NCBI GenBank assembly: GCA_944381935.1 | Contig: CALWMN010000017.1 | Location: 1 to 62,721, forward strand | Source: an uncultured Mediterraneibacter sp. | Lineage (GTDB): Bacteria > Bacillota > Clostridia > Lachnospirales > Lachnospiraceae | Direction of reading: 5' to 3' | Length of the DNA stretch: 62,721 nt | Shown: in pieces, positions 1-62,721 of the stretch | Numbering within the stretch: position 1 is the first letter of the stretch | Layout of the letters: every line of letters begins with the position of its first letter | Notes under the pieces: model-generated | Told to the model about the DNA's origin: nothing | The model's database searches: none | What the model saw: the letters and a program-made list of their open reading frames with translations, nothing else | Program-made: the position numbers and the translations under genes

Positions 1-484
1 TAATGCTGGTTAAGTATACAAAGCCGTCAAACGTCCAGATATAAGTGATATCCGACACCCATACAGCATCCGGCTGATCGGGATTGAACTGCTCATTCAG
101 AATGTTATGCAGTTTCGAACCGAAATCAGAATCTATGGTTGTTTGTATATATGGCTTTACCCATTGGGCTTTGATTCCCATCTGGCGCATGTAATTCGCG
201 ACAGTTTTCATTGCTATTTTTTCGCCGCTTTTCCACAATTCCCGGGTAATTTTAGGGGCTCCGTAATTCTGGTGAGAATCCTCATAGATCTTTCGGATCT
301 TTTCTTTGATTTCCCCGCGGCGTTTCTCAGTAACAGAGGGGCATCTCTTTTTCCATGCATTATAACCGGATCGTGAAACACCGAGATGTTTCAGTACCCC
401 GCTGACAGAGACGCGGTGCTTCACCGGACGCCGCTCCATTTCCACAATATACTCCGCTGTGGCAGTATAAACAGCCTCTGTCAT
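1..484 (-). CDS. IS3-family transposase OrfB, C-terminus outside the window
   Basis: The catalytic subunit of an IS3-type transposase, which would cut and join DNA ends with an RNase H-fold DDE integrase core. Reading the minus strand from the ATG at 484 gives about 161 residues before the edge: the HTH_21 region (SGVLKHLGVSRSGYNAWKK), then the YGAPKITREL segment, then the start of the rve integrase domain with the first catalytic Asp in WVSDITYIW. In this family OrfB is normally made by -1 frameshifting from orfA. Its ATG overlaps the orfA tail in another frame. Too little is present to judge whether the catalytic triad is intact. Confidence 0.8.
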   Translation of the reverse strand, partial: MTEAVYTATAEYIVEMERRPVKHRVSVSGVLKHLGVSRSGYNAWKKRCPSVTEKRRGEIKEKIRKIYEDSHQNYGAPKITRELWKSGEKIAMKTVANYMRQMGIKAQWVKPYIQTTIDSDFGSKLHNILNEQFNPDQPDAVWVSDITYIWTFDGFVYLTSI

Positions 485-761
485 TTTCCCAGGATACCGA
501 TGGCTTTTTTAGGATCTCAAGAGCATCCTTTGTATCCCTTAGTTCACGCTGGAGACGGGCGATCTCTTTCGCCTCATCACTGGAATAATTTCCGGACCCC
601 CGTGTTGGTACGCTCCCTTCGTGCTCTCTAGCCGCTCGGAGCCATGTTTTAAGAGCGGCCAGATTCTCAGCTGCCTTCTGAAGTGAGAGTTCTGGATGAT
701 CCAAACGATACCTGACTGCATTCTCCTTAAACTGCTGATCATATCTACTTCCCTTTGCCAT
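360..761 (-). CDS. IS3-family OrfA (HTH protein), probably defective
   Basis: OrfA supplies the DNA-binding helix-turn-helix of an IS3 transposase. The first ~85 residues fit the family (SRYDQQFKENAV, SLQKAAENL, ALKTWLRAAREH, RLQRELRDTKDALEILKK). Two defects show. The expected few residues between AAENL and ALKTWL are missing, which shortens the HTH turn. The A-run of the frameshift site (505-510) has six A, whereas the family's usual ILKKAIGILGK ending needs seven; as a result the frame leaves the expected C-terminus and runs on to 360. Such a one-base loss would also break programmed -1 access to orfB. The start at 761 follows a purine-rich stretch. That the A-run was once longer is inference. 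Confidence 0.7.
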   Translation of the reverse strand: MAKGSRYDQQFKENAVRYRLDHPELSLQKAAENLAALKTWLRAAREHEGSVPTRGSGNYSSDEAKEIARLQRELRDTKDALEILKKPSVSWENDRGCLYCHSGVYCGNGAASGEAPRLCQRGTETSRCFTIRL

Positions 762-851
762 GCCTGTACTTCCTCCTTCTCATCCTCTTTCTTATCATAC
801 ATGATTTAGGCCTACATGGCATCTTAACTTTGTACTATTTTTATACTACCA

Positions 852-1070
852 CTAAATCGCCGGAACCAGAACACCATACTGCCGGATACTGTCGGCGGTC
901 TCCATCATGGATTCGTCATCCTTGACTTTGAAGGGGTGTCCCTGAAAGGGATGTAACTCTGACAAAGGGATTTCCATGACCTTCTCCCGCTGGGCATCCG
1001 CACGGCTTTCTTCGGTATTGAATAGATCATCTACTGAGGACAGTTCTACTTTTTTCGCGCTGCTTTTCAA
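852..1070 (-). pseudogene. parB: parB, N-terminal fragment disrupted by the IS
   Basis: ParB-type partition/nucleoid protein, which binds centromere-like parS sites and works with ParA. The 72 visible residues contain the ParB N-terminal signature (IPLSELHPFQGHPFKV followed by ETADSIRQYGVLVPAI). Right after PAI the frame enters IS sequence and stops at 852-854, so the HTH parS-binding domain and the C-terminus are lost or lie beyond the IS. Its start overlaps the parA stop by 44 bases, the usual parAB coupling. The sequence style matches ParB of integrative elements of gut Firmicutes more than chromosomal Spo0J (inference). Confidence 0.85.
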
Positions 1071-1848
1071 GTTTTAGCACCTCCTTCGTCAGATTTTTAT
1101 CCCCCTCGGCCACCTTGCCGTTGGGGTCATGAGCATAGATGTTCTTTCCCTCGGCGCTGATTTCCTTGGCCCGGACCGAATGGGGGATTTCCGTGCCGAA
1201 CACCTTGATTTTGCTGCCGTAGGTTTCCCGCAGTAGGGCGCCAATCTCCTTGACAAAGTTCGTGCGATTGTCCATCATGGTCAGCAGAATCCCGTCAATT
1301 TGTAACTTGGGATTGATCTGCCGTTTCACCTTGGCAACCGTTTGAAGCAGCTGTTCCAGGCCCTTGGCGGGCAGATACTCCGCCTGGACGGGAATTATGA
1401 TCCGGTTGGCAGCGGCCAATGCGTTGACCGTGAGCATACCCAGGGAGGGCTGACAGTCGATCAGAATGTGGGAATACTGTCCCTTCACCGTGTCCAGATA
1501 CTGCCGCAGGATGGTCTCGCGGCTCATGGCGTTCACCAGCGACACCTCCATGCCGGACAGCTGGATGTCGGCGGGCATCAGGTCCACGCCCTCCGGGTGA
1601 TGCAGGATGCCCTCGCCGGGTTTGAGCGGTTCATCCATCAGGATGCGGCCCATCGCGTCCGAGAGAGTAAAGGGCAGCTTGTCCGGCTGCGGATTGCCCA
1701 GACTGATGGTCAGGCTGCCCTGAGGATCACCGTCTATCAGCAGCACTTTCTTTCCGGCCTGCGCCAGTCCAATGCCCAGATTGGCACAGGTAGTGGTCTT
1801 GCCAACGCCGCCCTTCTGGTTGGCGATGGCGATGATTTGTGTGTTCAA
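1027..1848 (-). CDS. parA: ParA/Soj partition ATPase
   Basis: Walker-type cytomotive ATPase of about 273 residues that drives segregation or maintenance of an element together with ParB. The deviant Walker A motif KGGVGKTT lies at residues 12-19, the DGDPQGSL motif follows near 40, and the Walker B-like ILIDCQPSLG near 125. The TTG at 1848 is chosen as start because a perfect AAAGGAGG sits seven bases upstream; the ATG at 1884 has no such site. The gene appears intact although its partner parB is destroyed by the IS. A hairpin (1873-1901) lies in its leader and a TTAGCA repeat cluster lies upstream at 1992-2165, a likely centromere or operator region. Confidence 0.92.
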   Translation of the reverse strand: MNTQIIAIANQKGGVGKTTTCANLGIGLAQAGKKVLLIDGDPQGSLTISLGNPQPDKLPFTLSDAMGRILMDEPLKPGEGILHHPEGVDLMPADIQLSGMEVSLVNAMSRETILRQYLDTVKGQYSHILIDCQPSLGMLTVNALAAANRIIIPVQAEYLPAKGLEQLLQTVAKVKRQINPKLQIDGILLTMMDNRTNFVKEIGALLRETYGSKIKVFGTEIPHSVRAKEISAEGKNIYAHDPNGKVAEGDKNLTKEVLKLEKQREKSRTVLSR

Positions 1849-1913
1849 AAGAAATCCTCCTTTCACAAAAATCAGCTGTTTCATCGAAGGGGTGAACAGC
1901 TATGTATGGGCAT

Positions 1914-1945
1914 GAAAAAAGCCGTCTGGAATATCCAAACGGCTT
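1914..1945 (-). terminator. Rho-independent terminator upstream of parA
   Basis: On the minus strand AAGCCGT and ACGGCTT pair around a short loop and are followed by a run of T. It would stop transcripts entering the par operon from the right, unless it acts as an attenuator. Confidence 0.6.
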
Positions 1946-1991
1946 GATTATGTCAGATTTATTTAATTTGTACCGGGAACACACAACTTTT

Positions 1992-2165
1992 CGATTAGCA
2001 AGGCAATTTGCGGGTTTTCGGCTCCGATTAGCAAGATTTTTGATTTTCTTAGCAAAACGGGCTTTTTTTCTGCTAAGAATTAGCTGGCTAATATGGGCAA
2101 GTGGTTGAGGTTCAAGTTTTTTGTTTTCGCAAATTCGATTAGCAGAATCGTCTTTTTGCTAATCG
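1992..2165. repeat. TTAGCA repeat cluster, candidate parS/centromere or iterons
   Basis: CGATTAGCAAG occurs at 1992-2002 and again at 2025-2035, exactly 33 bp (three helical turns) apart. The core CGATTAGCA recurs at 2136-2144 and is inverted as TGCTAATCG at 2157-2165. Shorter TTAGCAA/TGCTAAG copies sit at 2049-2055 and 2071-2077. Such clusters next to parA usually bind the partition protein or a replication initiator; which of the two applies is not visible. Confidence 0.6.
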
Positions 2166-2214
2166 GAAAGAGTAGGGATTCGCTCAAAGTTCAATTTCTT
2201 TCGGGTATAAGAAA

Positions 2215-2254
2215 CGCCCGAAAACCTTGATTTTACGAGGTTTTCGGGCGTTTT
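2215..2254. terminator. Strong bidirectional hairpin terminator
   Basis: CGCCCGAAAACCT and AGGTTTTCGGGCG form a perfect 13-bp stem around a 10-base loop, with TTTT on the right flank. It lies directly beyond the 3' end of the minus-strand tRNA-Arg fragment, where a tRNA terminator would be expected. Confidence 0.75.
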
Positions 2255-2258
2255 GCGC

Positions 2259-2305
2259 TGGCGTCCCTGGGGCGATTCGAACGCCCGGCCTTCCGCTTAG
2301 GAGGT
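2259..2305 (-). other. 3' half of tRNA-Arg(CCT), probable attachment-site scar
   Basis: The minus strand reads an anticodon loop (CTCCTAA), a T-arm (GGGCG, TTCGAAT, CGCCC), an acceptor strand CAGGGAC, a discriminator G and an encoded CCA. The 5' half is absent: the bases before the anticodon loop (AAGAC) do not pair with the 3' anticodon arm (GCGGA), and no D-arm or 5' acceptor follows to the right. A tRNA 3' half ending in the anticodon loop is what a tyrosine-integrase element leaves at one end. The intact gene is not in this window. Confidence 0.7.
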
Positions 2306-2617
2306 CTTCTCACTGCTGTCAACCACTGTCATCTTGAGACTCCATAAGTTAAGGAATATCAAGTGTTTCCGCAGTGTTCAAATCAAATCCGGTCAATCGT
2401 TGTCAGTCTCTGTAAGCCCTGGATCATCCTGAAATATTAGCTGGATATTTGCTGCATCTAATATCAGGGCTTTGTATCACTGTCAATAACTTCCCACATG
2501 ATCGGCTATCATACCTGCATGGCAGGAATGATAAACAATATTAAATTGATCAGATTTACTATCTATACTATACCGTGTAATGGTCAGTTTGTCTACGTTT
2601 TTTCGACTACATAATCT
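2306..2617. other. Non-coding, TGTCA-rich stretch beside the tRNA fragment
   Basis: No convincing reading frame. The pentamer TGTCA recurs (about 2316, 2327, 2401 and 2480), several times as CTGTCA. This could be a set of arm-type integrase sites flanking the attachment core, but no integrase gene is present here to support it. Confidence 0.35.
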
Positions 2618-3290
2618 TTACTCCTCTTCCGATATTTTCCAATGACCGTTCGCCCCACGGCCGATATAATTTACGTGATCCATTTCTTTTATATGGCGTT
2701 TTATCGTCTTTGAGCTTACTCCCAGAATCACGGCTATTTTCTCCGTACTTATCTTATTGTTCTTTTGAATTAAACTGATGATCTGACTATCAAGTTTATC
2801 TTGAAGAATGTTCCGGGGGACATTCCGGGGGGACATCATAATTCAGATTTGGCATCACCACTGTAAACTGATATCTGTCAGAGCGAAACTTAGGCTTTTT
2901 ACTTTCATCATAATTTATCTGAAACTCATATCCGCTGATGATTTTTTCAAGTCCGCTGCCTTTCCGTTCCATATATCCCAGCCGGTTCAGCACATCTGCA
3001 AGGACCGGATTTCTTCTGGTCAATGGTACTGTGCGCGGATCCCGTTCCTGGATCAGGGAACCGTCCGGCATTCCTCCCGGCGAGTAAATCTCCATCCGGT
3101 CATCATAGATATCAATGTGAACCTCACTCCCATTGATCAGGTAGTCGCGATGGTCAGCCCGTTAATGAGTGCTTCGTGGTAACTTCGCTCTACATATTCC
3201 GGCATCTCTTCCCGTGAATTATCCGTTTTACGCCACATCATCCGGCCATTTTGTTTGATAAAGGCTTCTCCATTTTCAATCAGCGAAATA
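2618..3290 (-). pseudogene. AlbA_2/RecG-like ATP-binding protein (COG2865 type), broken
   Basis: Remains of a putative DNA-binding/transcriptional regulator of the AlbA_2 plus HATPase_c_4 plus C-terminal winged-helix type. Reading right to left: EEMPEYVERSYHEALING, then a one-base loss near 3157 within the expected HRDYLINGSEV; then MEIYSPGGMPDGS and NPVLADVLNRLGYMERKGSGLEKI; then an extra C in a C6 run near 2832 that breaks the frame again; finally the helix-turn-helix IAVILGVSSKTIKRHIKEM and a stop at 2618. The N-terminal AlbA_2 domain is missing because an IS256-type element begins at about 3288. Two frameshifts plus truncation mean no function is expected. Which mobile element it came from is unknown. 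Confidence 0.75.
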
Positions 3291-4256
3291 ATGCCTCAGG
3301 ACCGCAAATCAACATTCAATCCTCAAGTGGTCAAAAAACGGCAGAAAGACATTTCAGATATTGATCAGAAGATCATTTCCATGTATGCCAAAGGGATGAC
3401 TACCCGGCAGATCTCTGAAACAATTGAAGATATTTATGGGTTTGAAACCTCTGAGGGCTTTATTTCTGATGTAACAGACAAGATCCTTCCTCAGATCGAA
3501 GACTGGCAAAACCGACCTCTGGATGAAGTCTATCCAATTCTCTTCATCGATGCGATCCACTATTCGGTACGTGATAATGGTGTGATCAAAAAACTGGCAG
3601 CATATGTAATTCTTGGAATCAATACGGAGGGGAAGAAAGAAGTCCTTACCATTCAGGTTGGAGATAATGAAAGTTCTAAATATTGGCTTTCTGTCTTAAA
3701 TGAACTGAAAAACCGTGGCGTAAAAGATATCCTGATCCTTTGTGCAGACGGACTGACGGGGATCAAAGAAGCCATTGCTGCCGCATTTCCTAAAACGGAA
3801 TATCAGCGCTGCATTGTACATCAGGTGAGAAACACCCTGAAATATGTTCCTGATAAAGACCGGAAGGCTTTCGCAGCGGATCTAAAAACCATTTATCAGG
3901 CTCCGGACGAGAAGAAAGCTCTGGCCGCCCTTGACCGTGTAACTGAAAAATGGACTCCAAAATATCCGAATTCTACGAAACGCTGGAAAGACAACTGGGA
4001 TGCGATCTCTCCGATCTTCAAATTTTCAGCAGCTGTCCGGAAAGTCATATACACGACCAATGCTATAGAATCGCTGAATTCTACCTATCGGAAACTAAAC
4101 CGTCAGAGGAGCGTATTTCCCAGCGATACAGCACTGCTGAAAGCACTGTATCTGGCTACATTTGAGGCAACGAAAAAATGGACAATGCCGATTCGGAACT
4201 GGGCTCAGGTCTATGGTGAACTGAGCATCATGTATGAAGGCAGACTGCCGGATTGA
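3288..4256 (+). pseudogene. IS256-family (mutator-type) transposase, 5'-truncated
   Basis: About 320 residues from MPQDRKSTF onward match the C-terminal four fifths of IS256-family transposases. Visible features are the first catalytic Asp in LFIDAIHYSV, the second in LCADGLTG, the YQRCIVHQVRN segment and the Glu region NAIESLNSTYRKLN. Full-length members are close to 400 residues, so roughly 80 N-terminal residues with the DNA-binding part are missing. The open frame begins at 3255 with residues that belong to the neighbouring pseudogene. No terminal inverted repeat could be identified at the left junction, in line with a truncated, immobile copy. Confidence 0.85.
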
Positions 4257-4334
4257 AACTGATACACTGGTTAAGACAGACGGGAAACCGCCTGTTATTG
4301 ACATGCCATCCGCCAGATGGTATATATAAAACAA

Positions 4335-4376
4335 GGGTGAAAAGCTCTGCATTCAAGCCTTTCACCCATTTCTTTT
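4335..4376 (+). terminator. Terminator after the IS256 transposase
   Basis: GGGTGAAA and TTTCACCC pair, with an inner GCT/AGC extension, and are followed by ATTTCTTTT. Confidence 0.6.
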
Positions 4377-4469
4377 CATAGAAGAATCTTATTTACAGAC
4401 TTTTTTTCATAGTCTCTGTTTTTCTGTACTGTCCGCCCTGTTTTACTGAATAATAAGCTTAGGGTTCTT

Positions 4470-5411
4470 TTATGCATTATCAGATTTGTTATCAGATCCG
4501 GTATATTCCGCCCGCTCGGTCACAAATCCTTTCTCCACCATGAATGCCGGCCGGTAAGAGCGTTTTGCACGCCGCAGGCCTTCTGCTCCGGTGTCCTCCT
4601 CGCGGTTCACGTAGCGGTAATCCATGCATGCATGACAGACAAACTGCTGGTTGATCATGGCGTAAGCCTCCGGCACGCGGGAGAGGGCTTTCTCGATATG
4701 GACGACAAAGGTATCTCCGCAGAGCGGTTCGCCGATGGTGAAGGCGACGACTTCTCCGTCCACCCGCAGGACTCCGCCTGTAAGTTCCAGTTCCTCAAAG
4801 AGCCGCAGGGAGTTGAGTGTCACACAGATCTCGGCAAGCTTTTCGTCGTTCTCTTCGCAGTCATTTTCCTGACGCCAGATCAGTGCCATCTGGAAACAGT
4901 CCTCCAGATTTTCCGGGGACATGGGCTCATAGTTCCAGCGCCCTTCATATACGGCTTTGAATTTGTTGATATGATTCCGTTTCGCATGGAGTTTTTTCCC
5001 GGAAAGCGAGGCAAGTTTTTCTGTCTCATATACATAATCAGCCTGGTCTTCATCATATTCAATCTGAAATCTTCCCGGATACCATTCTTCCAGAAGTGCA
5101 AAATTGCTTTCTGTAATATTGTAGAGGCGGAAAGGATGTCCGCGCTTATGGCTGTAGTTTTCCAGAACCTCAAGGGCCTGTTTCACGTGCTCCGGTTCGC
5201 CTGCCGGAAAAGCAAATGCCAGCCGGTCTTCACTTTCACTCTTGAATACGAGAGCGGACTCTACGATCCCAAAAGTAACCGGATAGTATCTGGACCAGAG
5301 ATAGACATTTACAAAAGATCTCTCACAGCTTCTGCTGCGGTATTTGTGAAAATATCCGGAAATCAGGTTTTTGTGTTCTAATTCTACTTTCTTAAATTCA
5401 AGTTCGGTCAT
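4470..5411 (-). CDS. DUF2156 (LPG-synthase C-terminal-like) protein
   Basis: A cytosolic GNAT-fold protein of about 313 residues, of the DUF2156 type found at the C-terminus of phosphatidylglycerol lysyltransferases (MprF) and also alone. Standalone members are thought to move an aminoacyl or acyl group onto a lipid or peptide, but the substrate is unknown. Family-like segments are SFVNVYLWSRYYPV near the N-terminus, KKLHAKRNHINKFKAVY in the middle, and EGLRRAKRSYRPAFMVEKG at the end. There is no membrane segment. The ATG at 5411 has GGTGAG upstream and is preferred to the ATG at 5423. It stands alone between a mobile remnant and the tcyP terminator. Confidence 0.75.
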   Translation of the reverse strand: MTELEFKKVELEHKNLISGYFHKYRSRSCERSFVNVYLWSRYYPVTFGIVESALVFKSESEDRLAFAFPAGEPEHVKQALEVLENYSHKRGHPFRLYNITESNFALLEEWYPGRFQIEYDEDQADYVYETEKLASLSGKKLHAKRNHINKFKAVYEGRWNYEPMSPENLEDCFQMALIWRQENDCEENDEKLAEICVTLNSLRLFEELELTGGVLRVDGEVVAFTIGEPLCGDTFVVHIEKALSRVPEAYAMINQQFVCHACMDYRYVNREEDTGAEGLRRAKRSYRPAFMVEKGFVTERAEYTGSDNKSDNA

Positions 5412-5485
5412 GTCTCTCACCATTCATTTTTGTTTTCTCTTCCGGGAAATGCTCCCGTTTCTGCAGTGCGGCAGATATGGCCGCC

Positions 5486-5525
5486 AAAAAATTGAGCACC
5501 ACAGTCCGCCGGAACTGTGATGCTC
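5486..5525 (-). terminator. Terminator of the cystine operon
   Basis: On the minus strand GAGCATCACAGT pairs with ACTGTGGTGCTC (one G-T pair) and is followed by AATTTTTTGG. It lies 29 bases after the tcyP stop. Confidence 0.85.
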
Positions 5526-5553
5526 TTGCTGATAATAGCAGCATATTGTCTGA

Positions 5554-6969
5554 TTAATCTTTCTTTTCTACCTGGCCGGCGTTCATGTTATTGTAAACTT
5601 TCATATCCAAGCTTCCCATCATCTTGTCTACAACAAGTGCGTTTGTCAGGGAGCCGGTTACATTTAACATTGTTCTTGCCATATCGATAATCGGGTCGAT
5701 GGCAAGAATCGGGCTGATGTTCGAGAACTGTGCGCCCATGCCGACACCGGAGAGGCTGACAGATGCAGCCATTGTAGCTGTGCCCGGGATACCTGCGATT
5801 CCCAGGGAACCGATGGTTACGACGAAGATCGTCATGACGATCATTGTGATGTCGATCGGTGTTCCTGTGATGTTACATACATAGATGATCAGCAGAGCCG
5901 GGAAGACTCCCGCACATCCCTGCATGCCGGCTGTTGTACCGAAACCGGCCACAAAGCTTGCAGTACCCTGGTCTACACCGAGTTTCTTTGTCAGTGTCTC
6001 GATTGTCATCGGAAGACATCCGACGCTGGAACGGGATGTAAATGCCATCAGCATGGTAGCAAAGCTCTTCTTTAAGTAAGCTGCCGGATTCAGTCCGTTT
6101 ACCACGAGCAGGATCAGCTGGATGATAAACTGTACGATAACCGCAACATAGAGGGCGATGATGAACTTTCCGACCTCGATGATAGAGGAAAGGCCTCTCT
6201 GCGCGATAGTGTTGGCAAGAAGAGCCATAACTGCCCACGGCATATAGTCGAGAATCAGAAGAGCCATATTGATCATTGCCTTGTGCGCTGCGTTGATCAG
6301 GTCATATAACGGTTTTGCAAATCCTTCGGTCTCCGGATCGTGTTTTACCCACCATACTGCCAGACCGAGGAAAGCGGAAAAAATAACCAGTCCGATAATG
6401 TTGCTGTCCACCATTGCACTGACGATATTGTTCGGGATCAGGTTCTGGATGGTGGTAGCTACCGGAGTGATCTCCTTTGCTGTAGCTGTTCCGTCCTCAA
6501 CGATAGTAGCACCTTTTCCAACGCCGAACAGAATACCGATAACAATACCGGTTACGGAAGCGATGGCAACCATACCCATGGTAACTCCGATTGTCTTTTT
6601 CACTAGGCTTGCCATGGTCTTTCCCTGCTGCATGTTGATAACAACCTGCAGGATGGAGATCATAACCAGAGGCACTACGATCATCCGGATCAGGTTAAGG
6701 TAACCGCTTCCGAACATGGCATACCAGGTTGTGGTTTCCGATACAAACGTTACTTCCATCGGATCGTCCGGGAAGCCGGCAACAAGCTGCATCACCAGTC
6801 CGAGCACCAGTCCGAGTCCGGTTCCGATCAGAACGACAATCGAGAAATCCATATTTTTCTTGTGGTATAAAACATGAATCAGATAAAACAGGACTGCCAG
6901 TACAACCAAGAAAATAATGGTTCTGAAATCACTGATTTTCAAAAAGTCTTTCAAAAATACGTTATCCAT
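5554..6969 (-). CDS. tcyP: L-cystine:cation symporter, TcyP family
   Basis: A 471-residue polytopic membrane protein of the dicarboxylate/amino-acid:cation symporter family, closest by eye to TcyP-type L-cystine importers. It has about eight to ten hydrophobic segments and the family's re-entrant loop signatures: SRSSVGCLPMTIETLTKKLGV, GCAGVFPALLIIYV and GSLGIAGIPGTATMAASVSLSG. It is the last gene of an operon with a C-S lyase and a CoA-disulfide reductase, which strongly supports a sulfur substrate: imported cystine would feed cleavage downstream. A clear terminator follows. Confidence 0.85.
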   Translation of the reverse strand: MDNVFLKDFLKISDFRTIIFLVVLAVLFYLIHVLYHKKNMDFSIVVLIGTGLGLVLGLVMQLVAGFPDDPMEVTFVSETTTWYAMFGSGYLNLIRMIVVPLVMISILQVVINMQQGKTMASLVKKTIGVTMGMVAIASVTGIVIGILFGVGKGATIVEDGTATAKEITPVATTIQNLIPNNIVSAMVDSNIIGLVIFSAFLGLAVWWVKHDPETEGFAKPLYDLINAAHKAMINMALLILDYMPWAVMALLANTIAQRGLSSIIEVGKFIIALYVAVIVQFIIQLILLVVNGLNPAAYLKKSFATMLMAFTSRSSVGCLPMTIETLTKKLGVDQGTASFVAGFGTTAGMQGCAGVFPALLIIYVCNITGTPIDITMIVMTIFVVTIGSLGIAGIPGTATMAASVSLSGVGMGAQFSNISPILAIDPIIDMARTMLNVTGSLTNALVVDKMMGSLDMKVYNNMNAGQVEKKD

Positions 6970-7052
6970 ATACTCTCACCTTCTCTTTCGTTTTAAATCC
7001 CGCCTCACGATAAGCTGATCTGAGTTATCCGGGGCAGATCTTATGAAGTTGT

Positions 7053-8750
7053 CTATATAAAGTTGTATTCTGTGAGTATCTTCTCACGCCCGGTCACAGT
7101 GTCCATGAAGTATTCATAGTAGCTGATTCCCAGGAAGGAGCCGGAAATATTGTAAATATTGTCAAATCCTCTTCCCTTCAGCGCCATGATGGCGTTATAG
7201 CTCCTCTGGCTTGTCCTGCAGTGCAGGTATACCGGACGGTCTTTTGGAATCTCCGAAGTTCTCTGCCGCAGTTCTCCAAGAGGGATATTCACCGCGCCTT
7301 TGAGATGGCCTTCGTCGAATTCCTCCGGCGTTCTCACATCGATGATGCAGGCGCCGCTTTCCACAAGTCCTCTGACATCGCTTACATGAACCTGCTTAAA
7401 GACTCCGTGGAGCACATTGAGCGCCACCAGTGCAGCAAGATTCACGATGTCCCTGGCAGTGCCAAATACCGGCGAATAGCAGAGCTCCAGTTCCTTTAAG
7501 TCCTCCAGAGTTCCGTTCATGGTGATCATTGTCGCAATGACATCGATCCGTTTGTCCACATTTCCCGTGCCGATGGCCTGGGCGCCGAGAATTCTTCCCG
7601 TGGGAACCTCATACACAAGCTTGAAGTGTACCGGTGCGCTTCCCGGCATGATTCCTACTTTGTCCATAGCCATGGTGTAGACAGAATCACAGGGGATTCC
7701 GTTCGCTTTCGCGGTCTTTTCGTTCAGTCCCGTCGCGGCTGCATTCATGCCGAATACCCGTACCGCGCAGGAACCGATCACCCCTTTGTTCGTTCCGCCT
7801 ATACCGTAAATGGCGTCCGCCGCGGTTCTTGCCTGGCGAAGGGCAGGTCCTGCCAGAGGAAGCTTTGCCGGCCTGTGCGTCAGGCTGTTGTATACTTCGA
7901 TGGCGTCTCCCACCGCATAAATGTGCGGATCACTTGTACAGAAATCTGCCGATACTTTGATGGCTCCGGTTTCGCCCAGTTCCAGTCCGGCGTCTTTGGC
8001 AAGAGCCGTCTCAGGCATTACGCCGATCGCCAGAACTACCACATCCGCGGGAATTTCCCTGCCGGAAACAAGAGTTACGTGATCTTCGGCAATCGCCTTT
8101 ACGCCGTCGCCCAGGAATAACTCCACGCCGTTGTCGAGAAGCTCCTTGTGAAGAATCTGGCTCATGTCGTAGTCGAAAGGAGCCATGACCTGATCGGCTG
8201 CTTCCACAACTGTGACATGCTTCCCTGCCTCTTTTAAGTTCTCCGCAACTTCCAGACCGATGAAACCGCCGCCGATGACAGCTACATTCTCCCGTCCTTC
8301 CTGCCTTGCGTACCGGTCCAGATTTACAATGTCGTTGACATTGCGGACCGTAAATACGTGTGGCAGAGATACCCCCTCGATGGATTTCGGGCGGATCGGA
8401 CTGGCACCGGGGGAAAGAACAAGCGTGTCGTAGGATTCTTCATATTCTTTTCCGGCGATCCTGTCTCTGACACGAATCTTTGCCGCTTCCCGGTCAATGG
8501 AGAGGACTTCGCTGTTCGTCCTTACTTCGATGTCATAGGAAGAACGAAATCCTTCCGGCGTCATCATCAGAAGATAATCCGCATCTTCAACTGTTCTGCT
8601 CAGGTAATAAGGAAGAGAGCAGTTGGAGAATGATACATGTTCTCCTCTCTCAAAAATGGTTATAGATGCATCTGCATCCAGACGTCTGATTCTGGCGGCT
8701 GCGGAGGCGCCCCCTGCCACACCGCCTACAATAAGTATCCGTTTACCCAT
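7053..8750 (-). CDS. cdr: CoA-disulfide reductase with C-terminal rhodanese domain
   Basis: A 565-residue FAD/NAD(P)H pyridine nucleotide-disulfide oxidoreductase with a rhodanese domain (CoADR-RHD type), able in known relatives to reduce CoA disulfide, CoA persulfide or polysulfide. The FAD Rossmann motif GGVAGG is at 9-14 and the single redox Cys at 44 (SFSNCSLPYY), as in one-cysteine CoADRs. The NAD site VIGGGFIGLE follows near 155-165, and the rhodanese loop YLHCRTSQRS carries Cys511. It lies 16 bases after patB and upstream of tcyP, so it is probably cotranscribed. The context suggests it handles persulfide or disulfide produced when cystine is cleaved. The exact substrate cannot be read from sequence. 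Confidence 0.88.
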   Translation of the reverse strand: MGKRILIVGGVAGGASAAARIRRLDADASITIFERGEHVSFSNCSLPYYLSRTVEDADYLLMMTPEGFRSSYDIEVRTNSEVLSIDREAAKIRVRDRIAGKEYEESYDTLVLSPGASPIRPKSIEGVSLPHVFTVRNVNDIVNLDRYARQEGRENVAVIGGGFIGLEVAENLKEAGKHVTVVEAADQVMAPFDYDMSQILHKELLDNGVELFLGDGVKAIAEDHVTLVSGREIPADVVVLAIGVMPETALAKDAGLELGETGAIKVSADFCTSDPHIYAVGDAIEVYNSLTHRPAKLPLAGPALRQARTAADAIYGIGGTNKGVIGSCAVRVFGMNAAATGLNEKTAKANGIPCDSVYTMAMDKVGIMPGSAPVHFKLVYEVPTGRILGAQAIGTGNVDKRIDVIATMITMNGTLEDLKELELCYSPVFGTARDIVNLAALVALNVLHGVFKQVHVSDVRGLVESGACIIDVRTPEEFDEGHLKGAVNIPLGELRQRTSEIPKDRPVYLHCRTSQRSYNAIMALKGRGFDNIYNISGSFLGISYYEYFMDTVTGREKILTEYNFI

Positions 8751-8766
8751 GTTTCACTTCCTTTTG

Positions 8767-9963
8767 TTATTCCAGTCCGTTTAATTCTTTCAGGTTTTTG
8801 ATAAGGCTTTCTACCGCTGCCTTGATATACTTCGTATCCGTAGCGAGATTGATGCGGATAAATCCGTGGCCGGTATAGCTGAACCACTCGCCTACATCAC
8901 ACGCCAGACGGCATTTCTTCTGAACAAATTCTTCCACTTTTGTTCCGTCAATATAAGCTCTCAGATCAATCCAGGAGAGATAAGTCCCCTCCAGCGGTGT
9001 TACGACAATCTTCGGGAGAGCTTTTGCAAACTCGCCTTTCATATAGTCGTAGTTGTGGCAGATTAGAGCCTTGACGCCCTCGAACCATTCTTCGCCGCCG
9101 CGGTACGCTGCTTCCATGCCGACCAGTCCCATCACGTTCGCCTCCGGGGAACCGATGCTCTGGATATATTTGTCATAGATCTCCATCAGTTTCTCATCAT
9201 AGATGATTACATGGGAGTGAATCAGTCCGGCCAGGTTGAATGTCTTGGATCCGGAATTCAGCAGGATCAGCATATCCTTGTAAGCGCCGTCTTTCAGATT
9301 GGAAGAAGATATGAATTTATTGTCTCCGAAGACGAAATCCTGATGAATCTCATCGGAAACTACCAGTACTCCATGTTTTCGGCAGATATCAAACATTTTT
9401 ACCAGTTCTTCTTCCGTCCATACACGGCATACCGGATTGTGGGGGGAACAGAGGATAAAAAGTTTTACGTCGTTTTCTGCGATTTCCTTTTCAAATTTGT
9501 CGTAATCCAGAGTGTAGTATCCGTCGTTGTTATCCAGTTCAACCGTGACCAGCTTCCTGCCGGAGTTCAGCACTGCATCATAGAACGGATAATATACGGG
9601 GGAGCAGATAATTACGGCTTCCTCCTCCTTTGTATATGCTCTTACCGCTGCATACAGGGAACCGACCACACCGGTTGCAAAGCGCACATTTTCTTTGGCA
9701 ATGTCCATGTTGTGATGCTTTTTCTGCCATGCAAAAAATGCCTCATAATAGGAATCTTCCACCTTGCCGTAACCGAATACGCCGTGCTGTACACGTTTCG
9801 TCATCGCATCGATCACAGACTGCGGACAGCGGATTTCCATGTCGGCAACCCACATCGGCAGAAGATCAGCATCCCCGAAAATCTCTTCGAGAGAATCCCA
9901 CTTTAATGTGCCCGTACCTTTTCTTTCCACACAGTTTTCGCGGCAATACTTCTCAAAATCCAT
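8767..9963 (-). CDS. patB: MalY/PatB-type cystathionine beta-lyase
   Basis: A fold-I PLP enzyme of about 398 residues that cleaves C-S bonds in cystathionine or cystine, giving pyruvate, ammonia and thiol or persulfide. Markers are LPMWVADMEI near the start, YYPFYDAV, CSPHNPVCRVW, SDEIHQDFV and the PLP lysine in NSGSKTFNLAG near residue 240. The ATG at 9963 is preferred to the GTG at 9975 because AAAGGGTGA sits just upstream of it. It is the first gene of the cystine operon, behind a near-consensus promoter (10034-10062) with a palindrome over the start site. Confidence 0.88.
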   Translation of the reverse strand: MDFEKYCRENCVERKGTGTLKWDSLEEIFGDADLLPMWVADMEIRCPQSVIDAMTKRVQHGVFGYGKVEDSYYEAFFAWQKKHHNMDIAKENVRFATGVVGSLYAAVRAYTKEEEAVIICSPVYYPFYDAVLNSGRKLVTVELDNNDGYYTLDYDKFEKEIAENDVKLFILCSPHNPVCRVWTEEELVKMFDICRKHGVLVVSDEIHQDFVFGDNKFISSSNLKDGAYKDMLILLNSGSKTFNLAGLIHSHVIIYDEKLMEIYDKYIQSIGSPEANVMGLVGMEAAYRGGEEWFEGVKALICHNYDYMKGEFAKALPKIVVTPLEGTYLSWIDLRAYIDGTKVEEFVQKKCRLACDVGEWFSYTGHGFIRINLATDTKYIKAAVESLIKNLKELNGLE

Positions 9964-10004
9964 ACTTACAATCACCCTTTCTCTTATAAAATTTTTACGG
10001 AAAA

Positions 10005-10024
10005 TCAGAAAAATTGTTTTCTGA
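10005..10024. promoter_or_regulatory. Candidate operator at the patB transcription start
   Basis: TCAGAAAA, four bases, then TTTTCTGA: a perfect 8-bp inverted repeat just downstream of the patB -10 box, where a bound repressor would block transcription. The divergent MarR protein is the natural candidate to bind it (inference). Confidence 0.55.
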
Positions 10025-10033
10025 ATAAACTAT

Positions 10034-10062
10034 ATTATAAAATGAGTTGTGAAATATGTCAA
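10034..10062 (-). promoter_or_regulatory. Sigma-A promoter of the patB-cdr-tcyP operon
   Basis: On the minus strand TTGACA (10062-10057), 17 bases, TATAAT (10039-10034): both boxes match the consensus exactly. Confidence 0.85.
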
Positions 10063-10124
10063 TTACTCTTTTTAATTTAAACGAAAAACCGTTATTTTGA
10101 ATAAAAAACGAGCGCAATTTAATA

Positions 10125-10153
10125 AAAAATAGTTTTTAGACTTAACTATTTTT
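10125..10153. promoter_or_regulatory. AT-rich inverted repeat in the patB/marR intergenic region
   Basis: AAAAATAGTT, nine bases, AACTATTTTT: a perfect 10-bp inverted repeat between the divergent promoters. It is a second possible regulator site, though the AT-rich background makes this weaker evidence. Confidence 0.4.
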
Positions 10154-10249
10154 ACAATGGGATGCCATATGAGAAAAGAATAGCAGATCAGAACTTTCCC
10201 GCCAAGATAAAATACGGATAAAAATCAAATAACGAAAATATCGAAAATC

Positions 10250-10278
10250 TTGAAACGGAATTTTATATATGATATGAT
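10250..10278 (+). promoter_or_regulatory. Promoter of the marR-type gene
   Basis: TTGAAA (10250-10255), 17 bases, TATGAT (10273-10278), about 60 bases before the start codon. Confidence 0.6.
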
Positions 10279-10338
10279 TGAAAACACTGAAGTTTAGAAT
10301 GTCAGATAAATCAGGTTAAGCAGGAGAAGAATGACAGA

Positions 10339-10818
10339 ATGGAACATTTTTCAGATATCAATAAGATGTATAAAAAGCTGAACGTGAGGGCAGATATGAT
10401 CTATGAATTTGTAATTCTGTATCACAATTATATCTATGCCCAGCATACATATGAGGCGGAAAACTGCAACATGATGGAAATACACACCCTTACATATATT
10501 GATGACAGCCCGGGAATCACAGCCACAGAGCTCTCCAAAATATGGCATAAAAGTAAAAGCGCCATTTCCCAGACGATAAAAAAGCTGATCAATTCCGGTT
10601 ATGTGGAAAAAAAGTATCTGGAAAACAATGAAAAGACAGCGCGTCTGTTTACTACGGAGAAGGGACATCAGCTCTCCAATGTCCACAAGGCTTATGACGT
10701 GGCGGATATCATGCAGACAACGGCTTATCTTGTGGAACAGTGCAGCGAGGAGGATCTGGATGCGTTTTACCGGATACTGGAGCAGTATATCGGGCTGCTG
10801 AAATCGGAAATACAGTGA
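10339..10818 (+). CDS. MarR-family transcriptional regulator
   Basis: A 159-residue winged-helix dimeric regulator. The DNA-binding domain spans about residues 55-115 (SPGITATELSKIWHKSKSAISQTIKKLINSGYVEKKYL, then the wing ENNEKTARLFTTEKG). MarR proteins often sense small molecules or thiol oxidation. It is divergent from the cystine operon across a 375-base intergenic region with two inverted repeats, so it probably controls that operon. AGGAGA lies 11 bases before the chosen ATG; an earlier ATG at 10331 is out of frame and short. A terminator follows at 10893. Confidence 0.88.
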   Translation: MEHFSDINKMYKKLNVRADMIYEFVILYHNYIYAQHTYEAENCNMMEIHTLTYIDDSPGITATELSKIWHKSKSAISQTIKKLINSGYVEKKYLENNEKTARLFTTEKGHQLSNVHKAYDVADIMQTTAYLVEQCSEEDLDAFYRILEQYIGLLKSEIQ

Positions 10819-10892
10819 TGGCAGAAGTAAAATAAGTGTTAAGGTTGACAGCGTTACCGCATAAAATAAAAAAATAATAAAAGAAACTGCAG

Positions 10893-10932
10893 AAAAAATC
10901 TCTGGTGCCGGGAAGGTTTCGGAGATTTTTTT
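10893..10932 (+). terminator. Terminator after the marR-type gene
   Basis: AAAAAATCTC and GAGATTTTTT pair around a 19-base loop, ending in a T-run. Confidence 0.7.
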
Positions 10933-11062
10933 ATAAGAATCTGTGTTCTTTTGCGCAGAGGAGGAGTACGGAAAGATACTTTCAGAAATATTTCCGAAAA
11001 GAGAAATAAAATGCTATAATCGGATAAAAGATTCCTTTTTCGGAACTGATCAGGAGGTTACT

Positions 11063-11503
11063 ATGCTGAAAATTTATCTGGGACAGATGGAGGAAGCGAT
11101 ATATCATCCTCCGACATACTTTGACAACCGATATGAAGATGAATGGATTACAGAGAAACTTTCCGTTGAAATGATAAAAGATGTGGATAAATCAACCGTT
11201 GTCAGTGAACGTCTGATCGACAGCCCGGTACTTGGTCCGATTTCTGTAAAAGAATTATCAGGAGGAGTAAAAACATTGATCCTGATGGCGTTTGATAATT
11301 CAGATAATGTATTTAACGCATCTGTATGTGGTGACAACTATGCCAAATGGATTTTAAAGATTGCGGAGACGAAAGATCTCACAATTAATTTAAGACATAT
11401 TATGGATTTCGGCGATGGAGAATTTGAGGCTCAGATTCTTAATACGGGAGAAACTGTTCATAATATGTCAGAATTTATTGATATCGCCGGGGAGTATGTA
11501 TAG
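11063..11503 (+). CDS. DUF4869-type protein, first gene of a P-loop pair
   Basis: A 146-residue soluble protein with no signal or membrane segment, recalling DUF4869 proteins of gut Firmicutes (LKIYLGQMEEAIYHPPTYFDNRYEDEWI at the start, NLRHIMDF near the end). The function is unknown. The ATG at 11063 follows CAGGAGG, so the longer frame starting at 10943 is rejected. It ends 11 bases before the P-loop gene, and the two are probably cotranslated partners. A small substrate-recognition or signalling partner of that NTPase is one guess; nothing in the sequence fixes it. Confidence 0.65.
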   Translation: MLKIYLGQMEEAIYHPPTYFDNRYEDEWITEKLSVEMIKDVDKSTVVSERLIDSPVLGPISVKELSGGVKTLILMAFDNSDNVFNASVCGDNYAKWILKIAETKDLTINLRHIMDFGDGEFEAQILNTGETVHNMSEFIDIAGEYV

Positions 11504-11514
11504 GGGAAGCAAAG

Positions 11515-12372
11515 ATGAAAGAAAAACACAAGGTCATTATACAAAATAACAGACTGCATTATGAATTTGAGATAAAACGAAATATTACGATTATTCAGGG
11601 AGACAGTGCAACCGGGAAGACAACCCTGATCAATATGGTAAGACAAGCTGAAAACCTGGGAAAATCGAGTGGAATAGATGTTATCTGCGATGTACCGTGT
11701 AGAGTTCTGGATGGAAGAGAGTGGAAACTGCTCCTGGAAAATATGTCCGGAAATATTATATTTACTGATGAAGAAAATACTTTTATTAATACAGAAGAAT
11801 TCGCAGAAGCCATCCGTGGGTCGGATAATTATTTTGTACTGATAACCAGAGAAAATCTTTATAACCTGCCATACAGTATTGACGAAATATATGGACTGCA
11901 TTCATCGGGCAAATACCAGAATACGAAAAAAATACATCAGGAGATGTACAGAATTTATTCTAATATTGAAGAGTTTCCTGTAAAACCAGAGAAGATTATT
12001 ACAGAGGATTCAAATTCGGGATATGATTTTTTCTGCGCTGTCAGTGAAGAAAAGCAGATCGAATGTGAAAGCGCAGGAGGAAAATCAAATATATTTTCAT
12101 GTATAAAAGAAAACAGCGGAGAAGAAATATGTGTCATCGCAGATGGGGCTGCAATTGGTCCTGAAATGAATCGGTTATATAAACAGGCACAAAAAATGAA
12201 AAATATCAGGCTCTTCCTGCCGGAATCCTTTGAGTGGCTGATCTTGAAATCCGGACTGATTGGTGGTAGAGAAATAAAAAAGATTTTGGAGACGCCGGAA
12301 AATTATATTGACAGTAAAGATTTTTTTAGTTGGGAAAGATATTTTACCCGACTTTTTAATAGAGAAGACTGA
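11515..12372 (+). CDS. P-loop NTPase partner of the DUF4869-type protein
   Basis: A 285-residue protein that is not a member of any ATPase group I can name. It has a clear Walker A motif GDSATGKTT at 29-37 after a short beta-rich start, and a possible Walker B at NIIFTDEEN (80-88). The C-terminal half (about 130-285) has no recognised motif and is rich in Lys, Glu and Ile. No membrane segments. It lies 11 bases downstream of the DUF4869-type gene with AGGGGA before its ATG. Base composition is more AT-rich than the housekeeping genes, which hints at an accessory module. A regulatory, toxin-like or defence role is possible but unsupported. Confidence 0.6.
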   Translation: MKEKHKVIIQNNRLHYEFEIKRNITIIQGDSATGKTTLINMVRQAENLGKSSGIDVICDVPCRVLDGREWKLLLENMSGNIIFTDEENTFINTEEFAEAIRGSDNYFVLITRENLYNLPYSIDEIYGLHSSGKYQNTKKIHQEMYRIYSNIEEFPVKPEKIITEDSNSGYDFFCAVSEEKQIECESAGGKSNIFSCIKENSGEEICVIADGAAIGPEMNRLYKQAQKMKNIRLFLPESFEWLILKSGLIGGREIKKILETPENYIDSKDFFSWERYFTRLFNRED

Positions 12373-12506
12373 AGACTCATATTTAAAATATCAAAAGTCC
12401 AGGTTAAACAAAGCGTATCTTCATGGAAAAAACAAGGAGATGATCCTTAAAAGTATGGAAGGTATTGAGTTATAGAAGGATAATGAACACTATGGGAGGA
12501 AGTAAT

Positions 12507-12992
12507 ATGAGACTTTTTATCGCAATCGATCTCTCGGAAGAGATGAAAAAATCTCTCGTCGGCTGTAAGCACAATCTGAAAAAACAGGGCGTGGAGGGCA
12601 ATTACGTCCCTGCGCAGAATCTTCATATGACCCTTGCCTTTATCGGGGAGTATGACGATCCGGCAAAGGTAAAATCTGTAATAGACAGAGTGCCGCTCAC
12701 TCCGTTTCGTTTAAGCCTCTCGGAATCCGGAAACTTCGGAAATATTCTGTGGGCGGGAGTGAAAGGCAACCAGAAGCTGAAGACATATGTGAAGGAATTG
12801 AGAGAAGCTCTGGCGGCGGAGGGGATACCTTTTGAAAAGGACAAATTTGTTCCTCATATTACGCTGATCCGGAAGACCTCTGCAAAAAGAACGTATCAGG
12901 TGCATATGCCGAAAGCGGATATGATGGTGAAGAAGGCGTCGCTGATGAAGTCAGAGCAGAGAAACGGGAAAGTGGTTTATAAAGTGCTGTAA
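12507..12992 (+). CDS. thpR: RNA 2',3'-cyclic phosphodiesterase (2H family)
   Basis: A 161-residue 2H phosphoesterase of the ThpR/LigT type, which opens 2',3'-cyclic phosphate ends of RNA. The two signature motifs are present: HMTL at 40-43 and HITL at 117-120, each supplying a catalytic His and Thr. The start at 12507 has GGGAGGA seven bases upstream and gives the family's RLFIAIDLSEE beginning. It stands after the P-loop gene with a 134-base gap holding no other gene. Confidence 0.88.
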   Translation: MRLFIAIDLSEEMKKSLVGCKHNLKKQGVEGNYVPAQNLHMTLAFIGEYDDPAKVKSVIDRVPLTPFRLSLSESGNFGNILWAGVKGNQKLKTYVKELREALAAEGIPFEKDKFVPHITLIRKTSAKRTYQVHMPKADMMVKKASLMKSEQRNGKVVYKVL

Positions 12993-13008
12993 GCCGAAGG
13001 AGTCTGCT

Positions 13009-13572
13009 ATGTCAAAAGTGATAAGTATCGGAAGGCAAAGTTTTGAAGAACTGATTAAAAATGACTGCTTTTATGTTGATAAGACAGGTCTGATCAAAGA
13101 ATGGTGGGAATTGCAGGATGATATTACGCTGATTACCCGACCGCGCCGCTTTGGAAAAACCTTGAATATGGATATGATGAAGTGCTTTTTTTCAAACCGG
13201 TATGCACAGAGGGAGAATCTGTTCTCCAGTCTTTCCATCTGGAAACTATGAGTATGTTTTCCGCAATGTTTCAGGGGTGGTTCAGCAGTTTTGACGGAGA
13301 AAATCATCCGTCCGGGAAAATGCAGCCGGAAAAATTGCACGCTGTGAAAGCTATCACTAAGAGTCTGAAAAGACCAGACTCAAGTGCCTGCTTTTATCAT
13401 GGTTTTGTTCTCGGAATGTTGGTGGAACTGCGGGACCGCTATGAAGTAAAATCAAACGCAGATTGAAAAGAAAAAATATGACAAGGAACTGATAGAAAAG
13501 GGATTTACACAAAACAGGATTCGGCGCAGATGTTTTGTGTCGAAAAAGAGAATCGTTGCAGATTTTATGCGA
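13009..13572 (+). pseudogene. AAA-ATPase-like/DUF1703 family protein, internally deleted
   Basis: Three pieces of one protein family lie in order but in different frames. The N-terminus, at 13009-13251, reads SFEELIKNDCFYVDKT and TRPRRFGKTLNMDMMKCFF, the usual P-loop region. A piece at about 13377-13460 reads YHGFVLGMLVELRDRYEVKSN, normally some 400 residues further on. The tail at about 13463-13570 reads KYDKELIEKGFTQNRIRR. Most of the central region is missing. These genes are abundant, fast-decaying paralogues in gut bacteria, linked to PD-(D/E)XK nuclease-like domains. No activity is expected from this copy. Confidence 0.8.
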
Positions 13573-14915
13573 CGAAAAGGAATATCGTCGCAAATATTCT
13601 GCGACGATTTTATACTATACTCAGAGGTGAGATAGGATGAAAGAAGGCATATACAGGAGTACTGATATGATGCCGGATCCGTACATGTTGCATCACTCAC
13701 TTTATAGGCGTCAGATGCAACCATCTGATCATAGATATGGACGTGCGGGGCACTGTAAAAATATTTTATACTGCCGTCAAAAGGATCAAAAATCTTTGCT
13801 TCTGATAATGGCGAACCTTCAATTGCAGATGCGGATGCTTCGTCTGCACCAACCGACACATCGGTCAGTCCGCCTTCAGACGGTTCAAGCGTAAAGGAAT
13901 TTCCCGCGCCAAGCGCGACAATGTTTCCTTTTGCAGTAACAGTAGAATCTCCTTGAATCAAAAGACTGTCCGCTGCCCAGATTCCCCAGTCCGCTGTTGA
14001 TTCAGCAGTCACCGTACTGTCTGTCAAAGTAATATTCGGAGCCTGCAGGGCAGGATAATAAGCCGTCGCTGTGAACCCACTTTCTGAAATCAAAATTTCG
14101 CTGCTGTTTACCCAGATACCATGTCCGGTTTCAGACCTGACGTTAAGCTCGCTATCGCCAGTTACCGATATTTTCCCTTCTACCCAGATTGCAGCATCCC
14201 CATATACAGATGAAGTGCTGGCATCGACCTGAGAATTTGTGATTGAAATGTCTGCATTAGAGACAATTGCGTTGTAACTGTCGGATGAAAACATATTTGC
14301 TTTCACGGTACTGTCTGAGATTGAAATACCCTTACCTGCGGTTAATCCGGATTCTCCTGTACTGGATACGTCGCCGTTTAACTCTACATAAGCGCCGTTA
14401 AAAATTTCCAGTATGCCTTCTGCATGAATCCCCATCCCCTCAAATGGTGCGAGGCTCTTCGCATTAACATATAATTTGGCCCCGTCAACAGTGATATTTC
14501 CACCCGCCCCATTTCTGATCCCGGCATAAACACAGTTTATCGTAAGCGTCCCATCTCCCTGGATCGTAAGCGTCCCGGAACTGCCTAAAATCCCATAAGA
14601 CGCAGGCACGTCAATACTGTTTTCGCCAATTAATACAATCGTCAGATCCCCGTTCCCATATGAAATCCCGCCACTGGTATTCCCCGGGACTGCGTCTGTG
14701 ATGGATGCATTATCCAAAGTCAAAATGTTTTCTGTTTCATCATATTCAGCGCGTCCGTTCCCGCAACTGACAACCCGTCCCGGAGCTGCAAGAATATCCT
14801 CGCCATTTACTGTGAGAGTGCCGGGCCCTGCCGCATTTGCCTCTGACGGCATAAGTCCCGCGATGACTACAATCGACAACGATAGTATAAAATTTCTGAT
14901 TTTCTTTGTTTTCAT
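13452..14915 (-). CDS. Secreted beta-helix/carbohydrate-binding-like protein, 3' truncated
   Basis: An exported protein beginning with a clear signal peptide (hydrophobic IRNFILSLSIVVIAGLM, cleavage after ANA). Residues 40-360 are a run of short repeats of the G-x-L-x-I-x-G-x-S/T type with many ITDS/ISDS steps, as in right-handed beta-helix or DUF4353-like carbohydrate-binding proteins. Near residue 415 it enters the motif HVHIYDQ..DATCTDPASYQYSC, usually the start of a Cys-rich repeat in Clostridia surface proteins. After YSC (about 13640) the frame continues through unrelated sequence antisense to the AAA remnant. The native C-terminus and any anchor have therefore been lost by recombination. 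The start has AGGAGGG upstream. Confidence 0.7.
   Translation of the reverse strand: MKTKKIRNFILSLSIVVIAGLMPSEANAAGPGTLTVNGEDILAAPGRVVSCGNGRAEYDETENILTLDNASITDAVPGNTSGGISYGNGDLTIVLIGENSIDVPASYGILGSSGTLTIQGDGTLTINCVYAGIRNGAGGNITVDGAKLYVNAKSLAPFEGMGIHAEGILEIFNGAYVELNGDVSSTGESGLTAGKGISISDSTVKANMFSSDSYNAIVSNADISITNSQVDASTSSVYGDAAIWVEGKISVTGDSELNVRSETGHGIWVNSSEILISESGFTATAYYPALQAPNITLTDSTVTAESTADWGIWAADSLLIQGDSTVTAKGNIVALGAGNSFTLEPSEGGLTDVSVGADEASASAIEGSPLSEAKIFDPFDGSIKYFYSAPHVHIYDQMVASDAYKVSDATCTDPASYQYSCICLLSSYLTSEYSIKSSQNICDDIPFRRIKSATILFFDTKHLRRILFCVNPFSISSLSYFFFSICV
13585..13612 (+). terminator. Hairpin after the AAA-ATPase remnant
   Basis: TCGTCGCA and TGCGACGA pair around a 7-base loop, followed by TTTTAT. 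A further copy of TGCGACGA lies just upstream at 13568. Confidence 0.55.
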
Positions 14916-14939
14916 TTTTCCCTCCTGTTGTATAAAACA

Positions 14940-14986
14940 ACAAAAAGGCGTATTCTGCCCTGTTTATTGTGGGCAGAGTACGCCTT
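14940..14986 (-). terminator. Long hairpin with T-run, minus strand
   Basis: AAGGCGTACTCTGCCC and GGGCAGAATACGCCTT (one G-T mismatch) pair around 10 bases and are followed by TTTTTGTTGTTTT on the minus strand. It lies between the small ORF downstream of the FHA gene and the beta-helix gene, so it may end the FHA transcript or attenuate the beta-helix gene. Confidence 0.7.
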
Positions 14987-15036
14987 CTGATTCTGTTTCT
15001 ATGAAATTTTCAGGAACGACCGCTAAAAGGGCAAAG

Positions 15037-15075
15037 TTATTGCTTGCTTGCTAAGATTTTTGCAACTGCCGCCAT
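15037..15075 (-). CDS. Possible 12-residue peptide
   Basis: ATG at 15075 is preceded by AAAAGGAG with 9-base spacing and opens MAAVAKILASKQ followed by a stop. It lies between the FHA gene and the long hairpin at 14940-14986, in the place of a leader peptide. The good ribosome site is the only support, and chance cannot be excluded. Confidence 0.3.
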   Translation of the reverse strand: MAAVAKILASKQ

Positions 15076-15165
15076 GCCTGTCAACTCCTTTTGTAACCTG
15101 ATTCCATATTTTTCACTTTACCATAAAACCGGCGGAGCTGCAATCTTTTTTCCGCGGATTTCATA

Positions 15166-15696
15166 TCATTCGCTTTCTCTTAATATCCTCTGGACCTCCA
15201 GGCGGGTCTCCCCGACCCGGATCACGTCCTCCTTCTGGATTACAACAGGATGGCTGATCCTGTTGCCGTTCAGAAATGTGCCATTTCTTGAATTTTCATC
15301 CTTAAGATACAGCTTATCACCCCTGTGCATGATCACACAGTGAACCTTTGAAACTCTCACATCAGTGGGAAGCACAAGATATTTCTCATATGCATTCCCT
15401 TCTCTTGACCTTCCGATCCCGACTGTGTCATAGAAAATATAACTGTATTTCTGCCATGTATCGAGATCTTCCAGGATAATTTTCCACTGCCTTCTCTTCT
15501 TTTTCCGGGGCGGCGCTTCCTCCTCGTCATCATCATCCTCATCTTCAGATTCGTCTTTTTCACGCCGGTGCTTCCGCCCTTTTCTGAGTGCAGCAGCCGC
15601 ATCCTCCGCCTTATTCTTTTTTATCGTCATAAACGTTCCGCAAAGCAGCGCAATGCTGCCTATAATGAGCAGAGCCAACAGAACCCAATACCACAT
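15166..15696 (-). CDS. Membrane-anchored FHA-domain protein
   Basis: A 176-residue protein with an N-terminal membrane helix (WYWVLLALLIIGSIALLCG), a highly charged linker (basic, then a DESEDEDDDDEEE run, then KKKRR) and a C-terminal FHA domain at about 85-170. The phosphothreonine-pocket motifs are present: GRS, SKVHC, and NGTFLNG. FHA domains bind phosphothreonine peptides from Ser/Thr kinase signalling. No kinase or phosphatase partner is adjacent. The ATG at 15696 is chosen over the GTG at 15705, which would overlap the AAGGAG site. Confidence 0.85.
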   Translation of the reverse strand: MWYWVLLALLIIGSIALLCGTFMTIKKNKAEDAAAALRKGRKHRREKDESEDEDDDDEEEAPPRKKKRRQWKIILEDLDTWQKYSYIFYDTVGIGRSREGNAYEKYLVLPTDVRVSKVHCVIMHRGDKLYLKDENSRNGTFLNGNRISHPVVIQKEDVIRVGETRLEVQRILRESE

Positions 15697-15799
15697 ATGT
15701 ATCACTCCTTTGAAACTTAATGGTACTATACTTTTTTCCTGCGGGCAAGCATCAATATCGCATTTTACACGAAATTATGATAGAATAATACGATACCGG

Positions 15800-15838
15800 G
15801 GGTTCCAAGCCATGCACTTCAAGCCTGCCCTGGAACCC
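15800..15838 (+). other. Leader hairpin upstream of the DUF1015 gene
   Basis: GGGTTCCA and TGGAACCC (8 bp) flank a 23-base loop, about 65 bases before the DUF1015 start. No known riboswitch signature was recognised, and the function is unknown. Confidence 0.3.
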
Positions 15839-15904
15839 GCCAAACATGAAAAAGATGTCCTTAGGGCAGATTTTAATGGATTTCGATGAAAAAGGAGATT
15901 ATCA

Positions 15905-17140
15905 ATGAGTATATTCCGACCATTCCGGGGTATCCGCCCGGCAGAAGAACTGGCTTCCTCTATCGCCGCACTTCCATATGACGTGTACAGCAGTGATGAG
16001 GCGCGCCATATTGTTTCAGAAAATCCCCTGTCTTTTCTTAAGATCGACCGCGCCGAGACACAGTTTCCTCCCGGCACCAGCCCCTATTCCGATGAAGTCT
16101 ACGAACGGGCGCGGGAGACATTACATGAGATGACGGATCGGGGGGACTTTATAATGGATTCTCTCCCCTGCTACTATATCTATGCCCTTACGATGAACGG
16201 ACACACCCAGACCGGACTCGTGGGCTGTGCCTCCATAGACGACTATAAGAACGGCATTATTTTAAAACACGAGAATACACTTGAAGAAAAGGAGCTTGAC
16301 CGCATCCGCCACGTGGATACATGCAGCGCCCAGACCGGTCCTATCTTTCTTGCCTGCCGTCCGCAGCCTGAGCTGAAAGGACTTCTCGCCGAAATCAAAA
16401 AAAGCTCTCCGCTCTATGATTTTACCAGCGATGACACCGTCCGGCATCAGGTATGGCAGATAGACAAGGCGGAATTTATCGAGAATATTTCTCATTTAGT
16501 CTCCGGTATCCCTCACCTCTACATCGCCGACGGGCATCACAGGGCTGCCTCTGCAGTCAAGGTCGGATATATGCGCAGAGCCGCAGACCCTGGGTTTACC
16601 GGGGCAGAAGAATATAACTACTTCCTCTCTGTCCTGTTTCCTTCAGATGAGCTGACAATCTATGACTATAATCGGATTATAACTGATCTGAATGACTATA
16701 CATTTGATGAACTTCTTGATATGATAGGGAAAGAATTTGAAGTCGCCCAGGCAGGCACAGATCCGTATCGCCCTTCCCGAAAAGGAGAATTTGGCTTGTA
16801 TTATAGTGATACGTGGTACCGGATCCGGCTCCGAAGCCTCCCTTCACCCCGGGACCCTGTGAAATGTCTTGATGTGTCTATTCTGCAGGATATGATACTG
16901 GAGCCGCTGCTCGGCATCCGCGATCCCAAAACAGATTCCCGGATTCGCTTTATGGGCGGCATACGTGGCCTGAAAGCTCTTCAGGAAGCCGCTGACAGTG
17001 CAGGAGGCATCGCATTTTCCATGTATCCGACTTCTATGGATGAACTGCTCAGTGTTGCGGACGCCGGGCTGCTTATGCCTCCGAAATCCACATGGTTTGA
17101 ACCAAAGCTCAGAAGCGGGCTGTTCATCCATCCGTTCTGA
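15905..17140 (+). CDS. DUF1015 (SerK-like) family protein
   Basis: A 411-residue protein of the DUF1015 family. One archaeal branch is an ADP-dependent free-serine kinase, so a kinase-like role on a small molecule is possible but unproven here. Typical motifs are the start FRPFRGIRPAEELASSIAALPYDV, KHENTLEEKELDRIRH near 125, the hallmark YIADGHHRAASAV near 205, and LEPLLGIRDPKTDSRIRF near 335. The length fits the family. The ATG has AAAGGAGA upstream. It is followed by map on the same strand after about 100 bases with no terminator seen. Confidence 0.82.
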   Translation: MSIFRPFRGIRPAEELASSIAALPYDVYSSDEARHIVSENPLSFLKIDRAETQFPPGTSPYSDEVYERARETLHEMTDRGDFIMDSLPCYYIYALTMNGHTQTGLVGCASIDDYKNGIILKHENTLEEKELDRIRHVDTCSAQTGPIFLACRPQPELKGLLAEIKKSSPLYDFTSDDTVRHQVWQIDKAEFIENISHLVSGIPHLYIADGHHRAASAVKVGYMRRAADPGFTGAEEYNYFLSVLFPSDELTIYDYNRIITDLNDYTFDELLDMIGKEFEVAQAGTDPYRPSRKGEFGLYYSDTWYRIRLRSLPSPRDPVKCLDVSILQDMILEPLLGIRDPKTDSRIRFMGGIRGLKALQEAADSAGGIAFSMYPTSMDELLSVADAGLLMPPKSTWFEPKLRSGLFIHPF

Positions 17141-17242
17141 CTTTCTGGCAGAAAATCGGTCAGGGTGCGGGAACCGGCGGGGCGCACGCTTTCTGCCCCA
17201 CGTCGTTTGAATTAAGTTAAGTAAGAGGAGATGTATTTAGAA

Positions 17243-18106
17243 ATGGAAAGAAATGATCTTTGCTGGTGCGGCAGTGGAAAGAAATATAAAAAATGCCATA
17301 TGCCGATCGAAGAAAAAATGCTGTTTCATGCAGAGAAAGGGGAGATCGTGCCTGCAAAAAAGCTGCTGAAAACTCCCCGTCAGATTGAAAAGATCAAGGA
17401 GAGCGCCGCCCTGAACACTGCGGTTCTCGACGAGGTGGCAAGGCATATCCATATCGGGATGAGCACTGCCGAGATAGATGACATTGTCTACCGCTTTACG
17501 ACGGAGCACGGCGGCATCCCCGCCCCTTTAAACTATCAGGGGTTTCCCAAAAGCGTATGCACCTCCATCAACAATGAGATCTGCCACGGAATCCCGGATG
17601 AGCATATCATCCTTCAGGAGGGCGATATTATAAATGTTGACGTTTCGACTATCCTGGACGGCTATTTTTCTGACGCCTCCCGCATGTTTAAAATGGGGAA
17701 GGTCTCGGAACGGGCGGAGCGCATCGTCCGTGTCACAGAAGAGTGCGTGGAGCTCGGCCTTGCGGCAGCCAGACCCTGGGGACATCTGGGCGATATTGCG
17801 GATGCGATCAACACGCACGCACGCGCCAACGGCTATTCCGTCGTCGAAGAGATCGGAGGGCACGGTATCGGTCTTGAATTTCACGAAGATCCTTTCGTCA
17901 GCTATGTAACGCCCAAGGGCAGCGAGATGCTTCTCGTTCCGGGTATGATGTTTACGATTGAACCGATGATCAACGAGGGGAGCCCTGACTTCTATGTAGA
18001 CGAGGACAACGACTGGACCGTGTATACCATAGACGACGGCCTGTCCGCCCAGATCGAATATATGGTCCTGATCCGGGAGGACGGCGTAGAGGTTCTGACA
18101 AAATAA
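17243..18106 (+). CDS. map: Type I methionyl aminopeptidase with SEC-C zinc motif
   Basis: A cytosolic metalloprotease that removes the initiator Met from new proteins. Residues 1-25 form a SEC-C zinc motif (ERNDLCWCGSGKKYKKCH) and the rest is the M24 creatinase fold. Metal ligands are visible in NVDVSTILDG, YFSDASRMF, GGHGIGLEFHED, FTIEPM and QIEYMVL. About 287 residues is normal for the SEC-C-fused form of Clostridia. The ATG at 17243 is preferred because the GAGGAG site directly abuts the ATG at 17231, which leaves no spacing. Confidence 0.92.
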   Translation: MERNDLCWCGSGKKYKKCHMPIEEKMLFHAEKGEIVPAKKLLKTPRQIEKIKESAALNTAVLDEVARHIHIGMSTAEIDDIVYRFTTEHGGIPAPLNYQGFPKSVCTSINNEICHGIPDEHIILQEGDIINVDVSTILDGYFSDASRMFKMGKVSERAERIVRVTEECVELGLAAARPWGHLGDIADAINTHARANGYSVVEEIGGHGIGLEFHEDPFVSYVTPKGSEMLLVPGMMFTIEPMINEGSPDFYVDEDNDWTVYTIDDGLSAQIEYMVLIREDGVEVLTK

Positions 18107-18121
18107 GGCAGCCGCCCCTCT

Positions 18122-18718
18122 TTACGCGTAGTGCCGCACCCTCAGGCCAATCCCCATCGTATCTGCCAGCTTTTGGCTCGCTTCGATGTCCTCTTCCGGG
18201 AGGACATCGACCACCGTAAATTTCACCTCCGGGAGCTTCTCGCGGCATTCTGCTGCAAAGTCCAGCATGCCGTCAAACGCATCTTCAAACTGCGGTCTTG
18301 TCACACGCATATACTCTTCTCTGTCCGGCGCATTGAGGCTGATGGAAACGCTGTCCACAACCCCTTCAAGCTCCGGTATAATATCCCTTCCGTAGTAGAG
18401 GTTCGCCAGGCCGTTCGTGTTGATCCTGACCCTGATGCCGTATTTCTCCTTTGCATATCTGGCAGATTTCGTCAGGATATCGAGCGCACATGTGGGTTCC
18501 CCGTATCCGCAGTAGATCAGCTCATCGTATCCCTCAAAGTCAAAGTCGTCCATCGCCGCAATGACCTCCTCCAGCGTCGGGTCTTTCTTATGCCACAGCG
18601 TGTCAGAGTCCCCCACGCTGTCCTGGTGGCTGCGGATACAGAAGGTGCATCTGCAGTCACATTTATTGGTAAGATTTACATATACGTTATTCTTATATGT
18701 GTATAAAATATCAGCCAT
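18122..18718 (-). CDS. TatD-linked radical SAM protein
   Basis: A 198-residue radical SAM enzyme. The N-terminal NLTNKCDCRCTFCIR holds the CxxxCxxC cluster motif that binds the [4Fe-4S] and S-adenosylmethionine. GYGEPT, RINTNGLAN and SVSISLNAPDREEY follow, as in small activase-like family members often called TatD-linked. The substrate is unknown. It is the last gene of an operon with an ECF S component and a pyridoxal/pyridoxamine-type kinase, converging on map. Confidence 0.8.
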   Translation of the reverse strand: MADILYTYKNNVYVNLTNKCDCRCTFCIRSHQDSVGDSDTLWHKKDPTLEEVIAAMDDFDFEGYDELIYCGYGEPTCALDILTKSARYAKEKYGIRVRINTNGLANLYYGRDIIPELEGVVDSVSISLNAPDREEYMRVTRPQFEDAFDGMLDFAAECREKLPEVKFTVVDVLPEEDIEASQKLADTMGIGLRVRHYA

Positions 18719-18749
18719 TTCTCACACCTCTTTCTTCGTCTGTTTTCCC

Positions 18750-19274
18750 TTAATGTTTGCCTGCATCCAGAATGTGCCGCAGCTGCCCGGTCACATGGGC
18801 GCGTTCCAGGAAGGCTGCCGCCGCATAGAAAAGAACCATACTGCCTCCCGACTGTATCAGGCTTCCCGTCAGCGACGCCACAGGCGCTATGAATGAACCG
18901 AAGAGGATCCCTTCTGCGAGGTAATATCCTGCCGCTGATATTATGCCCGATAGTACCGGGGCCGCGATATTTCTTCCCGAGAGAATTTTCGTCTCTGCTC
19001 TGGTGAACGGCAGGACGATCAGCATCTTGATGACCACCGTGGCAGGCGCCCACATCGGCGACGTCATAAGATCCGCAATCCCTCCTCCCAATGCTGCTGC
19101 CGCGAGCGCATAGGGCTTTGGCAGCAGGACCGCCGCGAGATAGATCAGGGTATCTCCAAAATGGATATAACCGCCGTTTACCCCGTACGGGATATGGCAG
19201 ATATATGCCGTCAGGATGGCAATCATTGCTGCAAACGCTCCCGTTACTGCAAGTTTTGATGTGTTGCCTTTCAT
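18750..19274 (-). CDS. ECF transporter substrate-binding (S) component
   Basis: A 174-residue integral membrane protein with about six helices (TGAFAAMIAILTAYICHIPYGVNGGYIHFGDTLIYLAAVLL at the start). It fits the S components that capture vitamins for energy-coupling-factor transporters. The GGYIHFGDTLIYLAA segment recalls the TIGR04002 group. The energising EcfA/T proteins are not in the window and would be shared. Because it lies between a pyridoxamine-type kinase and a radical SAM gene, a vitamin B6 form is the likeliest substrate (inference from neighbours). AGGAGAGAG precedes the ATG. Confidence 0.82.
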   Translation of the reverse strand: MKGNTSKLAVTGAFAAMIAILTAYICHIPYGVNGGYIHFGDTLIYLAAVLLPKPYALAAAALGGGIADLMTSPMWAPATVVIKMLIVLPFTRAETKILSGRNIAAPVLSGIISAAGYYLAEGILFGSFIAPVASLTGSLIQSGGSMVLFYAAAAFLERAHVTGQLRHILDAGKH

Positions 19275-19325
19275 TATACCTCTCTCCTTCCGATGCCTTA
19301 ATATAAAACCAGGGTCATGATCGTT

Positions 19326-20183
19326 TCAGCCTGCTGTTAGTATCCCAAGATACCGCTCATAATTCACGCCGTCATTTCTTGGGATCCCTTCCCGGACGGA
19401 ATCTTCCAGTGCAAGTTCTATCATTTTTCCCGCTTTCTCTATCATGGAACCCAAATCTTCTCCCCTTGCCTTCCCCCCGGCAATCGCCGAGGCGAACAGA
19501 TCCCCCGTCCCCGAGTAGCTCTCACCCACGAAGGGAAACGCGGCCAGCTCCGTCTTTTTCTTCGTGACAGCGAGATTCCCCATCTTCTGTACTCCATCCT
19601 CGCTGTCAAGGAAACGTATCCCTGTTACGACGATCTCCCTGGGCCCTTTCGCAATCAGGTTCCCTGCCATCTGCCCGGTCACAGTAAGCAGGTGCTTCTC
19701 GTCCGTCATCTCTTCGATCATCCTGTAATCCGTATCTGTAAGGAGACACAGCTCTGTCAGGTTCGGGGTGATAATATCCGCTTCAGACGCCAGCTCTTTC
19801 ATCATACTGAGAAGCTCCGGCGTAAAGATCGTATATTTTCTCCCCTCGTCCCCCATGACCGGGTCTACAAGCAGAAACGTCTTTTTTCCATAAAATGCAT
19901 CCAGGAAACCAAAGACCTTTTCAATCTGCCTCCCCGACGACATAAATCCTGTGTAGATCCCGTCAAAAGAAACGTCCATCTTCTTCCACTCTTTTGTGAA
20001 GTCATCCATCCTGTCTGTATAATCATCATAAAAATAGCTGGGATATCCGGTCTGTCCGCTTAAAATCGCCGTGGGAAGCGGACAGGGCTGCACTCCCATC
20101 GACGCTATGACTGAGATTGCGGCTGTCAGGGAGCATCTTCCAAAGCCTGACAAGTCGTTTATCACTGCAACTTTTCTGTTCAT
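19326..20183 (-). CDS. Pyridoxal/pyridoxamine kinase, PdxY-like
   Basis: A ribokinase-fold kinase of about 285 residues that phosphorylates B6 vitamers to give PLP precursors. Markers are NDLSGFGRCSLTAAI at the start (substrate lid and GFG), ILSGQTGYP, LLVDPVMGDEGRKY, ADIITPNLTEL and the catalytic/anion-hole region VGESYSGTGDLFASAI (GTGD). The ATG at 20183 has AAGGAG ten bases upstream; the GTG at 20192 is too close to it. It is the first gene of the kinase/ECF/radical-SAM operon, behind a promoter embedded in an inverted repeat. Confidence 0.88.
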   Translation of the reverse strand: MNRKVAVINDLSGFGRCSLTAAISVIASMGVQPCPLPTAILSGQTGYPSYFYDDYTDRMDDFTKEWKKMDVSFDGIYTGFMSSGRQIEKVFGFLDAFYGKKTFLLVDPVMGDEGRKYTIFTPELLSMMKELASEADIITPNLTELCLLTDTDYRMIEEMTDEKHLLTVTGQMAGNLIAKGPREIVVTGIRFLDSEDGVQKMGNLAVTKKKTELAAFPFVGESYSGTGDLFASAIAGGKARGEDLGSMIEKAGKMIELALEDSVREGIPRNDGVNYERYLGILTAG

Positions 20184-20245
20184 TCCCTTCACGCTCCTTA
20201 TCTGTGGGGACGTTTTTTATATCCTCCACCCTGCTGTTCCGGGAA

Positions 20246-20283
20246 ATCATATCACATAACTGGTTTTATCAAAATATCCAGTT
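20246..20283 (-). promoter_or_regulatory. Promoter with inverted repeat before the B6-type kinase
   Basis: A -10 TATGAT (20251-20246) lies 15 bases after TTGATA on the minus strand. AACTGG (20283-20278) and CCAGTT (20263-20258) flank the -35, forming a 14-base-spaced inverted repeat that could be an operator. Confidence 0.4.
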
Positions 20284-20317
20284 TTTATGTTTTAGACCAG
20301 TCCAGTTTGCTTCCCAA

Positions 20318-20356
20318 AGAAAAAGGCATCCGCCGCATTTCCGGCAGCGATGCCTT
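20318..20356 (-). terminator. Terminator after the GH13 gene
   Basis: AAGGCATC and GATGCCTT, with an inner CCG/CGG extension, are followed by TTTTTC on the minus strand, 15 bases past the stop codon. Confidence 0.8.
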
Positions 20357-20370
20357 ATCACCTTTTTATA

Positions 20371-22428
20371 TTACCACTGTTCCCCGTCCTCTTCGACAGG
20401 TTTCAGGACTATGGCGGAATGTCTGCCCATATTCAGTACGACTTCTCCATCCACAACCAGATATTCATCGGGATCCGTTGTATATCCTTCCTCATAAGAA
20501 TAGATCAGCCGTTTCATGCGCCCGTATTTTGGCACTCCTGTCAGCCACACGGGAATCGTCACTTCCTTGAGTTCCTTGCTGTTATTCAGCACAACGATGA
20601 TCTGTTCCTCCCCCTGGAATCTCCCGTAGGCAAGCAGATTGTTCTCTCCGATCAGCATTTTCAGGGAGCCTTTCCGCAAAGGGGTTTCTTCCTTGTGGAT
20701 CCTGATCATTTCTTTGTGGAACCCCAGAAGCTCTTTGTCCTCTTTCCCCCAGGGATAGGTTCTCCGGTTGTCTGGGTCTGTAAAGCCGCACAGCCCCACT
20801 TCGTCGCCATAGTACACGGTCGGTGCGCCAACCCACGTCATCTGGACCGTCACCGCTTCTCGCATAACTGCGTGGTTGATGCCCTCTTCAGCCGCCTTGG
20901 AACCGACATGCTCTACCCTTCCTACAATATGGTTCGTCCGGGTGAGGAAGCGGGAGTGGTCATGGTTGGACAGTTCGTTCATCGCCACCTGGAGGGATGG
21001 CGTGAGCATACTTGCCATAAAATGCTTCATCGCTCCCATGAAATTATCCGCATTTCCCCACAGGTCCATCCTGCGCTCGTCACTGTGTTTCTCCATTCCG
21101 GTCAGGAACCACGTAAGGGGTTCCATAAAAGCGTCATAATTCATAACGCTGTCCCACTGATCTCCCTGGAGCCATTCGATCGGATCGCCGTAGTGCTCTG
21201 CCAGGATCAGCGCATTCGGATTCGCGCTTTTCACCTCTCTGCGGAAGCGGCGCCAGAACATGTGGTTGTATTCGTTGCTGTATCCCAGATCTGCGGCAAC
21301 ATCAAGACGCCAGCCATCCACATTATAGGGCGGGGAGACCCATTTCTTCCCGATTTCCATAATATACTGCTCAAGCTCGCTGGAATCTTCATAATTCAGC
21401 TTGGGAAGCGTGTCGTTCCCCCACCATGCATCATAATTCGTATTGTAGGGCCACGCCTCCGTCCTCTCGTCAAAGAAATGGAAAAAGCTCCGGTACGGAC
21501 TCTTTGCACTGACAAACGCCCCTTTCGGATAATCCGGCTGCTGCTCGTAGATCCTCTCCCTGTCCATCCATTTATTAAATGAACCGCAGTGGTTGAATAC
21601 GCCGTCCAGGATCACCTTCATCCCGCGCCTGTGCATCTCCTCCACCAGCCTGGCAAACAGTTCATTGCTTGCCTCAAGGTTCCGAAGGTCGCCGGTGCGG
21701 ACCTGGTATTTGGTCGCCCCGATATTGTCCTGCGCTCCTTCGGGAAGCGTCTCGCCGCCGTCTACAACGATCCTGCCATAGTGGGGATCGATATAATCGT
21801 AATCCTGGATATCATACTTGTGATTGGAGGGCGAGACAAAAAGCGGATTGAAGTAGATGACCTCCACGCCAAGTTCCTGGAGGTAGTCCAGCTTATCCCA
21901 CACGCCCTGCAGGTCTCCCCCATAGAAATTGCGGATATCCAGGGCGGCCGGGAGCTGATCCCAGTCCGTAATCTTCGCACTGGGCGCCCCGATATAGAGG
22001 TATTCCCCGTCCACCACATCATTGGACGGATCCCCATTGTAAAAGCGGTCGACAAAGATCTGGTACATCACCGCTCCTTTTGCCCATTCCGGCGTAGAAA
22101 ATCCGGGAACAATCACAAAGGAATAATAGTCCTCCATGTGATCAGACACACCGCAGCGATTGTAATAACAGATCTGTTCCCCTTTCTTAATCTCAAAAGA
22201 ATAACGGAAAGGCTCCTCTCCAAGCTGACATTCGATTTCATAGAAATCGAAATCTCCCCTGTTCCTTGTCTTCCACATGGAGTAGCTCCGCCCTCCCAAC
22301 AGAACGCTTACCTCTTCAACATCATTGTGGGCAGTCCTGAAGCGGAGGACAATTTTCTCGTTCACCTCCGGTTCCGCCGGGATGACATAATCCTGTGTAC
22401 CGTCGCAAAACAGCGCGTCTCTGTTCAT
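20371..22428 (-). CDS. GH13 alpha-amylase family enzyme (neopullulanase/cyclomaltodextrinase-like)
   Basis: An intracellular glycoside hydrolase of about 685 residues with no signal peptide. An N-terminal beta-sandwich of CBM34 type (about 1-120) precedes the (beta/alpha)8 barrel. Catalytic regions are visible: KVILDGVFNHCG, GWRLDVAADLG (nucleophile Asp), ALILAEHYGDP (acid Glu) and ELSNHDHSRFL (stabiliser Asp). This architecture suits maltodextrin, cyclodextrin or pullulan breakdown in the cytoplasm. Its ATG lies two bases after the ftsH stop and uses GGAGG inside the end of ftsH, so the two are translationally coupled. A terminator follows. Confidence 0.9.
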   Translation of the reverse strand: MNRDALFCDGTQDYVIPAEPEVNEKIVLRFRTAHNDVEEVSVLLGGRSYSMWKTRNRGDFDFYEIECQLGEEPFRYSFEIKKGEQICYYNRCGVSDHMEDYYSFVIVPGFSTPEWAKGAVMYQIFVDRFYNGDPSNDVVDGEYLYIGAPSAKITDWDQLPAALDIRNFYGGDLQGVWDKLDYLQELGVEVIYFNPLFVSPSNHKYDIQDYDYIDPHYGRIVVDGGETLPEGAQDNIGATKYQVRTGDLRNLEASNELFARLVEEMHRRGMKVILDGVFNHCGSFNKWMDRERIYEQQPDYPKGAFVSAKSPYRSFFHFFDERTEAWPYNTNYDAWWGNDTLPKLNYEDSSELEQYIMEIGKKWVSPPYNVDGWRLDVAADLGYSNEYNHMFWRRFRREVKSANPNALILAEHYGDPIEWLQGDQWDSVMNYDAFMEPLTWFLTGMEKHSDERRMDLWGNADNFMGAMKHFMASMLTPSLQVAMNELSNHDHSRFLTRTNHIVGRVEHVGSKAAEEGINHAVMREAVTVQMTWVGAPTVYYGDEVGLCGFTDPDNRRTYPWGKEDKELLGFHKEMIRIHKEETPLRKGSLKMLIGENNLLAYGRFQGEEQIIVVLNNSKELKEVTIPVWLTGVPKYGRMKRLIYSYEEGYTTDPDEYLVVDGEVVLNMGRHSAIVLKPVEEDGEQW

Positions 22429-22430
22429 TA

Positions 22431-24269
22431 TCACCCCTCCGCCCCTTCGCTCTCAAACAATGCCTCAAATTCACTCCTTGTGATCTTTTCCTTTTCCAAA
22501 AGCAGTTGTGCACATGCATCAAGGACGGAATGATACTCCTGGATGATGGATCTCGCTTTCTCATAGCACTCGTCTATGATCCTCTTCACTTCCTCATCGA
22601 TCGTGCCAGCAACCTTCTCTCCGTAGCCTCTTGAGGTATGCCCGAAATCACGTCCGATAAACACTTCGTCGCTGTTATTGTCATAATTGATCAGGCCCAG
22701 CCGCTCTGACATGCCAAACTTCGTAATCATGGATTTCGCAATCGCTGTCGCCTGCTTAATATCCTGGGAAGCGCCTGTGGTAATATCGTCAAATATCTCT
22801 TCCTCAGCGACACGTCCCCCCAGGGAAACTGTGATCTCCTGCAGCATATGCCCTTTCGTATTGAACATATCGTCCCGCTCCGGAAGAGGCATCGTATATC
22901 CGCCCGCTCCCCCTGTGGGAATAATGGACACACTGTAGACAGGGCCCACATCCGGCAGCACATGGAAGAGAATCGCATGCCCCGCCTCATGGTATGCCGT
23001 GATGCGTCGCTCTTTATCCGATACGATCCTGCTCTTTTTCTCCGGTCCGATGCCAACCTTCACAAACGCATGGCGGATATCCGACTGCTGGACATACACG
23101 CGGTTATCCTTGGCTGCAAGGATCGCCGCTTCATTCAGGAGATTCTCCAGGTCCGCCCCTGTAAATCCCGATGTTGTCTGTGCAATCTGCTTCAAATCCA
23201 CATCGTCGCCCAGCGGCTTATTTCTGGCATGTACCTTCAGGATCTCCTCCCTGCCGCCCACATCCGGGCGTCCCACAATGACATTCCGGTCAAACCTTCC
23301 GGGACGGAGGATCGCAGGGTCCAGGATATCCTTCCGGTTCGTCGCTGCCATCACTATGATCCCTTCATTCACGCCGAATCCGTCCATCTCAACGAGAAGC
23401 TGGTTGAGCGTCTGCTCCCGCTCATCGTGGCCGCCGCCAAGTCCGCTTCCGCGGCGTCTTGCAACCGCGTCAATCTCATCGATAAAGACGATGCACGGTG
23501 CATTTTTCTTGGCATCCTGGAAGAGGTCCCGGACACGGGAAGCGCCCACTCCGACGAACATCTCCACAAAGTCGGAACCTGAAATACTGAAGAACGGGAC
23601 CCCCGCTTCTCCTGCAACCGCCTTTGCCAAAAGCGTCTTTCCGGTTCCCGGAGGTCCTTCCAGAAGCACCCCTTTCGGGATTCTTGCCCCTACCTGGACA
23701 TATTTCTTGGGAGCTTTCAGGAAATCCACGATCTCCTCGAGCTCTTCTTTCTCTTCCTTGAGACCTGCCACGTCCTGGAAGGTCACCTTGACCTCATTCT
23801 GCGTTGCCATGCGGGCACGGCTCTTTCCGAAGTTCATCGCCTTCGCGTTTGCCCCGCCGCCCTGGCGGTTCATGAGGAAGAAGATGAGCAGCACGCCGCC
23901 CAGAGTGATCAAAAGCGGGATAATGATTGTCGTCACCATCGATTCCTCCGGGACATCCGACAATGCATAATCGATATTGTGCTCCTCCAGAAGGCTTTGG
24001 ACCTTCTCCACGTCTGAGACGTTGACCGTTCTCATAGTCCCTTCGTCTTTAAGCGTTATCGTCACTGTACCGGTCGGAACTGCACTGTTCTGGTCAATAT
24101 ACACATCGGTTACATTTTCATCTTCCACTTCGCTGACAAACGCTGTGTAGCTCATCTCCTGCTGATGCACCTGCAGTTGGTTTGCCATCCACAGAGCGAT
24201 CGCCACGATCACAATAAAGGTGAGAATCGTGGGCCCGCTCACTCCCCTGTATTTTCTGTTATTGTCCAC
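22431..24269 (-). CDS. ftsH: ATP-dependent zinc metalloprotease FtsH
   Basis: A 612-residue membrane AAA+ protease that extracts and degrades membrane and cytosolic proteins. Two membrane helices (about 14-30 and 112-133) bracket a roughly 80-residue extracellular part. Walker A GPPGTGKT is at 205-212, Walker B IVFIDEID near 260-268, the SRH region follows, and the zinc motif HEAGH is at 427-431 with the third ligand region further on ([12 protein letters not shown]). All key residues are present. It lies 18 bases downstream of hpt in the conserved tilS-hpt-ftsH order. Confidence 0.97.
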
Positions 24270-24287
24270 TTTAAGCCAAACTCCTTC

Positions 24288-24815
24288 CTATTCAACGCCT
24301 TCCACTACTCCAATGTAAGGCAGATTTCTATATTTCTGGGCGTAATCCAACCCGTACCCCACTACAAATTCATCCGGGATCTCGAATCCGCTGTAGTCTA
24401 CTTTCACATCCTTCACCCTCCGATCCGGTTTATCCAGCAGCGTGCATAACCGGATACTTGCCGGATGCCTCCTGTGCAGTACATCCATCAGATAATACAG
24501 CGTATTCCCTGAGTCGATGATATCCTCCACGATCAGGACTTCTTTATTTTCAATTGACTCGTCAAGGTCCTTCGCGATACGCACCACCCCGCTTGACTTC
24601 GTCGAATCGCCATAGCTTCCCACACACATAAAGTCCATAGAAACCGGCACTGTAATCCTCTTGGCAAGCTCGCACATAAAAAAGACGCCGCCTTTCAGGA
24701 CACAGATCAGGTGTATGCTTTTTCCGGCATAATCCCTGCTGATCTGTTCACCCAGTTCCCTTATCCTCTTATCCACATCTTCCTCTTCGATCAATACTCT
24801 TATCGTTTCCGGCAT
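24288..24815 (-). CDS. hpt: Hypoxanthine(-guanine) phosphoribosyltransferase
   Basis: A 175-residue purine salvage enzyme making IMP or GMP from PRPP. The PRPP-binding motif VLIVEDIIDSGNTL lies near 92-105, the flexible-loop region SYGDSTKSSG near 67-76, and the base-recognition segment VVGYGLDYAQKYRNLPYIG at the end. The length is typical. The start codon almost touches the tilS stop, as in the usual tilS-hpt coupling. Confidence 0.95.
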   Translation of the reverse strand: MPETIRVLIEEEDVDKRIRELGEQISRDYAGKSIHLICVLKGGVFFMCELAKRITVPVSMDFMCVGSYGDSTKSSGVVRIAKDLDESIENKEVLIVEDIIDSGNTLYYLMDVLHRRHPASIRLCTLLDKPDRRVKDVKVDYSGFEIPDEFVVGYGLDYAQKYRNLPYIGVVEGVE

Positions 24816-24816
24816 G

Positions 24817-26244
24817 TCACTGTCCCTCCGTTATACTTATCTTCAGAATCCTTTTCGTATGTTCCCCGATCTGGTAAGCACTGCTCATCCTCATACCGGG
24901 AATCCATACAATGTGTTCTCCGTCTGCGATCAAAAGCCTTCGCCCCCGCTCTTCTGCCGGTATTTTCTCATTAATGAAATAGGCTTTCAGCTTCTGTTTC
25001 CTGCCCTCTCCGTCAATGGTCAGATAATCCCCAGGACGCCTGTACCTTGCAGAAAGACTGTATTCTATTATATCATAATCAAAGCATTTCGTGTAACTTT
25101 TTTGCGGCAGAGCTTTTGCCGAAAGGCTTCCGTCCGCTTCCAGGAGCGTACAGCAGATTTTCCGGTTTGTCCCGGGAATGCATGTCACTCCGGGTATCTT
25201 GAGCTCAGTCTGGACGGCTTTTCCTGCCTTTTCCCTTTTTTCCTGTCGTCTGAGCAGCACGCCCCCATAGGTCCTGACCGCCCGGATCTGATGCGGAAGG
25301 TCCGTTCTTTTCCCTGTCTGCTTGTCAAACAACCCCCTGACGGCGTCTATATGTTCAGCCGCAATATCCCGCTGGCTTTCTGCGGCAGTCTGTATACACC
25401 TCTGGATCAGGAATTTCTGCAGCGCCGGAGCCATCTTTCTGAATTTATCCCGGTCGATCCGGATTTCTTTCCTCCCGTCTGGATGTCCTCCCCTTACCGA
25501 AACGCACTCTTCCCACGCCTGGTCAGTCTGTACGCACACATACTCCCAGATCTCCTGCGCCTGGCGGGAAAGCTCGTTGAGATGGCCGGCAGCTCCCGGA
25601 TTCACTTGCATCTCTATCGCCGGAAGGATGTTGTGACGGATGCGGTTCCTTGTGTACGCATCTTCTTCATTCGTCCTGTCCTGGCAATAGGAAATCCCGT
25701 TTTCTTCCAGCCAGTCCTCAATCTCCTTCCTGGAAAGGCAGAGCATAGGCCGAACGAAGCGCCCGCGCACCGGATGGATGCCGCAAAGTCCGCGCAGACC
25801 GGTTCCCCTCGCAACATTGAGCAGGACCGTCTCCGCGTTGTCACCGCTGTGATGGGCTGTCGCAATCCTTGTCCCGCCGTTTTCTTCGCACATCGTTTCA
25901 AATGCCTTTCTCCGTGCCATGCGCCCCGCCTCTTCAAGAGATTGTTTCCTGTTTCTGGCAATTAATTCCACATTTTCCCGAAAAACACGGCACGGTACGC
26001 CCAGCTTCTCACACAGGCGCAAGACGAAGCGTTCGTCCGCGTCCGCCTCTTTCCCCCGCAGTCCGTGGTTCACATGGCATACCGCCACGTCAAACCCCAT
26101 CTTGTTTTGGAGGGAGCAGAGCATAAAAAGCAGGCATACCGAATCCGCACCGCCCGATACACCTGTTATCACTTTGTCCCTCTTTTCTATCATATGATAT
26201 TCTCTTATAAATGCTTCTACCTTTTTTTCTGTTCTGTTCATCAT
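24817..26244 (-). CDS. tilS: tRNA(Ile)-lysidine synthase
   Basis: A 475-residue N-type ATP pyrophosphatase that modifies C34 of tRNA-Ile(CAU) to lysidine, changing it to read AUA. The PP-loop SGGADS is at 30-35, followed by VCHVNHGLRGKEADADERFV, TAHHSGDNAETVLLN and GLRGLCGIHPVRGRFVRPML. The C-terminal substrate-binding domain (about 380-475) ends with the usual YFINEKIPAEERGRRLLIADG. It lies 66 bases downstream of spoIIE. Confidence 0.95.
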   Translation of the reverse strand: MMNRTEKKVEAFIREYHMIEKRDKVITGVSGGADSVCLLFMLCSLQNKMGFDVAVCHVNHGLRGKEADADERFVLRLCEKLGVPCRVFRENVELIARNRKQSLEEAGRMARRKAFETMCEENGGTRIATAHHSGDNAETVLLNVARGTGLRGLCGIHPVRGRFVRPMLCLSRKEIEDWLEENGISYCQDRTNEEDAYTRNRIRHNILPAIEMQVNPGAAGHLNELSRQAQEIWEYVCVQTDQAWEECVSVRGGHPDGRKEIRIDRDKFRKMAPALQKFLIQRCIQTAAESQRDIAAEHIDAVRGLFDKQTGKRTDLPHQIRAVRTYGGVLLRRQEKREKAGKAVQTELKIPGVTCIPGTNRKICCTLLEADGSLSAKALPQKSYTKCFDYDIIEYSLSARYRRPGDYLTIDGEGRKQKLKAYFINEKIPAEERGRRLLIADGEHIVWIPGMRMSSAYQIGEHTKRILKISITEGQ

Positions 26245-26310
26245 ATGTAAACTATACCCAATTCATTCGGAAAAGTAAAGCCGTCCTTCCAATCCTGCAA
26301 AGACTCCCTT

Positions 26311-27708
26311 TCAACATTTCCACATACCCACTGCAAGGACTGTCATATCGTCAGCCGGTTCTTTCCCCGTCCAGTTGAGCACCTGCTCCAGCACATGATG
26401 CGCCATCTCCCGGGGATTCGAGATTGCACTCCCCTGAATGATCGTCTCCAGCAAAATATCCTGTTCCCCCACCGGAAGCGCATCGAGCACCCCGTCTGTC
26501 ACCATGATCACAAAGTCTCCATCCCCGAGTTTTCTCTTCACAGAATCAATCTCAATGCTGTTCATAACTCCAATGGGAAGGCTGGTCGAACTCAAATGTT
26601 CCACCGTATCCTTCCGTTTGATAAAAGTGGACGAGGCTCCCGCCTTGATAAACTCACATTCACCGGTATACAGGTCGAACACGGTCATATCAACCGTGGA
26701 ATAATGGATTTCCTCCCTCCCCATGACAAGCGTCGTATTGATCATCTGGATCGCTGTCTTTTCGGGGAAACCGGCGTCTAAGAGTTCCTCCAGCAGTTCA
26801 ATCACAAGGGTACTCTCCCGGCACGCCTCCTCCCCGGATCCCATTCCGTCAGAAAGAGCGGCCCCCTGCCTGCCGCCTGTCAGCTCCATCATCGCGAAAT
26901 TATCGCCCGATATCCGGCTGCAGCCCTTCCCGATCTTTGCGGCCCCCTGCATGGTATAATATGCCGGACCTTCCCGGCAGACTACCGTCACATAATTCTG
27001 TCCGATCACCTGCGCGCTGTCATTAGGCGCTATAAATCTGCGCTCTGCGGCCTCTGAAATCCCCCGGACCAGCTCTTTAACCGTCACCTTCTGTTTCTGC
27101 ATCGCCCTTGCCGTGACATGCACTTCATACTTCCCTTCCCTGTTCATTAAAAAATGGGTATACAGCACCCGTATCCCTTTTTTTCTCAGATGCGCCGTTA
27201 TTTTCTTCTCAAGGCGTTCATCTGTAAATATACTGTCCTCCAGCTCCTTCGCGGTACTCTTTATCATGTCCGCGAACGTATCCATCTGTATGGCGCACCC
27301 CTCTCTGCTGCGCGCGATACGGTTGACCCAGATCATATTCTGCCTTGCCTCATGGAACCCCTCCAGCATCTCTCTGAGAAACCGGGGCGCCATAATGCAT
27401 CTCTGCATCAGCTTGCGCTTTGTTTCCGTGTTCAGTTCATTGCCATAATGGTCAACCGCCGAAAGGATCTCGTATCCCATCTGATAGGTATGGACAAAAT
27501 TTTCTCCCCAGCACCAGCTGCATTTCTCGCATTTTTCGCATACCCGCTCTTTCACACGGTCAAACATGCCGTCTATCTCTTCCGTTGAAAATGTCTGCTT
27601 TTTCTCCTCCAGCTCCAGAAACCTCTGGGAAAGCTGCTTAAGGGAATGGGCAAATTTCTCTATCTGTTCTACATATGGACTGTTGTGCAGTGTCTGTCCG
27701 TCATTCAT
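26311..27708 (-). CDS. spoIIE: SpoIIE-like PP2C phosphatase lacking the membrane domain
   Basis: A PP2C-type serine phosphatase of about 465 residues at the spoIIE position between divIC and tilS. SpoIIE dephosphorylates the anti-sigma factor antagonist SpoIIAA to switch on forespore sigma F. The catalytic domain (about 260-465) shows SGDNFAMMEL, ALSDGMGSGEEACRES and VIMVTDGVLDAL with the metal-binding Asp residues. Residues 60-85 form a Cys-rich segment (RVCEKCEKCSWCWGENF). Bacillus SpoIIE is over 800 residues with about ten N-terminal membrane helices. None are encoded here: the ATG at 27708 follows AAGGGAG, and upstream lies only a terminator. The longer frame from 27876 adds no helices. 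Confidence 0.85.
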   Translation of the reverse strand: MNDGQTLHNSPYVEQIEKFAHSLKQLSQRFLELEEKKQTFSTEEIDGMFDRVKERVCEKCEKCSWCWGENFVHTYQMGYEILSAVDHYGNELNTETKRKLMQRCIMAPRFLREMLEGFHEARQNMIWVNRIARSREGCAIQMDTFADMIKSTAKELEDSIFTDERLEKKITAHLRKKGIRVLYTHFLMNREGKYEVHVTARAMQKQKVTVKELVRGISEAAERRFIAPNDSAQVIGQNYVTVVCREGPAYYTMQGAAKIGKGCSRISGDNFAMMELTGGRQGAALSDGMGSGEEACRESTLVIELLEELLDAGFPEKTAIQMINTTLVMGREEIHYSTVDMTVFDLYTGECEFIKAGASSTFIKRKDTVEHLSSTSLPIGVMNSIEIDSVKRKLGDGDFVIMVTDGVLDALPVGEQDILLETIIQGSAISNPREMAHHVLEQVLNWTGKEPADDMTVLAVGMWKC

Positions 27709-27775
27709 GATGTCATACTCCCTTTCCGGTTCACGCCCCTGCCCCTTCCGGCTGGCGCGCATATACCCTGACTGA

Positions 27776-27809
27776 AAACAACACTCCAGGAGTATTCCTC
27801 CTGGAGTGT
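27776..27809 (-). terminator. Terminator between divIC and spoIIE
   Basis: ACACTCCAGGAG and CTCCTGGAGTGT form a perfect 12-bp stem with a 5-base loop, then TTGTTTTC on the minus strand. It should largely separate spoIIE from the upstream spore cluster. Confidence 0.8.
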
Positions 27810-27847
27810 CTTTCGTATCTCGGTTATTTACTTTTATAAATGCCTGT

Positions 27848-28183
27848 CTACCTGGACGGCTTGAATACAATCTCATTCGGATCTACCAGTCCGAGCTTTT
27901 CTTCCGCAGTCTCTTTGATGTAATCATCCGTCTGCACATATTCTTTATATTCTTCAATCTCCTCGGAACGCTCCTGTTCCTCTTTGATCTGTGCCTCCAG
28001 CTCCTTCTGCTGTTCTTTGTAGCTCTCATTTTTCGCCTGCAGTGTCATAGAATTTATTGTAAGTACACCACACAGCAGAACCAGAACTGCGCTGATCATC
28101 AATATACTCCGTTTATGCTGGCGCAGACGGGTATTCCTTCTCCGAACACGCCGCTTTCCCGCGGGAGTTCTCCTCTTTTCCAT
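27848..28183 (-). CDS. divIC: Septum formation initiator DivIC/FtsB
   Basis: A 111-residue bitopic membrane protein of the divisome. A basic cytoplasmic N-terminus (RRVRRRNTRLRQHKR) is followed by one membrane helix (about 28-46) and an extracellular coiled coil rich in Glu and Lys (50-80). The terminal signature YIKETAEEKLGLVDPNEIVF is typical. It links FtsL-type and DivIB-type proteins to septal wall synthesis. It lies directly after yabQ, as in other spore formers. Confidence 0.9.
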   Translation of the reverse strand: MEKRRTPAGKRRVRRRNTRLRQHKRSILMISAVLVLLCGVLTINSMTLQAKNESYKEQQKELEAQIKEEQERSEEIEEYKEYVQTDDYIKETAEEKLGLVDPNEIVFKPSR

Positions 28184-28237
28184 TCATACTCACCCAACTT
28201 ATTACTCTTAAATTTATACCCCGCTACATGTGATATT

Positions 28238-28567
28238 CTATCGGTTTTTCTTCGACTTTTCAAGTTTTTTTCTTGATTTTACATATAATTTTTTAACCGA
28301 AAAGATGACAAAATATTCCAGGAGCCCACCACATACAACTCCTAGTATAAAATACCACCGCACGCTACCATAGGTTGTTGCATACATTTGACGGAATAAA
28401 TATCCGCTCGTTCCCACACAGAAAATAAGATCTTCTATATTTACTGCTGCTGCGCTGTGGGGGATGATCCTTCGGATACAGACCAGTATTCCATAAGCAG
28501 ACAGGACGGTCATTCCCGACAGCCCGGCATAGAAAAAGACAGCGGCTTCCGTACTGATTCCAGACAT
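28238..28567 (-). CDS. yabQ: Spore cortex protein YabQ
   Basis: A 109-residue membrane protein with about three to four helices and a basic C-terminus (KKLYVKSRKKLEKSKKNR). YabQ is needed for spore cortex formation and acts at the outer forespore membrane. Sequence cues are AAVFFYAGLSGMTVLSAYGIL and NIEDLIFCVGTSGYLF. It lies 12 bases downstream of yabP in the standard order. Confidence 0.85.
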   Translation of the reverse strand: MSGISTEAAVFFYAGLSGMTVLSAYGILVCIRRIIPHSAAAVNIEDLIFCVGTSGYLFRQMYATTYGSVRWYFILGVVCGGLLEYFVIFSVKKLYVKSRKKLEKSKKNR

Positions 28568-28579
28568 TGTATTTCCATC

Positions 28580-28864
28580 CTATCGGAAAAGCTTCGACAA
28601 AAAGTTTTCTCCAGATTTCCCCGTCTGGGAGATGCTGGAGTATGCGATACTGTCAATATTGCCTGACAGATCGACTTCTCCCTTTTCCACGCTCAGCCTG
28701 TTCACATGCAGGTCTGTCCCTTTTACCATAAGCATACCCTGCTCTGTCTCCAGCAGGATCTCATTTAAATCAAAGGAAAGCACATCCAGCACTCCCGTCA
28801 CCATGCTTGTTTTCCTGTTGTTGACCACAAGCTTGTGTGTTTTCGCTATCCGCTGCTCTTCCAT
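28580..28864 (-). CDS. yabP: Sporulation protein YabP
   Basis: A 94-residue protein of the YabP/YqfC family, expressed in the mother cell and needed with YabQ for cortex assembly. Family cues are HKLVVNNRKTSMVTGVLDVLSFDLNEILLETEQGML and the HVNRLSVEKGEVDLSGNIDSIAYS ending. The ATG at 28864 is preferred because GAGGGGG sits seven bases upstream. Confidence 0.88.
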   Translation of the reverse strand: MEEQRIAKTHKLVVNNRKTSMVTGVLDVLSFDLNEILLETEQGMLMVKGTDLHVNRLSVEKGEVDLSGNIDSIAYSSISQTGKSGENFLSKLFR

Positions 28865-28936
28865 ATGCAAACCCCCTCTCTGTGCTTTTCTATATATATG
28901 AGAGGTTGTTCTTTTTTATGCCAGCCATGTCTGCCG

Positions 28937-29176
28937 TCACAGATACCGAAAAAGCTCTTTGGCCTCTTCCTTTTTCGTCGTCTCCTGGATATCAAGGATC
29001 TCAGCCTTGACTGTCCTTGTTCCAAACTGGATCTCCAGGACGTCGCCCGGCCTGACCTGGGCGGATGCTTTCGCGGCTTTCCCGTTGACCATCACGCGTC
29101 CCGCATCACAGGCCTCATTTGCCACGGTTCTTCTTTTAATCAGACGGGATACTTTTAAAAACTTGTCCAAACGCAT
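28937..29176 (-). CDS. rqcP: S4-domain ribosome quality-control protein RqcP
   Basis: A 79-residue S4 RNA-binding protein (YabO, RqcP/Hsp15-like), which helps RqcH add alanine tails to stalled chains on the 50S subunit. MRLDKFLKVSRLIKRRTVANEACDAGRVMVNGKAAKAS is the S4 core. The ATG at 29176 follows GGAGGAG; the longer open frame to 29245 runs into the upstream terminator. It stands between hup and yabP. Confidence 0.92.
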   Translation of the reverse strand: MRLDKFLKVSRLIKRRTVANEACDAGRVMVNGKAAKASAQVRPGDVLEIQFGTRTVKAEILDIQETTKKEEAKELFRYL

Positions 29177-29221
29177 TTTTCTCCTCCTCGCTCTGCCTGC
29201 TGTTTCTCCCACACGACAAAA

Positions 29222-29255
29222 GGCACTTACAATGCCCTTGTACACTGTAAGTGCC
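29222..29255 (-). terminator. Terminator between hup and rqcP
   Basis: GGCACTTACA and TGTAAGTGCC form a 10-bp stem with a 14-base loop, followed by TTTTGT on the minus strand. It is probably leaky, uncoupling the abundant hup message from the downstream genes. Confidence 0.8.
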
Positions 29256-29299
29256 TGTCCTGCCCAATCTCTCTGCTATCGTCATGTCCAAAGCGTGAA

Positions 29300-29572
29300 T
29301 TAGTTGATAGCATCTTTTAAAGCCTTTCCGGCTTTGAACTTCGGTGCTTTGCAAGCCGCAATTTTCATCGTCTTGCCTGTCTGAGGATTTCTTCCTTCCC
29401 TTGCAGCTCTCTCGCTTACTTCAAATGTACCGAATCCAACAAGCTGGACCTTGTCTCCGGCTTTCAGCTGTTCTGTCACAACATCAATAAAAGCTTTTAA
29501 GGCCTTTTCAGAATCTTTCTTGGAAATTTCTGCCTTCTCTGCTACTGCTGCTACTAATTCTGTTTTGTTCAT
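29300..29572 (-). CDS. hup: DNA-binding protein HU
   Basis: A 90-residue histone-like nucleoid protein that bends and wraps [28 protein letters not shown] forms the helical base, the [21 protein letters not shown] signature leads into the DNA-binding arms, and [13 protein letters not shown] ends it. It is transcribed from a near-consensus promoter and followed by its own terminator, as expected for an abundant protein. Confidence 0.96.
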
Positions 29573-29669
29573 GGATTAATTCCTCCTCTTGATTGTATCA
29601 GGATACAATTTCTTCTTAATTTTAAAGGCTCACAAACTTCACGTACACATGGTTTTGCCCTTATGTATT

Positions 29670-29698
29670 GTTATAACGGTTTCCCTTGTTTTTGTCAA
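29670..29698 (-). promoter_or_regulatory. Sigma-A promoter of hup
   Basis: TTGACA (29698-29693), 17 bases, TATAAC (29675-29670) on the minus strand, about 100 bases before the hup start. Confidence 0.8.
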
Positions 29699-29738
29699 GG
29701 AATTTCCACATCTTCTGTCATCTTTGGAACCGCCGCTG

Positions 29739-30767
29739 TTATCCTATGTCTGAACCGCTTAAATCCAGTGAAAAAACGTCTTCTAAAAACACTGCTTTTT
29801 CGTCTGTCTGCTTCACTGCCAGGAGAAGTTTTTCCACACTCTTTTCCGGCAGCCAAGCCTTATTGGAGTGCGCATAACTGCTGGCAGTTTTCCAGAATTT
29901 CTCGGGATAAGCCAGGCAGAGCCCTATATATTCCCTCTCTGTCTCTTCCATTTCCCGGACGCTCTCATACGCCTCAAGGATATCGCGTCCAAGTTTTTGT
30001 TTCCAATGATATTTTTCCATTACTTTTCTGACAAAATAATACAAATCCTGCACCTGGATATCCATTCTGGTCCGTTCAAAATTAGTCACAGCGATCCCTT
30101 CAGGCCCAAACAGGATATTGTGGTAATTATAGTCGCCGTGTATCATTCTGCCGCTTTCCACGCTCTTTTCATACAGAGCCGCACACCCGGAAACCTCCAT
30201 CTTTCTCACAACCTGGGCTGCCAGTGTATACATCCTGTCAAAATTTTCCAGATAGAGATGTTCAAATTCATTTTTCGAGACCCTTGCCCTGATGAAGCTG
30301 CGCACCTTTTTCATCTCACGGTTATGTCTCTCCATCTCTTCTAGCGGACTCTTTTTCGGAAACGGAGCCGCAGCCACGCTGCTTTCCTGCTGCCCGTCTT
30401 CTCTCCAGACAAGCTTATTATGAAGCAACGCAAGTGTTTTTGCCGCTTCGATGATCTCATGTTCCTTTTTCATGTCGCACTCATGCCCGGAAAACCATTT
30501 CTTAAGCATGAATTTTGCCCCGTCCTTTGATGCGGCGAGCAGCTGCCCGTTTTTCGTAAATACCGGGGTATCTACCCTGACGCCACATTCCGTTTCCAGC
30601 CGGTTCAGGATAAGATATAACAGCGCCGCACGCTTTTCGGAAATTCTGGTTTCCTTCAGCAGCATCGTCCCTTCACTTGTCTCGCAAAAAAACGCACCCC
30701 TGATTCTCCGGGTGCTTTTTACTTCCATGCCATACTGGTCCAATACTTCCAATTCGTACTCTCTCAT
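29739..30767 (-). CDS. CotS-like spore coat kinase-fold protein
   Basis: A 342-residue protein of the CotS/YutH family with an aminoglycoside-phosphotransferase fold, found in spore coats of Bacilli and Clostridia. The Brenner-like motif MIHGDYNYHNILFG supplies the catalytic HGDxxxxN. The second Asp position reads VTNFERTRMD instead of the usual IDFE/IDWD, so kinase activity may be weak or lost. The ATG at 30767 follows AGGGGG; the extra upstream residues of the longer frame look non-coding. A weak sigma-E-like pair (GTCATACA, 16 bases, CATAAACG) lies at 30888-30857, which would fit mother-cell expression. Confidence 0.82.
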   Translation of the reverse strand: MREYELEVLDQYGMEVKSTRRIRGAFFCETSEGTMLLKETRISEKRAALLYLILNRLETECGVRVDTPVFTKNGQLLAASKDGAKFMLKKWFSGHECDMKKEHEIIEAAKTLALLHNKLVWREDGQQESSVAAAPFPKKSPLEEMERHNREMKKVRSFIRARVSKNEFEHLYLENFDRMYTLAAQVVRKMEVSGCAALYEKSVESGRMIHGDYNYHNILFGPEGIAVTNFERTRMDIQVQDLYYFVRKVMEKYHWKQKLGRDILEAYESVREMEETEREYIGLCLAYPEKFWKTASSYAHSNKAWLPEKSVEKLLLAVKQTDEKAVFLEDVFSLDLSGSDIG

Positions 30768-30906
30768 AGCTGCCCCCTGTCCCTGCGAAAGACCGGCCAC
30801 GCTGTCTCCCGCGCACATATTCCGCCTGTGCCCGCGCAGATGCGCAGGCCGCAGTACGTTTATGTTCAAGTTCTTTCTAATGTATGACCGGGACAGCCCG
30901 AGTATG

Positions 30907-32241
30907 CTATAAATCAAGCTTTTCTTTTACATAATTACACAGAATTGACTTCTCATTGCGCGCGGGATCATCCAGGACAAACTCCAGCAGTTCGCTGAGC
31001 ATGCCGCCAAGCTCCCGTCCCGGCTTCATCCCCAGGCCCATCAGGTCCCTTCCGCCCACGGCAAGCTGGCGCAGTGTCACGCAGTCGCCGTTCAGAATCG
31101 TTTCCTGATAAAGCTCCCGCATCGCAACAATATTCTCGATCTTCTCTCTTCTCCTGTAAGGGCTCTGTGCCTTTACATCCGCCATGCGGACGGCGAGATA
31201 GTAAGGGAACAGTTCCACCCCGATCCGGTTCATGGCCCGGCGCACATTCCGGGGCGTCGCCTCCACCCTGTAATCGTGGTAGCACACCAATCTTGTGACC
31301 TTCTTGACTGTCTCATTGTCAAATTTCAGCCGCCTCATAATCCTGCGCGCAATCTCCTCACTCACAAGCGCATGTCCCTTAAAATGGTCCCTCCCTGTCT
31401 CATCCGTGGTCTTCATATCAGGTTTTCCCATATCATGGAACAACATGGCAAGCCTCAGGACCTTATCTGGCTTCACATTCTTCAGAGCATGCAGCGTGTG
31501 GGCAGCCACATCATATTTATGGTGGGGGGTGTTCTGCTCCACCCCGACCATCGCATCCCATTCAGGAAGGATAATTTTCGTAATACCAAGCTCACAGGCA
31601 TCCTGAATCCTCTCCGGGTGGGGCGAAACCAAAAGCTTCACCAGCTCGGTGCGTATACGCTCCGCACTGATTTTCTCCAGGGAAGGCGCAAGCTCCCGGA
31701 TTGCTTCTGCAGTGGCTGTCTCAATCGGGAAATCAAGCTGAGCGGAAAACCTCACCGCCCTGAGAATCCGAAGTGCATCCTCAGAAAAGCGTTCTTTTGG
31801 ATCTCCTACACATCGGATCAGATGGTGGTTCAGGTCTTTCATCCCGCCGAACACATCCACCAGCCTCACCTCGTCATTATATGCCATTGCATTGATTGTA
31901 AAATCCCGGCGCATCAGGTCTTCCTCCAGCCGGTTTGTGAACCTTACCTCCTTCGGATGCCTGCTGTCCTCGTATGCGCCATCCACACGATATGTCGTCA
32001 CCTCGTAGCTGTCTTTTCCGATCAGAACCGTGACAGTGCCGTGCTCAATCCCCGTATCTATTGTCCGCCTGAACAGCCGTTTGACCTCCTCCGGTTTGGC
32101 AGAGGTGGTAATATCCCAGTCCTCCGGTCTTCTTGCCAGTATGGAATCCCTGACACATCCGCCTACCGCAAAAGCCTCATAGCCGTGAAGCTGAAGATTA
32201 TTTATAATCATCGATACTTTTCCTGGCAGTTCTATCTTCAT
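30907..32241 (-). CDS. cca: CCA tRNA nucleotidyltransferase
   Basis: A 444-residue class II nucleotidyltransferase that adds or repairs the 3' CCA of tRNAs. The nucleotide-binding GGCVRD is at 27-32, and the metal-binding DWD is at 41-43 within RPEDWDITTSA. RRDFTINAMAYN and the basic RFTNRLEEDLMRRD region follow, with an ERFSEDALRILRAVRFSAQL neck. A C-terminal HD domain is visible (LAMLFHDMGKP, LVCYHDY). The length and the HD domain match the full CCA-adding type. Confidence 0.95.
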   Translation of the reverse strand: MKIELPGKVSMIINNLQLHGYEAFAVGGCVRDSILARRPEDWDITTSAKPEEVKRLFRRTIDTGIEHGTVTVLIGKDSYEVTTYRVDGAYEDSRHPKEVRFTNRLEEDLMRRDFTINAMAYNDEVRLVDVFGGMKDLNHHLIRCVGDPKERFSEDALRILRAVRFSAQLDFPIETATAEAIRELAPSLEKISAERIRTELVKLLVSPHPERIQDACELGITKIILPEWDAMVGVEQNTPHHKYDVAAHTLHALKNVKPDKVLRLAMLFHDMGKPDMKTTDETGRDHFKGHALVSEEIARRIMRRLKFDNETVKKVTRLVCYHDYRVEATPRNVRRAMNRIGVELFPYYLAVRMADVKAQSPYRRREKIENIVAMRELYQETILNGDCVTLRQLAVGGRDLMGLGMKPGRELGGMLSELLEFVLDDPARNEKSILCNYVKEKLDL

Positions 32242-32260
32242 GTAACTCTTCCTTCCTTTT

Positions 32261-33829
32261 TTAAGGGACCGGCTCCACGTCCGGTGCTTTCCATAATCTT
32301 TCCAAAATTTCCTCTTCCCTGTTGTGACAGGTAAATATTATAACCTGTCTTTCCTGTCGGCTCAACCATTTTAACGTGGATTCCAGCCTTTTCCCATCAT
32401 AAAATGCAAATGCGTCATCCAGTATGACCGGCATTGGCTCTTCCTGGAGAAGCTCTGCCGCAGCCATCCTGACCGCAAAATAAATCTGCTCCAGCGTCCC
32501 TCTGCTCAGCTGCTCCGCACGGACATTGCGCACTCCATCCCATGCAGACACCGCCATTTTATCATCCACTGAGATCCCCCTGTAGCTTCCTTGCGTTATC
32601 TCAGCAAAGATCTTTGAGGCATGACGGTTAAGGAACGACGATGTGTCCTGTCCAAGAGCCGCCGCTGTCTCTTCCAGCTTTTCCCTGGCAAGAAGAAGCG
32701 CCTGATGCCTGCTCCTTAGCTGTTTCTCCATATCAGACATCTCTATTTCCTCCGCCTGCTCCTGAAGGTTCTCATACCTGATATGCTTCTCCTTCCACTC
32801 AGAACGCACACGATCCATCTCCCACTGAACCCGCCCCATCTCTTCAGAAAGGGCTTTCTTCTTTGCCTGTCCCCAGGTGTTTTCTTCATATGCCTGTCTT
32901 TTCCGATCCCGTAACCAAATATAAAGGCCAATTGCCATAAGGACAGCTCCTGCCAGGGCGATCCCCCCTGCAAAGACCGCGATCCGTCCCGCGCCTGCGA
33001 ACTGCATCCATTTGTCCGTGGCATATGAACAGAGAAAACCAAGAATACCTGCCAGTATCCCTGCCGCTCCTGCAGCGCACAGATTTCCCCGGGGAAGTTT
33101 CGGCTTTTCTGCATCTCCCCGGGTACTGCTGCCGTCCTTTTCCAGTCCTTCCAGCTTCCGCTGCTGCTCTCCAAACTCTTCCCGAAGCCTTTCCATATCC
33201 CGCTCCAGGAAGCTGCACTCCTGCAATAGCTGCTGCCTGCGCTTTTCCCGTTCTTCCGCCGCTTCCTTCAGGCTGCGCTCCACCGCCTTCCGCCTGTCCT
33301 TTAACTCTGAAAGCGCTCCGCCCAAATCCACCTCACCGCCGCCCGTCTCGTAATAGTTGGCGGCGTAATTCTTCAGCGCTTCGGACAGTTCCTGCCTGGG
33401 CATGCTCTGAAGCTGTCCGACAGAGACAGTATTATCAAACATAGACGGGGTAATCCCGCCAAGCAGCATCTCCAGATCTCCATGCTCCACGGACAACTGT
33501 TCCCCGTCATCCTCGCAGACAAGAGACGCCCTCCGTGTATTTCTCCCAAATTCTCTCTCCAGCCTGAAATTCCTTCCCCCGCAGGTGAACCTCATCATTC
33601 CGGCGTAATATCCGGCATTTTCTCTGGGTTCGTAGCGGCTGAACGTATCTTTTCCCGCCGCTCTTCCCCTGCCCCGCTCCATCCCAAAGAGCATTGCACG
33701 GATAAATGCATGGAGCGTTGACTTCCCAAATTCATTCTCGCCATATACAACCTGCATTCCGTCATCCAGGCAGAAATGCCTGTCTGAAAATTTCCCGAAA
33801 TTTTTTAAATACAATTCCCTGATTCTCAT
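32261..33829 (-). CDS. SbcC/YhaN-like AAA ATPase with membrane hairpin
   Basis: An ABC-type ATPase of about 522 residues related to SbcC/Rad50. The N-terminal half-site has LKNFGKFSDRHF and Walker A GENEFGKST. The C-terminal half-site has the signature LSRGTLEQIYFAVRMA and Walker B MPVILDDAFAFYD with the following FTCHN switch His. Between two short coiled coils (about 180-235 and 340-400) lies a pair of membrane helices (GILAGILGFLCSYA and IAVFAGGIALAGAVLMAIGLYIW) where SbcC has its zinc hook. It may therefore be anchored to the membrane. It overlaps the SbcD-like gene by four bases (ATGA). The ATG at 33829 starts the conserved fold. Confidence 0.85.
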   Translation of the reverse strand: MRIRELYLKNFGKFSDRHFCLDDGMQVVYGENEFGKSTLHAFIRAMLFGMERGRGRAAGKDTFSRYEPRENAGYYAGMMRFTCGGRNFRLEREFGRNTRRASLVCEDDGEQLSVEHGDLEMLLGGITPSMFDNTVSVGQLQSMPRQELSEALKNYAANYYETGGGEVDLGGALSELKDRRKAVERSLKEAAEEREKRRQQLLQECSFLERDMERLREEFGEQQRKLEGLEKDGSSTRGDAEKPKLPRGNLCAAGAAGILAGILGFLCSYATDKWMQFAGAGRIAVFAGGIALAGAVLMAIGLYIWLRDRKRQAYEENTWGQAKKKALSEEMGRVQWEMDRVRSEWKEKHIRYENLQEQAEEIEMSDMEKQLRSRHQALLLAREKLEETAAALGQDTSSFLNRHASKIFAEITQGSYRGISVDDKMAVSAWDGVRNVRAEQLSRGTLEQIYFAVRMAAAELLQEEPMPVILDDAFAFYDGKRLESTLKWLSRQERQVIIFTCHNREEEILERLWKAPDVEPVP

Positions 33830-34887
33830 ATCTGCCGCCCCTTGTGATCCAGAAGCGCTGACACTCCCTCGCACAATGCCTGATATTCCACACTGCCTTC
33901 CCTGCATCCGTCAAACTGCCCGATATACCTGCCGATGAGACTGTCCTCATTTTCTCTTCGGAGCCGTTCAAGATCCAATGCCGGCCGCGTTTCATCTATA
34001 ACCTCAATGACATTCCCATACATGCCCCAATGCCCCGGCTCGATCATAAGCTCCCTGTCCCGGAACCCTTTCAAAACAAATTTATAAATGTTCTCATCCC
34101 CGTATTCCCTGATCTCGTTCTCCATTTTTCTTCGGATACTTCTGACGGTATCTCCTTCATCCACCCTGATGTCCCGATGAAAATATTCCCGGCAGGCACA
34201 AGCAGACCACCGGATCCGGATTCCCTGCTCCGTGACCTCTCCCCTTACAAAGCCGTGAGGTCCCGTATCGTTCCGGTCAATCGGCTCCAACGCTCCCGAA
34301 TAGACGACCCGGTCCTTTACAAGAGAATGGGGCTTATGGATATGCCCCAGCGCCACATAATCAAAGCCCGTTCGTTTAAGCTTCTCCACATTGATCGGGA
34401 TGTGCTTTTCATCCCCTCCATGTGCCAGAAGGAGCTCGTAGCGCTGTATTCCCTGTGCCCTGGCACAGTCATACAGAGGCTCTCGGATCTCCCTTGCGTG
34501 ATAGCTCAGTCCGTACACTGCGGTTTCCAGCTCTGGGAACTCTACATATTCCATTTTCTCGCCTAGCAGCGGGATCACATTTTCTGCCCAACGGAAGCCC
34601 CGGTAGTAGGAATCTCTTCTGACAGGATCATGGTTTCCCGCAATCAGGACAACCTTCGTGTGGCCCAGCTCTGAGAAAAGCGCATTGACTTCCTTCAGTT
34701 CCCTGAGAAGCGGCTGCCTGTGAAAAAGATCACCCGCAACCAGGAGAAGATCCGCCCTTTCCTCCCCGCAAATGCGGATAACATGTTCCAGAGTATCCCA
34801 TAGCTCACGCGGACGGTTGCCACTGAACTTCTCTCCCGCATCCGGCTGTGCCCCCAGATGTACGTCTGCAATATGGATAAATCTCAT
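33826..34887 (-). CDS. SbcD/YhaO-like metallophosphoesterase
   Basis: A 353-residue calcineurin-fold exonuclease-like protein and partner of the SbcC-like ATPase. All five metal motifs are visible: FIHIADVHLG, LLLVAGDLFHR, VVLIAGNHDP, LLLAHGG and YVALGHIHKP. Such pairs process DNA ends or hairpins. The ATG at 34887 with GGGAGG upstream is chosen because it begins directly at the first strand of the fold. Confidence 0.88.
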   Translation of the reverse strand: MRFIHIADVHLGAQPDAGEKFSGNRPRELWDTLEHVIRICGEERADLLLVAGDLFHRQPLLRELKEVNALFSELGHTKVVLIAGNHDPVRRDSYYRGFRWAENVIPLLGEKMEYVEFPELETAVYGLSYHAREIREPLYDCARAQGIQRYELLLAHGGDEKHIPINVEKLKRTGFDYVALGHIHKPHSLVKDRVVYSGALEPIDRNDTGPHGFVRGEVTEQGIRIRWSACACREYFHRDIRVDEGDTVRSIRRKMENEIREYGDENIYKFVLKGFRDRELMIEPGHWGMYGNVIEVIDETRPALDLERLRRENEDSLIGRYIGQFDGCREGSVEYQALCEGVSALLDHKGRQI

Positions 34888-35005
34888 ACTTCCCTCCCAA
34901 GCTATCCTGCCGGATACATCCACAAAGGGCGCAGCAATTTTCTGCCCCGCCCTTGTCTCTGTCTCCTGCTATTCATAAATATGTCTCGTTTACCTTCTTC
35001 CCGGC

Positions 35006-36397
35006 TCACAGCTCGCAGTTATTGACTGTCCGGGGGAACGGAATTACGTCGCGGATATTCGACATACCGGTCAGGTACATCACGCAGCGCTCAAATCCGA
35101 GGCCGAATCCCGCATGCCTTGTGGATCCGTATTTTCTCAGATCCAGATAGAACCCATAATCCTCCTCTTTCAATCCCAGTTCTCTCATGCGGGCAAGCAG
35201 CCTGTCGTAATCGTCCTCCCTCTGGCTTCCTCCGATGATCTCTCCGATCCCCGGGACAAGGCAGTCAACCGCTGCCACGGTCTTCCCGTCCTCATTCTGC
35301 TTCATATAAAATGCCTTGATTTCTTTCGGATAATCCGTGACAAATACCGGACGCTTATATACATTCTCTGTCAGATAGCGCTCATGCTCTGTCTGAAGGT
35401 CGCATCCCCATGAAACCTTATATTCAAATTTATCATTATTCTTCTTCAGAATCTCAATCGCCTCCGTGTAAGTCACACGGGCAAAATCTGAATTTGCGAC
35501 ATTATGAAGTCTTTCAAGCAACCCCTTGTCCACAAAAGAGTTGAAGAAATTCATCTCCTCCGGGGCATTCTCAAGTACATAATGGATGATATATTTCAGC
35601 ATATCCTCTGCCAGATCCATATTGTCGTCCAGATCAGCAAAGGCTATTTCCGGCTCAATCATCCAGAACTCTGCTGCATGCCTTGTGGTATTTGAATTTT
35701 CCGCGCGGAATGTAGGTCCGAACGTGTAAATGCTGCGGAATGCCTGGGCATAAGTCTCCCCGTTGAGCTGGCCGCTTACCGTAAGGCTTGTCTCCTTTCC
35801 AAAGAAATCCTTCGTATAATCCACAGTCCCATCCTCATTCTTTGGAACATTCTCCATGTCCAGCGTTGTCACGCGGAACATCTCTCCCGCACCCTCACAG
35901 TCACTCCCTGTGATGAGCGGAGTATGGACATACACGAACCCTCTGTCCTGGAAGAATTTGTGGATTGCATATGCTGCCAGCGACCGCACGCGGAAAACCG
36001 CCTGAAATGTGTTTGTCCTTGGACGCAGGTGTGAAATCGTCCTGAGATATTCAAAACCGTGGCGCTTCTTCTGGAGCGGGTAATCCGGCGTGGAAGTCCC
36101 CTCCACTACAACCTCGTCCGCCTGGATCTCAAACGGCTGCTTTGCCTGCGGCGTCGCAACCAGCGTTCCCGTCACGATAACAGCTGCCCCCACATTCAGC
36201 TTTGAAATCTCCTCGAAATTCTCCATCTTATCATGATATACGATCTGAAGCGTATTAAAATAAGACCCGTCGTTCATCACGATAAACCCGAAGGTCTTAG
36301 AATCCCGGATACTCCTTATCCAGCCCCCGACCGTGACCTTCTGATCAAGATAATCCTCCCTGTTCTTAAATAATTCCCGAATCGTTGTCAGTTCCAT
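35006..36397 (-). CDS. asnS: Asparaginyl-tRNA synthetase
   Basis: A 463-residue class IIb synthetase that charges tRNA-Asn. The N-terminal OB-fold ([25 protein letters not shown]) binds the anticodon. The catalytic domain shows motif 2 ([25 protein letters not shown]) and motif 3 ([13 protein letters not shown]). ENSNTTRHA, rather than the EDxR form, separates it from AspRS. No T-box leader was found upstream, only a short hairpin (36429-36446). Confidence 0.96.
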
Positions 36398-36415
36398 ACC
36401 AAAAAACTCCTTTGA

Positions 36416-36456
36416 CCAGTATTAAGCAGCCGCAGTTATCTGCGGCATCCAGTATT
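36416..36456. other. Short hairpin flanked by direct repeats before asnS
   Basis: GCCGCAG, TTAT, CTGCGGC form a perfect 7-bp hairpin (36429-36446). CCAGTATT occurs on both sides (36416-36423 and 36449-36456). It could be a leader structure or the footprint of a small insertion. Confidence 0.35.
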
Positions 36457-36519
36457 GACATTATATCACTGTCAAGCCTGAGCGTAAACCGACAATTCAC
36501 AAAAAGGCTTTGCAGGGAA

Positions 36520-36756
36520 GAGTTTTCGCAATTTGCAGATAACATCGGCCGCTTCAAGTTTGTTCCTTTTTGCTCTTGAGATCAATCCACGCTTTCATTT
36601 TTAGCGGAATAATATGCCCGGCATCCAAAATAGAGATTCCATCTTTCTCAGTCCTGCATCCGTCATGAGAAGACCACAGGCAAATCCGACGATTATTGCA
36701 TACTGCTCTTTGTAATCACTGAAGTGTTCCCTAAATAGATCAATTCCATTTACCAT
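36520..36756 (-). pseudogene. Nucleotidyltransferase-like (AbiEii-type) remnant
   Basis: The minus strand from an ATG at 36756 reads MVNGIDLFREHFSDYKEQY, AIIVGFACGLLMTDAGLR and then a stop at 36601. The start resembles AbiEii-like nucleotidyltransferase proteins of gut bacteria, where a GG.A..L...AGL segment precedes the catalytic Asp pair. Directly after, in another frame, comes ILDAGHIIPLKMKAWIDLKSKKE, the C-terminal part of the same kind of protein. The middle with the active site is deleted. Family naming is by memory of the motif order and is uncertain. Confidence 0.5.
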
Positions 36757-36782
36757 ATTCTGCTCCTTATCATTCGTAATCT

Positions 36783-37691
36783 TTATTTGGAAGTCCGTGC
36801 TTCTCCTGATCTAAATAATTTGCTTTCAGAGAGTAGTAACCCTGCCAATGTCAGAATCGTTCCCATCCCAGTCAGCCATGTAAACGGCTCACGCAGGATC
36901 AGAACAGAAGCCGCCACGGTGATAACGGGAACCAGATAAATATAAATGCTGGTCTTAACTGCTCCCAGCAGCTTAACAGCAAAATTCCATGTAACAAAGC
37001 AGAGCGCAGAAGCTCCCAACCCCAAAAAGAGAATGTTCAGCAGATAGGCCATGTTTGCGAACCGGCTCAACCCCAATTTAAAGTCAAACAGAAACAATGC
37101 CGGTACCATAAACAGGATGCCATAAAAAAACACGCGCCGGGTTGTCAAAATAGTATTGAAGCCAAAGCTGCTGATCTTCCTTGTTAAAATGGAGTAGCAG
37201 GTCCATAAAAATGCGGCCAGTAGTGCCAGTAAGTCTCCGGCAGGACTGAGCTGCAGCCTAGTTCCGTTAAAACTGATCAGCGCAATTCCTGCCATCGCAA
37301 CCACGAATCCTATAAAGAAGTTAACCCGTAGCTTCTCATCCTTTTTCAGAAATAAATGGGATAAAATCGCGGTAAAGAACGGGGCTACAGAGATAATCAC
37401 GCCTACATTTGACGCCATTGTATAAGTCAATGCGATATTTTCCAACAGATAGTATAGGCATACCCCGCATAAACCCGCAAAAACAAAGGTAAGTTCCTGC
37501 TTTCCTGTTGTACCTTTCATTCGGTGGGGATAGACAACCAACAAGGCAAGAAGCCCCATCACAAATCGAAAGAACAAAATTTCTACCGGCTGGAAATCTA
37601 CAAGCAATACCTTTGTAGAAATGAAAGTTGTTCCCCAAATGAGTATTGTCAATAACGCCGATAAATGGCCGGTTGCTTTATTTTGTTCCAT
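36783..37691 (-). CDS. EamA/DMT-family transporter
   Basis: A 302-residue membrane protein with ten hydrophobic helices in two EamA repeats (ALLTILIWGTTFISTKVLL at the start, LLALLAAFLWTCYSILTRK opening the second half). The drug/metabolite transporter family exports amino acids, metabolites or drugs; the substrate cannot be read. Its start overlaps the AraC-family gene by 14 bases, so the regulator and the transporter form one unit, with the regulator probably sensing the exported compound. GGGAGG precedes the ATG. Confidence 0.88.
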   Translation of the reverse strand: MEQNKATGHLSALLTILIWGTTFISTKVLLVDFQPVEILFFRFVMGLLALLVVYPHRMKGTTGKQELTFVFAGLCGVCLYYLLENIALTYTMASNVGVIISVAPFFTAILSHLFLKKDEKLRVNFFIGFVVAMAGIALISFNGTRLQLSPAGDLLALLAAFLWTCYSILTRKISSFGFNTILTTRRVFFYGILFMVPALFLFDFKLGLSRFANMAYLLNILFLGLGASALCFVTWNFAVKLLGAVKTSIYIYLVPVITVAASVLILREPFTWLTGMGTILTLAGLLLSESKLFRSGEARTSK

Positions 37692-38526
37692 GTTGATTGC
37701 CTCCCAATTCCTCTTTTCTCAAGAATATCTCCCTGTAGCCTCCAGGTGACAGACCGATAAAACTGTTAAAATAGTTGGTAAAATGACTTTGATCGGAAAA
37801 ACCCGTCTGCATGGCAGCCTCTATAGGGGCAATGCCCTGTTCCAATAATGTCTTTGCCGCGCCAATGCGGATGTTTTCAAGATAGCGGTATGGAGTGACG
37901 CCTTTTGACTTGGCAAACGCTCGCAATAATGTGGACTTGCTCAAATTCACACAGCGGCAAATCTGATCCAAATAAATACGCTCGGTGTAGTGCTGTTCCA
38001 TAAAAGCGCATGCTTTTTCAATTTCCTCCCGGCACCCTGGAATACATTCTTCAAATGGCTGTCCGTAACGCTGGATTAACAACGACAAAAGCAAGAGAAG
38101 ATTTTCTTCTTTATCAAATTCAGGGGAACCACTCATTACAAGCTCATGGAGCAGCCGAAGATAACAGGTAATTTCTTCATCATAAATCACGGTCTGCGAA
38201 AATCCCGGAAGGGAACGCTTTCCGGTAACTTCTTCTGCCAAATCCATCATGATTTCTTTTGTGATATTAAAGCCTCGGTAATCCAGCGTCCCGTCATCGG
38301 TCTGAACACAGGCATGGTTATCCCCCGGATTAAATAGGACAATATCGCCCCTGTGAATAGTGTACTCTTGGTTTTTGCAGGAAAGGCAGCGTTCCCCATC
38401 TTCAACAAAGCCGATCACATAATATTCATGGAAATGGTTCGGGAAAGGCTGCACAATCCCCTCAAATCGGTAGGCCTCAATCCTCAAGTCATCGTCATAG
38501 ACTACCGTTCTTGTTTCTTTCTTCAT
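37678..38526 (-). CDS. AraC-family regulator with cupin sensor
   Basis: A 282-residue protein. An N-terminal cupin (about 20-110: HFHEYYVIGFVEDGERCLSCKN, VLFNPGDNHACV) probably binds the effector, and two C-terminal helix-turn-helix units follow (about 175-275: IYLDQICRCVNLSKSTLLRAFAKSKGVTPYRYLENIRI, then GFSDQSHFTNYFNSFIGLSPGGYREIF). It is likely an activator of the overlapping EamA transporter gene. Confidence 0.9.
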   Translation of the reverse strand: MKKETRTVVYDDDLRIEAYRFEGIVQPFPNHFHEYYVIGFVEDGERCLSCKNQEYTIHRGDIVLFNPGDNHACVQTDDGTLDYRGFNITKEIMMDLAEEVTGKRSLPGFSQTVIYDEEITCYLRLLHELVMSGSPEFDKEENLLLLLSLLIQRYGQPFEECIPGCREEIEKACAFMEQHYTERIYLDQICRCVNLSKSTLLRAFAKSKGVTPYRYLENIRIGAAKTLLEQGIAPIEAAMQTGFSDQSHFTNYFNSFIGLSPGGYREIFLRKEELGGNQHGTK

Positions 38527-38633
38527 GTGCTTTTCCTCCTTGGACTTTTTCTATTGTAGCATCCGAAAAACCAAAAGGCTTGTAAAATATCTTCATTTTA
38601 CGAAAGGTGTCATAAAGATACCCGATATATAGA

Positions 38634-38661
38634 GATCCCGGAGGCTCATTCCTCCGGGATC
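38634..38661 (-). terminator. Hairpin over the response-regulator remnant stop
   Basis: GATCCCGGAGG and CCTCCGGGATC form a perfect 11-bp stem; the TGA stop of the remnant lies in the 6-base loop. A short T-rich tract (TCTATAT) follows. Confidence 0.6.
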
Positions 38662-38785
38662 ATGAATCTGTATCCGACACCACGTACTGTCTGGATATAT
38701 TCTTTATTTGTATACTTTCTAAGTTTCTTACGCCTTCCGGCAATTTGGAGGATCTGATCTTTCGTAAATACCCACCGCGGATGTT
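38646..38785 (-). pseudogene. OmpR-type response regulator, C-terminal remnant
   Basis: The minus strand reads WVFTKDQILQIAGRRKK, then LRKYTNKEYIQTVRGVGYRFMIPEE and a stop. VFTKDQIL and EYIQTVRGVGYRF are the start and end of a winged-helix response-regulator domain. The intervening part, about 30 residues with the recognition helix, is missing, as is the receiver domain. It is not expressed as a useful protein. Confidence 0.7.
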
Positions 38786-38963
38786 GTAAGAAACAAGCAA
38801 GGGCAGAACCTCAAAAAATCGGCTCTGCCCAAAGTAACTAATGACATATCTTATATCTGTTTTTTCAGTTTTGATGAAAATTGAAACGGTCTCAAAATAA
38901 ATGGAACGAACATTTTGGCTCAAAAAAGGCAAAAAAATGCATAATATATTCTCTTTTCTTAAG
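38786..38963. other. Non-coding stretch with one hairpin
   Basis: GGGCAGA and TCTGCCC pair (about 38803-38834) around a loop containing a T6 tract on the minus strand. No gene was recognised between the regulator remnant and tRNA-Cys. Confidence 0.4.
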
Positions 38964-39035
38964 AGGCGCAGACCGGATTTGAACCGGTGAATCAGGGTGT
39001 TGCAGACCCACGCCTTACCACTTGGCTACTGCGCC
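38964..39035 (-). tRNA. tRNA-Cys(GCA)
   Basis: A full cloverleaf is readable on the minus strand: acceptor GGCGCAG/CTGCGCC, D-arm AGCCAAGTGGTAAGGC, anticodon loop with GCA (TCTGCAACA), T-arm CCGGTTCAAATCCGG and discriminator T. CCA is not encoded. Confidence 0.95.
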
Positions 39036-39050
39036 TTGCTATGAGCACTT

Positions 39051-39089
39051 AGCGACCGTATTGTGGTCGCTTATGTGTGATCACACATA
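39051..39089. promoter_or_regulatory. Hairpin and perfect 18-bp palindrome between tRNA-Cys and glpP
   Basis: AGCGACC, seven bases, GGTCGCT (39051-39071) is followed at once by TATGTGTGATCACACATA (39072-39089), an 18-bp palindrome without a spacer. The first may end glpP transcription. The second has the form of a dimeric regulator site (TGTGATCACA core). Confidence 0.4.
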
Positions 39090-39156
39090 GTCTATTCATG
39101 CATCTTCTGAATTATACCAGAATTTGCCCTTCTCGTCAAACAAATTTTCCCATCCG

Positions 39157-39726
39157 CTACATTTTCCAGACCTCCTGGTTCGTAGCGGATACTGCCATCG
39201 CCCCTGCCGACAGCGCTCCCATGACATCTTCACGGTCCGTGATCAGGCCCCCTGCTATAACAGGTGTTTTCAATTCATAGCAGATCTTTTTGATAACCTT
39301 GGGCATAACTCCAGGAAGGACCTCAATCATATCCGGGCGTACTGTATACTGCTGCTGGCGGATATTTTCCAGCGCCATAGAATCCAGCAGAAAGTACCTC
39401 AGGACAGAATACATAGACAATTCTTTCGCCCGTTTTATCAGGACTGGTTTGGTTGAAATAATACCGTCTGCCTCTGTATTTTCTTTTATATAATCCACCG
39501 CTATCTCTTTCGAGTTTAGTCCGCTGATCAAATCAATATGCACCATTGCGATTTTGCCTGCTTTTTTAATCTTCTGCACAATATCACGGATGGAACAGAC
39601 GTCTCCGAACAGGACAAAGACCACTTTCGTCCCGTCTGTCCTGCAGCAGCTCTCCAATCCCGCCCAGTCCTTTACAGCCGCAATGACCGGGTTGCCCTCA
39701 ACCACATCTACAAACTCATTTCCCAT
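39157..39726 (-). CDS. glpP: Glycerol-3-phosphate-responsive antiterminator GlpP
   Basis: A 189-residue protein of the GlpP family that, bound to glycerol-3-phosphate, prevents termination in glp leader RNAs. Family cues are NPVIAAVKDW, MVHIDLISGLNSKEIAVDYI, ADGIISTKPVLIKRAKEL, DMIEVLPGVMPKVI and TPVIAGGLITDREDVMGALSAGA. The ATG at 39726 has AAAGGAAA upstream and starts the conserved region. No glycerol genes are adjacent, so its targets lie elsewhere. Confidence 0.88.
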   Translation of the reverse strand: MGNEFVDVVEGNPVIAAVKDWAGLESCCRTDGTKVVFVLFGDVCSIRDIVQKIKKAGKIAMVHIDLISGLNSKEIAVDYIKENTEADGIISTKPVLIKRAKELSMYSVLRYFLLDSMALENIRQQQYTVRPDMIEVLPGVMPKVIKKICYELKTPVIAGGLITDREDVMGALSAGAMAVSATNQEVWKM

Positions 39727-39894
39727 ACAGGTTTCCTTTCTGTCCGATTCCCGAAGAAAAAAGAACAAACTAAACCACAGTGTCCATATACTGCATTTAA
39801 TTCGCTCTCCACTCATTGCTTCTCTTTATGGCTACTCTACTATATCACATTGAGAAAAATCTTTCACCTGTTTTAAACAGATTTTTCAAAAACA

Positions 39895-39923
39895 TCAGCC
39901 ATGCAGTTTTTCTGCATGGCTGA
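39895..39923 (-). terminator. Terminator after the PepSY lipoprotein
   Basis: TCAGCCATGCAG and CTGCATGGCTGA form a perfect stem with a 5-base loop, then GTTTTTG on the minus strand. Confidence 0.8.
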
Positions 39924-39932
39924 ACATTCCCC

Positions 39933-40700
39933 CTATATTCTTTCCTCACTCCATTCAAGAATTGTCCCTGTGTTGGCATCAATCTCAAATTCATACTCTC
40001 TGTAATTGTAAATAATATCTCCTTCGTATTTGTACCTTCCGTCGTCATAATCAAGCTTGATTAAGATATTCTGCTTGGTAGCGCCCTGAACCCTGTCCAA
40101 CGCAATCTGAATTGCCTCATCCTGGCTGATTGCCACGTTGGCGCCGACGTAAGCCCCCTGGTTCCCTGCCGTACTGTTATTATTCTGGGTTGTTCCGCTT
40201 CCTGAACCCTGGCTGTTGTTCTGTGTCTGGGCACTGCCCTGTGAGGATGCGGAATCCTGTGTCTGAGTTCCGCTTTGACCCGAACCGTCCTGCTTCGTGC
40301 TGTTTTGGTCTGCACTGCTCTGGCCTGCATTTCCCTGATCCGCTGCGGAGGTTCCTGCGTTCCCCTGATCTGCTGCGGAGGTTCCTGCGTTCCCCTGATC
40401 TGCTGCCGCATAATTGACATCTGTCCCAATATCTGAACTTAATATCGTTCCGTCAGACGCCTGGATCTCATAATCATATCCCTTTTCATCTACATTGAAC
40501 TGAACGTCATATGTTTTTCTTCCATTGTTGCGGTCTTCCGATACTCTGAGTCTTGTAGTGTCAGCCTCATTAACCCCTGCATCATTTAAAGCTGTCTCCA
40601 AAGCCGCGTCCCTTCCGATATCCGCATTGTCCCCGCATCCTGTGAATGTTCCCAAAACCATTACTGAAACCGCTGCTGCCGCAAAAATTTTTTTCATCAT
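39933..40700 (-). CDS. PepSY-domain lipoprotein with Ser/Gln/Gly-rich linker
   Basis: A 255-residue exported lipoprotein. The signal peptide ends in a lipobox, LGTFTGC, with lipid attachment at the Cys near residue 22. Two PepSY-like modules (about 25-95 and 190-255: AISQDEAIQIALDRVQG, YEFEIDANTGTILEWSEE) flank a low-complexity linker containing AADQGNAGTS repeats. PepSY domains are thought to inhibit or sense extracytoplasmic proteases. It is followed downstream by a terminator and preceded by an 11-bp-spaced direct repeat typical of OmpR regulators, and the two-component genes lie just upstream. It is likely part of that regulon. Confidence 0.85.
   Translation of the reverse strand: MMKKIFAAAAVSVMVLGTFTGCGDNADIGRDAALETALNDAGVNEADTTRLRVSEDRNNGRKTYDVQFNVDEKGYDYEIQASDGTILSSDIGTDVNYAAADQGNAGTSAADQGNAGTSAADQGNAGQSSADQNSTKQDGSGQSGTQTQDSASSQGSAQTQNNSQGSGSGTTQNNNSTAGNQGAYVGANVAISQDEAIQIALDRVQGATKQNILIKLDYDDGRYKYEGDIIYNYREYEFEIDANTGTILEWSEERI
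40335..40408 (-). repeat. 30-bp tandem repeat within the PepSY lipoprotein gene
   Basis: Two nearly identical 30-bp units (40335-40364 and 40365-40394) and a partial third encode the 10-residue repeat AADQGNAGTS in the linker. Copy number could vary between strains by slippage. Confidence 0.8.
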
Positions 40701-40776
40701 CTTTCATTCTCCCTTCGTTTTATCTCCAATTGATGTTGTCTTGTTTGTTTTGTTGATATTAATATATAGCCGGAAA

Positions 40777-40793
40777 ATTAAAAGAAGATTAAA
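40777..40793 (-). promoter_or_regulatory. Candidate response-regulator operator
   Basis: TTTAAT occurs twice on the minus strand (40793-40788 and 40782-40777), 11 bp apart, just upstream of an AT-rich -10 region for the PepSY gene. Such direct repeats are typical OmpR-type binding sites. Confidence 0.5.
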
Positions 40794-40842
40794 GTACTCC
40801 AAAAAACGAAAAATTTATTTTTACTCTGTCAGCAGTGTTTCA

Positions 40843-42252
40843 TCACAGTTTCTGCTTTTCATTTACTGTATCTGTAAGATCCTTATCCGCCGGAAGGCCA
40901 AATGAAAATATGCTCCCTTTTCCAGGGGAACTCTCCACTTTCACCCAGCCTCCATGCGCCTGCGCAATCCATTTGACCATAGACAGCCCCAGTCCCGAAT
41001 GGCTGCCCCCACTCCGGGAGGTATCGGCGCGATAGAACCTCTCCCATATGTGCGCCTGATCCTCCTTTGCTATTCCAACACCGTTATCCTGCACACTGCC
41101 AAGCAGTTCTCCATTTAATAATGACAGCGTGACCAGTACACTCCCGCCCTTTGTGCTGTAACTGACTGCATTAGAGATCAGATTGACCACCAGCCTGATG
41201 TAAAAGGACTCATCCACATATGCCGTAATATCCGGCTCGATCCTGCAGGAGACTGTCACATCATTGCCTTCTGCATCTGCGAGCATCTGCTGTTCCTCCG
41301 CAGCCATCTGCGTCAATTCGCTAACATTGACCCGTTCCCGGTTCAATGGCTGCCGTCCCTGATCCGCCCTTGAGAGAAATAGAAGCTGCGAAATCATCCT
41401 CGACATGTTCTTCGCTTTCTGCTCGATCAGCTCAATCTGACACCGCTGTCTCTCCGACAGCGTGTTATCCTCCAGGCACTCGCCGCACTGCGCCAGGATC
41501 ACGCTGACCGGGGTCCTCAGCTCATGGGATACATCGGAAGTGAACTGCTTTTCTCTTTTGAACACCTCTTCCAGCTCATCAAGCATATCGTCAAACGTCC
41601 ACGCAAGACTGTATATCTCATCCCGGCTCTTCTCTCCGCCTCCCTCCAGCCCGATCCTTTGGGACAGGTCTGCATCCGCACGTATTTTCTGCACAGTATA
41701 TATCATCTTCTTGACAGGAAGAAGCGTCCTCCTGGTAGACCGATATCCGATGAAAGCAGTCACAACCGCCATGAGAGGAAAGAGGATGATCGCGAACCGG
41801 ATCGTCACACTGAAATTCTCCTCTGCCTCTGTGACGGATGTAATCCCCCTGACATATACTGTGTAATTTTCGGCCAGGCGGAAAGACATATCGTACACAT
41901 ACCACTCCAGGCTGCCCTCCCGGATTCTCCGCGTCTCCCCATCTGATATTTCCGGCTGCTGATCGAATCCATAGGGCACCTTTCCGTAAAGAAAGTACAT
42001 GTTACTGTCATACAGGGACAGATATACGTCTCTGGTCACGGAATAAAAATCGGAATCGACCTTGAGTTCGCCCCCCTGCAGGGTAATATCATCCACACTG
42101 TCCTGGACCCGCCTTTCCAGCTTAGCCTGAGTGGACGCAAGAATTTCCCTGCTGCTCAGGGAGAAAAGAATTGCAAGCACTGCCGCAGTCGCAAGGATCA
42201 TAAAAAATGTATATAATAACGTAAGCTTGATCTTTAAAGATAATTTCTTCAT
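40843..42252 (-). CDS. Sensor histidine kinase
   Basis: A 469-residue membrane kinase. Two helices (about 8-30 and 152-172) flank an extracellular sensor, followed by a HAMP-like region, the phosphoacceptor motif FTSDVSHELRTPVSVILAQ, and an ATPase domain (N-box LVVNLISNAVSYST, G1 VQDNGVGIAKED, G2 GGSHSGLGLSMVKW). The start overlaps the response-regulator stop by four bases. With the downstream PepSY lipoprotein it resembles envelope-stress systems in Firmicutes, where PepSY proteins modulate signalling (inference). Confidence 0.92.
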   Translation of the reverse strand: MKKLSLKIKLTLLYTFFMILATAAVLAILFSLSSREILASTQAKLERRVQDSVDDITLQGGELKVDSDFYSVTRDVYLSLYDSNMYFLYGKVPYGFDQQPEISDGETRRIREGSLEWYVYDMSFRLAENYTVYVRGITSVTEAEENFSVTIRFAIILFPLMAVVTAFIGYRSTRRTLLPVKKMIYTVQKIRADADLSQRIGLEGGGEKSRDEIYSLAWTFDDMLDELEEVFKREKQFTSDVSHELRTPVSVILAQCGECLEDNTLSERQRCQIELIEQKAKNMSRMISQLLFLSRADQGRQPLNRERVNVSELTQMAAEEQQMLADAEGNDVTVSCRIEPDITAYVDESFYIRLVVNLISNAVSYSTKGGSVLVTLSLLNGELLGSVQDNGVGIAKEDQAHIWERFYRADTSRSGGSHSGLGLSMVKWIAQAHGGWVKVESSPGKGSIFSFGLPADKDLTDTVNEKQKL

Positions 42253-42923
42253 TCTTCCACCTTTAAAACATATCCTGCCCCGCGGACTGTATGGATCAGT
42301 TTCGTGTCATGCCCCTCATCTATTTTCTTTCTCAGATATCGGATATAGACGTCAATGACATTCGATCCCCCCGCATAATCAAAATTCCACAGATGCTCCT
42401 CCAGCCGGTCCCTGGACAGGACGATACCGGCATTTTGAACCATATACCGAAGAAGCGCAAACTCTTTTCCCGACAGCCTGATCTCTTTTCCCGCACGCTT
42501 CACCTGGTGGGTGTCCACATGGACTTCCAGATCCCCGACCCTGTAACACGCCGTGGGAGTGTCCAGCGGCTTCCTTAAAAGAACCCGGATGCGGGCGGAG
42601 AGTTCTTCAAACGCAAAGGGTTTTACAAGATAGTCGTTGGCTCCCGCATCCAATCCCTTTACCCTGTCCTCTATGCTGTCCTTTGCAGTCAGGAGAATGA
42701 CAGGCGTACTGTTGTTTTTCTGCCTCATCTTCCGCAATACTGTCAGCCCGTCCATAACCGGCATCATAATATCCAGAACGACCGCATCATAATCCGCGCT
42801 TTCGAGATAGTCCAGCGCCTCCTCTCCGTCAAAGCATGCATCCACTCCGTAGTGCTCCGCCTCAAGCCTGGAGACCAGTATTCTGTTCAGATCTTTTTCA
42901 TCTTCTGCCACTAAAATTCTCAC
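42249..42923 (-). CDS. OmpR-family response regulator
   Basis: A 224-residue regulator. The receiver domain has the acidic pocket EDEKD, the phosphorylated Asp in YDAVVLDIMMP (residue 51) and Lys in VKPFAFEEL. The C-terminal winged helix shows KEFALLRYMVQNAG, VIDVYIRYLRKKID and HTVRGAGYVLKVEE. It is partnered with the overlapping kinase gene. TGAAAC repeats lie upstream in the intergenic region and may be autoregulatory sites. Confidence 0.94.
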   Translation of the reverse strand: MRILVAEDEKDLNRILVSRLEAEHYGVDACFDGEEALDYLESADYDAVVLDIMMPVMDGLTVLRKMRQKNNSTPVILLTAKDSIEDRVKGLDAGANDYLVKPFAFEELSARIRVLLRKPLDTPTACYRVGDLEVHVDTHQVKRAGKEIRLSGKEFALLRYMVQNAGIVLSRDRLEEHLWNFDYAGGSNVIDVYIRYLRKKIDEGHDTKLIHTVRGAGYVLKVEE

Positions 42924-43118
42924 AGCGTGATTCCTCCTATGTAAAAAACTGCCGCTTTATTTTTCTGTGTAAGTTTTCAGCCGGAAAAATATTTTCTGCT
43001 TCATTTATTTTATCACATTCCTGTTTCAGGGAAAAGAGGGTTTCACATTTTGTTTCAGTTTTTTCACAAGTTTCCGATAAGCTGTCCGGTTAAAATCTTT
43101 CCCTGGGATTGTTTCACC

Positions 43119-43148
43119 TTGACATCAATCCTTTCTAACTACTATCAT
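43119..43148 (+). promoter_or_regulatory. Promoter of the M18 aminopeptidase gene
   Basis: TTGACA (43119-43124), 18 bases, TATCAT (43143-43148), 25 bases before the start codon region. Confidence 0.6.
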
Positions 43149-43173
43149 AAAAGAGATTGAAAAGGAGTATATG

Positions 43174-44454
43174 ATGACTATGTATCAGAATGATTCAGAA
43201 CAGCTTATTGAATTTCTTGAGAACGCTCCCACCTGTTTTCATGCAGTCAGCCTTATGTCCGGTATGCTGGACGGAAGCGGTTTTGCCGCTCTTGCGGAAA
43301 ACGAAAAGTGGAGTCTGCAAAATGGCGGCAGGTATTACGTGACGCGCGGGGGATCATCCCTGATCGCCTTTGCTGTCCCCGAACAGGGAATAAAAGGCAT
43401 GAGAATCCTGGCAAGCCACAGCGATTCCCCGACATTTAAGATCAAGGAAAACCCCGAAATGGAAACAGAAAACCACTATATCCGGCTGAACGTAGAAGGA
43501 TATGGCGGGATGCTCTGTGCCCCCTGGTTTGACCGTCCTCTCTCTGTCGCGGGAAGAGTGGTTGTCCGGGAGGATAAGACAGGCACGCTTCGCCCGGTCC
43601 TTGTGAACATCAAAAGAGACCTCCTCCTCATCCCCAGCCTTGCCATACACATGAACCGGGAGGCGAACAACGGGTATAAATACAATGCCCAGAAGGATAT
43701 GCTGCCGCTCTACGGGGACATCACGGCAAAAGACACCTTCCTGAGGGCCATTGCCGAAGCGGCAGGGGTGAATGCAGAGGATATCCTGGGGCATGACCTT
43801 TTCCTCTACAACCGCCAGCGCGGAAGCATCTGGGGCTCCTCCGGCGAGTTCTTATCCTGCGGGCGCATTGATGACTTGCAGTGTGCTTTCGCGTCCATGC
43901 AGGGATTTCTCGCAGGGCAGAAGAGCGAGTTCCTCGCAGTCCACTGTGTCCTGGATAACGAAGAAGTGGGAAGCGGCACGAAGCAGGGCGCCGCATCTAC
44001 CTTCCTGTACGATACCCTTACGAGAATCCATGAAAGCCTTGGGTACACCCGCGAGGATTACCTGATCCATCTGGCGGACAGCTTTATGATTTCCGCGGAT
44101 AATGCACATGCCGTACACCCCAATCATACGGATAAGGCAGATCCCGGGAACCGCCCCTACCTCAACGGCGGCATTGTCATCAAGTTCAACGCCAACCAGA
44201 AATACTGCACTGACGGCGTCTCAGCGGCTATGTTCCGCGATATATGCCGGGAGGCAGGCGTGCCTGTCCAGACATTTGCCAACCGGTCCGACATGGCCGG
44301 CGGCTCGACCCTTGGCAATATCTCCAATACCCGTGTTGCCCTAAACACTGTAGACATCGGGCTTCCCCAGCTTGCCATGCATTCTCCCTACGAGACCGCA
44401 GGCGTCAGAGACACCGGGTATCTCATACGGGCGGCAGAAATATTCTTTGCATAA
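43174..44454 (+). CDS. M18-family aminopeptidase
   Basis: A 426-residue metallo-aminopeptidase (ApeB/aspartyl aminopeptidase type) that trims peptides in the cytosol. Metal and catalytic motifs are ASHSDSPTFKIK (first His), GRIDDLQCAFASM, VLDNEEVGSGTKQGAAST (Asp/Glu pair) and the final His in QLAMHSPYETAG. The length matches the family. Of three nearby ATGs, 43174 has the best spacing (six bases) to AAAGGAG. It is one of few plus-strand housekeeping genes here and ends in a strong terminator. Confidence 0.92.
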   Translation: MTMYQNDSEQLIEFLENAPTCFHAVSLMSGMLDGSGFAALAENEKWSLQNGGRYYVTRGGSSLIAFAVPEQGIKGMRILASHSDSPTFKIKENPEMETENHYIRLNVEGYGGMLCAPWFDRPLSVAGRVVVREDKTGTLRPVLVNIKRDLLLIPSLAIHMNREANNGYKYNAQKDMLPLYGDITAKDTFLRAIAEAAGVNAEDILGHDLFLYNRQRGSIWGSSGEFLSCGRIDDLQCAFASMQGFLAGQKSEFLAVHCVLDNEEVGSGTKQGAASTFLYDTLTRIHESLGYTREDYLIHLADSFMISADNAHAVHPNHTDKADPGNRPYLNGGIVIKFNANQKYCTDGVSAAMFRDICREAGVPVQTFANRSDMAGGSTLGNISNTRVALNTVDIGLPQLAMHSPYETAGVRDTGYLIRAAEIFFA

Positions 44455-44466
44455 CAGGGCAAACAG

Positions 44467-44510
44467 GACAGTAACCTCCTGCTTTTACAGTGTTACTGTC
44501 CCGTTTTTTG
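44467..44510 (+). terminator. Terminator after the M18 aminopeptidase gene
   Basis: GGACAGTAAC and GTTACTGTCC pair around a 16-base loop, then CGTTTTTTG. The right arm overlaps the end of the convergent SGNH gene. Confidence 0.85.
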
Positions 44511-45449
44511 TTTCACTTCCGTATCAAATTTTTCTGCCAGCGTATTCCATGAGGAATACGCCGCGTCATTCCTCCGGTCAGGAAGCCCGTAATTCTCTTT
44601 CAGATATTTTCCCAGATAAGCTGTAACCTTCTGCGCCCCGTGTATATTCAGGTGATCGCCGCCGTCATAGCTGTCTTTAGACCAGTCCATCCCGATCTCC
44701 TCCGCTTTCAGATTCATATCGACGTACGGGATACCGTTTTGCTTTGCATAGTGCCGGAGGGCATTGATTTTCTTATAATTGTAATTCTTCGGAGAGGGCA
44801 CACTCACCATGAGAAGCTGCGCTCCGTTCCTCTCACAGAGGTCCTGGATCCTGCGCATGTAGAATCTGACAAACTCCGGCAGTTCCTGCATTTCTCCGGT
44901 TTCTTTCATATATTCCGCGCCTTTGCATGATGTAATCTTCTCCTTTATGACAAACCCTTTGTAGTCCGATGTCATCTCCTTCGGCTCATCCAGCAGAAGC
45001 TTCCACAGATTATGGTAACGGAAAACGGGCAGGTAATACCGAAGCGGCTCCGCAAGAGAGATCTGTGCGTTCTTAAAAATACCCGGATCCCGGAACATCA
45101 TATTCGTCTCCACCATCACAACTTTGGGTGACTGTGTACGAAATGCGGTCTTCAGCATATAATATGCCTCCTGTATTCTCTGCCCGCCCTGCCCGCAGAC
45201 ATACGAAGCAGTCCCATACTGCTTCCACAGATCCATCGTGGACACTGACGTATAGCTTTCACTGTCGCCTACGACAAGAAGATCCACCGTATCTCCCTCC
45301 TCAGCGGTAATCCCTGCCACCGGGCGGTTCCTTCCCTGGACGCGGTCTGCCATGCCGGCGGCAAGGGCGGAAATCCATATCGACGCCAGAAACAGCAGTA
45401 CCAGCAGCACGGTAAAAAATAAAACTCCTTTTTTCAACATTTTTCCCAT
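44493..45449 (-). CDS. SGNH/DltD-like membrane-anchored protein
   Basis: A 318-residue protein with an N-terminal membrane helix (about 8-30) and an extracytoplasmic SGNH-hydrolase-like domain. The nucleophile motif VVGDSESYTS (Ser63) and the terminal Asp-x-x-His-like DGGDHLN (Asp265, His266) are visible. YVCGQGGQRIQEAYYMLK and KVVMVETNMMF fit the fold used by DltD and AlgJ/AlgX-like proteins. In Dlt systems DltD helps move D-alanine from the MBOAT onto teichoic acid. Here it ends a five-gene operon, 12 bases after the MBOAT gene. Which bond it makes or breaks is unknown. Confidence 0.78.
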   Translation of the reverse strand: MGKMLKKGVLFFTVLLVLLFLASIWISALAAGMADRVQGRNRPVAGITAEEGDTVDLLVVGDSESYTSVSTMDLWKQYGTASYVCGQGGQRIQEAYYMLKTAFRTQSPKVVMVETNMMFRDPGIFKNAQISLAEPLRYYLPVFRYHNLWKLLLDEPKEMTSDYKGFVIKEKITSCKGAEYMKETGEMQELPEFVRFYMRRIQDLCERNGAQLLMVSVPSPKNYNYKKINALRHYAKQNGIPYVDMNLKAEEIGMDWSKDSYDGGDHLNIHGAQKVTAYLGKYLKENYGLPDRRNDAAYSSWNTLAEKFDTEVKQKTGQ

Positions 45450-45461
45450 CTGTCTGTCACC

Positions 45462-47051
45462 TCAAAATCCTGCATAGATCAAATCAACCGATTGATATCC
45501 GTCCCCGTACGCCGCAAACACAATCACTGCCAGAATGAGCGCATAATAGGCGCCCCACCGTACCGGTACAGAAGTCTTTACAAGTCTTACAAAAATCGGT
45601 TCTCCGCGTTCCTTTAGCGAGCCGATCACAGCGACCACAACACAGCCAACCGCAACCGCGGCCAAATCCGCCCTTCCAAGGCCAAGCCCCAAAAGAGAGC
45701 CGTCCCACAGCAGACTAAGCTGAAAATCCCGGAACATACTTGCAAACATATGGAATCCTGCCTGCAGACCGTCTGCCCTGAAAAAGAGTTCCCCCACAAA
45801 GATAATGACCCACGTCTTTGCAATCTGAATCACCCTCCAATAACCGGAGTCCTCTCTGATATGGCAGACGGAGAGCAGTTTGTTCCGGGCAGGCTGCACC
45901 GCTGTCCCGAGCATGATCAGGACGAAATAATACATCCCATAAAAAATGTAACTCCATCTCGCACCGTGCCATAATCCGTTGCACAGCCAAACCGGGAACA
46001 GTGCCGCCGCAGACGTGACGAGCCTTGTCAGATATTTTCCGGCGTGCTTTCGCCCGAATTGGTTCCAGCGCTTCACAATTCCCGATACCGATACCGGGTA
46101 GAAAATATAGGACTTGAACCAGGTTCCGAGCGTGATGTGCCAGCGTCTCCAGAACTCCGACGCGCTCCGCGCACAGAAAGGCTGCCTGAAATTCTCCGGC
46201 AGGCAGACGCCGAACAGTTTCCCGCTTCCGATCACAATATCCATACATCCTGAGAACTCCATGTAGAGCTGGACCGTATAGGCTACGGCCGCAACGGCGA
46301 TATACGCTCCTCCATACTCCGTATAATTTCCGAAGATCACGCCCACAATCACTGCCAGCCGGTCCGCGACCACCTTTTTCTTAAACAATCCCCAGAAGAT
46401 CCGCATATATCCCTGTGACAGATTCTCTGCCGTAAGCGGTGCCCCGGCAAAGAGGCTGCCTGCCGTATCCGAATACCGGCAGATCGGACCTTCCATGATC
46501 TGGGGAAAGAATCCGAGGAAAAGCGCCATCCTTCCAAACCGGTTCTCCGCTTTGGCCTTCCCCCAGTATACATCTGCCATGTAGCCGATTGCCTGAAGCG
46601 TATAAAAGGAAATCCCAACCGGCATCAGAAGACTCTTTTCTCCCGGGGAAAACGGAAGGGAAAGCCATAACAGGACGCCTGACACATTGCTGATAAAGAA
46701 ATTGTAATATTTCAGGTACGCAAGCACACCAATCAGCAGCAGGATACCAACGGCAAGAGCAGATCTGCATCTGCGTCGATATTTTAGCTTTATGCTCTTC
46801 TTTGTCTCTCTGTCTGCACCGGAGAGTTCTTCGGCTTCCTGCGCTCTCTGCCAGGACATCCAGGCCCCGATATAATGAGTCAGGGCCGTTGCTCCGACCA
46901 GATACACAAGGAGTTTCCCGCTGAGCAAATAGAAGAACAAGTAACTGAAGAAAAGCAGCGCTTTCCACCGCCATTTTGCCGGCATAAGCTGATATACGAC
47001 AAGGCATACCGGCAGAAAGACAAAGACGTAAAGCGAAGTATGATATCCCAT
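45462..47051 (-). CDS. MBOAT O-acyltransferase, DltB/AlgI-like
   Basis: A 529-residue polytopic membrane acyltransferase with about 11 hydrophobic segments. The two conserved MBOAT regions are present: SEFWRRWHITLGTWFKSYIFYPV (His305) and the catalytic WLCNGLWHGARWSYI (His362). LMPVGISFYTLQAIGYMADVYWG and MEGPICRYSD are typical of DltB/AlgI. It would carry an acyl or aminoacyl group from a carrier protein across the membrane onto a surface polymer. Its start lies four bases after the carrier-protein gene, so the two are probably cotranslated. Confidence 0.88.
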   Translation of the reverse strand: MGYHTSLYVFVFLPVCLVVYQLMPAKWRWKALLFFSYLFFYLLSGKLLVYLVGATALTHYIGAWMSWQRAQEAEELSGADRETKKSIKLKYRRRCRSALAVGILLLIGVLAYLKYYNFFISNVSGVLLWLSLPFSPGEKSLLMPVGISFYTLQAIGYMADVYWGKAKAENRFGRMALFLGFFPQIMEGPICRYSDTAGSLFAGAPLTAENLSQGYMRIFWGLFKKKVVADRLAVIVGVIFGNYTEYGGAYIAVAAVAYTVQLYMEFSGCMDIVIGSGKLFGVCLPENFRQPFCARSASEFWRRWHITLGTWFKSYIFYPVSVSGIVKRWNQFGRKHAGKYLTRLVTSAAALFPVWLCNGLWHGARWSYIFYGMYYFVLIMLGTAVQPARNKLLSVCHIREDSGYWRVIQIAKTWVIIFVGELFFRADGLQAGFHMFASMFRDFQLSLLWDGSLLGLGLGRADLAAVAVGCVVVAVIGSLKERGEPIFVRLVKTSVPVRWGAYYALILAVIVFAAYGDGYQSVDLIYAGF

Positions 47052-47055
47052 CTTG

Positions 47056-47283
47056 TCAGTTCTCCTGAAGCCTCTTTACCATAGCCCAGATCGCCTCTGC
47101 CGAATTAAAATTCTGAGGCGTCATTTCCGCCGCTTCAATTGTAATGCCAAACGCTTCCTCAAGCTCTGATACGAGTGTGATCACACCAAAGGAATCCAGG
47201 ATCTGGCCGTCGATCAAAGCCGTCTCCTTCCCATAGTCTACACTGTCGTCTATATCCCTTAAAATTCTTATCAAATCTTCCAT
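47056..47283 (-). CDS. Acyl/peptidyl carrier protein, DltC-like
   Basis: A 75-residue carrier protein with the phosphopantetheine attachment site DGQILDSFGVITL (Ser31) and helix-rich ends (LVSELEEAFGITIEAAEMTPQNFNSAEAIWAMV). It would hold the activated amino acid as a thioester between the adenylating enzyme and the MBOAT. It sits between the decarboxylase and MBOAT genes. That arrangement suggests its cargo is the decarboxylase substrate, as with BtrI/BtrK in butirosin biosynthesis (analogy). Confidence 0.88.
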   Translation of the reverse strand: MEDLIRILRDIDDSVDYGKETALIDGQILDSFGVITLVSELEEAFGITIEAAEMTPQNFNSAEAIWAMVKRLQEN

Positions 47284-47316
47284 TTGTCATTTTCCTCTCT
47301 TTCTTTTGATTGTCTG

Positions 47317-48507
47317 TCAAAGCGCTTCTCCCGGCATGTTCACCGGATATGTATCCTGCTTCTGCCTTAAGATCCTCCATCCTTCCCGTTCCTCATACGA
47401 AACGGCTCCCGGAAGAGGATGGCTCAAGAAAAGCGCCATGCCCTCCATCGAAGAATATGCCCCTGTCCGCCCAAACACCAGCACTTTTCCCGTCTTGATC
47501 CCGGGCAGGCTGATGTCACGGCACAGCACGTCATTCACCGTGCACAGCGCCCCGCAGACCGTCCACTTCTTCGGCTGTCCTAAGTTCTCCCCCGGCAGGA
47601 CATCCACATACGGCTCGTACATCCCTTTGATCTGTCCATCATAATTTATCTGATGGTTTCCGCCATCTACAATACAGTACCGCACCTCGCCGTTTTTCTT
47701 GATATCCTGGACCTCGGTCAGATAGTATCCGCACATTGCCGTAAACGCACGTCCCATCTCCACCGTGATCCTTCCCTTCCACTGCATCTGTCCAAAGAGC
47801 TCCGCCAGTCTCTGAAATCCGTCGTCGCGGAAAGTCTCCGCCTCTTTTCCCCTGAAATAGGGTACTGCTGTCCCGGGTCCGTACTCCAGGCTTCTTACTT
47901 CAAACTGATGATTCTCTTTCAGCCTTCGGAAAAGCTCATCCAGATAACAGATCTCCTTTTCCAACTGCTTCAGCGTCCTTTTCTGTGTACCGGAAAAGTA
48001 ATGGATTCCCTCAATCTCAAGATACGGGCTCATATTTACCAGCTCAATAATGCTCAAAAGCGTTGCCTCGTCCATACCAAACTGATTGCCGCTGGTCAGT
48101 CTCAGATACAGCCCTATTGTGACCGCATGCGCATCGCTCCACTCTGCCAGATAGTGAAACTGCCTGACAGATTCCACAGTATATCTGCTCCTTTCCCCGC
48201 ACTGGCCCAGTATTGCAAAAAGATCCTCCTTTTTCTTGAGCACACCGGATATCAGCAGCCTCTCCGGCGGGATCCCAAGCGTCCTGCATATTTCATATTC
48301 CCCTCTGGAGCACACCTCGATGCGGTCCGTATATTCTGCCATCCTTTCTGTCAGAAACGGATTTGCCTTCATCGCATAGCACAGTGATATCTCCGGTCCA
48401 AGTGCGGCGCTTATCCTCTCTGCCTCCTCCCTTAACATGTCCAGGTCGTAGACATACAGAGGGGTTCCGTAGCGTGCCGCGGCATATTCTAACTGTTCCT
48501 TTCTCAT
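47317..48507 (-). CDS. Fold-III PLP decarboxylase, BtrK/LysA-like
   Basis: A 396-residue alanine-racemase-fold PLP enzyme of the DAP/ornithine decarboxylase superfamily. The PLP lysine is in CYAMKANPF (Lys47). IEVCSRGEYE, IEGIHYFSGTQ, EYGPGTAVPYF and VEMGRAF fit the barrel. The second-subunit motif reads GALCTVNDVLCRD (Cys322), i.e. CTxxD rather than CESxD of DAP decarboxylase. From memory, CTxxD marks carrier-linked or atypical members such as BtrK and the exosortase-associated group. FGRTGAYSS gives the PLP-phosphate Tyr region. It overlaps the adenylation gene by four bases (ATGA). Racemisation instead of decarboxylation cannot be excluded. Confidence 0.8.
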   Translation of the reverse strand: MRKEQLEYAAARYGTPLYVYDLDMLREEAERISAALGPEISLCYAMKANPFLTERMAEYTDRIEVCSRGEYEICRTLGIPPERLLISGVLKKKEDLFAILGQCGERSRYTVESVRQFHYLAEWSDAHAVTIGLYLRLTSGNQFGMDEATLLSIIELVNMSPYLEIEGIHYFSGTQKRTLKQLEKEICYLDELFRRLKENHQFEVRSLEYGPGTAVPYFRGKEAETFRDDGFQRLAELFGQMQWKGRITVEMGRAFTAMCGYYLTEVQDIKKNGEVRYCIVDGGNHQINYDGQIKGMYEPYVDVLPGENLGQPKKWTVCGALCTVNDVLCRDISLPGIKTGKVLVFGRTGAYSSMEGMALFLSHPLPGAVSYEEREGWRILRQKQDTYPVNMPGEAL

Positions 48508-50039
48508 GGCATTTCTGCTCCCTTTCTCTGAAAATAGCCCCGGTCCGTCTTTCCATTTTTATTAAGAGGTATAAAGGCAGTTTTCCTGATCCTGGACGGG
48601 ACCATATAAACAGGAACCTTTTCTTTCATCCTTGCGCGCACCTCCCCGGGTATGGCATCTCCCATATAAAATCCGACAATCCGGTTACGCTCCTCATCAA
48701 ACACACAGCAGCTTCCCATCACACCCTCCACTCTGTTCATTGCCGCCTCTATTTCCTCCAGCTCTATCCTGTGTCCCATGTGCTTAATCTGGAAATCCCT
48801 GCGCCCTGCGAAAACGAGTTCTCCCTCTTCATCATAGAATCCGATATCTCCGGTCTTGTACGTCCACTCTTTCTCGTCCCCGTTCTGGTACAGTACGAAC
48901 CTTTTCTCCGTCTGCTCCTGGTCATGGTAATACCCTTGCGACACGGATTCTCCGGATACCCAGATTTCTCCATGCTCTCCTGCAGTGAGGATCTCCTGCC
49001 CGCTTTCATCAACCAGAAAGACCCGCCTGCCTGGGAAGGCACGTCCGATCGGTATCTTTTCCCCGTCAGAGAACTGGCGGCTGACCGGATAATATGTACA
49101 GTTGCATGTGATCTCCGTTGGACCATACAGGTTCACAAACCGGGCATTTTTCAGCGCCTCCTGCCATTTCCTGAGATGCATGGGCGGCATTGCCTCTCCG
49201 CTGAACAGTACCTTGTCCACACGTTCGGGGATGCGGTATTCCAACCCCCGGAGCGCTGACACAAGGCCAAGCGCCGACACTGCCCATATAAGCGTCGTAA
49301 CCTTCTGCTCACACAGATGGTCCAGAAGCCGCGGAGGCGTTGAAAAGTATTCTCTGGGGATCAGGATCAGCGATGCTCCTGTCATAACGGCTGAGTAGAT
49401 ATCTTTTACGGATACGTCAAAGTCAAATGGCGCCTGGTTCCCTATTCTGTCCGCTTCTGTAATCTCAAAAATTTCCGTAAAATGGCCCAGGAACCTGATC
49501 ACAGCGTCATGGCTGACTGCCACGGCTTTCGGCATCCCTGTAGAACCGGATGTGAACAGAGCATACAGCAGATCTGTCTCTTTGCCCATGCCTCTGATCT
49601 CCAGCAGCGCCTCTTCGTCAATCTCCTCTCTGAGAAGCTCCTCCGCTGTCACAACCAGACCATGCCGTTCCACCTGATCCAGAATCGCGCGCCCTGCTGT
49701 GTCCGTAACCACTACAGGAGCCTCCAGGGTGCGTATGATTTTTTCCATCCGGTCCAGGGGATTCGCCGGATTCACCGGCACGTAAAAGCATCCCGCATAT
49801 ACGACTCCAAGCATGACGGCAAGGGTCACGGAGCTTTTCTCCATCAGCACCGGGATCGGATTGCCCGGCGACACTCTCCTGCCAAGCCCGCTTCCAATTT
49901 GCTTTGCCATCAGGAGCAGCTCATGCCATGTCAATGCCAGATGCCCGTCGTCCACAGCCATCTTGTATCTGAACCGTTCTTCAGTCTGTTCCAGATATTC
50001 GAGGATATTGCCTTTCACCTTCCTGCTGTTTTCCTCCAT
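48504..50039 (-). CDS. Amino-acid adenylating enzyme, DltA/NRPS A-domain-like
   Basis: A single adenylation domain of about 511 residues. Core A3 LFTSGSTGMPKAV lies at about 161-173, and A4 FDFDVSVKD at about 205-213. Its Asp (FDVS) matches the residue that grips the alpha-amino group, so the substrate should be an amino acid. A5 LYGPTEITCNCTYYP, A7 YKTGDIGFYDEEGELVFAGRRDFQIKHMGHRIELEEIE and A10 PLNKNGKTDRGYF (catalytic Lys near 497) follow. It would load the neighbouring carrier protein. Side-chain specificity is not readable. The ATG at 50039 has AGAGG ten bases upstream; the GTG at 50051 abuts that site. First gene of the operon. Confidence 0.85.
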   Translation of the reverse strand: MEENSRKVKGNILEYLEQTEERFRYKMAVDDGHLALTWHELLLMAKQIGSGLGRRVSPGNPIPVLMEKSSVTLAVMLGVVYAGCFYVPVNPANPLDRMEKIIRTLEAPVVVTDTAGRAILDQVERHGLVVTAEELLREEIDEEALLEIRGMGKETDLLYALFTSGSTGMPKAVAVSHDAVIRFLGHFTEIFEITEADRIGNQAPFDFDVSVKDIYSAVMTGASLILIPREYFSTPPRLLDHLCEQKVTTLIWAVSALGLVSALRGLEYRIPERVDKVLFSGEAMPPMHLRKWQEALKNARFVNLYGPTEITCNCTYYPVSRQFSDGEKIPIGRAFPGRRVFLVDESGQEILTAGEHGEIWVSGESVSQGYYHDQEQTEKRFVLYQNGDEKEWTYKTGDIGFYDEEGELVFAGRRDFQIKHMGHRIELEEIEAAMNRVEGVMGSCCVFDEERNRIVGFYMGDAIPGEVRARMKEKVPVYMVPSRIRKTAFIPLNKNGKTDRGYFQRKGAEMP

Positions 50040-50128
50040 GTCTCTTTTCACCTCTTCTGATCTTCTTTGACTTCATTTGCTGTTTTACATGTCCACTTTC
50101 ATGGATGTGCCCTATTATTACATACTGG

Positions 50129-50156
50129 TCTTAACACATCCTGAAGTGATTCTTAA
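50129..50156 (-). promoter_or_regulatory. TTAAGA direct repeat upstream of the Dlt-like operon
   Basis: TTAAGA occurs at 50156-50151 and 50134-50129 on the minus strand, 22 bp apart (two helical turns), upstream of a TAATAAT sequence (about 50121-50114). No good -35 box is seen, as in activator-dependent promoters. Confidence 0.3.
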
Positions 50157-50241
50157 GGTTTTTTAAATCTCTGGAAACCTGTTCCAAATTCTCAGGAGAA
50201 CATGATTACCGGAAGTGCCCAAAGGCACATTCCGGGATTGC

Positions 50242-50287
50242 AAAAAGTCCCTGAGGGGCTGTCTTTTAGGCCCTCAGAGACTTTTTT
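50242..50287. terminator. Bidirectional terminator between two minus-strand operons
   Basis: AAAAAGTCCCTGAGGG and CCCTCAGAGACTTTTT pair (one mismatch) around a 13-base loop, with T-runs on both strands. It separates the sigma-fusion gene from the Dlt-like operon. Confidence 0.85.
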
Positions 50288-50331
50288 CCTTCCATTTTCC
50301 TTTTTTCTGTCAATCCTCAAACTCTGACAGT

Positions 50332-51462
50332 TTATACCATCTGATATCTGTTTTCACAGATTTCACATCTTATCCGGTCGCCCAGATCTGCCACCGTGTA
50401 GTATAATTCCATGCCGGACGCCGGATATCCGTCCGGGAAATAACTCTTGCCCCAGAAAATCGGGTTGATCAGTTCCAGGTCATTTCTTGAGAACCCTCCT
50501 TCTTCCTCCTGCTTATAATACTCGAGAAACCCTCCGTAATACTGTCTCGCAAGTCCCGGGATATCCTGGCTGACGGCTCCGCCCGATAAGTAACCCTCCT
50601 GTCCGCTTTCTCCTGCGGCCGAACGGTCAGAGCCGTATCTTTCAAATGTCTCCCCCGTTTTCCATGCCCCTTCTGCCAGAGTAAGCCGTGTGGTATCTTC
50701 CTCCATCTGATAATATTCAATCCCATAGTTTTGAGGGCTCCCTGTCCCCTTATATCGGAGCATATTATTCTCACAGACAGTATAGACCGTCTTTTCCTGC
50801 ACAGCTTCTTCCTTTCGGGACTCTGTACCGGCCTGGAAGACAAATTTCTGTACTTCTCCGTCTGCATACCCATACATATCCACAATATGATAGTCACACG
50901 GGAGTGTCTCTATATACTGGGAGATCAACAGTTCCGGCGTCCCGTCTCCGCTCAGGTCCAGCATTCTGGCAATATCCGAAATTTTCATCTCATCGTAATA
51001 ATACGCCAGAACAACCGTTCTTTGTTCCTCTGGCAGATCACGGATGAAGCCCTCTATCAGGCGCACCTCTTCCTCTCTCGCCATCCGCTCTTCCGCGCCC
51101 TTCTCTTCATCCGGGATCTCTTCAAATATTTCTTCCTGATCTTCTCGCAGCAGGACATTTCTTTTCTTTTTATTGAGAAGTTTTATGCCTTGCCGGTATG
51201 TGATTGCCGCAAGCCAGGAAAGCACCTTGGCCGAATCTTTCAATGACCGCATGTTTTTATAAGCGGCAATATATACCTCCTGCATCAGGTCCTGTGCCTC
51301 ATCGTCATCATGAACGGTAAACCTTGCCCTGGAATATACAAACTGATAGGTTTTTTGATACAATGGCACAAATGCTGATTCATCCCCATTTTTCAGCCTT
51401 TCTGCCAGTATTTTCAGTTCCTCCGGCCGGTTGACATATCTCTTGCGGCTCTCTTCTCGCAT
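50332..51462 (-). CDS. ECF sigma factor fused to an unrelated C-terminal domain
   Basis: A 376-residue chimera. Residues 1-165 are an ECF sigma-70 factor: region 2 (DEAQDLMQEVYIAAYKNMRSLKDSAKVLSWLAAITYR) and the first half of region 4 (IRDLPEEQRTVVLAYYYDEMKISDIARMLDLS). Region 4 stops where EGTVKSRL should follow. The chain instead continues GDGTPELLISQYIETLP and some 190 residues with no sigma features, resembling the FN/SGDGTPELLI repeats of exported Clostridia proteins. The recognition helix for -35 DNA is therefore missing. An in-frame deletion joining two genes at LDxS-G/EGT microhomology is likely. It is last in an operon of surface proteins, with a terminator after it. Confidence 0.75.
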   Translation of the reverse strand: MREESRKRYVNRPEELKILAERLKNGDESAFVPLYQKTYQFVYSRARFTVHDDDEAQDLMQEVYIAAYKNMRSLKDSAKVLSWLAAITYRQGIKLLNKKKRNVLLREDQEEIFEEIPDEEKGAEERMAREEEVRLIEGFIRDLPEEQRTVVLAYYYDEMKISDIARMLDLSGDGTPELLISQYIETLPCDYHIVDMYGYADGEVQKFVFQAGTESRKEEAVQEKTVYTVCENNMLRYKGTGSPQNYGIEYYQMEEDTTRLTLAEGAWKTGETFERYGSDRSAAGESGQEGYLSGGAVSQDIPGLARQYYGGFLEYYKQEEEGGFSRNDLELINPIFWGKSYFPDGYPASGMELYYTVADLGDRIRCEICENRYQMV

Positions 51463-51501
51463 CCTGATTCCCCCGTATTCCGATACTTATTCCATTTCTT
51501 C

Positions 51502-51681
51502 TCAGTTCCTGATATTCTGCTGCAGATTTTGTACTTCCTTTATCAACGCTGCAATATTGTCCGTTGTAATGCTTAAGTTATGCGCTATAGAGATCATGAT
51601 CTTCCTGTGCATGATTGAGATCCCCCATGCCACCCATAAAGCAATTAAAACTAAAAGTACTATTATTCCGATTGAACTCAT
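51502..51681 (-). CDS. Small membrane protein, 59 residues
   Basis: From the ATG at 51681 (GGAGAG eight bases upstream) the minus strand reads MSSIGIIVLLVLIALWVAWG, then ISIMHRKIMISIAHNLSITT and a polar coiled-coil-like end (DNIAALIKEVQNLQQNIRN). That is one N-terminal membrane helix with a short cytoplasmic tail. It lies between a zinc-ribbon membrane protein and the sigma fusion, in the same direction. No family recognised. Confidence 0.65.
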   Translation of the reverse strand: MSSIGIIVLLVLIALWVAWGISIMHRKIMISIAHNLSITTDNIAALIKEVQNLQQNIRN

Positions 51682-51717
51682 ATCTTTCTCTCCTTTTTCT
51701 TTTTTGCTGTTTACCGT

Positions 51718-51972
51718 CTACTGAATAAGAAATAGTATAAAAATCACGATAAGTATGATCCCCAGGATCCCCCATGCAACCTGCTCTATCCTGAGAAATG
51801 CCTCATACGCCTTGATCCAGGCTGTATTTACTGCACGTCCCGCGGGAATCTGGACAGATCGATTCACATTTTTCCTCGCACTTTCTATTGGTGCTCCACA
51901 CCCGCTGCAAAATCTGACCCCTTCTTTGTTCGCTTTGCCACACTTTTCACAATATACGGTTTTCTCTTCCAT
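51718..51972 (-). CDS. Zinc-ribbon membrane protein
   Basis: An 84-residue protein with an N-terminal zinc ribbon (CEKCGKANKEGVRFCSGCGAPI, two CxxC knuckles) and a C-terminal membrane helix (WGILGIILIVIFILFL). The ribbon would be cytoplasmic. Such proteins are common accessory membrane components in Firmicutes without a known role. It lies after the terminator of the 595-residue gene and shares the C-terminal zinc-ribbon theme with it. Confidence 0.8.
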   Translation of the reverse strand: MEEKTVYCEKCGKANKEGVRFCSGCGAPIESARKNVNRSVQIPAGRAVNTAWIKAYEAFLRIEQVAWGILGIILIVIFILFLIQ

Positions 51973-52100
51973 TTTTTATCTCCTTTCTCAATTTGATCAC
52001 AATACTGCCGGCATACAATACTGTTTCCCTTCCAGTATAACTCTTTCTATCTATAAGTACCATGAAATCCGGTTCCGGTTTAATTTTTTTGATTTTTTCC

Positions 52101-52140
52101 AAAAAAACGCCGCATCTGAGATTCATTCCCAGATGCGGCG
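52101..52140 (-). terminator. Terminator after the 595-residue-frame gene
   Basis: CGCCGCATCTG and CAGATGCGGCG form a perfect 11-bp stem with an 11-base loop, then TTTTTTT on the minus strand. Confidence 0.88.
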
Positions 52141-52145
52141 CCCCT

Positions 52146-53918
52146 CTAAAACTTACGGCCGCACTTTCCGCAGAAATTGGAGTTCCCGTTTCTCGGTGCC
52201 CCACAGTATTTGCAGTATTGCTGCATCTTCACCTTTCCGGCCTCTGTCTTTGCCCTCTTCCTCTTATAATGAAACCGGCTGACCTTCTGTCTGATCCCAA
52301 ACACAACGCCGCATACAGCGCTTATCCCGATCAGCCCGAGAAATACATACATCACCAGCTTTCTGATATAGAACGCGTCGAAGGAAACATCAAGCGAAAC
52401 CTTAAGCGGCATTTCCATAATTATCATCTTTCCCTCATCCGTGTCCTGCAGTCCGTCGGCTTTCTCTGTATTCCCCGGAACATTATATCCTGCCGTCACG
52501 CTGCCTGAGTAAACCTCAAGATCGCTGTTCCCAAGATTCATTTCATCCCGGACAGAACTCTTCAGGAAAGGAAATGCAGTCCTTGTAAATTCCAGCCTGC
52601 TGCCGCTGATTCCAAAAATCCGGTCTGTAAATGTCCCGATATCATCCGCAAACCAGGAAGAAAAACTCACTTCGTAGCAGCGGTATCCCTGATCATCATA
52701 AATCCGCAGTGTGTCCCCTCTTCCAAGCCTTCCGCTGAGCTGTTCTTTGACCCCTTCATAGTAATCCTCCGCGATCGCACCGTCCATATAGAAGGTTATC
52801 TTCCTCTCTGTTTTCTGCCACTCGTTAGACAAATCCGTAGTGATCGCGATCCGGTCAAATTTTACCGGTTCATCATAGTAATATCTGATCTCTCCCTTTC
52901 TCCCGTCATAGAACACGGTCGTTTCATTTACTTCCGCAAGGTTTTCCTCATCACTTCCGCCATCCTGTACATCCTCACCACTCTTTGCGCCGTTCGCCGC
53001 AGACTCCTGGGCCGACAGGTTCTCATATCCCTCCGGCAGCTCCAGGCTGTAAGAAAAATTACCTTCCTTCGACAAAAGCATCTCCAGGTCCAGGCTTTCC
53101 ACTGTCTCCATCCGCACCTTCGTCTGCGTGCCATAGTGCTTATTATGGGTAATATTTACGGCTGTCTGGAGAAGTATCATGGTCTTCTGGATGAGCTCAG
53201 TCTCCGAGTCTGCTCCGATAAATATTCTGCAGTCCTGCTCTCCGGCAGAATCCATCTGCGCCCCGGCATTTTCACATCTGCTTCGTATCATATCGATGGA
53301 TCCTGCCGCGCTCTCCTCTGCCGTATGCAGATAGACTTCCCTTGTGTACTGACCTCCTTCAAGCGTTGTTTCCATGCTGATGATGTCAAAAAGGATTCCA
53401 TTATCCCCCGCTGTATTTAACGCCTCTGTCCCTTCATATTCCGTGCCGTTGAGCGTCGTTATATCAGAGTACACGTCCAGGAGGCTTACAAAGCTCTCCT
53501 CCCCTGTGACCTGCGCATCCTGGAGCGCACTGTCTGCAAAGCCAAACAGTTCTGACGGCAGGAAATTCTCCACATAGGGCGTCTCTTCCTTCCCATATGT
53601 CGTCACCGCCTCGTATCCCAGAAGGTATTCCGTCTTCTGCAGGTAATCTTCATAGGAATCAAAGGAAAAATAAAGCTCCAGATACAGATCCCTGTTGCCC
53701 GCTTCGGTCGTACAGGTAAACCAGTCCTGCTGATTCTGGGCAAATATCATCTCCAGCGTGCTCCTTGCGCCGGACACAAAATTGTCCAGGTCTGACTGTG
53801 AGATCACGCACACTGTCTTTCGTTCTCCGGCAAAAGGTTCCTCTGCCTGTGCGTATTCAGTTTTTATCAGAAATAGTACCGCTGCAAGTATCAGCAGCAT
53901 GCCTGCTTTTTTCTTCAC
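52146..53918 (-). CDS. Exported protein with C-terminal membrane helix and zinc ribbon
   Basis: A protein of about 590 residues with no recognised family. A signal peptide (AGMLLILAAVLFLIKTEYAQA) leads a long extracytoplasmic part with no repeats I can name. A membrane helix follows near the end (KLVMYVFLGLIGISAVCGVVFGI), then a basic stretch and a C-terminal zinc ribbon (QYCKYCGAPRNGNSNFCGKCGRKF) that would face the cytoplasm. This outside sensor/inside ribbon plan suggests signalling or complex assembly (inference). The GTG at 53918 is preferred because GAGAGGGG sits just before it; the longer frame begins with TTG at 53933. It lies directly after the 897-residue gene. Confidence 0.7.
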   Translation of the reverse strand: MKKKAGMLLILAAVLFLIKTEYAQAEEPFAGERKTVCVISQSDLDNFVSGARSTLEMIFAQNQQDWFTCTTEAGNRDLYLELYFSFDSYEDYLQKTEYLLGYEAVTTYGKEETPYVENFLPSELFGFADSALQDAQVTGEESFVSLLDVYSDITTLNGTEYEGTEALNTAGDNGILFDIISMETTLEGGQYTREVYLHTAEESAAGSIDMIRSRCENAGAQMDSAGEQDCRIFIGADSETELIQKTMILLQTAVNITHNKHYGTQTKVRMETVESLDLEMLLSKEGNFSYSLELPEGYENLSAQESAANGAKSGEDVQDGGSDEENLAEVNETTVFYDGRKGEIRYYYDEPVKFDRIAITTDLSNEWQKTERKITFYMDGAIAEDYYEGVKEQLSGRLGRGDTLRIYDDQGYRCYEVSFSSWFADDIGTFTDRIFGISGSRLEFTRTAFPFLKSSVRDEMNLGNSDLEVYSGSVTAGYNVPGNTEKADGLQDTDEGKMIIMEMPLKVSLDVSFDAFYIRKLVMYVFLGLIGISAVCGVVFGIRQKVSRFHYKRKRAKTEAGKVKMQQYCKYCGAPRNGNSNFCGKCGRKF

Positions 53919-53929
53919 TTTATCCCCTC

Positions 53930-56623
53930 TCAATACAGATTATACCGATACAGCACTTCCGACTGCGACCATTCCGGCATCGTATAGAAGAACAGACGGT
54001 TATTGACGATCTCCATCCCACACTCATCCATGCTGCAGGAAATATCCTCCAGGCTGACCTTATCTACCAGCGTCTTATTTCCAAACGACGAATCCATCCT
54101 GTATAATTCCAGGTCGGTCTCTGTCTGGTCCATGAAATACCAGTTCCCGGCGTTGTCCTGTGCAAATGTGAAAAATGCAGCACTGTGGTGCACTGTCGTA
54201 ATCTGTACTTCACTTCCGTCCGACGCCCGGTGCAGCATCACATTATACATGCCATCCTCACCGCTTTGTTCTGTCATGATCCCGACAGCCAGAGGCTTCC
54301 ATCCCGAGATCCCTGTAACTTCGACAGACGTCCCGGTATCCGCAGACAGCCAGTACCCCTTCTGTGCCGTTTCCCGCAGATATCCGTTCCCGATGATCTC
54401 AAACGCGCAGTAATAGCTGTCCTCCCAGTATTTCACACATTCCTGCGGCTGAAGTTCTTCCTCATATGTGGCAGTTATCACTCCGTCCTCTGAAATACGG
54501 TAATACGTACAGTCAGGGCCCATCAGCCATGAAAAAGCGTTCTCCTCCTGGGTCAGGACAAAATATCCGCCGCTCTCTTCTGCCATAAATTCCACACTGT
54601 GTTCAAACCTGGAGAATGCCTCCGTATTCAGTTCAGACCGGTTCAGCTTCTGGATCTCATTCTCTGAAAATCCTGGGACATAATAGAAATCTTCCTCATC
54701 CATCATGAGGATATATTTCACATCTTCCAGAATCACCTTGGAGGTGGTCCCGTCCTTGTTGATCCTCCTCAGGTCATACAGCTCATCCTCCGCTGACTGC
54801 AGTACATAGATGTACGACTCATCCAACCCGCATATGGAAAAGAAGCTTCCCTCATAGATCACGCTTCTTCCGAGTCCGTTCTTGTATTCCCTCAAAAGCT
54901 TTCCGTTCGTTCCCTTATAATATACGGCACCGTCATCCTCCGCCGTCACTTTCTGCCAGGTCATCGTATTCGCGTCGTAGTGCGTATCCCGTTTCTGCCC
55001 TGTCTGTGCCAGCGTCAGGTCAAGGAGCGTCCCCTCAAAGGACAGTCCCCCGCTTAAGGATATCTTCCACAGCTTTGCCTGCGCCTTGATATTCGCCCTG
55101 GCATCTATGATCTTCAGATAAAGCCGGGCGTAGAAACTGGCGTCTGCCCCCACATTGCCTTCGCCGTCCGTATTCAATATCGTGAAGGTTCCATGCCCTT
55201 CCAGCTCTCCCCCGAACTTCATGAGAGCCACATCTGCCACATTTATATTGAAAAAGTACAGCATGGCTGAAGTGCCCAGATGAATGTCTGCATCCGCTGA
55301 AGCCGTGACCTCGGCAGAAAACTTCGACTCAGGCTCTGAGGAGTTGTCCTCAAAGGAGTTCACCTTCTGGTTATTTCTGACAAGCACCAGCTTGTTTTCA
55401 AACTCATGGCTGTATTCAAAATTCATGGATGCCTGCAGGGACAGATTCCCGTAGATATCCATATATACCATGAAGCCGCAGGAAAACGGGACAACGGAAT
55501 ACTGCTGCTCAATCTTGTCATTGACCGATGTTCCAAAGCCGCTGACCTTAACCACCTTCCCCGGCGTACAGTCAAAGTATGCGATGGGAAATACCTTTTC
55601 CTTCAGCCCCTGTATCTTTACGATGTTGGCGATTTTCTTCTCTGTTGTCTTCCCTGATACCTCGCCGCTTGCCGAGAACGTAAGGTCCGCCGCTGCAACC
55701 TGTTTGCCGCTGACGCCGAGGGAGAGTTCCTTCATCCCGTAATCCGCTTTCTTATAGTCCGCCTCATAAAAAATCTTGAGATCCTGCAGCCCCAGCTTTC
55801 CGCTCAGCTTACATTCCTTTGAAGCGCTGGCAATCTTTTTCTCTTCTTCGGTCTGGTTCTTTTCCTCTTTCTTTTCCTGATTTGACAGGATATTCAGCAG
55901 CTTGCTCAGATCCACGTTCAGGGAGATTTCAAAACCTCCGAGGCTGAGATTTGCCCGGCCCATATCCAGCTTCGTGACATTCCCGTCAGGCGTGTAAATC
56001 ATATTCTCATTCGATACATCCTCTTCCCCTGGCTCCAGAAAATCCGCACTGACCGCCTCGACCGGGGTGATCTCCACCCCTTCTACCGTACTGATGCTGT
56101 TGATGTTCTCCGCAGTGATCTGCATCTCCTCGTTCAAATACAGTTCATCAAACACCTCATCGATCATGGGAGACTCCACTGTAAGCGCGGTTTCTCCTCC
56201 TGATGTCACGTTTGAGACAACTTTCCCAATATATGTATTTTCAAAAGGCGTGGACGAATCGCCTTCCAGCCAGAAGATCTCCCCTGCCCCAAGATGCGCA
56301 AGATCGGCTTCCGTGTCCTGGGGAAATCTGACGACGAGCTGATCATTTACATATTCCACAGACGTGATGGCAGTATTCACCGCATCCGCATCTTCCCCTA
56401 TGTACGCATGTACGTTTTGATTCAAAACGGCTGTGTCTTCCTTCTCCCCGCTTCCGCCGCCTGCACCCTCGCCGTCCTCCCCGTCCGAATACTGCTTCCC
56501 GTCCCGCACCTCATCGATCACCTCAGGCTGCGGCTGGCGAAACAGGAAAAACCATACCGCCCCGGCTGCTGACCCGAACAGCAGGATCACTGCTGCCAGA
56601 ATTACGATCCATCTTTTTTTCAT
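53930..56623 (-). CDS. Large exported protein of unknown function, 897 residues
   Basis: It begins with a signal-anchor (RWIVILAAVILLFGSAAGAVWFFLF) and an acidic, Gly-rich linker (about 45-65: DGEDGEGAGGGSGEKED). Residues 65-200 look beta-rich. A Lys/Glu-rich stretch lies near 245-270. About 270-570 has alternating beta strands reminiscent of secreted repeat proteins, and 580-897 has propeller-like short repeats (LYDLRRINKDGTTSKVI, YYVPGFSENEIQKLNRSE, WYFMDQTETDLELYRMDSS), possibly DUF5050-like. No catalytic motif is evident. It is the first gene of its operon, behind a good promoter (56699-56727). Confidence 0.65.
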   Translation of the reverse strand: MKKRWIVILAAVILLFGSAAGAVWFFLFRQPQPEVIDEVRDGKQYSDGEDGEGAGGGSGEKEDTAVLNQNVHAYIGEDADAVNTAITSVEYVNDQLVVRFPQDTEADLAHLGAGEIFWLEGDSSTPFENTYIGKVVSNVTSGGETALTVESPMIDEVFDELYLNEEMQITAENINSISTVEGVEITPVEAVSADFLEPGEEDVSNENMIYTPDGNVTKLDMGRANLSLGGFEISLNVDLSKLLNILSNQEKKEEKNQTEEEKKIASASKECKLSGKLGLQDLKIFYEADYKKADYGMKELSLGVSGKQVAAADLTFSASGEVSGKTTEKKIANIVKIQGLKEKVFPIAYFDCTPGKVVKVSGFGTSVNDKIEQQYSVVPFSCGFMVYMDIYGNLSLQASMNFEYSHEFENKLVLVRNNQKVNSFEDNSSEPESKFSAEVTASADADIHLGTSAMLYFFNINVADVALMKFGGELEGHGTFTILNTDGEGNVGADASFYARLYLKIIDARANIKAQAKLWKISLSGGLSFEGTLLDLTLAQTGQKRDTHYDANTMTWQKVTAEDDGAVYYKGTNGKLLREYKNGLGRSVIYEGSFFSICGLDESYIYVLQSAEDELYDLRRINKDGTTSKVILEDVKYILMMDEEDFYYVPGFSENEIQKLNRSELNTEAFSRFEHSVEFMAEESGGYFVLTQEENAFSWLMGPDCTYYRISEDGVITATYEEELQPQECVKYWEDSYYCAFEIIGNGYLRETAQKGYWLSADTGTSVEVTGISGWKPLAVGIMTEQSGEDGMYNVMLHRASDGSEVQITTVHHSAAFFTFAQDNAGNWYFMDQTETDLELYRMDSSFGNKTLVDKVSLEDISCSMDECGMEIVNNRLFFYTMPEWSQSEVLYRYNLY

Positions 56624-56698
56624 CTTCCGCCCCTCGAGAAGCCAGGCAATACCCGGCTACTGCCCGCCTCTCACTCCTTTACATAAAATCCTGTATCT

Positions 56699-56727
56699 AT
56701 TATACCGAATTGCAGGATTATGCTCAA
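56699..56727 (-). promoter_or_regulatory. Promoter of the surface-protein operon
   Basis: TTGAGC (56727-56722), 17 bases, TATAAT (56704-56699) on the minus strand. Confidence 0.7.
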
Positions 56728-56741
56728 GATGAGAAAAGAAA

Positions 56742-57536
56742 CTATTCTGCCCCCGCCCCGCTGAACTCACATTCCCCGAGACGTTCTTCTGGAAGGCGGC
56801 ACATCCGCCGTTCCTTCTCTGCCAGCTTTTTGACAAATGGAGTGGCAGGCCGGTGCAAAAGGTCTTTGGGCGGAGCATACTGCTGGATCTCTCCCTGATC
56901 CATGACCAGCACTTTTGTGCCAAGCTTTAATGCTTCCGAGATATCGTGTGTCACAAACAGCACGGTAATCCCTGTCTTTTCATAAATCTGCCGAAGCTCC
57001 GACTGGAGCTGCCCCCGGGTGATCTCATCCACTGCCCCGAACGGCTCATCCATCAGAAGGAGCTCGGGAGACGCCGCAAGCGCGCGGGCAATCCCGACTC
57101 TCTGCTGCTGTCCGCCCGAAAGCTCCGCCGGATACCGCCCTCTCATCTCTTCCTCCAGTCCCACAATCCTCATCCATTTGCTGACCGCCTCTTTTGTCTT
57201 CTTTTTGTCCCTCTTGTTGAGCAGGTTCGGGACATAGGCAATGTTCTGTTCCACGGTCATATGCGGGAACAGCACGCTTCCCTGGATTGCATATCCGATA
57301 TTCCTGCGCAGCTGTGTCTGGTCTTTCTGCCGGATGCTCTCCCCCTCTATGAGGATATCCCCGTCTGAAGGTTTCAGCAGTCCGTTGATCATTTTAAGCG
57401 CCGTCGTTTTCCCACACCCTGATGAACCGATGATCGTGACAAACTCTCCCTTTTCAACAGAAAGATTGAAATCTTTCAGAATAACTTTATCCCCGTATGT
57501 TTTTCTCACATGGCGAAATTCAATCATTGTCTGCAT
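56742..57536 (-). CDS. Osmoprotectant/betaine-type ABC transporter ATPase (OpuCA/OpuBA-like)
   Basis: A 264-residue ATP-binding subunit. Walker A IGSSGCGKTTALKM, Q-loop region YAIQGSVLFPHMT, signature LSGGQQQRVGIARAL, Walker B LLLMDEPFGAVD and H-loop FVTHD are all intact. The style (FEF-like MIEFRHVRKTYGDK, DEITRGQLQSEL) is that of quaternary-amine/osmoprotectant importers. It lacks the C-terminal CBS pair of OpuCA. The ATG at 57536 has GGAGG seven bases upstream. It lies 28 bases after the permease/binding-protein fusion. Confidence 0.9.
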   Translation of the reverse strand: MQTMIEFRHVRKTYGDKVILKDFNLSVEKGEFVTIIGSSGCGKTTALKMINGLLKPSDGDILIEGESIRQKDQTQLRRNIGYAIQGSVLFPHMTVEQNIAYVPNLLNKRDKKKTKEAVSKWMRIVGLEEEMRGRYPAELSGGQQQRVGIARALAASPELLLMDEPFGAVDEITRGQLQSELRQIYEKTGITVLFVTHDISEALKLGTKVLVMDQGEIQQYAPPKDLLHRPATPFVKKLAEKERRMCRLPEERLGECEFSGAGAE

Positions 57537-57564
57537 TGTACTGCCTCCTTCTATATTCTTCTGC

Positions 57565-59106
57565 TTACTCCAACAGTCCTCGGTCATTTAAGTATTCCTC
57601 TGCCACGTCCTCCGGTTCCCTGTTTTCCGTCTCTACTTCGTAGTTCATCCGTGCCATATCACTGTCAGATATCAGTCCTGTCACTTTTTCAAAGATATCC
57701 CGCAGCTCAGGATGCTCTTCCAATACCTCGCTGCGCACTACATTCCCGCAAAGATAAGAGGGATAAAACTGTCTGTCGTCCTCCAGTACGACCGCATCTG
57801 CTGCGGAGAGCTGCCCGTCTGTCGTAAAGACAACCATAACGTCGATCTGCTCCTGGTCAAGCGCCTGATATTTCAGTCCGATATCCAGATCCATCGTCTC
57901 TTTAAAGCTCAGTCCGTATGTCTCACAGAGGGCGTCATACCCGTCCCCGCGCTCGAAGAAATCATATTCCGCTCCGAATACAAGCCTGTCAGATACAGCC
58001 GCCAGATCAGAGTATGTGTGAAGATCATACTTTTCTGCGATCTCCCTCCTCACAACCATGCCATACGTATTATTAAACCCGTACATGCCATCCCATTCCA
58101 TAGCATATTTATCCTGATATTCCTGTTGAAGCCGGTCGAAAAGCTCCTCCGTATAAAGGGTTTCGTTTTTCAGCACCATATTCCAGGCTGTCCCGGTATA
58201 TTCAGGATAAATGTCAAATTCTCCGCTTTCCATCGCCGGATGGATATTGGACGTCCCCCCGCCCACGCCCTGGGTCAGCTCCACGTCCAGGTCCGTGTCC
58301 TGCTCGATCAGGATTTTCAGCATCTCTCCTAACACATACTGTTCTGTCATCGGCTTTGTCGCTATATGGATCGTCTCTGCCGGGCGGGTCCTGAATACAG
58401 CGGTTATGATCAGCGCAAAGCAGGCCAGCAATGCCGCGGCTGACGCCATAATACGGTTTGTCTTTTTCGCTTTTGCGCTGCGCAACTTCATACGGCGCTC
58501 CAAAAATCCGAGGAAGAAATCCACCGCAAGCGCCAGAACCGCGATCAGCAGGCTTCCCGCCATCGTCATCGCACTGTTGTTTGTCGTGATTCCCCGGTAG
58601 ATCGCCACTCCCAGGCCGCCTGCCCCTATAAATGACGCAATTCCGGCAAGTGCTATCGTCATTGTCACCATGCTGCGGATACCCGACATGATCACAGGCG
58701 TCGCGAGCGGCAGCTTAATTTTGAAGAGAATCTGCATCTGCGTGCTGCCCATTCCTTTCGCAGCCTCAAGTATGGCAGGATCGACATTGGATATTCCGGT
58801 ATGTGTATTGCGCACCATCGGAAGCAGCGCATAGACAGTAAGGGCGATAACCGCCGTGGCATTTCCCACTCCTGAAAAAGGGATCAGGAATCCCAGCATA
58901 GAAATAGACGGAATCGTGTAGAGGAAATTAATGACAGCCAGCGTCGGCTTTGCCATCCTCTGAAATTCGCTGATCAGGATGCCTGCCAGTCCTCCTGCAA
59001 GAATCGCGATCAGAATAGCAAGGAGGGAAATCTCCAGATGCTCCAGAAGCAGTCCTGCAAAGAAATCCTTTCTCTCGGCCAGTAATATTCCTATCTCTCT
59101 TATCAT
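57565..59106 (-). CDS. ABC permease fused to glycine-betaine/choline-type binding domain
   Basis: A 513-residue fusion. Residues 1-210 form a BPD-type permease with five to six helices and the EAA loop AILEAAKGMGSTQMQILFKIKLPLATPVI. After one more helix (about 217-240), residues 245-513 form an OpuBC/ProX-like solute-binding domain on the outside (HIATKPMTEQYVLGEMLKIL, GEFDIYPEYTGTAWNMVL, GVGGGTSNIHPAME). This fits importers of betaine, choline, carnitine or proline betaine. The binding-pocket residues do not allow me to name the ligand. The start overlaps the stop of the flavin/ferredoxin gene by four bases. Confidence 0.9.
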   Translation of the reverse strand: MIREIGILLAERKDFFAGLLLEHLEISLLAILIAILAGGLAGILISEFQRMAKPTLAVINFLYTIPSISMLGFLIPFSGVGNATAVIALTVYALLPMVRNTHTGISNVDPAILEAAKGMGSTQMQILFKIKLPLATPVIMSGIRSMVTMTIALAGIASFIGAGGLGVAIYRGITTNNSAMTMAGSLLIAVLALAVDFFLGFLERRMKLRSAKAKKTNRIMASAAALLACFALIITAVFRTRPAETIHIATKPMTEQYVLGEMLKILIEQDTDLDVELTQGVGGGTSNIHPAMESGEFDIYPEYTGTAWNMVLKNETLYTEELFDRLQQEYQDKYAMEWDGMYGFNNTYGMVVRREIAEKYDLHTYSDLAAVSDRLVFGAEYDFFERGDGYDALCETYGLSFKETMDLDIGLKYQALDQEQIDVMVVFTTDGQLSAADAVVLEDDRQFYPSYLCGNVVRSEVLEEHPELRDIFEKVTGLISDSDMARMNYEVETENREPEDVAEEYLNDRGLLE

Positions 59107-59720
59107 CTTTCCTCACCCTTTCTTAAAATCGCCTGTACCGGACAGTTTTCATAACACAGTCCGCAGTGCAGGCAGTGCTCCTGCCGGATCGCAAACGGCT
59201 CCCCCTCCTCTATACACTGCTGAGGACAGTCCCTCTTACACCTGCCGCATCCGATACAGGCATCTGTAATCTCAAAGCCTTTCTGATAAGTTCCCTCTCC
59301 TCCAAGTACAAAGCTTTCCCTGTAGATCGGGTTCTTTCCGAGATCAAAGAACTCAATGTGCCCCTCCTCAATACAGAAAGGTTCCAGAATGTATCTGCCC
59401 TCTCCCGGATAAACAGCCTTCATCGACTCATTCTCCTCGAAAATACGGTCAATCCACTTCTTCTGCTCCGACAGCCTTCTGGCTTTTCCCGAAAGGCGTA
59501 CCATCTGATACTCCGTATTCAGTCCCGTAATCTCTGTGCACGGCATATTCAGAAGCTCACGATAAAAATCTTTGCCCCTGGCAGTACAGAAATACAGTTT
59601 CCCCTCTTCTATCAGCATCACGTCAATGATACGCACATGCGGCATCCCCTTTTCATCTACTGTGGCAAACGCCACATCCTTGATGTCTCTTAAAATCTGA
59701 AGACATTCCTGCGCTCTCAT
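59103..59720 (-). CDS. PNPOx-like flavin domain fused to 2[4Fe-4S] ferredoxin
   Basis: A 205-residue fusion. Residues 1-140 have the split-barrel FMN-binding fold of the pyridoxamine-phosphate-oxidase-like family (VAFATVDEKGMPHVRIIDVMLIEEGKLYFCTARGKDFYRELL). The C-terminal 50 residues hold two ferredoxin motifs, CIGCGRCKRDCP and CLHCGLCYENCP. Such proteins reduce or sense unknown small molecules in anaerobes. It is the first gene of the operon with the osmoprotectant-type transporter and overlaps it by four bases, so a redox step on the imported compound is conceivable. It is divergent from an HxlR regulator. Confidence 0.88.
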   Translation of the reverse strand: MRAQECLQILRDIKDVAFATVDEKGMPHVRIIDVMLIEEGKLYFCTARGKDFYRELLNMPCTEITGLNTEYQMVRLSGKARRLSEQKKWIDRIFEENESMKAVYPGEGRYILEPFCIEEGHIEFFDLGKNPIYRESFVLGGEGTYQKGFEITDACIGCGRCKRDCPQQCIEEGEPFAIRQEHCLHCGLCYENCPVQAILRKGEER

Positions 59721-59800
59721 AAACTATCCTCCTCATCTCTCAAATCTTTGGTTTCCTGTTTCCCGCTCTGTAAACGGTTTATTCTATGTTTTTCAATGTT

Positions 59801-59829
59801 ATTCTATGCAAAGCCATCGGACATGTAAA
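59801..59829 (-). promoter_or_regulatory. Promoter of the flavin/ferredoxin-transporter operon
   Basis: TTTACA (59829-59824), 17 bases, TAGAAT (59806-59801) on the minus strand. Confidence 0.65.
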
Positions 59830-59850
59830 GTACGCACTATTTTGTGGCAA

Positions 59851-59868
59851 AGTTACCTGAAGGTAACT
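59851..59868. promoter_or_regulatory. Perfect palindrome, candidate HxlR operator
   Basis: AGTTACC, TGAA, GGTAACT: a perfect 7-bp inverted repeat between the two divergent promoters, 21 bases upstream of the minus-strand -35 box. Confidence 0.55.
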
Positions 59869-59906
59869 ATAGGCAAAAATCCCGGGGAAAAGCTTTTTTC
59901 CAGATA

Positions 59907-59946
59907 TTGAAAATTTCTTCTCTGATGTTATAATGATTGTAACATC
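59907..59946 (+). promoter_or_regulatory. hxlR promoter with overlapping inverted repeat
   Basis: TTGAAA (59907-59912), 16 bases, TATAAT (59929-59934). GATGTTA (59924-59930) and TAACATC (59940-59946) form a perfect inverted repeat over the -10 and start site, sharing GTTA/TAAC with the other palindrome. Autorepression is likely. Confidence 0.6.
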
Positions 59947-59967
59947 AAACCACGAGGAGGAATCGTT

Positions 59968-60303
59968 ATGGCAAACCAGTCATCCATCAAAAAAGAACTT
60001 CCCGCATGTCCGGTCGAGACGACCCTGATGCTTATCGGCGATAAATGGAAGGTGCTGATTCTCCGGGACCTTCTCCCCGGCACCAAACGTTTCGGAGAAC
60101 TGAAGAAATCCATAGGAAGCGTTTCCCAGAAAGTCCTGACCTCGCAGCTTCGCGACATGGAAAACAGCGGACTTGTCAACCGGAAGGTTTACCCCGAAGT
60201 TCCGCCCCGGGTAGAATATTCCCTGACAGACCTGGGACAGAGCCTTAAACCTATACTCGACGCCATGCGCACCTGGGGCGAGGAATATAAATCAATGTCA
60301 TAA
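59968..60303 (+). CDS. HxlR-family transcriptional regulator
   Basis: A 111-residue winged-helix protein of the HxlR/YodB/HypR group. CPVETTLMLIGDKWKVLILRDLL opens the domain with a Cys at 14, the position used for thiol redox sensing in YodB-like proteins. FGELKKSIGSVSQKVLTSQLRDMENSGLVNRKVY is the recognition unit. It is divergent from the flavin/ferredoxin gene, with two related palindromes in the intergenic region. A sensor of oxidants or quinone-like electrophiles controlling the operon is plausible. AGGAGG precedes the ATG. Confidence 0.88.
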   Translation: MANQSSIKKELPACPVETTLMLIGDKWKVLILRDLLPGTKRFGELKKSIGSVSQKVLTSQLRDMENSGLVNRKVYPEVPPRVEYSLTDLGQSLKPILDAMRTWGEEYKSMS

Positions 60304-60459
60304 ATCCCGTACACGAAAAAACTATTTCTTATTTGTAAACAGATATTTGCTTTTCAAAATTTTTTCATATACTAAAGTACAGAAACAATAACAAAACAGG
60401 CAGAACATTTGTTCCGACCCGCTTAACTTTTCCTCATTATTTGCTATAATATAATTAGT
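60304..60459. other. AT-rich intergenic stretch
   Basis: No gene seen. A promoter-like TATAAT lies near 60446 on the plus strand, leading toward the hairpin at 60489. Confidence 0.4.
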
Positions 60460-60700
60460 TCATCTACCAGATGTAGAAGGAGTTCCTGAAGGCGTTTCAC
60501 ATAGTGAGGCGCCTTTTACCTTATCTTTTTTATATTGATAATACTTTTTAAGTTTCTTCTGTAATGTATGTTCTCTCTCAATATAAAATGCAGTAATAAG
60601 AAGACAATAAGTTTTTCTTTTTTCAATAACAACCATATATTTCTCTTCTTCCCATACTTTCATACCTTCGTAAATCCGTAACCCTTTCCCCATCAAGGAG
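60460..60700 (-). pseudogene. C-terminal fragment, possibly a phage-type BECR-fold nuclease
   Basis: The minus strand encodes KVWEEEKYMVVIEKRKTYCL, then LITAFYIEREHTLQKKLKKYYQYK and a tail ending TPSGTPSTSGR. The pattern (a strand pair, then LITAFY.....H...KL...Y) resembles the C-terminal RelE/barnase-like (PBECR-type) domains found in phage and mobile-element proteins. No start or N-terminal part is recognisable; upstream the frame runs into oriT-like sequence. Treat as a decayed fragment with tentative naming. Confidence 0.35.
60489..60517 (+). terminator. Hairpin with T-run
   Basis: AAGGCG and CGCCTT, extended inside by TTCAC/GTGA pairing, followed by TTTT. It overlaps the 3' end of the nuclease-like fragment and may stop leftward-originating plus-strand transcripts. 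Confidence 0.4.
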
Positions 60701-60716
60701 CAAAGCGACGCGATCA

Positions 60717-60764
60717 CTTCGGGCCAAAATGGCCCGAAGCTGCCGGGTTTGGGGCGTGCCCCAA
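60717..60764. other. oriT-like pair of inverted repeats
   Basis: CTTCGGGCCA, AAA, TGGCCCGAAG (60717-60739) is a perfect 10-bp inverted repeat. TTGGGGC, GT, GCCCCAA (60749-60764) follows ten bases later. From memory, this pair next to GC-rich sequence resembles the region in front of relaxase genes in Firmicutes conjugative/mobilisable elements. No relaxase is present here. Confidence 0.45.
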
Positions 60765-60784
60765 CAAGCGGCGTTTGTGTTCTG

Positions 60785-61021
60785 TTGCCTCCACGATTTT
60801 CAATTCTTCTTCGCCCAGGGCGTTGAGCATGGCGTCGATCCGCTTTCTGCACTCGCTCCCCTTGTTCTTGGGCGGATAGAAATATTGATCTACTGATATA
60901 TCAAACATTGCCACCATCTGATAAAAGGTATTGAGGCTGGGGTGCTGGTCTCCCTTGCCCGCTTGATGGCAAGCCCCATATCGTGAAAATCAAATCGTCG
61001 CTCATCTCTTTCAAGCTTCAT
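60785..61021 (-). pseudogene. XRE-family regulator with deleted helix-turn-helix
   Basis: From the ATG at 61021 the minus strand reads MKLERDERRFDFHDMGLAIKRARE, the usual start of an XRE regulator of Firmicutes integrative elements. The frame then jumps directly to GDQHPSLNTFYQMVAMFDISVDQYFYPPKNKG and RKRIDAMLNALGEEELKIVEAT. The roughly 40 residues with the helix-turn-helix are missing, and the ending merges into oriT-like sequence after EAT. A repressor remnant of a lost element. Confidence 0.7.
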
Positions 61022-61069
61022 AATATCACCTAATGCCCCTGATTATAGGCAATAGATGTACAATTTATA

Positions 61070-61120
61070 TTGACAACCAAATACAAGAGAATTATAATGA
61101 AAAAGCGACGGTACAGTCGC
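61070..61120 (+). promoter_or_regulatory. tetR-type gene promoter with inverted-repeat operator
   Basis: TTGACA (61070-61075), 17 bases, TATAAT (61093-61098): a consensus promoter. GCGAC, GGTACA, GTCGC (61105-61120) lies just downstream at the start site, the place and shape of a TetR autorepression site. Confidence 0.7.
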
Positions 61121-61142
61121 AAAATGGAGGTGAGATTGAATA

Positions 61143-61733
61143 ATGGGGAAAAAAGGAGATTCTACTAAACTGCACATTCGCCGTGTTGCTTTTGAATTGT
61201 TTGCCGAATACGGATATACAAAAGTAACTATGCAGGATATTTGTACAAAAAGTGGCCTTAGCAAAGGAGGTTTATACAGACACTATGAAGATAAACGACA
61301 GGTATTTACCGATATTTTAAAAGAACTTCAAAAAAAAGAAGCAGACAGGGAGGGACTCTGTATTAGGCAGGACTTATCGGCCACTGAAATTTTGAATGGC
61401 TATCTACAACATATCCAGCAGGATTTAAATAAAGCTGTGCCGAATATCAATATTGCGCTTTACGAATTTTGCGTAGAAAATAAAAATGGGATAGGTGCAG
61501 AGTTATTATTCAAACAATACCAAAAAGGTGTAGAAATTTTACTATCACTTGTAGAATACGGCATTTCAAAAGGTGAATTTCATTTATCTGACCCGATGAG
61601 AGTGGTATCAACTATTTTATTTCTCGTAGAGGGATTACGGATGGCAAGCGAAGCAATGGAAATAACGGACGAAATTTTAACAGGTGTTTTTACTCAAATT
61701 AAAGAAATGGTAGGAATTAAGGATGATAAATAA
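61143..61733 (+). CDS. TetR-family transcriptional regulator
   Basis: A 196-residue regulator. The N-terminal helix-turn-helix is clear (RRVAFELFAEYGYTKVTMQDICTKSGLSKGGLYRHYEDKRQVF, about 12-55), followed by an all-helical ligand domain. It overlaps the CPBP protease gene by 11 bases, forming a two-gene unit behind a consensus promoter with an inverted repeat. Base composition is AT-rich compared with the chromosome core, consistent with recent arrival. GGAGGTGA precedes the ATG. Confidence 0.88.
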   Translation: MGKKGDSTKLHIRRVAFELFAEYGYTKVTMQDICTKSGLSKGGLYRHYEDKRQVFTDILKELQKKEADREGLCIRQDLSATEILNGYLQHIQQDLNKAVPNINIALYEFCVENKNGIGAELLFKQYQKGVEILLSLVEYGISKGEFHLSDPMRVVSTILFLVEGLRMASEAMEITDEILTGVFTQIKEMVGIKDDK

Positions 61734-62574
61734 GGTTAAAAATCCCCTTTTGCTAATTTTGGGGATTTACTTAATTTGTGAATTAGTAAAAGACTTTGAA
61801 TTTTTGGTCTTGAAAACAGACCAAACATTTTTAGCAGAAAATATTATTTGTAAGCTATTCGCTATTGGTATGATTTTCTTTTGTCTCCATAAACTGCGAA
61901 TCTCTTGGAGCAGCATTGGATTTAAAAAATCTGGCATGATTCAAAGTGGCATTTTGGGATTATCATTAGGGATAGTGACATTTTCGATTTCTTATTTTGT
62001 AGAATATCTTATTCTCAAAAATATGGGCTTACATCCTCAATTTGCTTTCTACATAGCTAACTTTACAATTTCCAATCAAAACGTCATCGGATTGTCCATG
62101 TCGGCACTTATTATTTGTATATTGGGAAATATAGTAAACGTATGGGCCGAGGAGGGATTGTTTCGAGGAGTACTGTTTCAAATCGGTAAAATATCATATA
62201 CACAAAAGACAGCAAACCTTATCCAATCCCTCTTGTTTGGATTATGGCATGTAATTACTGTTGTTATTTGGGTACTTGACGGAAGCATTGATATACCAAC
62301 TGCGTTTATCATGTCCATTGGCTACATTGCACTTGCAGGCATTTTAGGTTATGAGTGGGGACTATGTATTGCGCTGACAGGTACGATTTGGGCCGGAGTG
62401 TTTGAACATTTTTTTAACAACTTTATCAGCAATACACTTCATGTTATTACTGAAACCGGGGTAGATGAACTGCAAATTATAAGAATTGTTATATCCAATG
62501 TTTTGTCATTGCTCGGTGCAATCCTTTTAACAAAGGCGCGAAAGCATTATAAAAGTAAGGTCCCTAATGGATAA
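61723..62574 (+). CDS. CPBP-family intramembrane metalloprotease
   Basis: A 283-residue membrane protein with about eight helices. The CPBP (Abi/CAAX-processing-like) motifs are present: WAEEGLFRGVLF (EExxxR), LLFGLWHVITVV (FxxxH) and a later His/Asn region GVFEHFFNNF. In bacteria these proteins are linked to bacteriocin immunity, peptide maturation or stress. It is regulated by the overlapping TetR protein, which suggests response to a toxic peptide or drug (inference). Confidence 0.85.
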   Translation: MINKVKNPLLLILGIYLICELVKDFEFLVLKTDQTFLAENIICKLFAIGMIFFCLHKLRISWSSIGFKKSGMIQSGILGLSLGIVTFSISYFVEYLILKNMGLHPQFAFYIANFTISNQNVIGLSMSALIICILGNIVNVWAEEGLFRGVLFQIGKISYTQKTANLIQSLLFGLWHVITVVIWVLDGSIDIPTAFIMSIGYIALAGILGYEWGLCIALTGTIWAGVFEHFFNNFISNTLHVITETGVDELQIIRIVISNVLSLLGAILLTKARKHYKSKVPNG

Positions 62575-62662
62575 AAAGAGATTATTATAGCCGAATGTAT
62601 CCAAAAAGAACTTTGACTGCCTCTCATAAACCATTTCATTTTGGGGCCTAAATCGGTACGCC
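62575..62662. other. Short intergenic stretch
   Basis: No gene, hairpin or promoter recognised between the CPBP gene and the partial frame at the edge. Confidence 0.4.
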
Positions 62663-62721
62663 TTACAGAACTTTTTTCAAAATTTTTTCCAGGCTCCGCA
62701 GACCACGTTCAATGGCGACCC
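62663..62721 (-). CDS. Possible sigma-70-like protein C-terminus, cut by window edge
   Basis: The minus strand reads VAIERGLRSLEKILKKVL and a stop at 62663. The I.RGL..L.KIL ending resembles the last helix of small sigma-70-like proteins carried by Firmicutes integrative elements. Only 18 residues are visible, so this is tentative. Confidence 0.3.
   Translation of the reverse strand, partial: VAIERGLRSLEKILKKVL

Follow-up and report, generated by a model that had tools for sequence, protein, structure and literature searches.

A probable Dlt-like envelope acylation operon with a carrier-bound decarboxylation step in an uncultured Mediterraneibacter

A five-gene operon of an uncultured Mediterraneibacter sp. 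on balance probably encodes a second, Dlt-like envelope acylation pathway including a carrier-bound decarboxylation, its substrate, side-chain loading and acceptor being inferred here from sequence. It lies in the window, i.e., the whole 62,721-nucleotide stretch that was analysed (GCA_944381935.1, contig CALWMN010000017.1, positions 1-62,721, forward strand), and consists of the following features:

48504..50051, minus strand: stand-alone, DltA-like A-domain enzyme (GTG start at 50051; in-frame ATG at 50039)
47317..48507, minus strand: fold-III PLP decarboxylase of the BtrK/SbnH/LysA type with Lys47, Glu250, Arg253, Cys322 and Asp326
47056..47283, minus strand: stand-alone carrier protein (ACP), PP-binding, with phosphopantetheine Ser31
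45462..47051, minus strand: MBOAT acyltransferase with His305, His362 and a C-terminal extension
45465..45482, minus strand: acyl-shuttle motif LIYAGF, MBOAT residues 524-529, with Tyr526 (motif as in PMC12148441)
44493..45449, minus strand: SGNH protein with an N-terminal membrane helix and Ser63, Asp262 and His266

The A and PLP genes overlap by 4 bases, and the remaining intergenic gaps are 33, 4 and 12 bases. All five ORFs described in the first-pass annotation (A-domain, PLP, carrier, MBOAT, SGNH) are thus present in a tight operon, and the residues it named hold (A4 Asp212, Lys47, C322-TVN-D326, Ser31 and His305/His362). The upper end of its interval, 44493..50039, is the in-frame ATG of the A gene, the GTG start lying at 50051. 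The LIYAGF motif at the MBOAT C-terminus had been overlooked.

Proposed pathway

In the proposed pathway, the A enzyme would use the side-chain carboxylate of an acidic amino acid (L-Asp or L-Glu being likeliest) for adenylation, and load this amino acid onto the Ser31-phosphopantetheine of the carrier. The PLP enzyme would then strip the still-free alpha-carboxylate on the carrier, like BtrK and VinO, leaving a beta-alanyl-carrier (from Asp) or a gamma-aminobutyryl-carrier (from Glu). The MBOAT would transfer the aminoacyl group to its own LIYAGF Tyr526 at the outer face, and the SGNH protein would take it on Ser63 and esterify an extracellular acceptor. The order of activation, loading, on-carrier decarboxylation and surface transfer had been suggested before: its gene set and catalytic residues stand, and its chemistry we infer. 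Provided that decarboxylation takes place on the carrier, the chances are about evenly balanced between a beta-alanyl group and any other; gamma-aminobutyryl is possible though less probable, and a different group rather unlikely. The GABA-type ester first put forward is possible, beta-alanine being at least as likely.

The PLP enzyme

Both decarboxylase domains of the PLP enzyme score above the Pfam cut-off (48.3 and 44.8 bits), and Lys47, Glu250, Arg253, Cys322 and Asp326 are invariant in 34 of 34 relatives. Against the proposed reading, the PLP-proximal His169 is not invariant in this family, and the phosphate loop GGG becomes GPG. An alanine racemase role was discarded, since the Ala_racemase_N match is weak (26.5 bits), and the decarboxylase C-terminal domain and the Cys/Asp pair are present.

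BtrK, from butirosin biosynthesis, shares its fold and catalytic residues with the window enzyme and ranked first in the profile search, above LysA; fold scores of the predicted structure do not separate the two, and the stretch preceding QFGMDE is shorter in the window enzyme than in BtrK. In the tree, the window family forms a separate clade, apart from LysA, with BtrK outside it on the LysA side (support 87, with a very distant outgroup, a short search and VinO absent); this position of BtrK counts against the proposed reading. The LysA model TIGR01048 gives 161.6 against a cut-off of 297.9, but the genome's own LysA-like gene also falls under that cut-off (265), so the tree counts for more than the LysA score. 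The expectation that the enzyme would group with neither LysA nor alanine racemases is therefore borne out by the tree for LysA, and by domain scores for racemases, the tree containing no named racemase. A LysA misplaced in the operon was ruled out by the separate clade and by the LysA-like gene located elsewhere. The exosortase-A-associated ligase and decarboxylase are covered by similar models (TIGR03098, 182.7 bits; TIGR03099, 148.6 bits), but the window proteins lie far under their cut-offs (592 and 478.45, respectively).

BtrK and VinO are PLP enzymes that act on Glu or 3-methyl-Asp bound to a stand-alone carrier, and the window enzyme likewise adjoins a stand-alone carrier and its loading enzyme in conserved loci. 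The BtrK-like sequence and the adjacency to A and ACP genes argue for the probable on-carrier decarboxylation suggested in the first-pass annotation. BtrK and VinO (vicenistatin) feed antibiotics, whereas the window product would go to an MBOAT-SGNH pair.

The A enzyme and its pocket

The A enzyme has an AMP-binding domain (3.8e-63) and scores above the TIGR01733 cut-off. Its pocket comprises Asp210 (=233), Asp212 (=235), Val213, Lys216 (=239), Ser284 (=301), Cys316 and Asn317, with GrsA numbering in brackets. Asp212 is kept in 80/80 A proteins of one alignment. Among the PLP-linked A proteins examined, Asp233 and Lys/Arg239 occur in all 126, and Asp235, the usual amine-binding Asp, is kept in 122 and lost in four. 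Asp233 and Lys/Arg239, with Asp235 sometimes lost, are consistent with Asp/Glu loading via the side-chain carboxylate, and, by analogy, amino acids loaded in this way would fit the form needed by carrier-bound decarboxylases such as BtrK/VinO.

The retention of Asp235 in 122 of 126 proteins would equally fit loading through the alpha-carboxyl. The conserved Asp of A domains binds beta-amines as well, which softens this counter-argument.

A-domain pockets follow the tailoring gene, in a correlation between pocket and tailoring. At 233/235/239, the pockets of 10 operons without the PLP gene (six with a formyltransferase and four with none of the enzymes searched) and of operon L242 are identical to that of 122 of the 126 PLP-linked proteins. 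The same pocket where a formyltransferase replaces the decarboxylase supports decarboxylation on the carrier. Could the PLP enzyme instead work before loading, so that the A enzyme would receive ready-made beta-alanine, GABA or lysine in free form and load it without further change? LysA and the ornithine/lysine decarboxylases of the same fold do use free amino acids, and BtrK and LysA are indistinguishable by fold scores; but a change from a dicarboxylic to an omega-amino substrate should alter the pocket, which is unchanged in these PLP-lacking operons and L242, and VinN/VinO provide a precedent for the carrier-bound order, so that we consider pre-loading unlikely. One counterexample to the Asp233 rule is a distant PLP relative beside A and ACP genes (L039), with a Tyr233 pocket, and Asp233 may simply be inherited.

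It is also improbable that the L end of meso-diaminopimelate serves for loading and its D end for decarboxylation, to give a lysyl ester. The relatedness of the PLP enzyme to LysA, the canonical Asp235 kept in most PLP-linked A proteins and the strongly cationic character of a lysyl decoration would suit this substrate, against which stand the higher score of BtrK, the shortened stretch before QFGMDE, the four PLP-linked A proteins without Asp235, and an A pocket with no obvious room by eye.

A point against the proposed reading is that, among solved structures, GrsA (314 bits) and DltA (307-301) outscore the known beta-aminoacyl ligases, of IdnL1/HitB type (270-256). The matches include 5jjq (IdnL1), 5jjp (CmiS6) and 6m01, titled beta-aminoacyl-ACP synthetase. 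The linear gramicidin synthetase LgrA is the top solved relative by whole-protein score, which sums two A domains; its best single domain reaches 300.6 bits, equalled or exceeded by single domains of TycA, GrsA and DltA. LgrA is an NRPS and not an envelope enzyme; it formylates a carrier-bound amino acid, a precedent for the formyltransferase variants.

Comparison with the Dlt system

The DltABCD(X) system for teichoic-acid D-alanylation likewise gathers an A enzyme, a stand-alone carrier, an MBOAT and an SGNH protein in one operon, but the window operon has in addition a PLP decarboxylase, a different A pocket, and a longer MBOAT with its own shuttle motif. The window A enzyme scores 278.9 with the DltA model TIGR01734 (cut-off 559.85) and 283.6 with NF003417 (cut-off 476), the latter being reached by the genome's own DltA (509.2), which misses TIGR01734 (491.4). 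Scores with the other models are 134 against 375 for DltB, and 35.6 against 68 and 20 against 52.35 for DltC, and the DltD model has no match among the window proteins; proteins of locus L147 are above the DltB, DltC and DltD cut-offs.

Among envelope enzymes, the A enzyme and the MBOAT are nearest to DltA and DltB, as they would be if this were a plain D-alanylation operon whose PLP gene is a bystander. This reading is nonetheless very improbable, as every Dlt model is under its cut-off or absent, a true dltABCD lies elsewhere in the genome, its DltA pocket differs from that of the window enzyme, and the adjacency of the PLP gene is conserved. An ordinary dlt operon was thus rejected. The pocket difference and the dlt operon elsewhere also speak against a carrier charged with D-alanine that is never decarboxylated, the last of the alternatives raised in the first-pass annotation. 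The genome having a separate dltABCD and a separate LysA-like gene, the PLP operon would represent a second pathway.

Carrier, MBOAT and SGNH protein

The PP-binding match of the carrier (21.5) is just above its cut-off (20.8). The MBOAT scores 45.3 with PF03062 (cut-off 27), His305 and His362 are invariant in 28/28 proteins, and its profile found DltB alone among solved structures. Its C-terminal extension comprises two hydrophobic segments (461-479 and 495-513) and ends with LIYAGF, which differs from a strict FXYXXF by L at place 1 and keeps the Tyr. With a relaxed pattern, the shuttle motif occurs in 143/148 relatives; among the five without it, L069 and L094 are cut off by the end of their contigs and the reading frames of L082 are interrupted, the others being L091 and L210. 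Within the operon, there is no room between the five genes for a separate DltX.

A carrier-borne donor with DltX and a CoA donor with an MBOAT-fused shuttle are separate designs in PMC12148441 (2025). There, PatA bears a C-terminal acyl-shuttle motif on the MBOAT, as the window MBOAT does; unlike PatA/PatB-type acetylation, the window operon has a ligase and a carrier, i.e., a Dlt-like donor side. As judged from its sequence, it combines two designs that this paper keeps apart.

The SGNH protein has an N-terminal membrane helix (residues 2-32) and Ser63, Asp262 and His266, present in 31/31 relatives. Its Lipase_GDSL_2 score (24.3) is under the cut-off (32.9), the fold being supported by the predicted structure, which is that of a generic SGNH fold: Foldseek places DltD at ranks 47-49 (E 4.1e-4 at rank 47), DltD is not among the best 50 VIA-align rows, and the profile search against solved structures gave nothing below E 0.1.

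The surface polymer proposed earlier as acceptor is suggested by the MBOAT-SGNH pair, and no candidate polymer can be named from the neighbouring genes. A secreted small molecule, or an acylated glycolipid in place of a wall polymer, would agree with the lack of recognised polymer genes among the scanned neighbours of the window operon, and with one PLP relative, L039, whose surroundings look by eye like a natural-product cluster. We hold this to be quite unlikely, an MBOAT-SGNH pair with a shuttle motif being the polymer-acylation arrangement in PMC12148441.

Conservation and a possible modular family

All five genes are found in 72 of the 80 fetched loci of PLP-gene relatives, and, in 397 Lachnospiraceae genomes, at least 79 of 87 PLP matches have an A gene no more than 4 kb away (median distance 18 bases). 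The neighbourhood whose conservation the first-pass annotation had left to be checked is thus conserved, and the five-gene association is more than chance. The PLP family occurs in 86 of these genomes and true DltD in 19, six having both (Fisher p 0.27) and 80 of the 86 having no DltD match; this co-occurrence is neutral, and we make no claim that the PLP operon replaces dlt. At the phylum level, four of 398 genomes were positive, two of them Lachnospiraceae, which indicates a system concentrated in this family. In open-licence titles and abstract starts (subscription papers and preprints lying outside this scope), the five-gene set was not found described.

The PLP gene is not obligatory, as illustrated by one of the best 64 A matches (G062), in a genome with no PLP match, whose operon has a transglutaminase-like gene and lacks PLP. 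In other related operons, the place of the PLP decarboxylase is taken by a formyltransferase, a GNAT acetyltransferase or an Asp/Glu-type racemase. We give an even chance to the idea that the window operon belongs to a modular Lachnospiraceae family of envelope-decorating pathways. Its fixed chassis would consist of the DltA-like ligase, the carrier, the shuttle-bearing MBOAT and the SGNH protein, and its swappable enzyme would be a carrier-bound decarboxylase, an N-formyltransferase, an N-acetyltransferase or an upstream Asp/Glu-type racemase, giving cationic beta-alanyl/GABA, N-blocked or D-acidic surface groups. The decarboxylase form would then be several times commoner than D-alanylation in Lachnospiraceae.

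Significance

To our knowledge, carrier-bound decarboxylation has so far been known from antibiotic biosynthesis. If the proposed pathway is true, a common group of gut Lachnospiraceae would carry a type of surface chemistry so far sought by no one, with a decoration unlike the familiar D-alanine. The pathway would join the carrier-borne DltX design with the MBOAT-fused-shuttle design, as these are set out in PMC12148441. It would also alter surface charge, in genomes mostly without dlt (80/86 lacking a DltD match), in a way relevant to encounters with antimicrobial peptides and bile and to recognition by the host.

A conserved operon of five genes

The positions that the first-pass annotation gave for the five genes are borne out in the window sequence, as are, in domain profile scans, the domains it assigned to them: an amino-acid adenylation (A) enzyme, a PLP decarboxylase, a carrier, an MBOAT and a DltD-like SGNH protein. 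The A enzyme clears TIGR01733, the general model for amino-acid adenylation (335.5 of 317.4), and scores below the cut-off of both DltA models, the PLP protein contains both decarboxylase domains, and the MBOAT and the carrier pass their Pfam cut-offs. The SGNH protein is below its Pfam cut-off, and its predicted structure, which is confident (mean pLDDT 94.8), shows an SGNH fold as well as a helix at the N-terminus (residues 2-32). An ECF-type sigma factor ORF (50332-51462) lies a short distance upstream of the operon, with its sigma part at residues about 15-171 and no Pfam match over the ~200 residues that follow; the window also holds a tRNA-Cys (gca) at 38963-39035, minus strand.

Of 352 stretches picked up in a genome scan, 336 are related to the PLP protein. 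Among the best 80 of these loci, 72 contain all five genes, five have no SGNH match, and three (L065, L076, L098), cut by contig ends, miss others; under a stricter cut, 66 of the 80 carry the five genes on one strand throughout, in four gene orders (53, 9, 3 and 1 loci). The PLP gene (E 1e-85 or better) is found in 86 of 397 Lachnospiraceae genomes, and of its 87 matches there, 79 or more have an A gene no further than 4 kb away, at a median gap of 18 bases. The set is complete at five of the remaining eight (L234-L238, with the MBOAT-SGNH pair of L234 on the opposite strand); at L243 the A gene sits at the edge of another contig and the four other genes at a contig's end, L233 has carrier, split A and PLP genes with neither MBOAT nor SGNH found in 9 kb, and at L239 a distant A is the only other member present. 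The neighbourhood that the first-pass annotation treated as a unit is therefore conserved. A search that began with the A gene listed 64 places scoring no less than 698 bits, one of them in a genome (G062) without a PLP match; of these, all 40 in the set examined first have the PLP gene, and 31 have all five. The set is complete in two genomes outside Lachnospiraceae (L240, L241), and a phylum sample has the PLP gene in 4 of 398 genomes, including the window genome and one Lachnospiraceae member.

Several lineages have a gene pair, for a response regulator and a kinase-like protein, directly before or after the operon: L110 (4450-6490, where the ORF of the kinase-like protein and that of A overlap), L070, L077, L084 and L087. 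On a [Ruminococcus] faecis JCM 15917 contig (L014/L082), the reading frames of A, PLP and MBOAT contain interruptions, which may reflect either real decay or sequencing error.

A second pathway beside dlt

The window's own genome also carries a dlt locus:

L147 (G000:C4:120000-136000), 4683-8830, minus strand: true dltABCD operon

Its DltB, DltC and DltD are over cut-off and its DltA over one of two models; of the 41 relatives searched, no other comes close to the DltA-model cut-off (491 bits here; next 337). The neighbours of the locus are glycosyltransferase-like by eye. The window operon is a second pathway, distinct from this one: tested against the defining Dlt models it falls outside them, and it works like Dlt without being a member. 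True DltD occurs in 19 of the 397 Lachnospiraceae genomes, together with the PLP gene in 6, with no departure from chance. A separate LysA-like gene of the window's genome scores below the LysA cut-off.

An acyl-shuttle motif fused to the MBOAT

The C-terminal end of the window MBOAT reads LIYAGF, a feature absent from the first-pass annotation. A six-residue acyl-shuttle motif, FXYXXF, is described in PMC12148441, according to which Dlt has it on a separate microprotein, DltX, and a donor delivered via a carrier protein, while systems that use acyl-CoA and no carrier have it fused to the MBOAT behind two extra membrane helices. In the window MBOAT the motif follows two hydrophobic segments (residues 461-479 and 495-513), and the 386-residue DltB of the same genome has no C-terminal tail. 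The window system thus resembles Dlt in its carrier-borne donor and PatA in its fused shuttle, and joins the two. A relaxed shuttle pattern matches 143 of 148 MBOATs beside distinct A proteins; of the other five, two are at contig ends (L069, L094), one has interrupted frames (L082) and two are unexplained (L091, L210). The MBOAT of one PLP operon (L231) ends in QFIYNQF, the tail that MBOATs of racemase operons show, and operon types may swap their MBOATs.

Putative interchangeable tailoring enzymes

The same chassis with another enzyme is common in the hand-picked operon sample. In L157 and L159-L162 a formyltransferase gene separates A from carrier, and in L153 it follows the carrier; all six proteins are over the Pfam cut-off for Formyl_trans_N, making an N-formyl-aminoacyl decoration the probable product. 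Three loci have a GNAT enzyme (L164, L179 and L176, whose MBOAT is nearby, outside the operon chain). An Asp/Glu-type racemase is the next gene upstream of A in 12 loci, and in L178 one further gene separates the two; all 12 racemases scanned are over TIGR00035, 10 of them also over the CuyB cysteate racemase model, and the 13th (L187) is over Pfam Asp_Glu_race. These loci (L149, L150, L167, L169, L172, L174, L175, L178, L182, L184-L187) have A and carrier without PLP, and most have MBOAT-SGNH; they probably direct decoration with a D-acidic amino acid. The G062 operon (L242, 5462-10880, minus strand) combines MBOAT-SGNH-A-carrier with a transglutaminase-like gene and has no PLP gene, so PLP is not obligatory, and it adds a PLP-less case in which the PLP-type A pocket is kept.

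A tree of 69 A rows, built by a quick method without bootstrap and before the divergent PLP set and L242 were added, groups 31 of the 32 PLP rows together (SH-aLRT 96) and the 11 racemase rows in another clade (SH-aLRT 99). A clade of ten (SH-aLRT 100) unites five of six formyltransferase rows, the four rows in which none of these enzymes was detected, and the PLP operon L168, which has ACP, MBOAT, A and PLP and no SGNH match at the locus.

The adenylation pocket

Seven pocket positions (233, 235, 236, 239, 301, 330 and 331 in GrsA numbering) are identical in all 80 A proteins of the initial set, to which that of the window belongs. In a larger set of 165 distinct A proteins, each scoring more than 400 bits, Asp233 with Lys or Arg239 is found in 126 of 126 linked to PLP, four of which have Ile in place of Asp235 (one of the four, L238, also carries a formyltransferase flag, for what by eye is the housekeeping tRNA enzyme). 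The formyltransferase-linked proteins have Asp233, Asp235 and Lys239 (6/6); that the enzyme is swapped while the pocket stays the same supports a tailoring step that follows loading. Tyr233 occurs in all three GNAT-linked proteins and, with Asp235 and Lys239, in all 13 linked to racemases; where none of these enzymes was detected, 4 have Asp233 (among them L171, with a beta-eliminating-lyase-like gene just upstream) and 13 Tyr233.

The divergent PLP set keeps Asp233 and the basic residue at 239 despite losing the usual amine anchor, from which we infer that this pair would anchor an Asp or Glu substrate by its alpha-amino group and its alpha-carboxylate, so that the side-chain carboxylate would be activated, the geometry needed by a carrier-bound decarboxylase. 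Retention of Asp233 through common descent alone would be a simpler alternative, and the rule has a counterexample in L039 (A, ACP and distant PLP), which has Tyr233. This locus lies at 6700-14681 in the M. catenae genome. Besides A and carrier it has a 39% PLP relative as well as, by eye, a UvrA-like protein, and it looks like a natural-product pathway with the same kind of decarboxylase. Five A enzymes of the family (L148, L180, L189, L191, L192) have Ser replacing Asp235 and perhaps, given that change, load a non-amino acid; in L148 a sodium/solute-symporter-like gene lies between A and carrier.

Proposed route and its precedents

The A enzyme would activate the amino acid and load the carrier, the PLP enzyme would decarboxylate the carrier-bound aminoacyl group, the product would pass to Tyr526 of the MBOAT shuttle, and the SGNH protein would hand it to an acceptor outside the cell; we give this full chain somewhat better than an even chance. 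BtrK acts on Glu-S-BtrI (PMC7857480), and PMC11284099 has VinN/VinO decarboxylating only after thioester formation and names Asp as the FlvN substrate. By analogy with FlvN and VinN, close precedents with Asp-type substrates, and with a pocket small by eye, a beta-alanyl product would be favoured over gamma-aminobutyryl by a small margin. The first-pass annotation knew of no described system with this gene set, and searches of open-licence papers, judged by titles and opening lines of abstracts, found neither the set nor the combination of a carrier-bound decarboxylase with an MBOAT-SGNH pair. Every single step has a known relative; what appears to be new is that the product of such a decarboxylase would pass to an MBOAT-SGNH pair.
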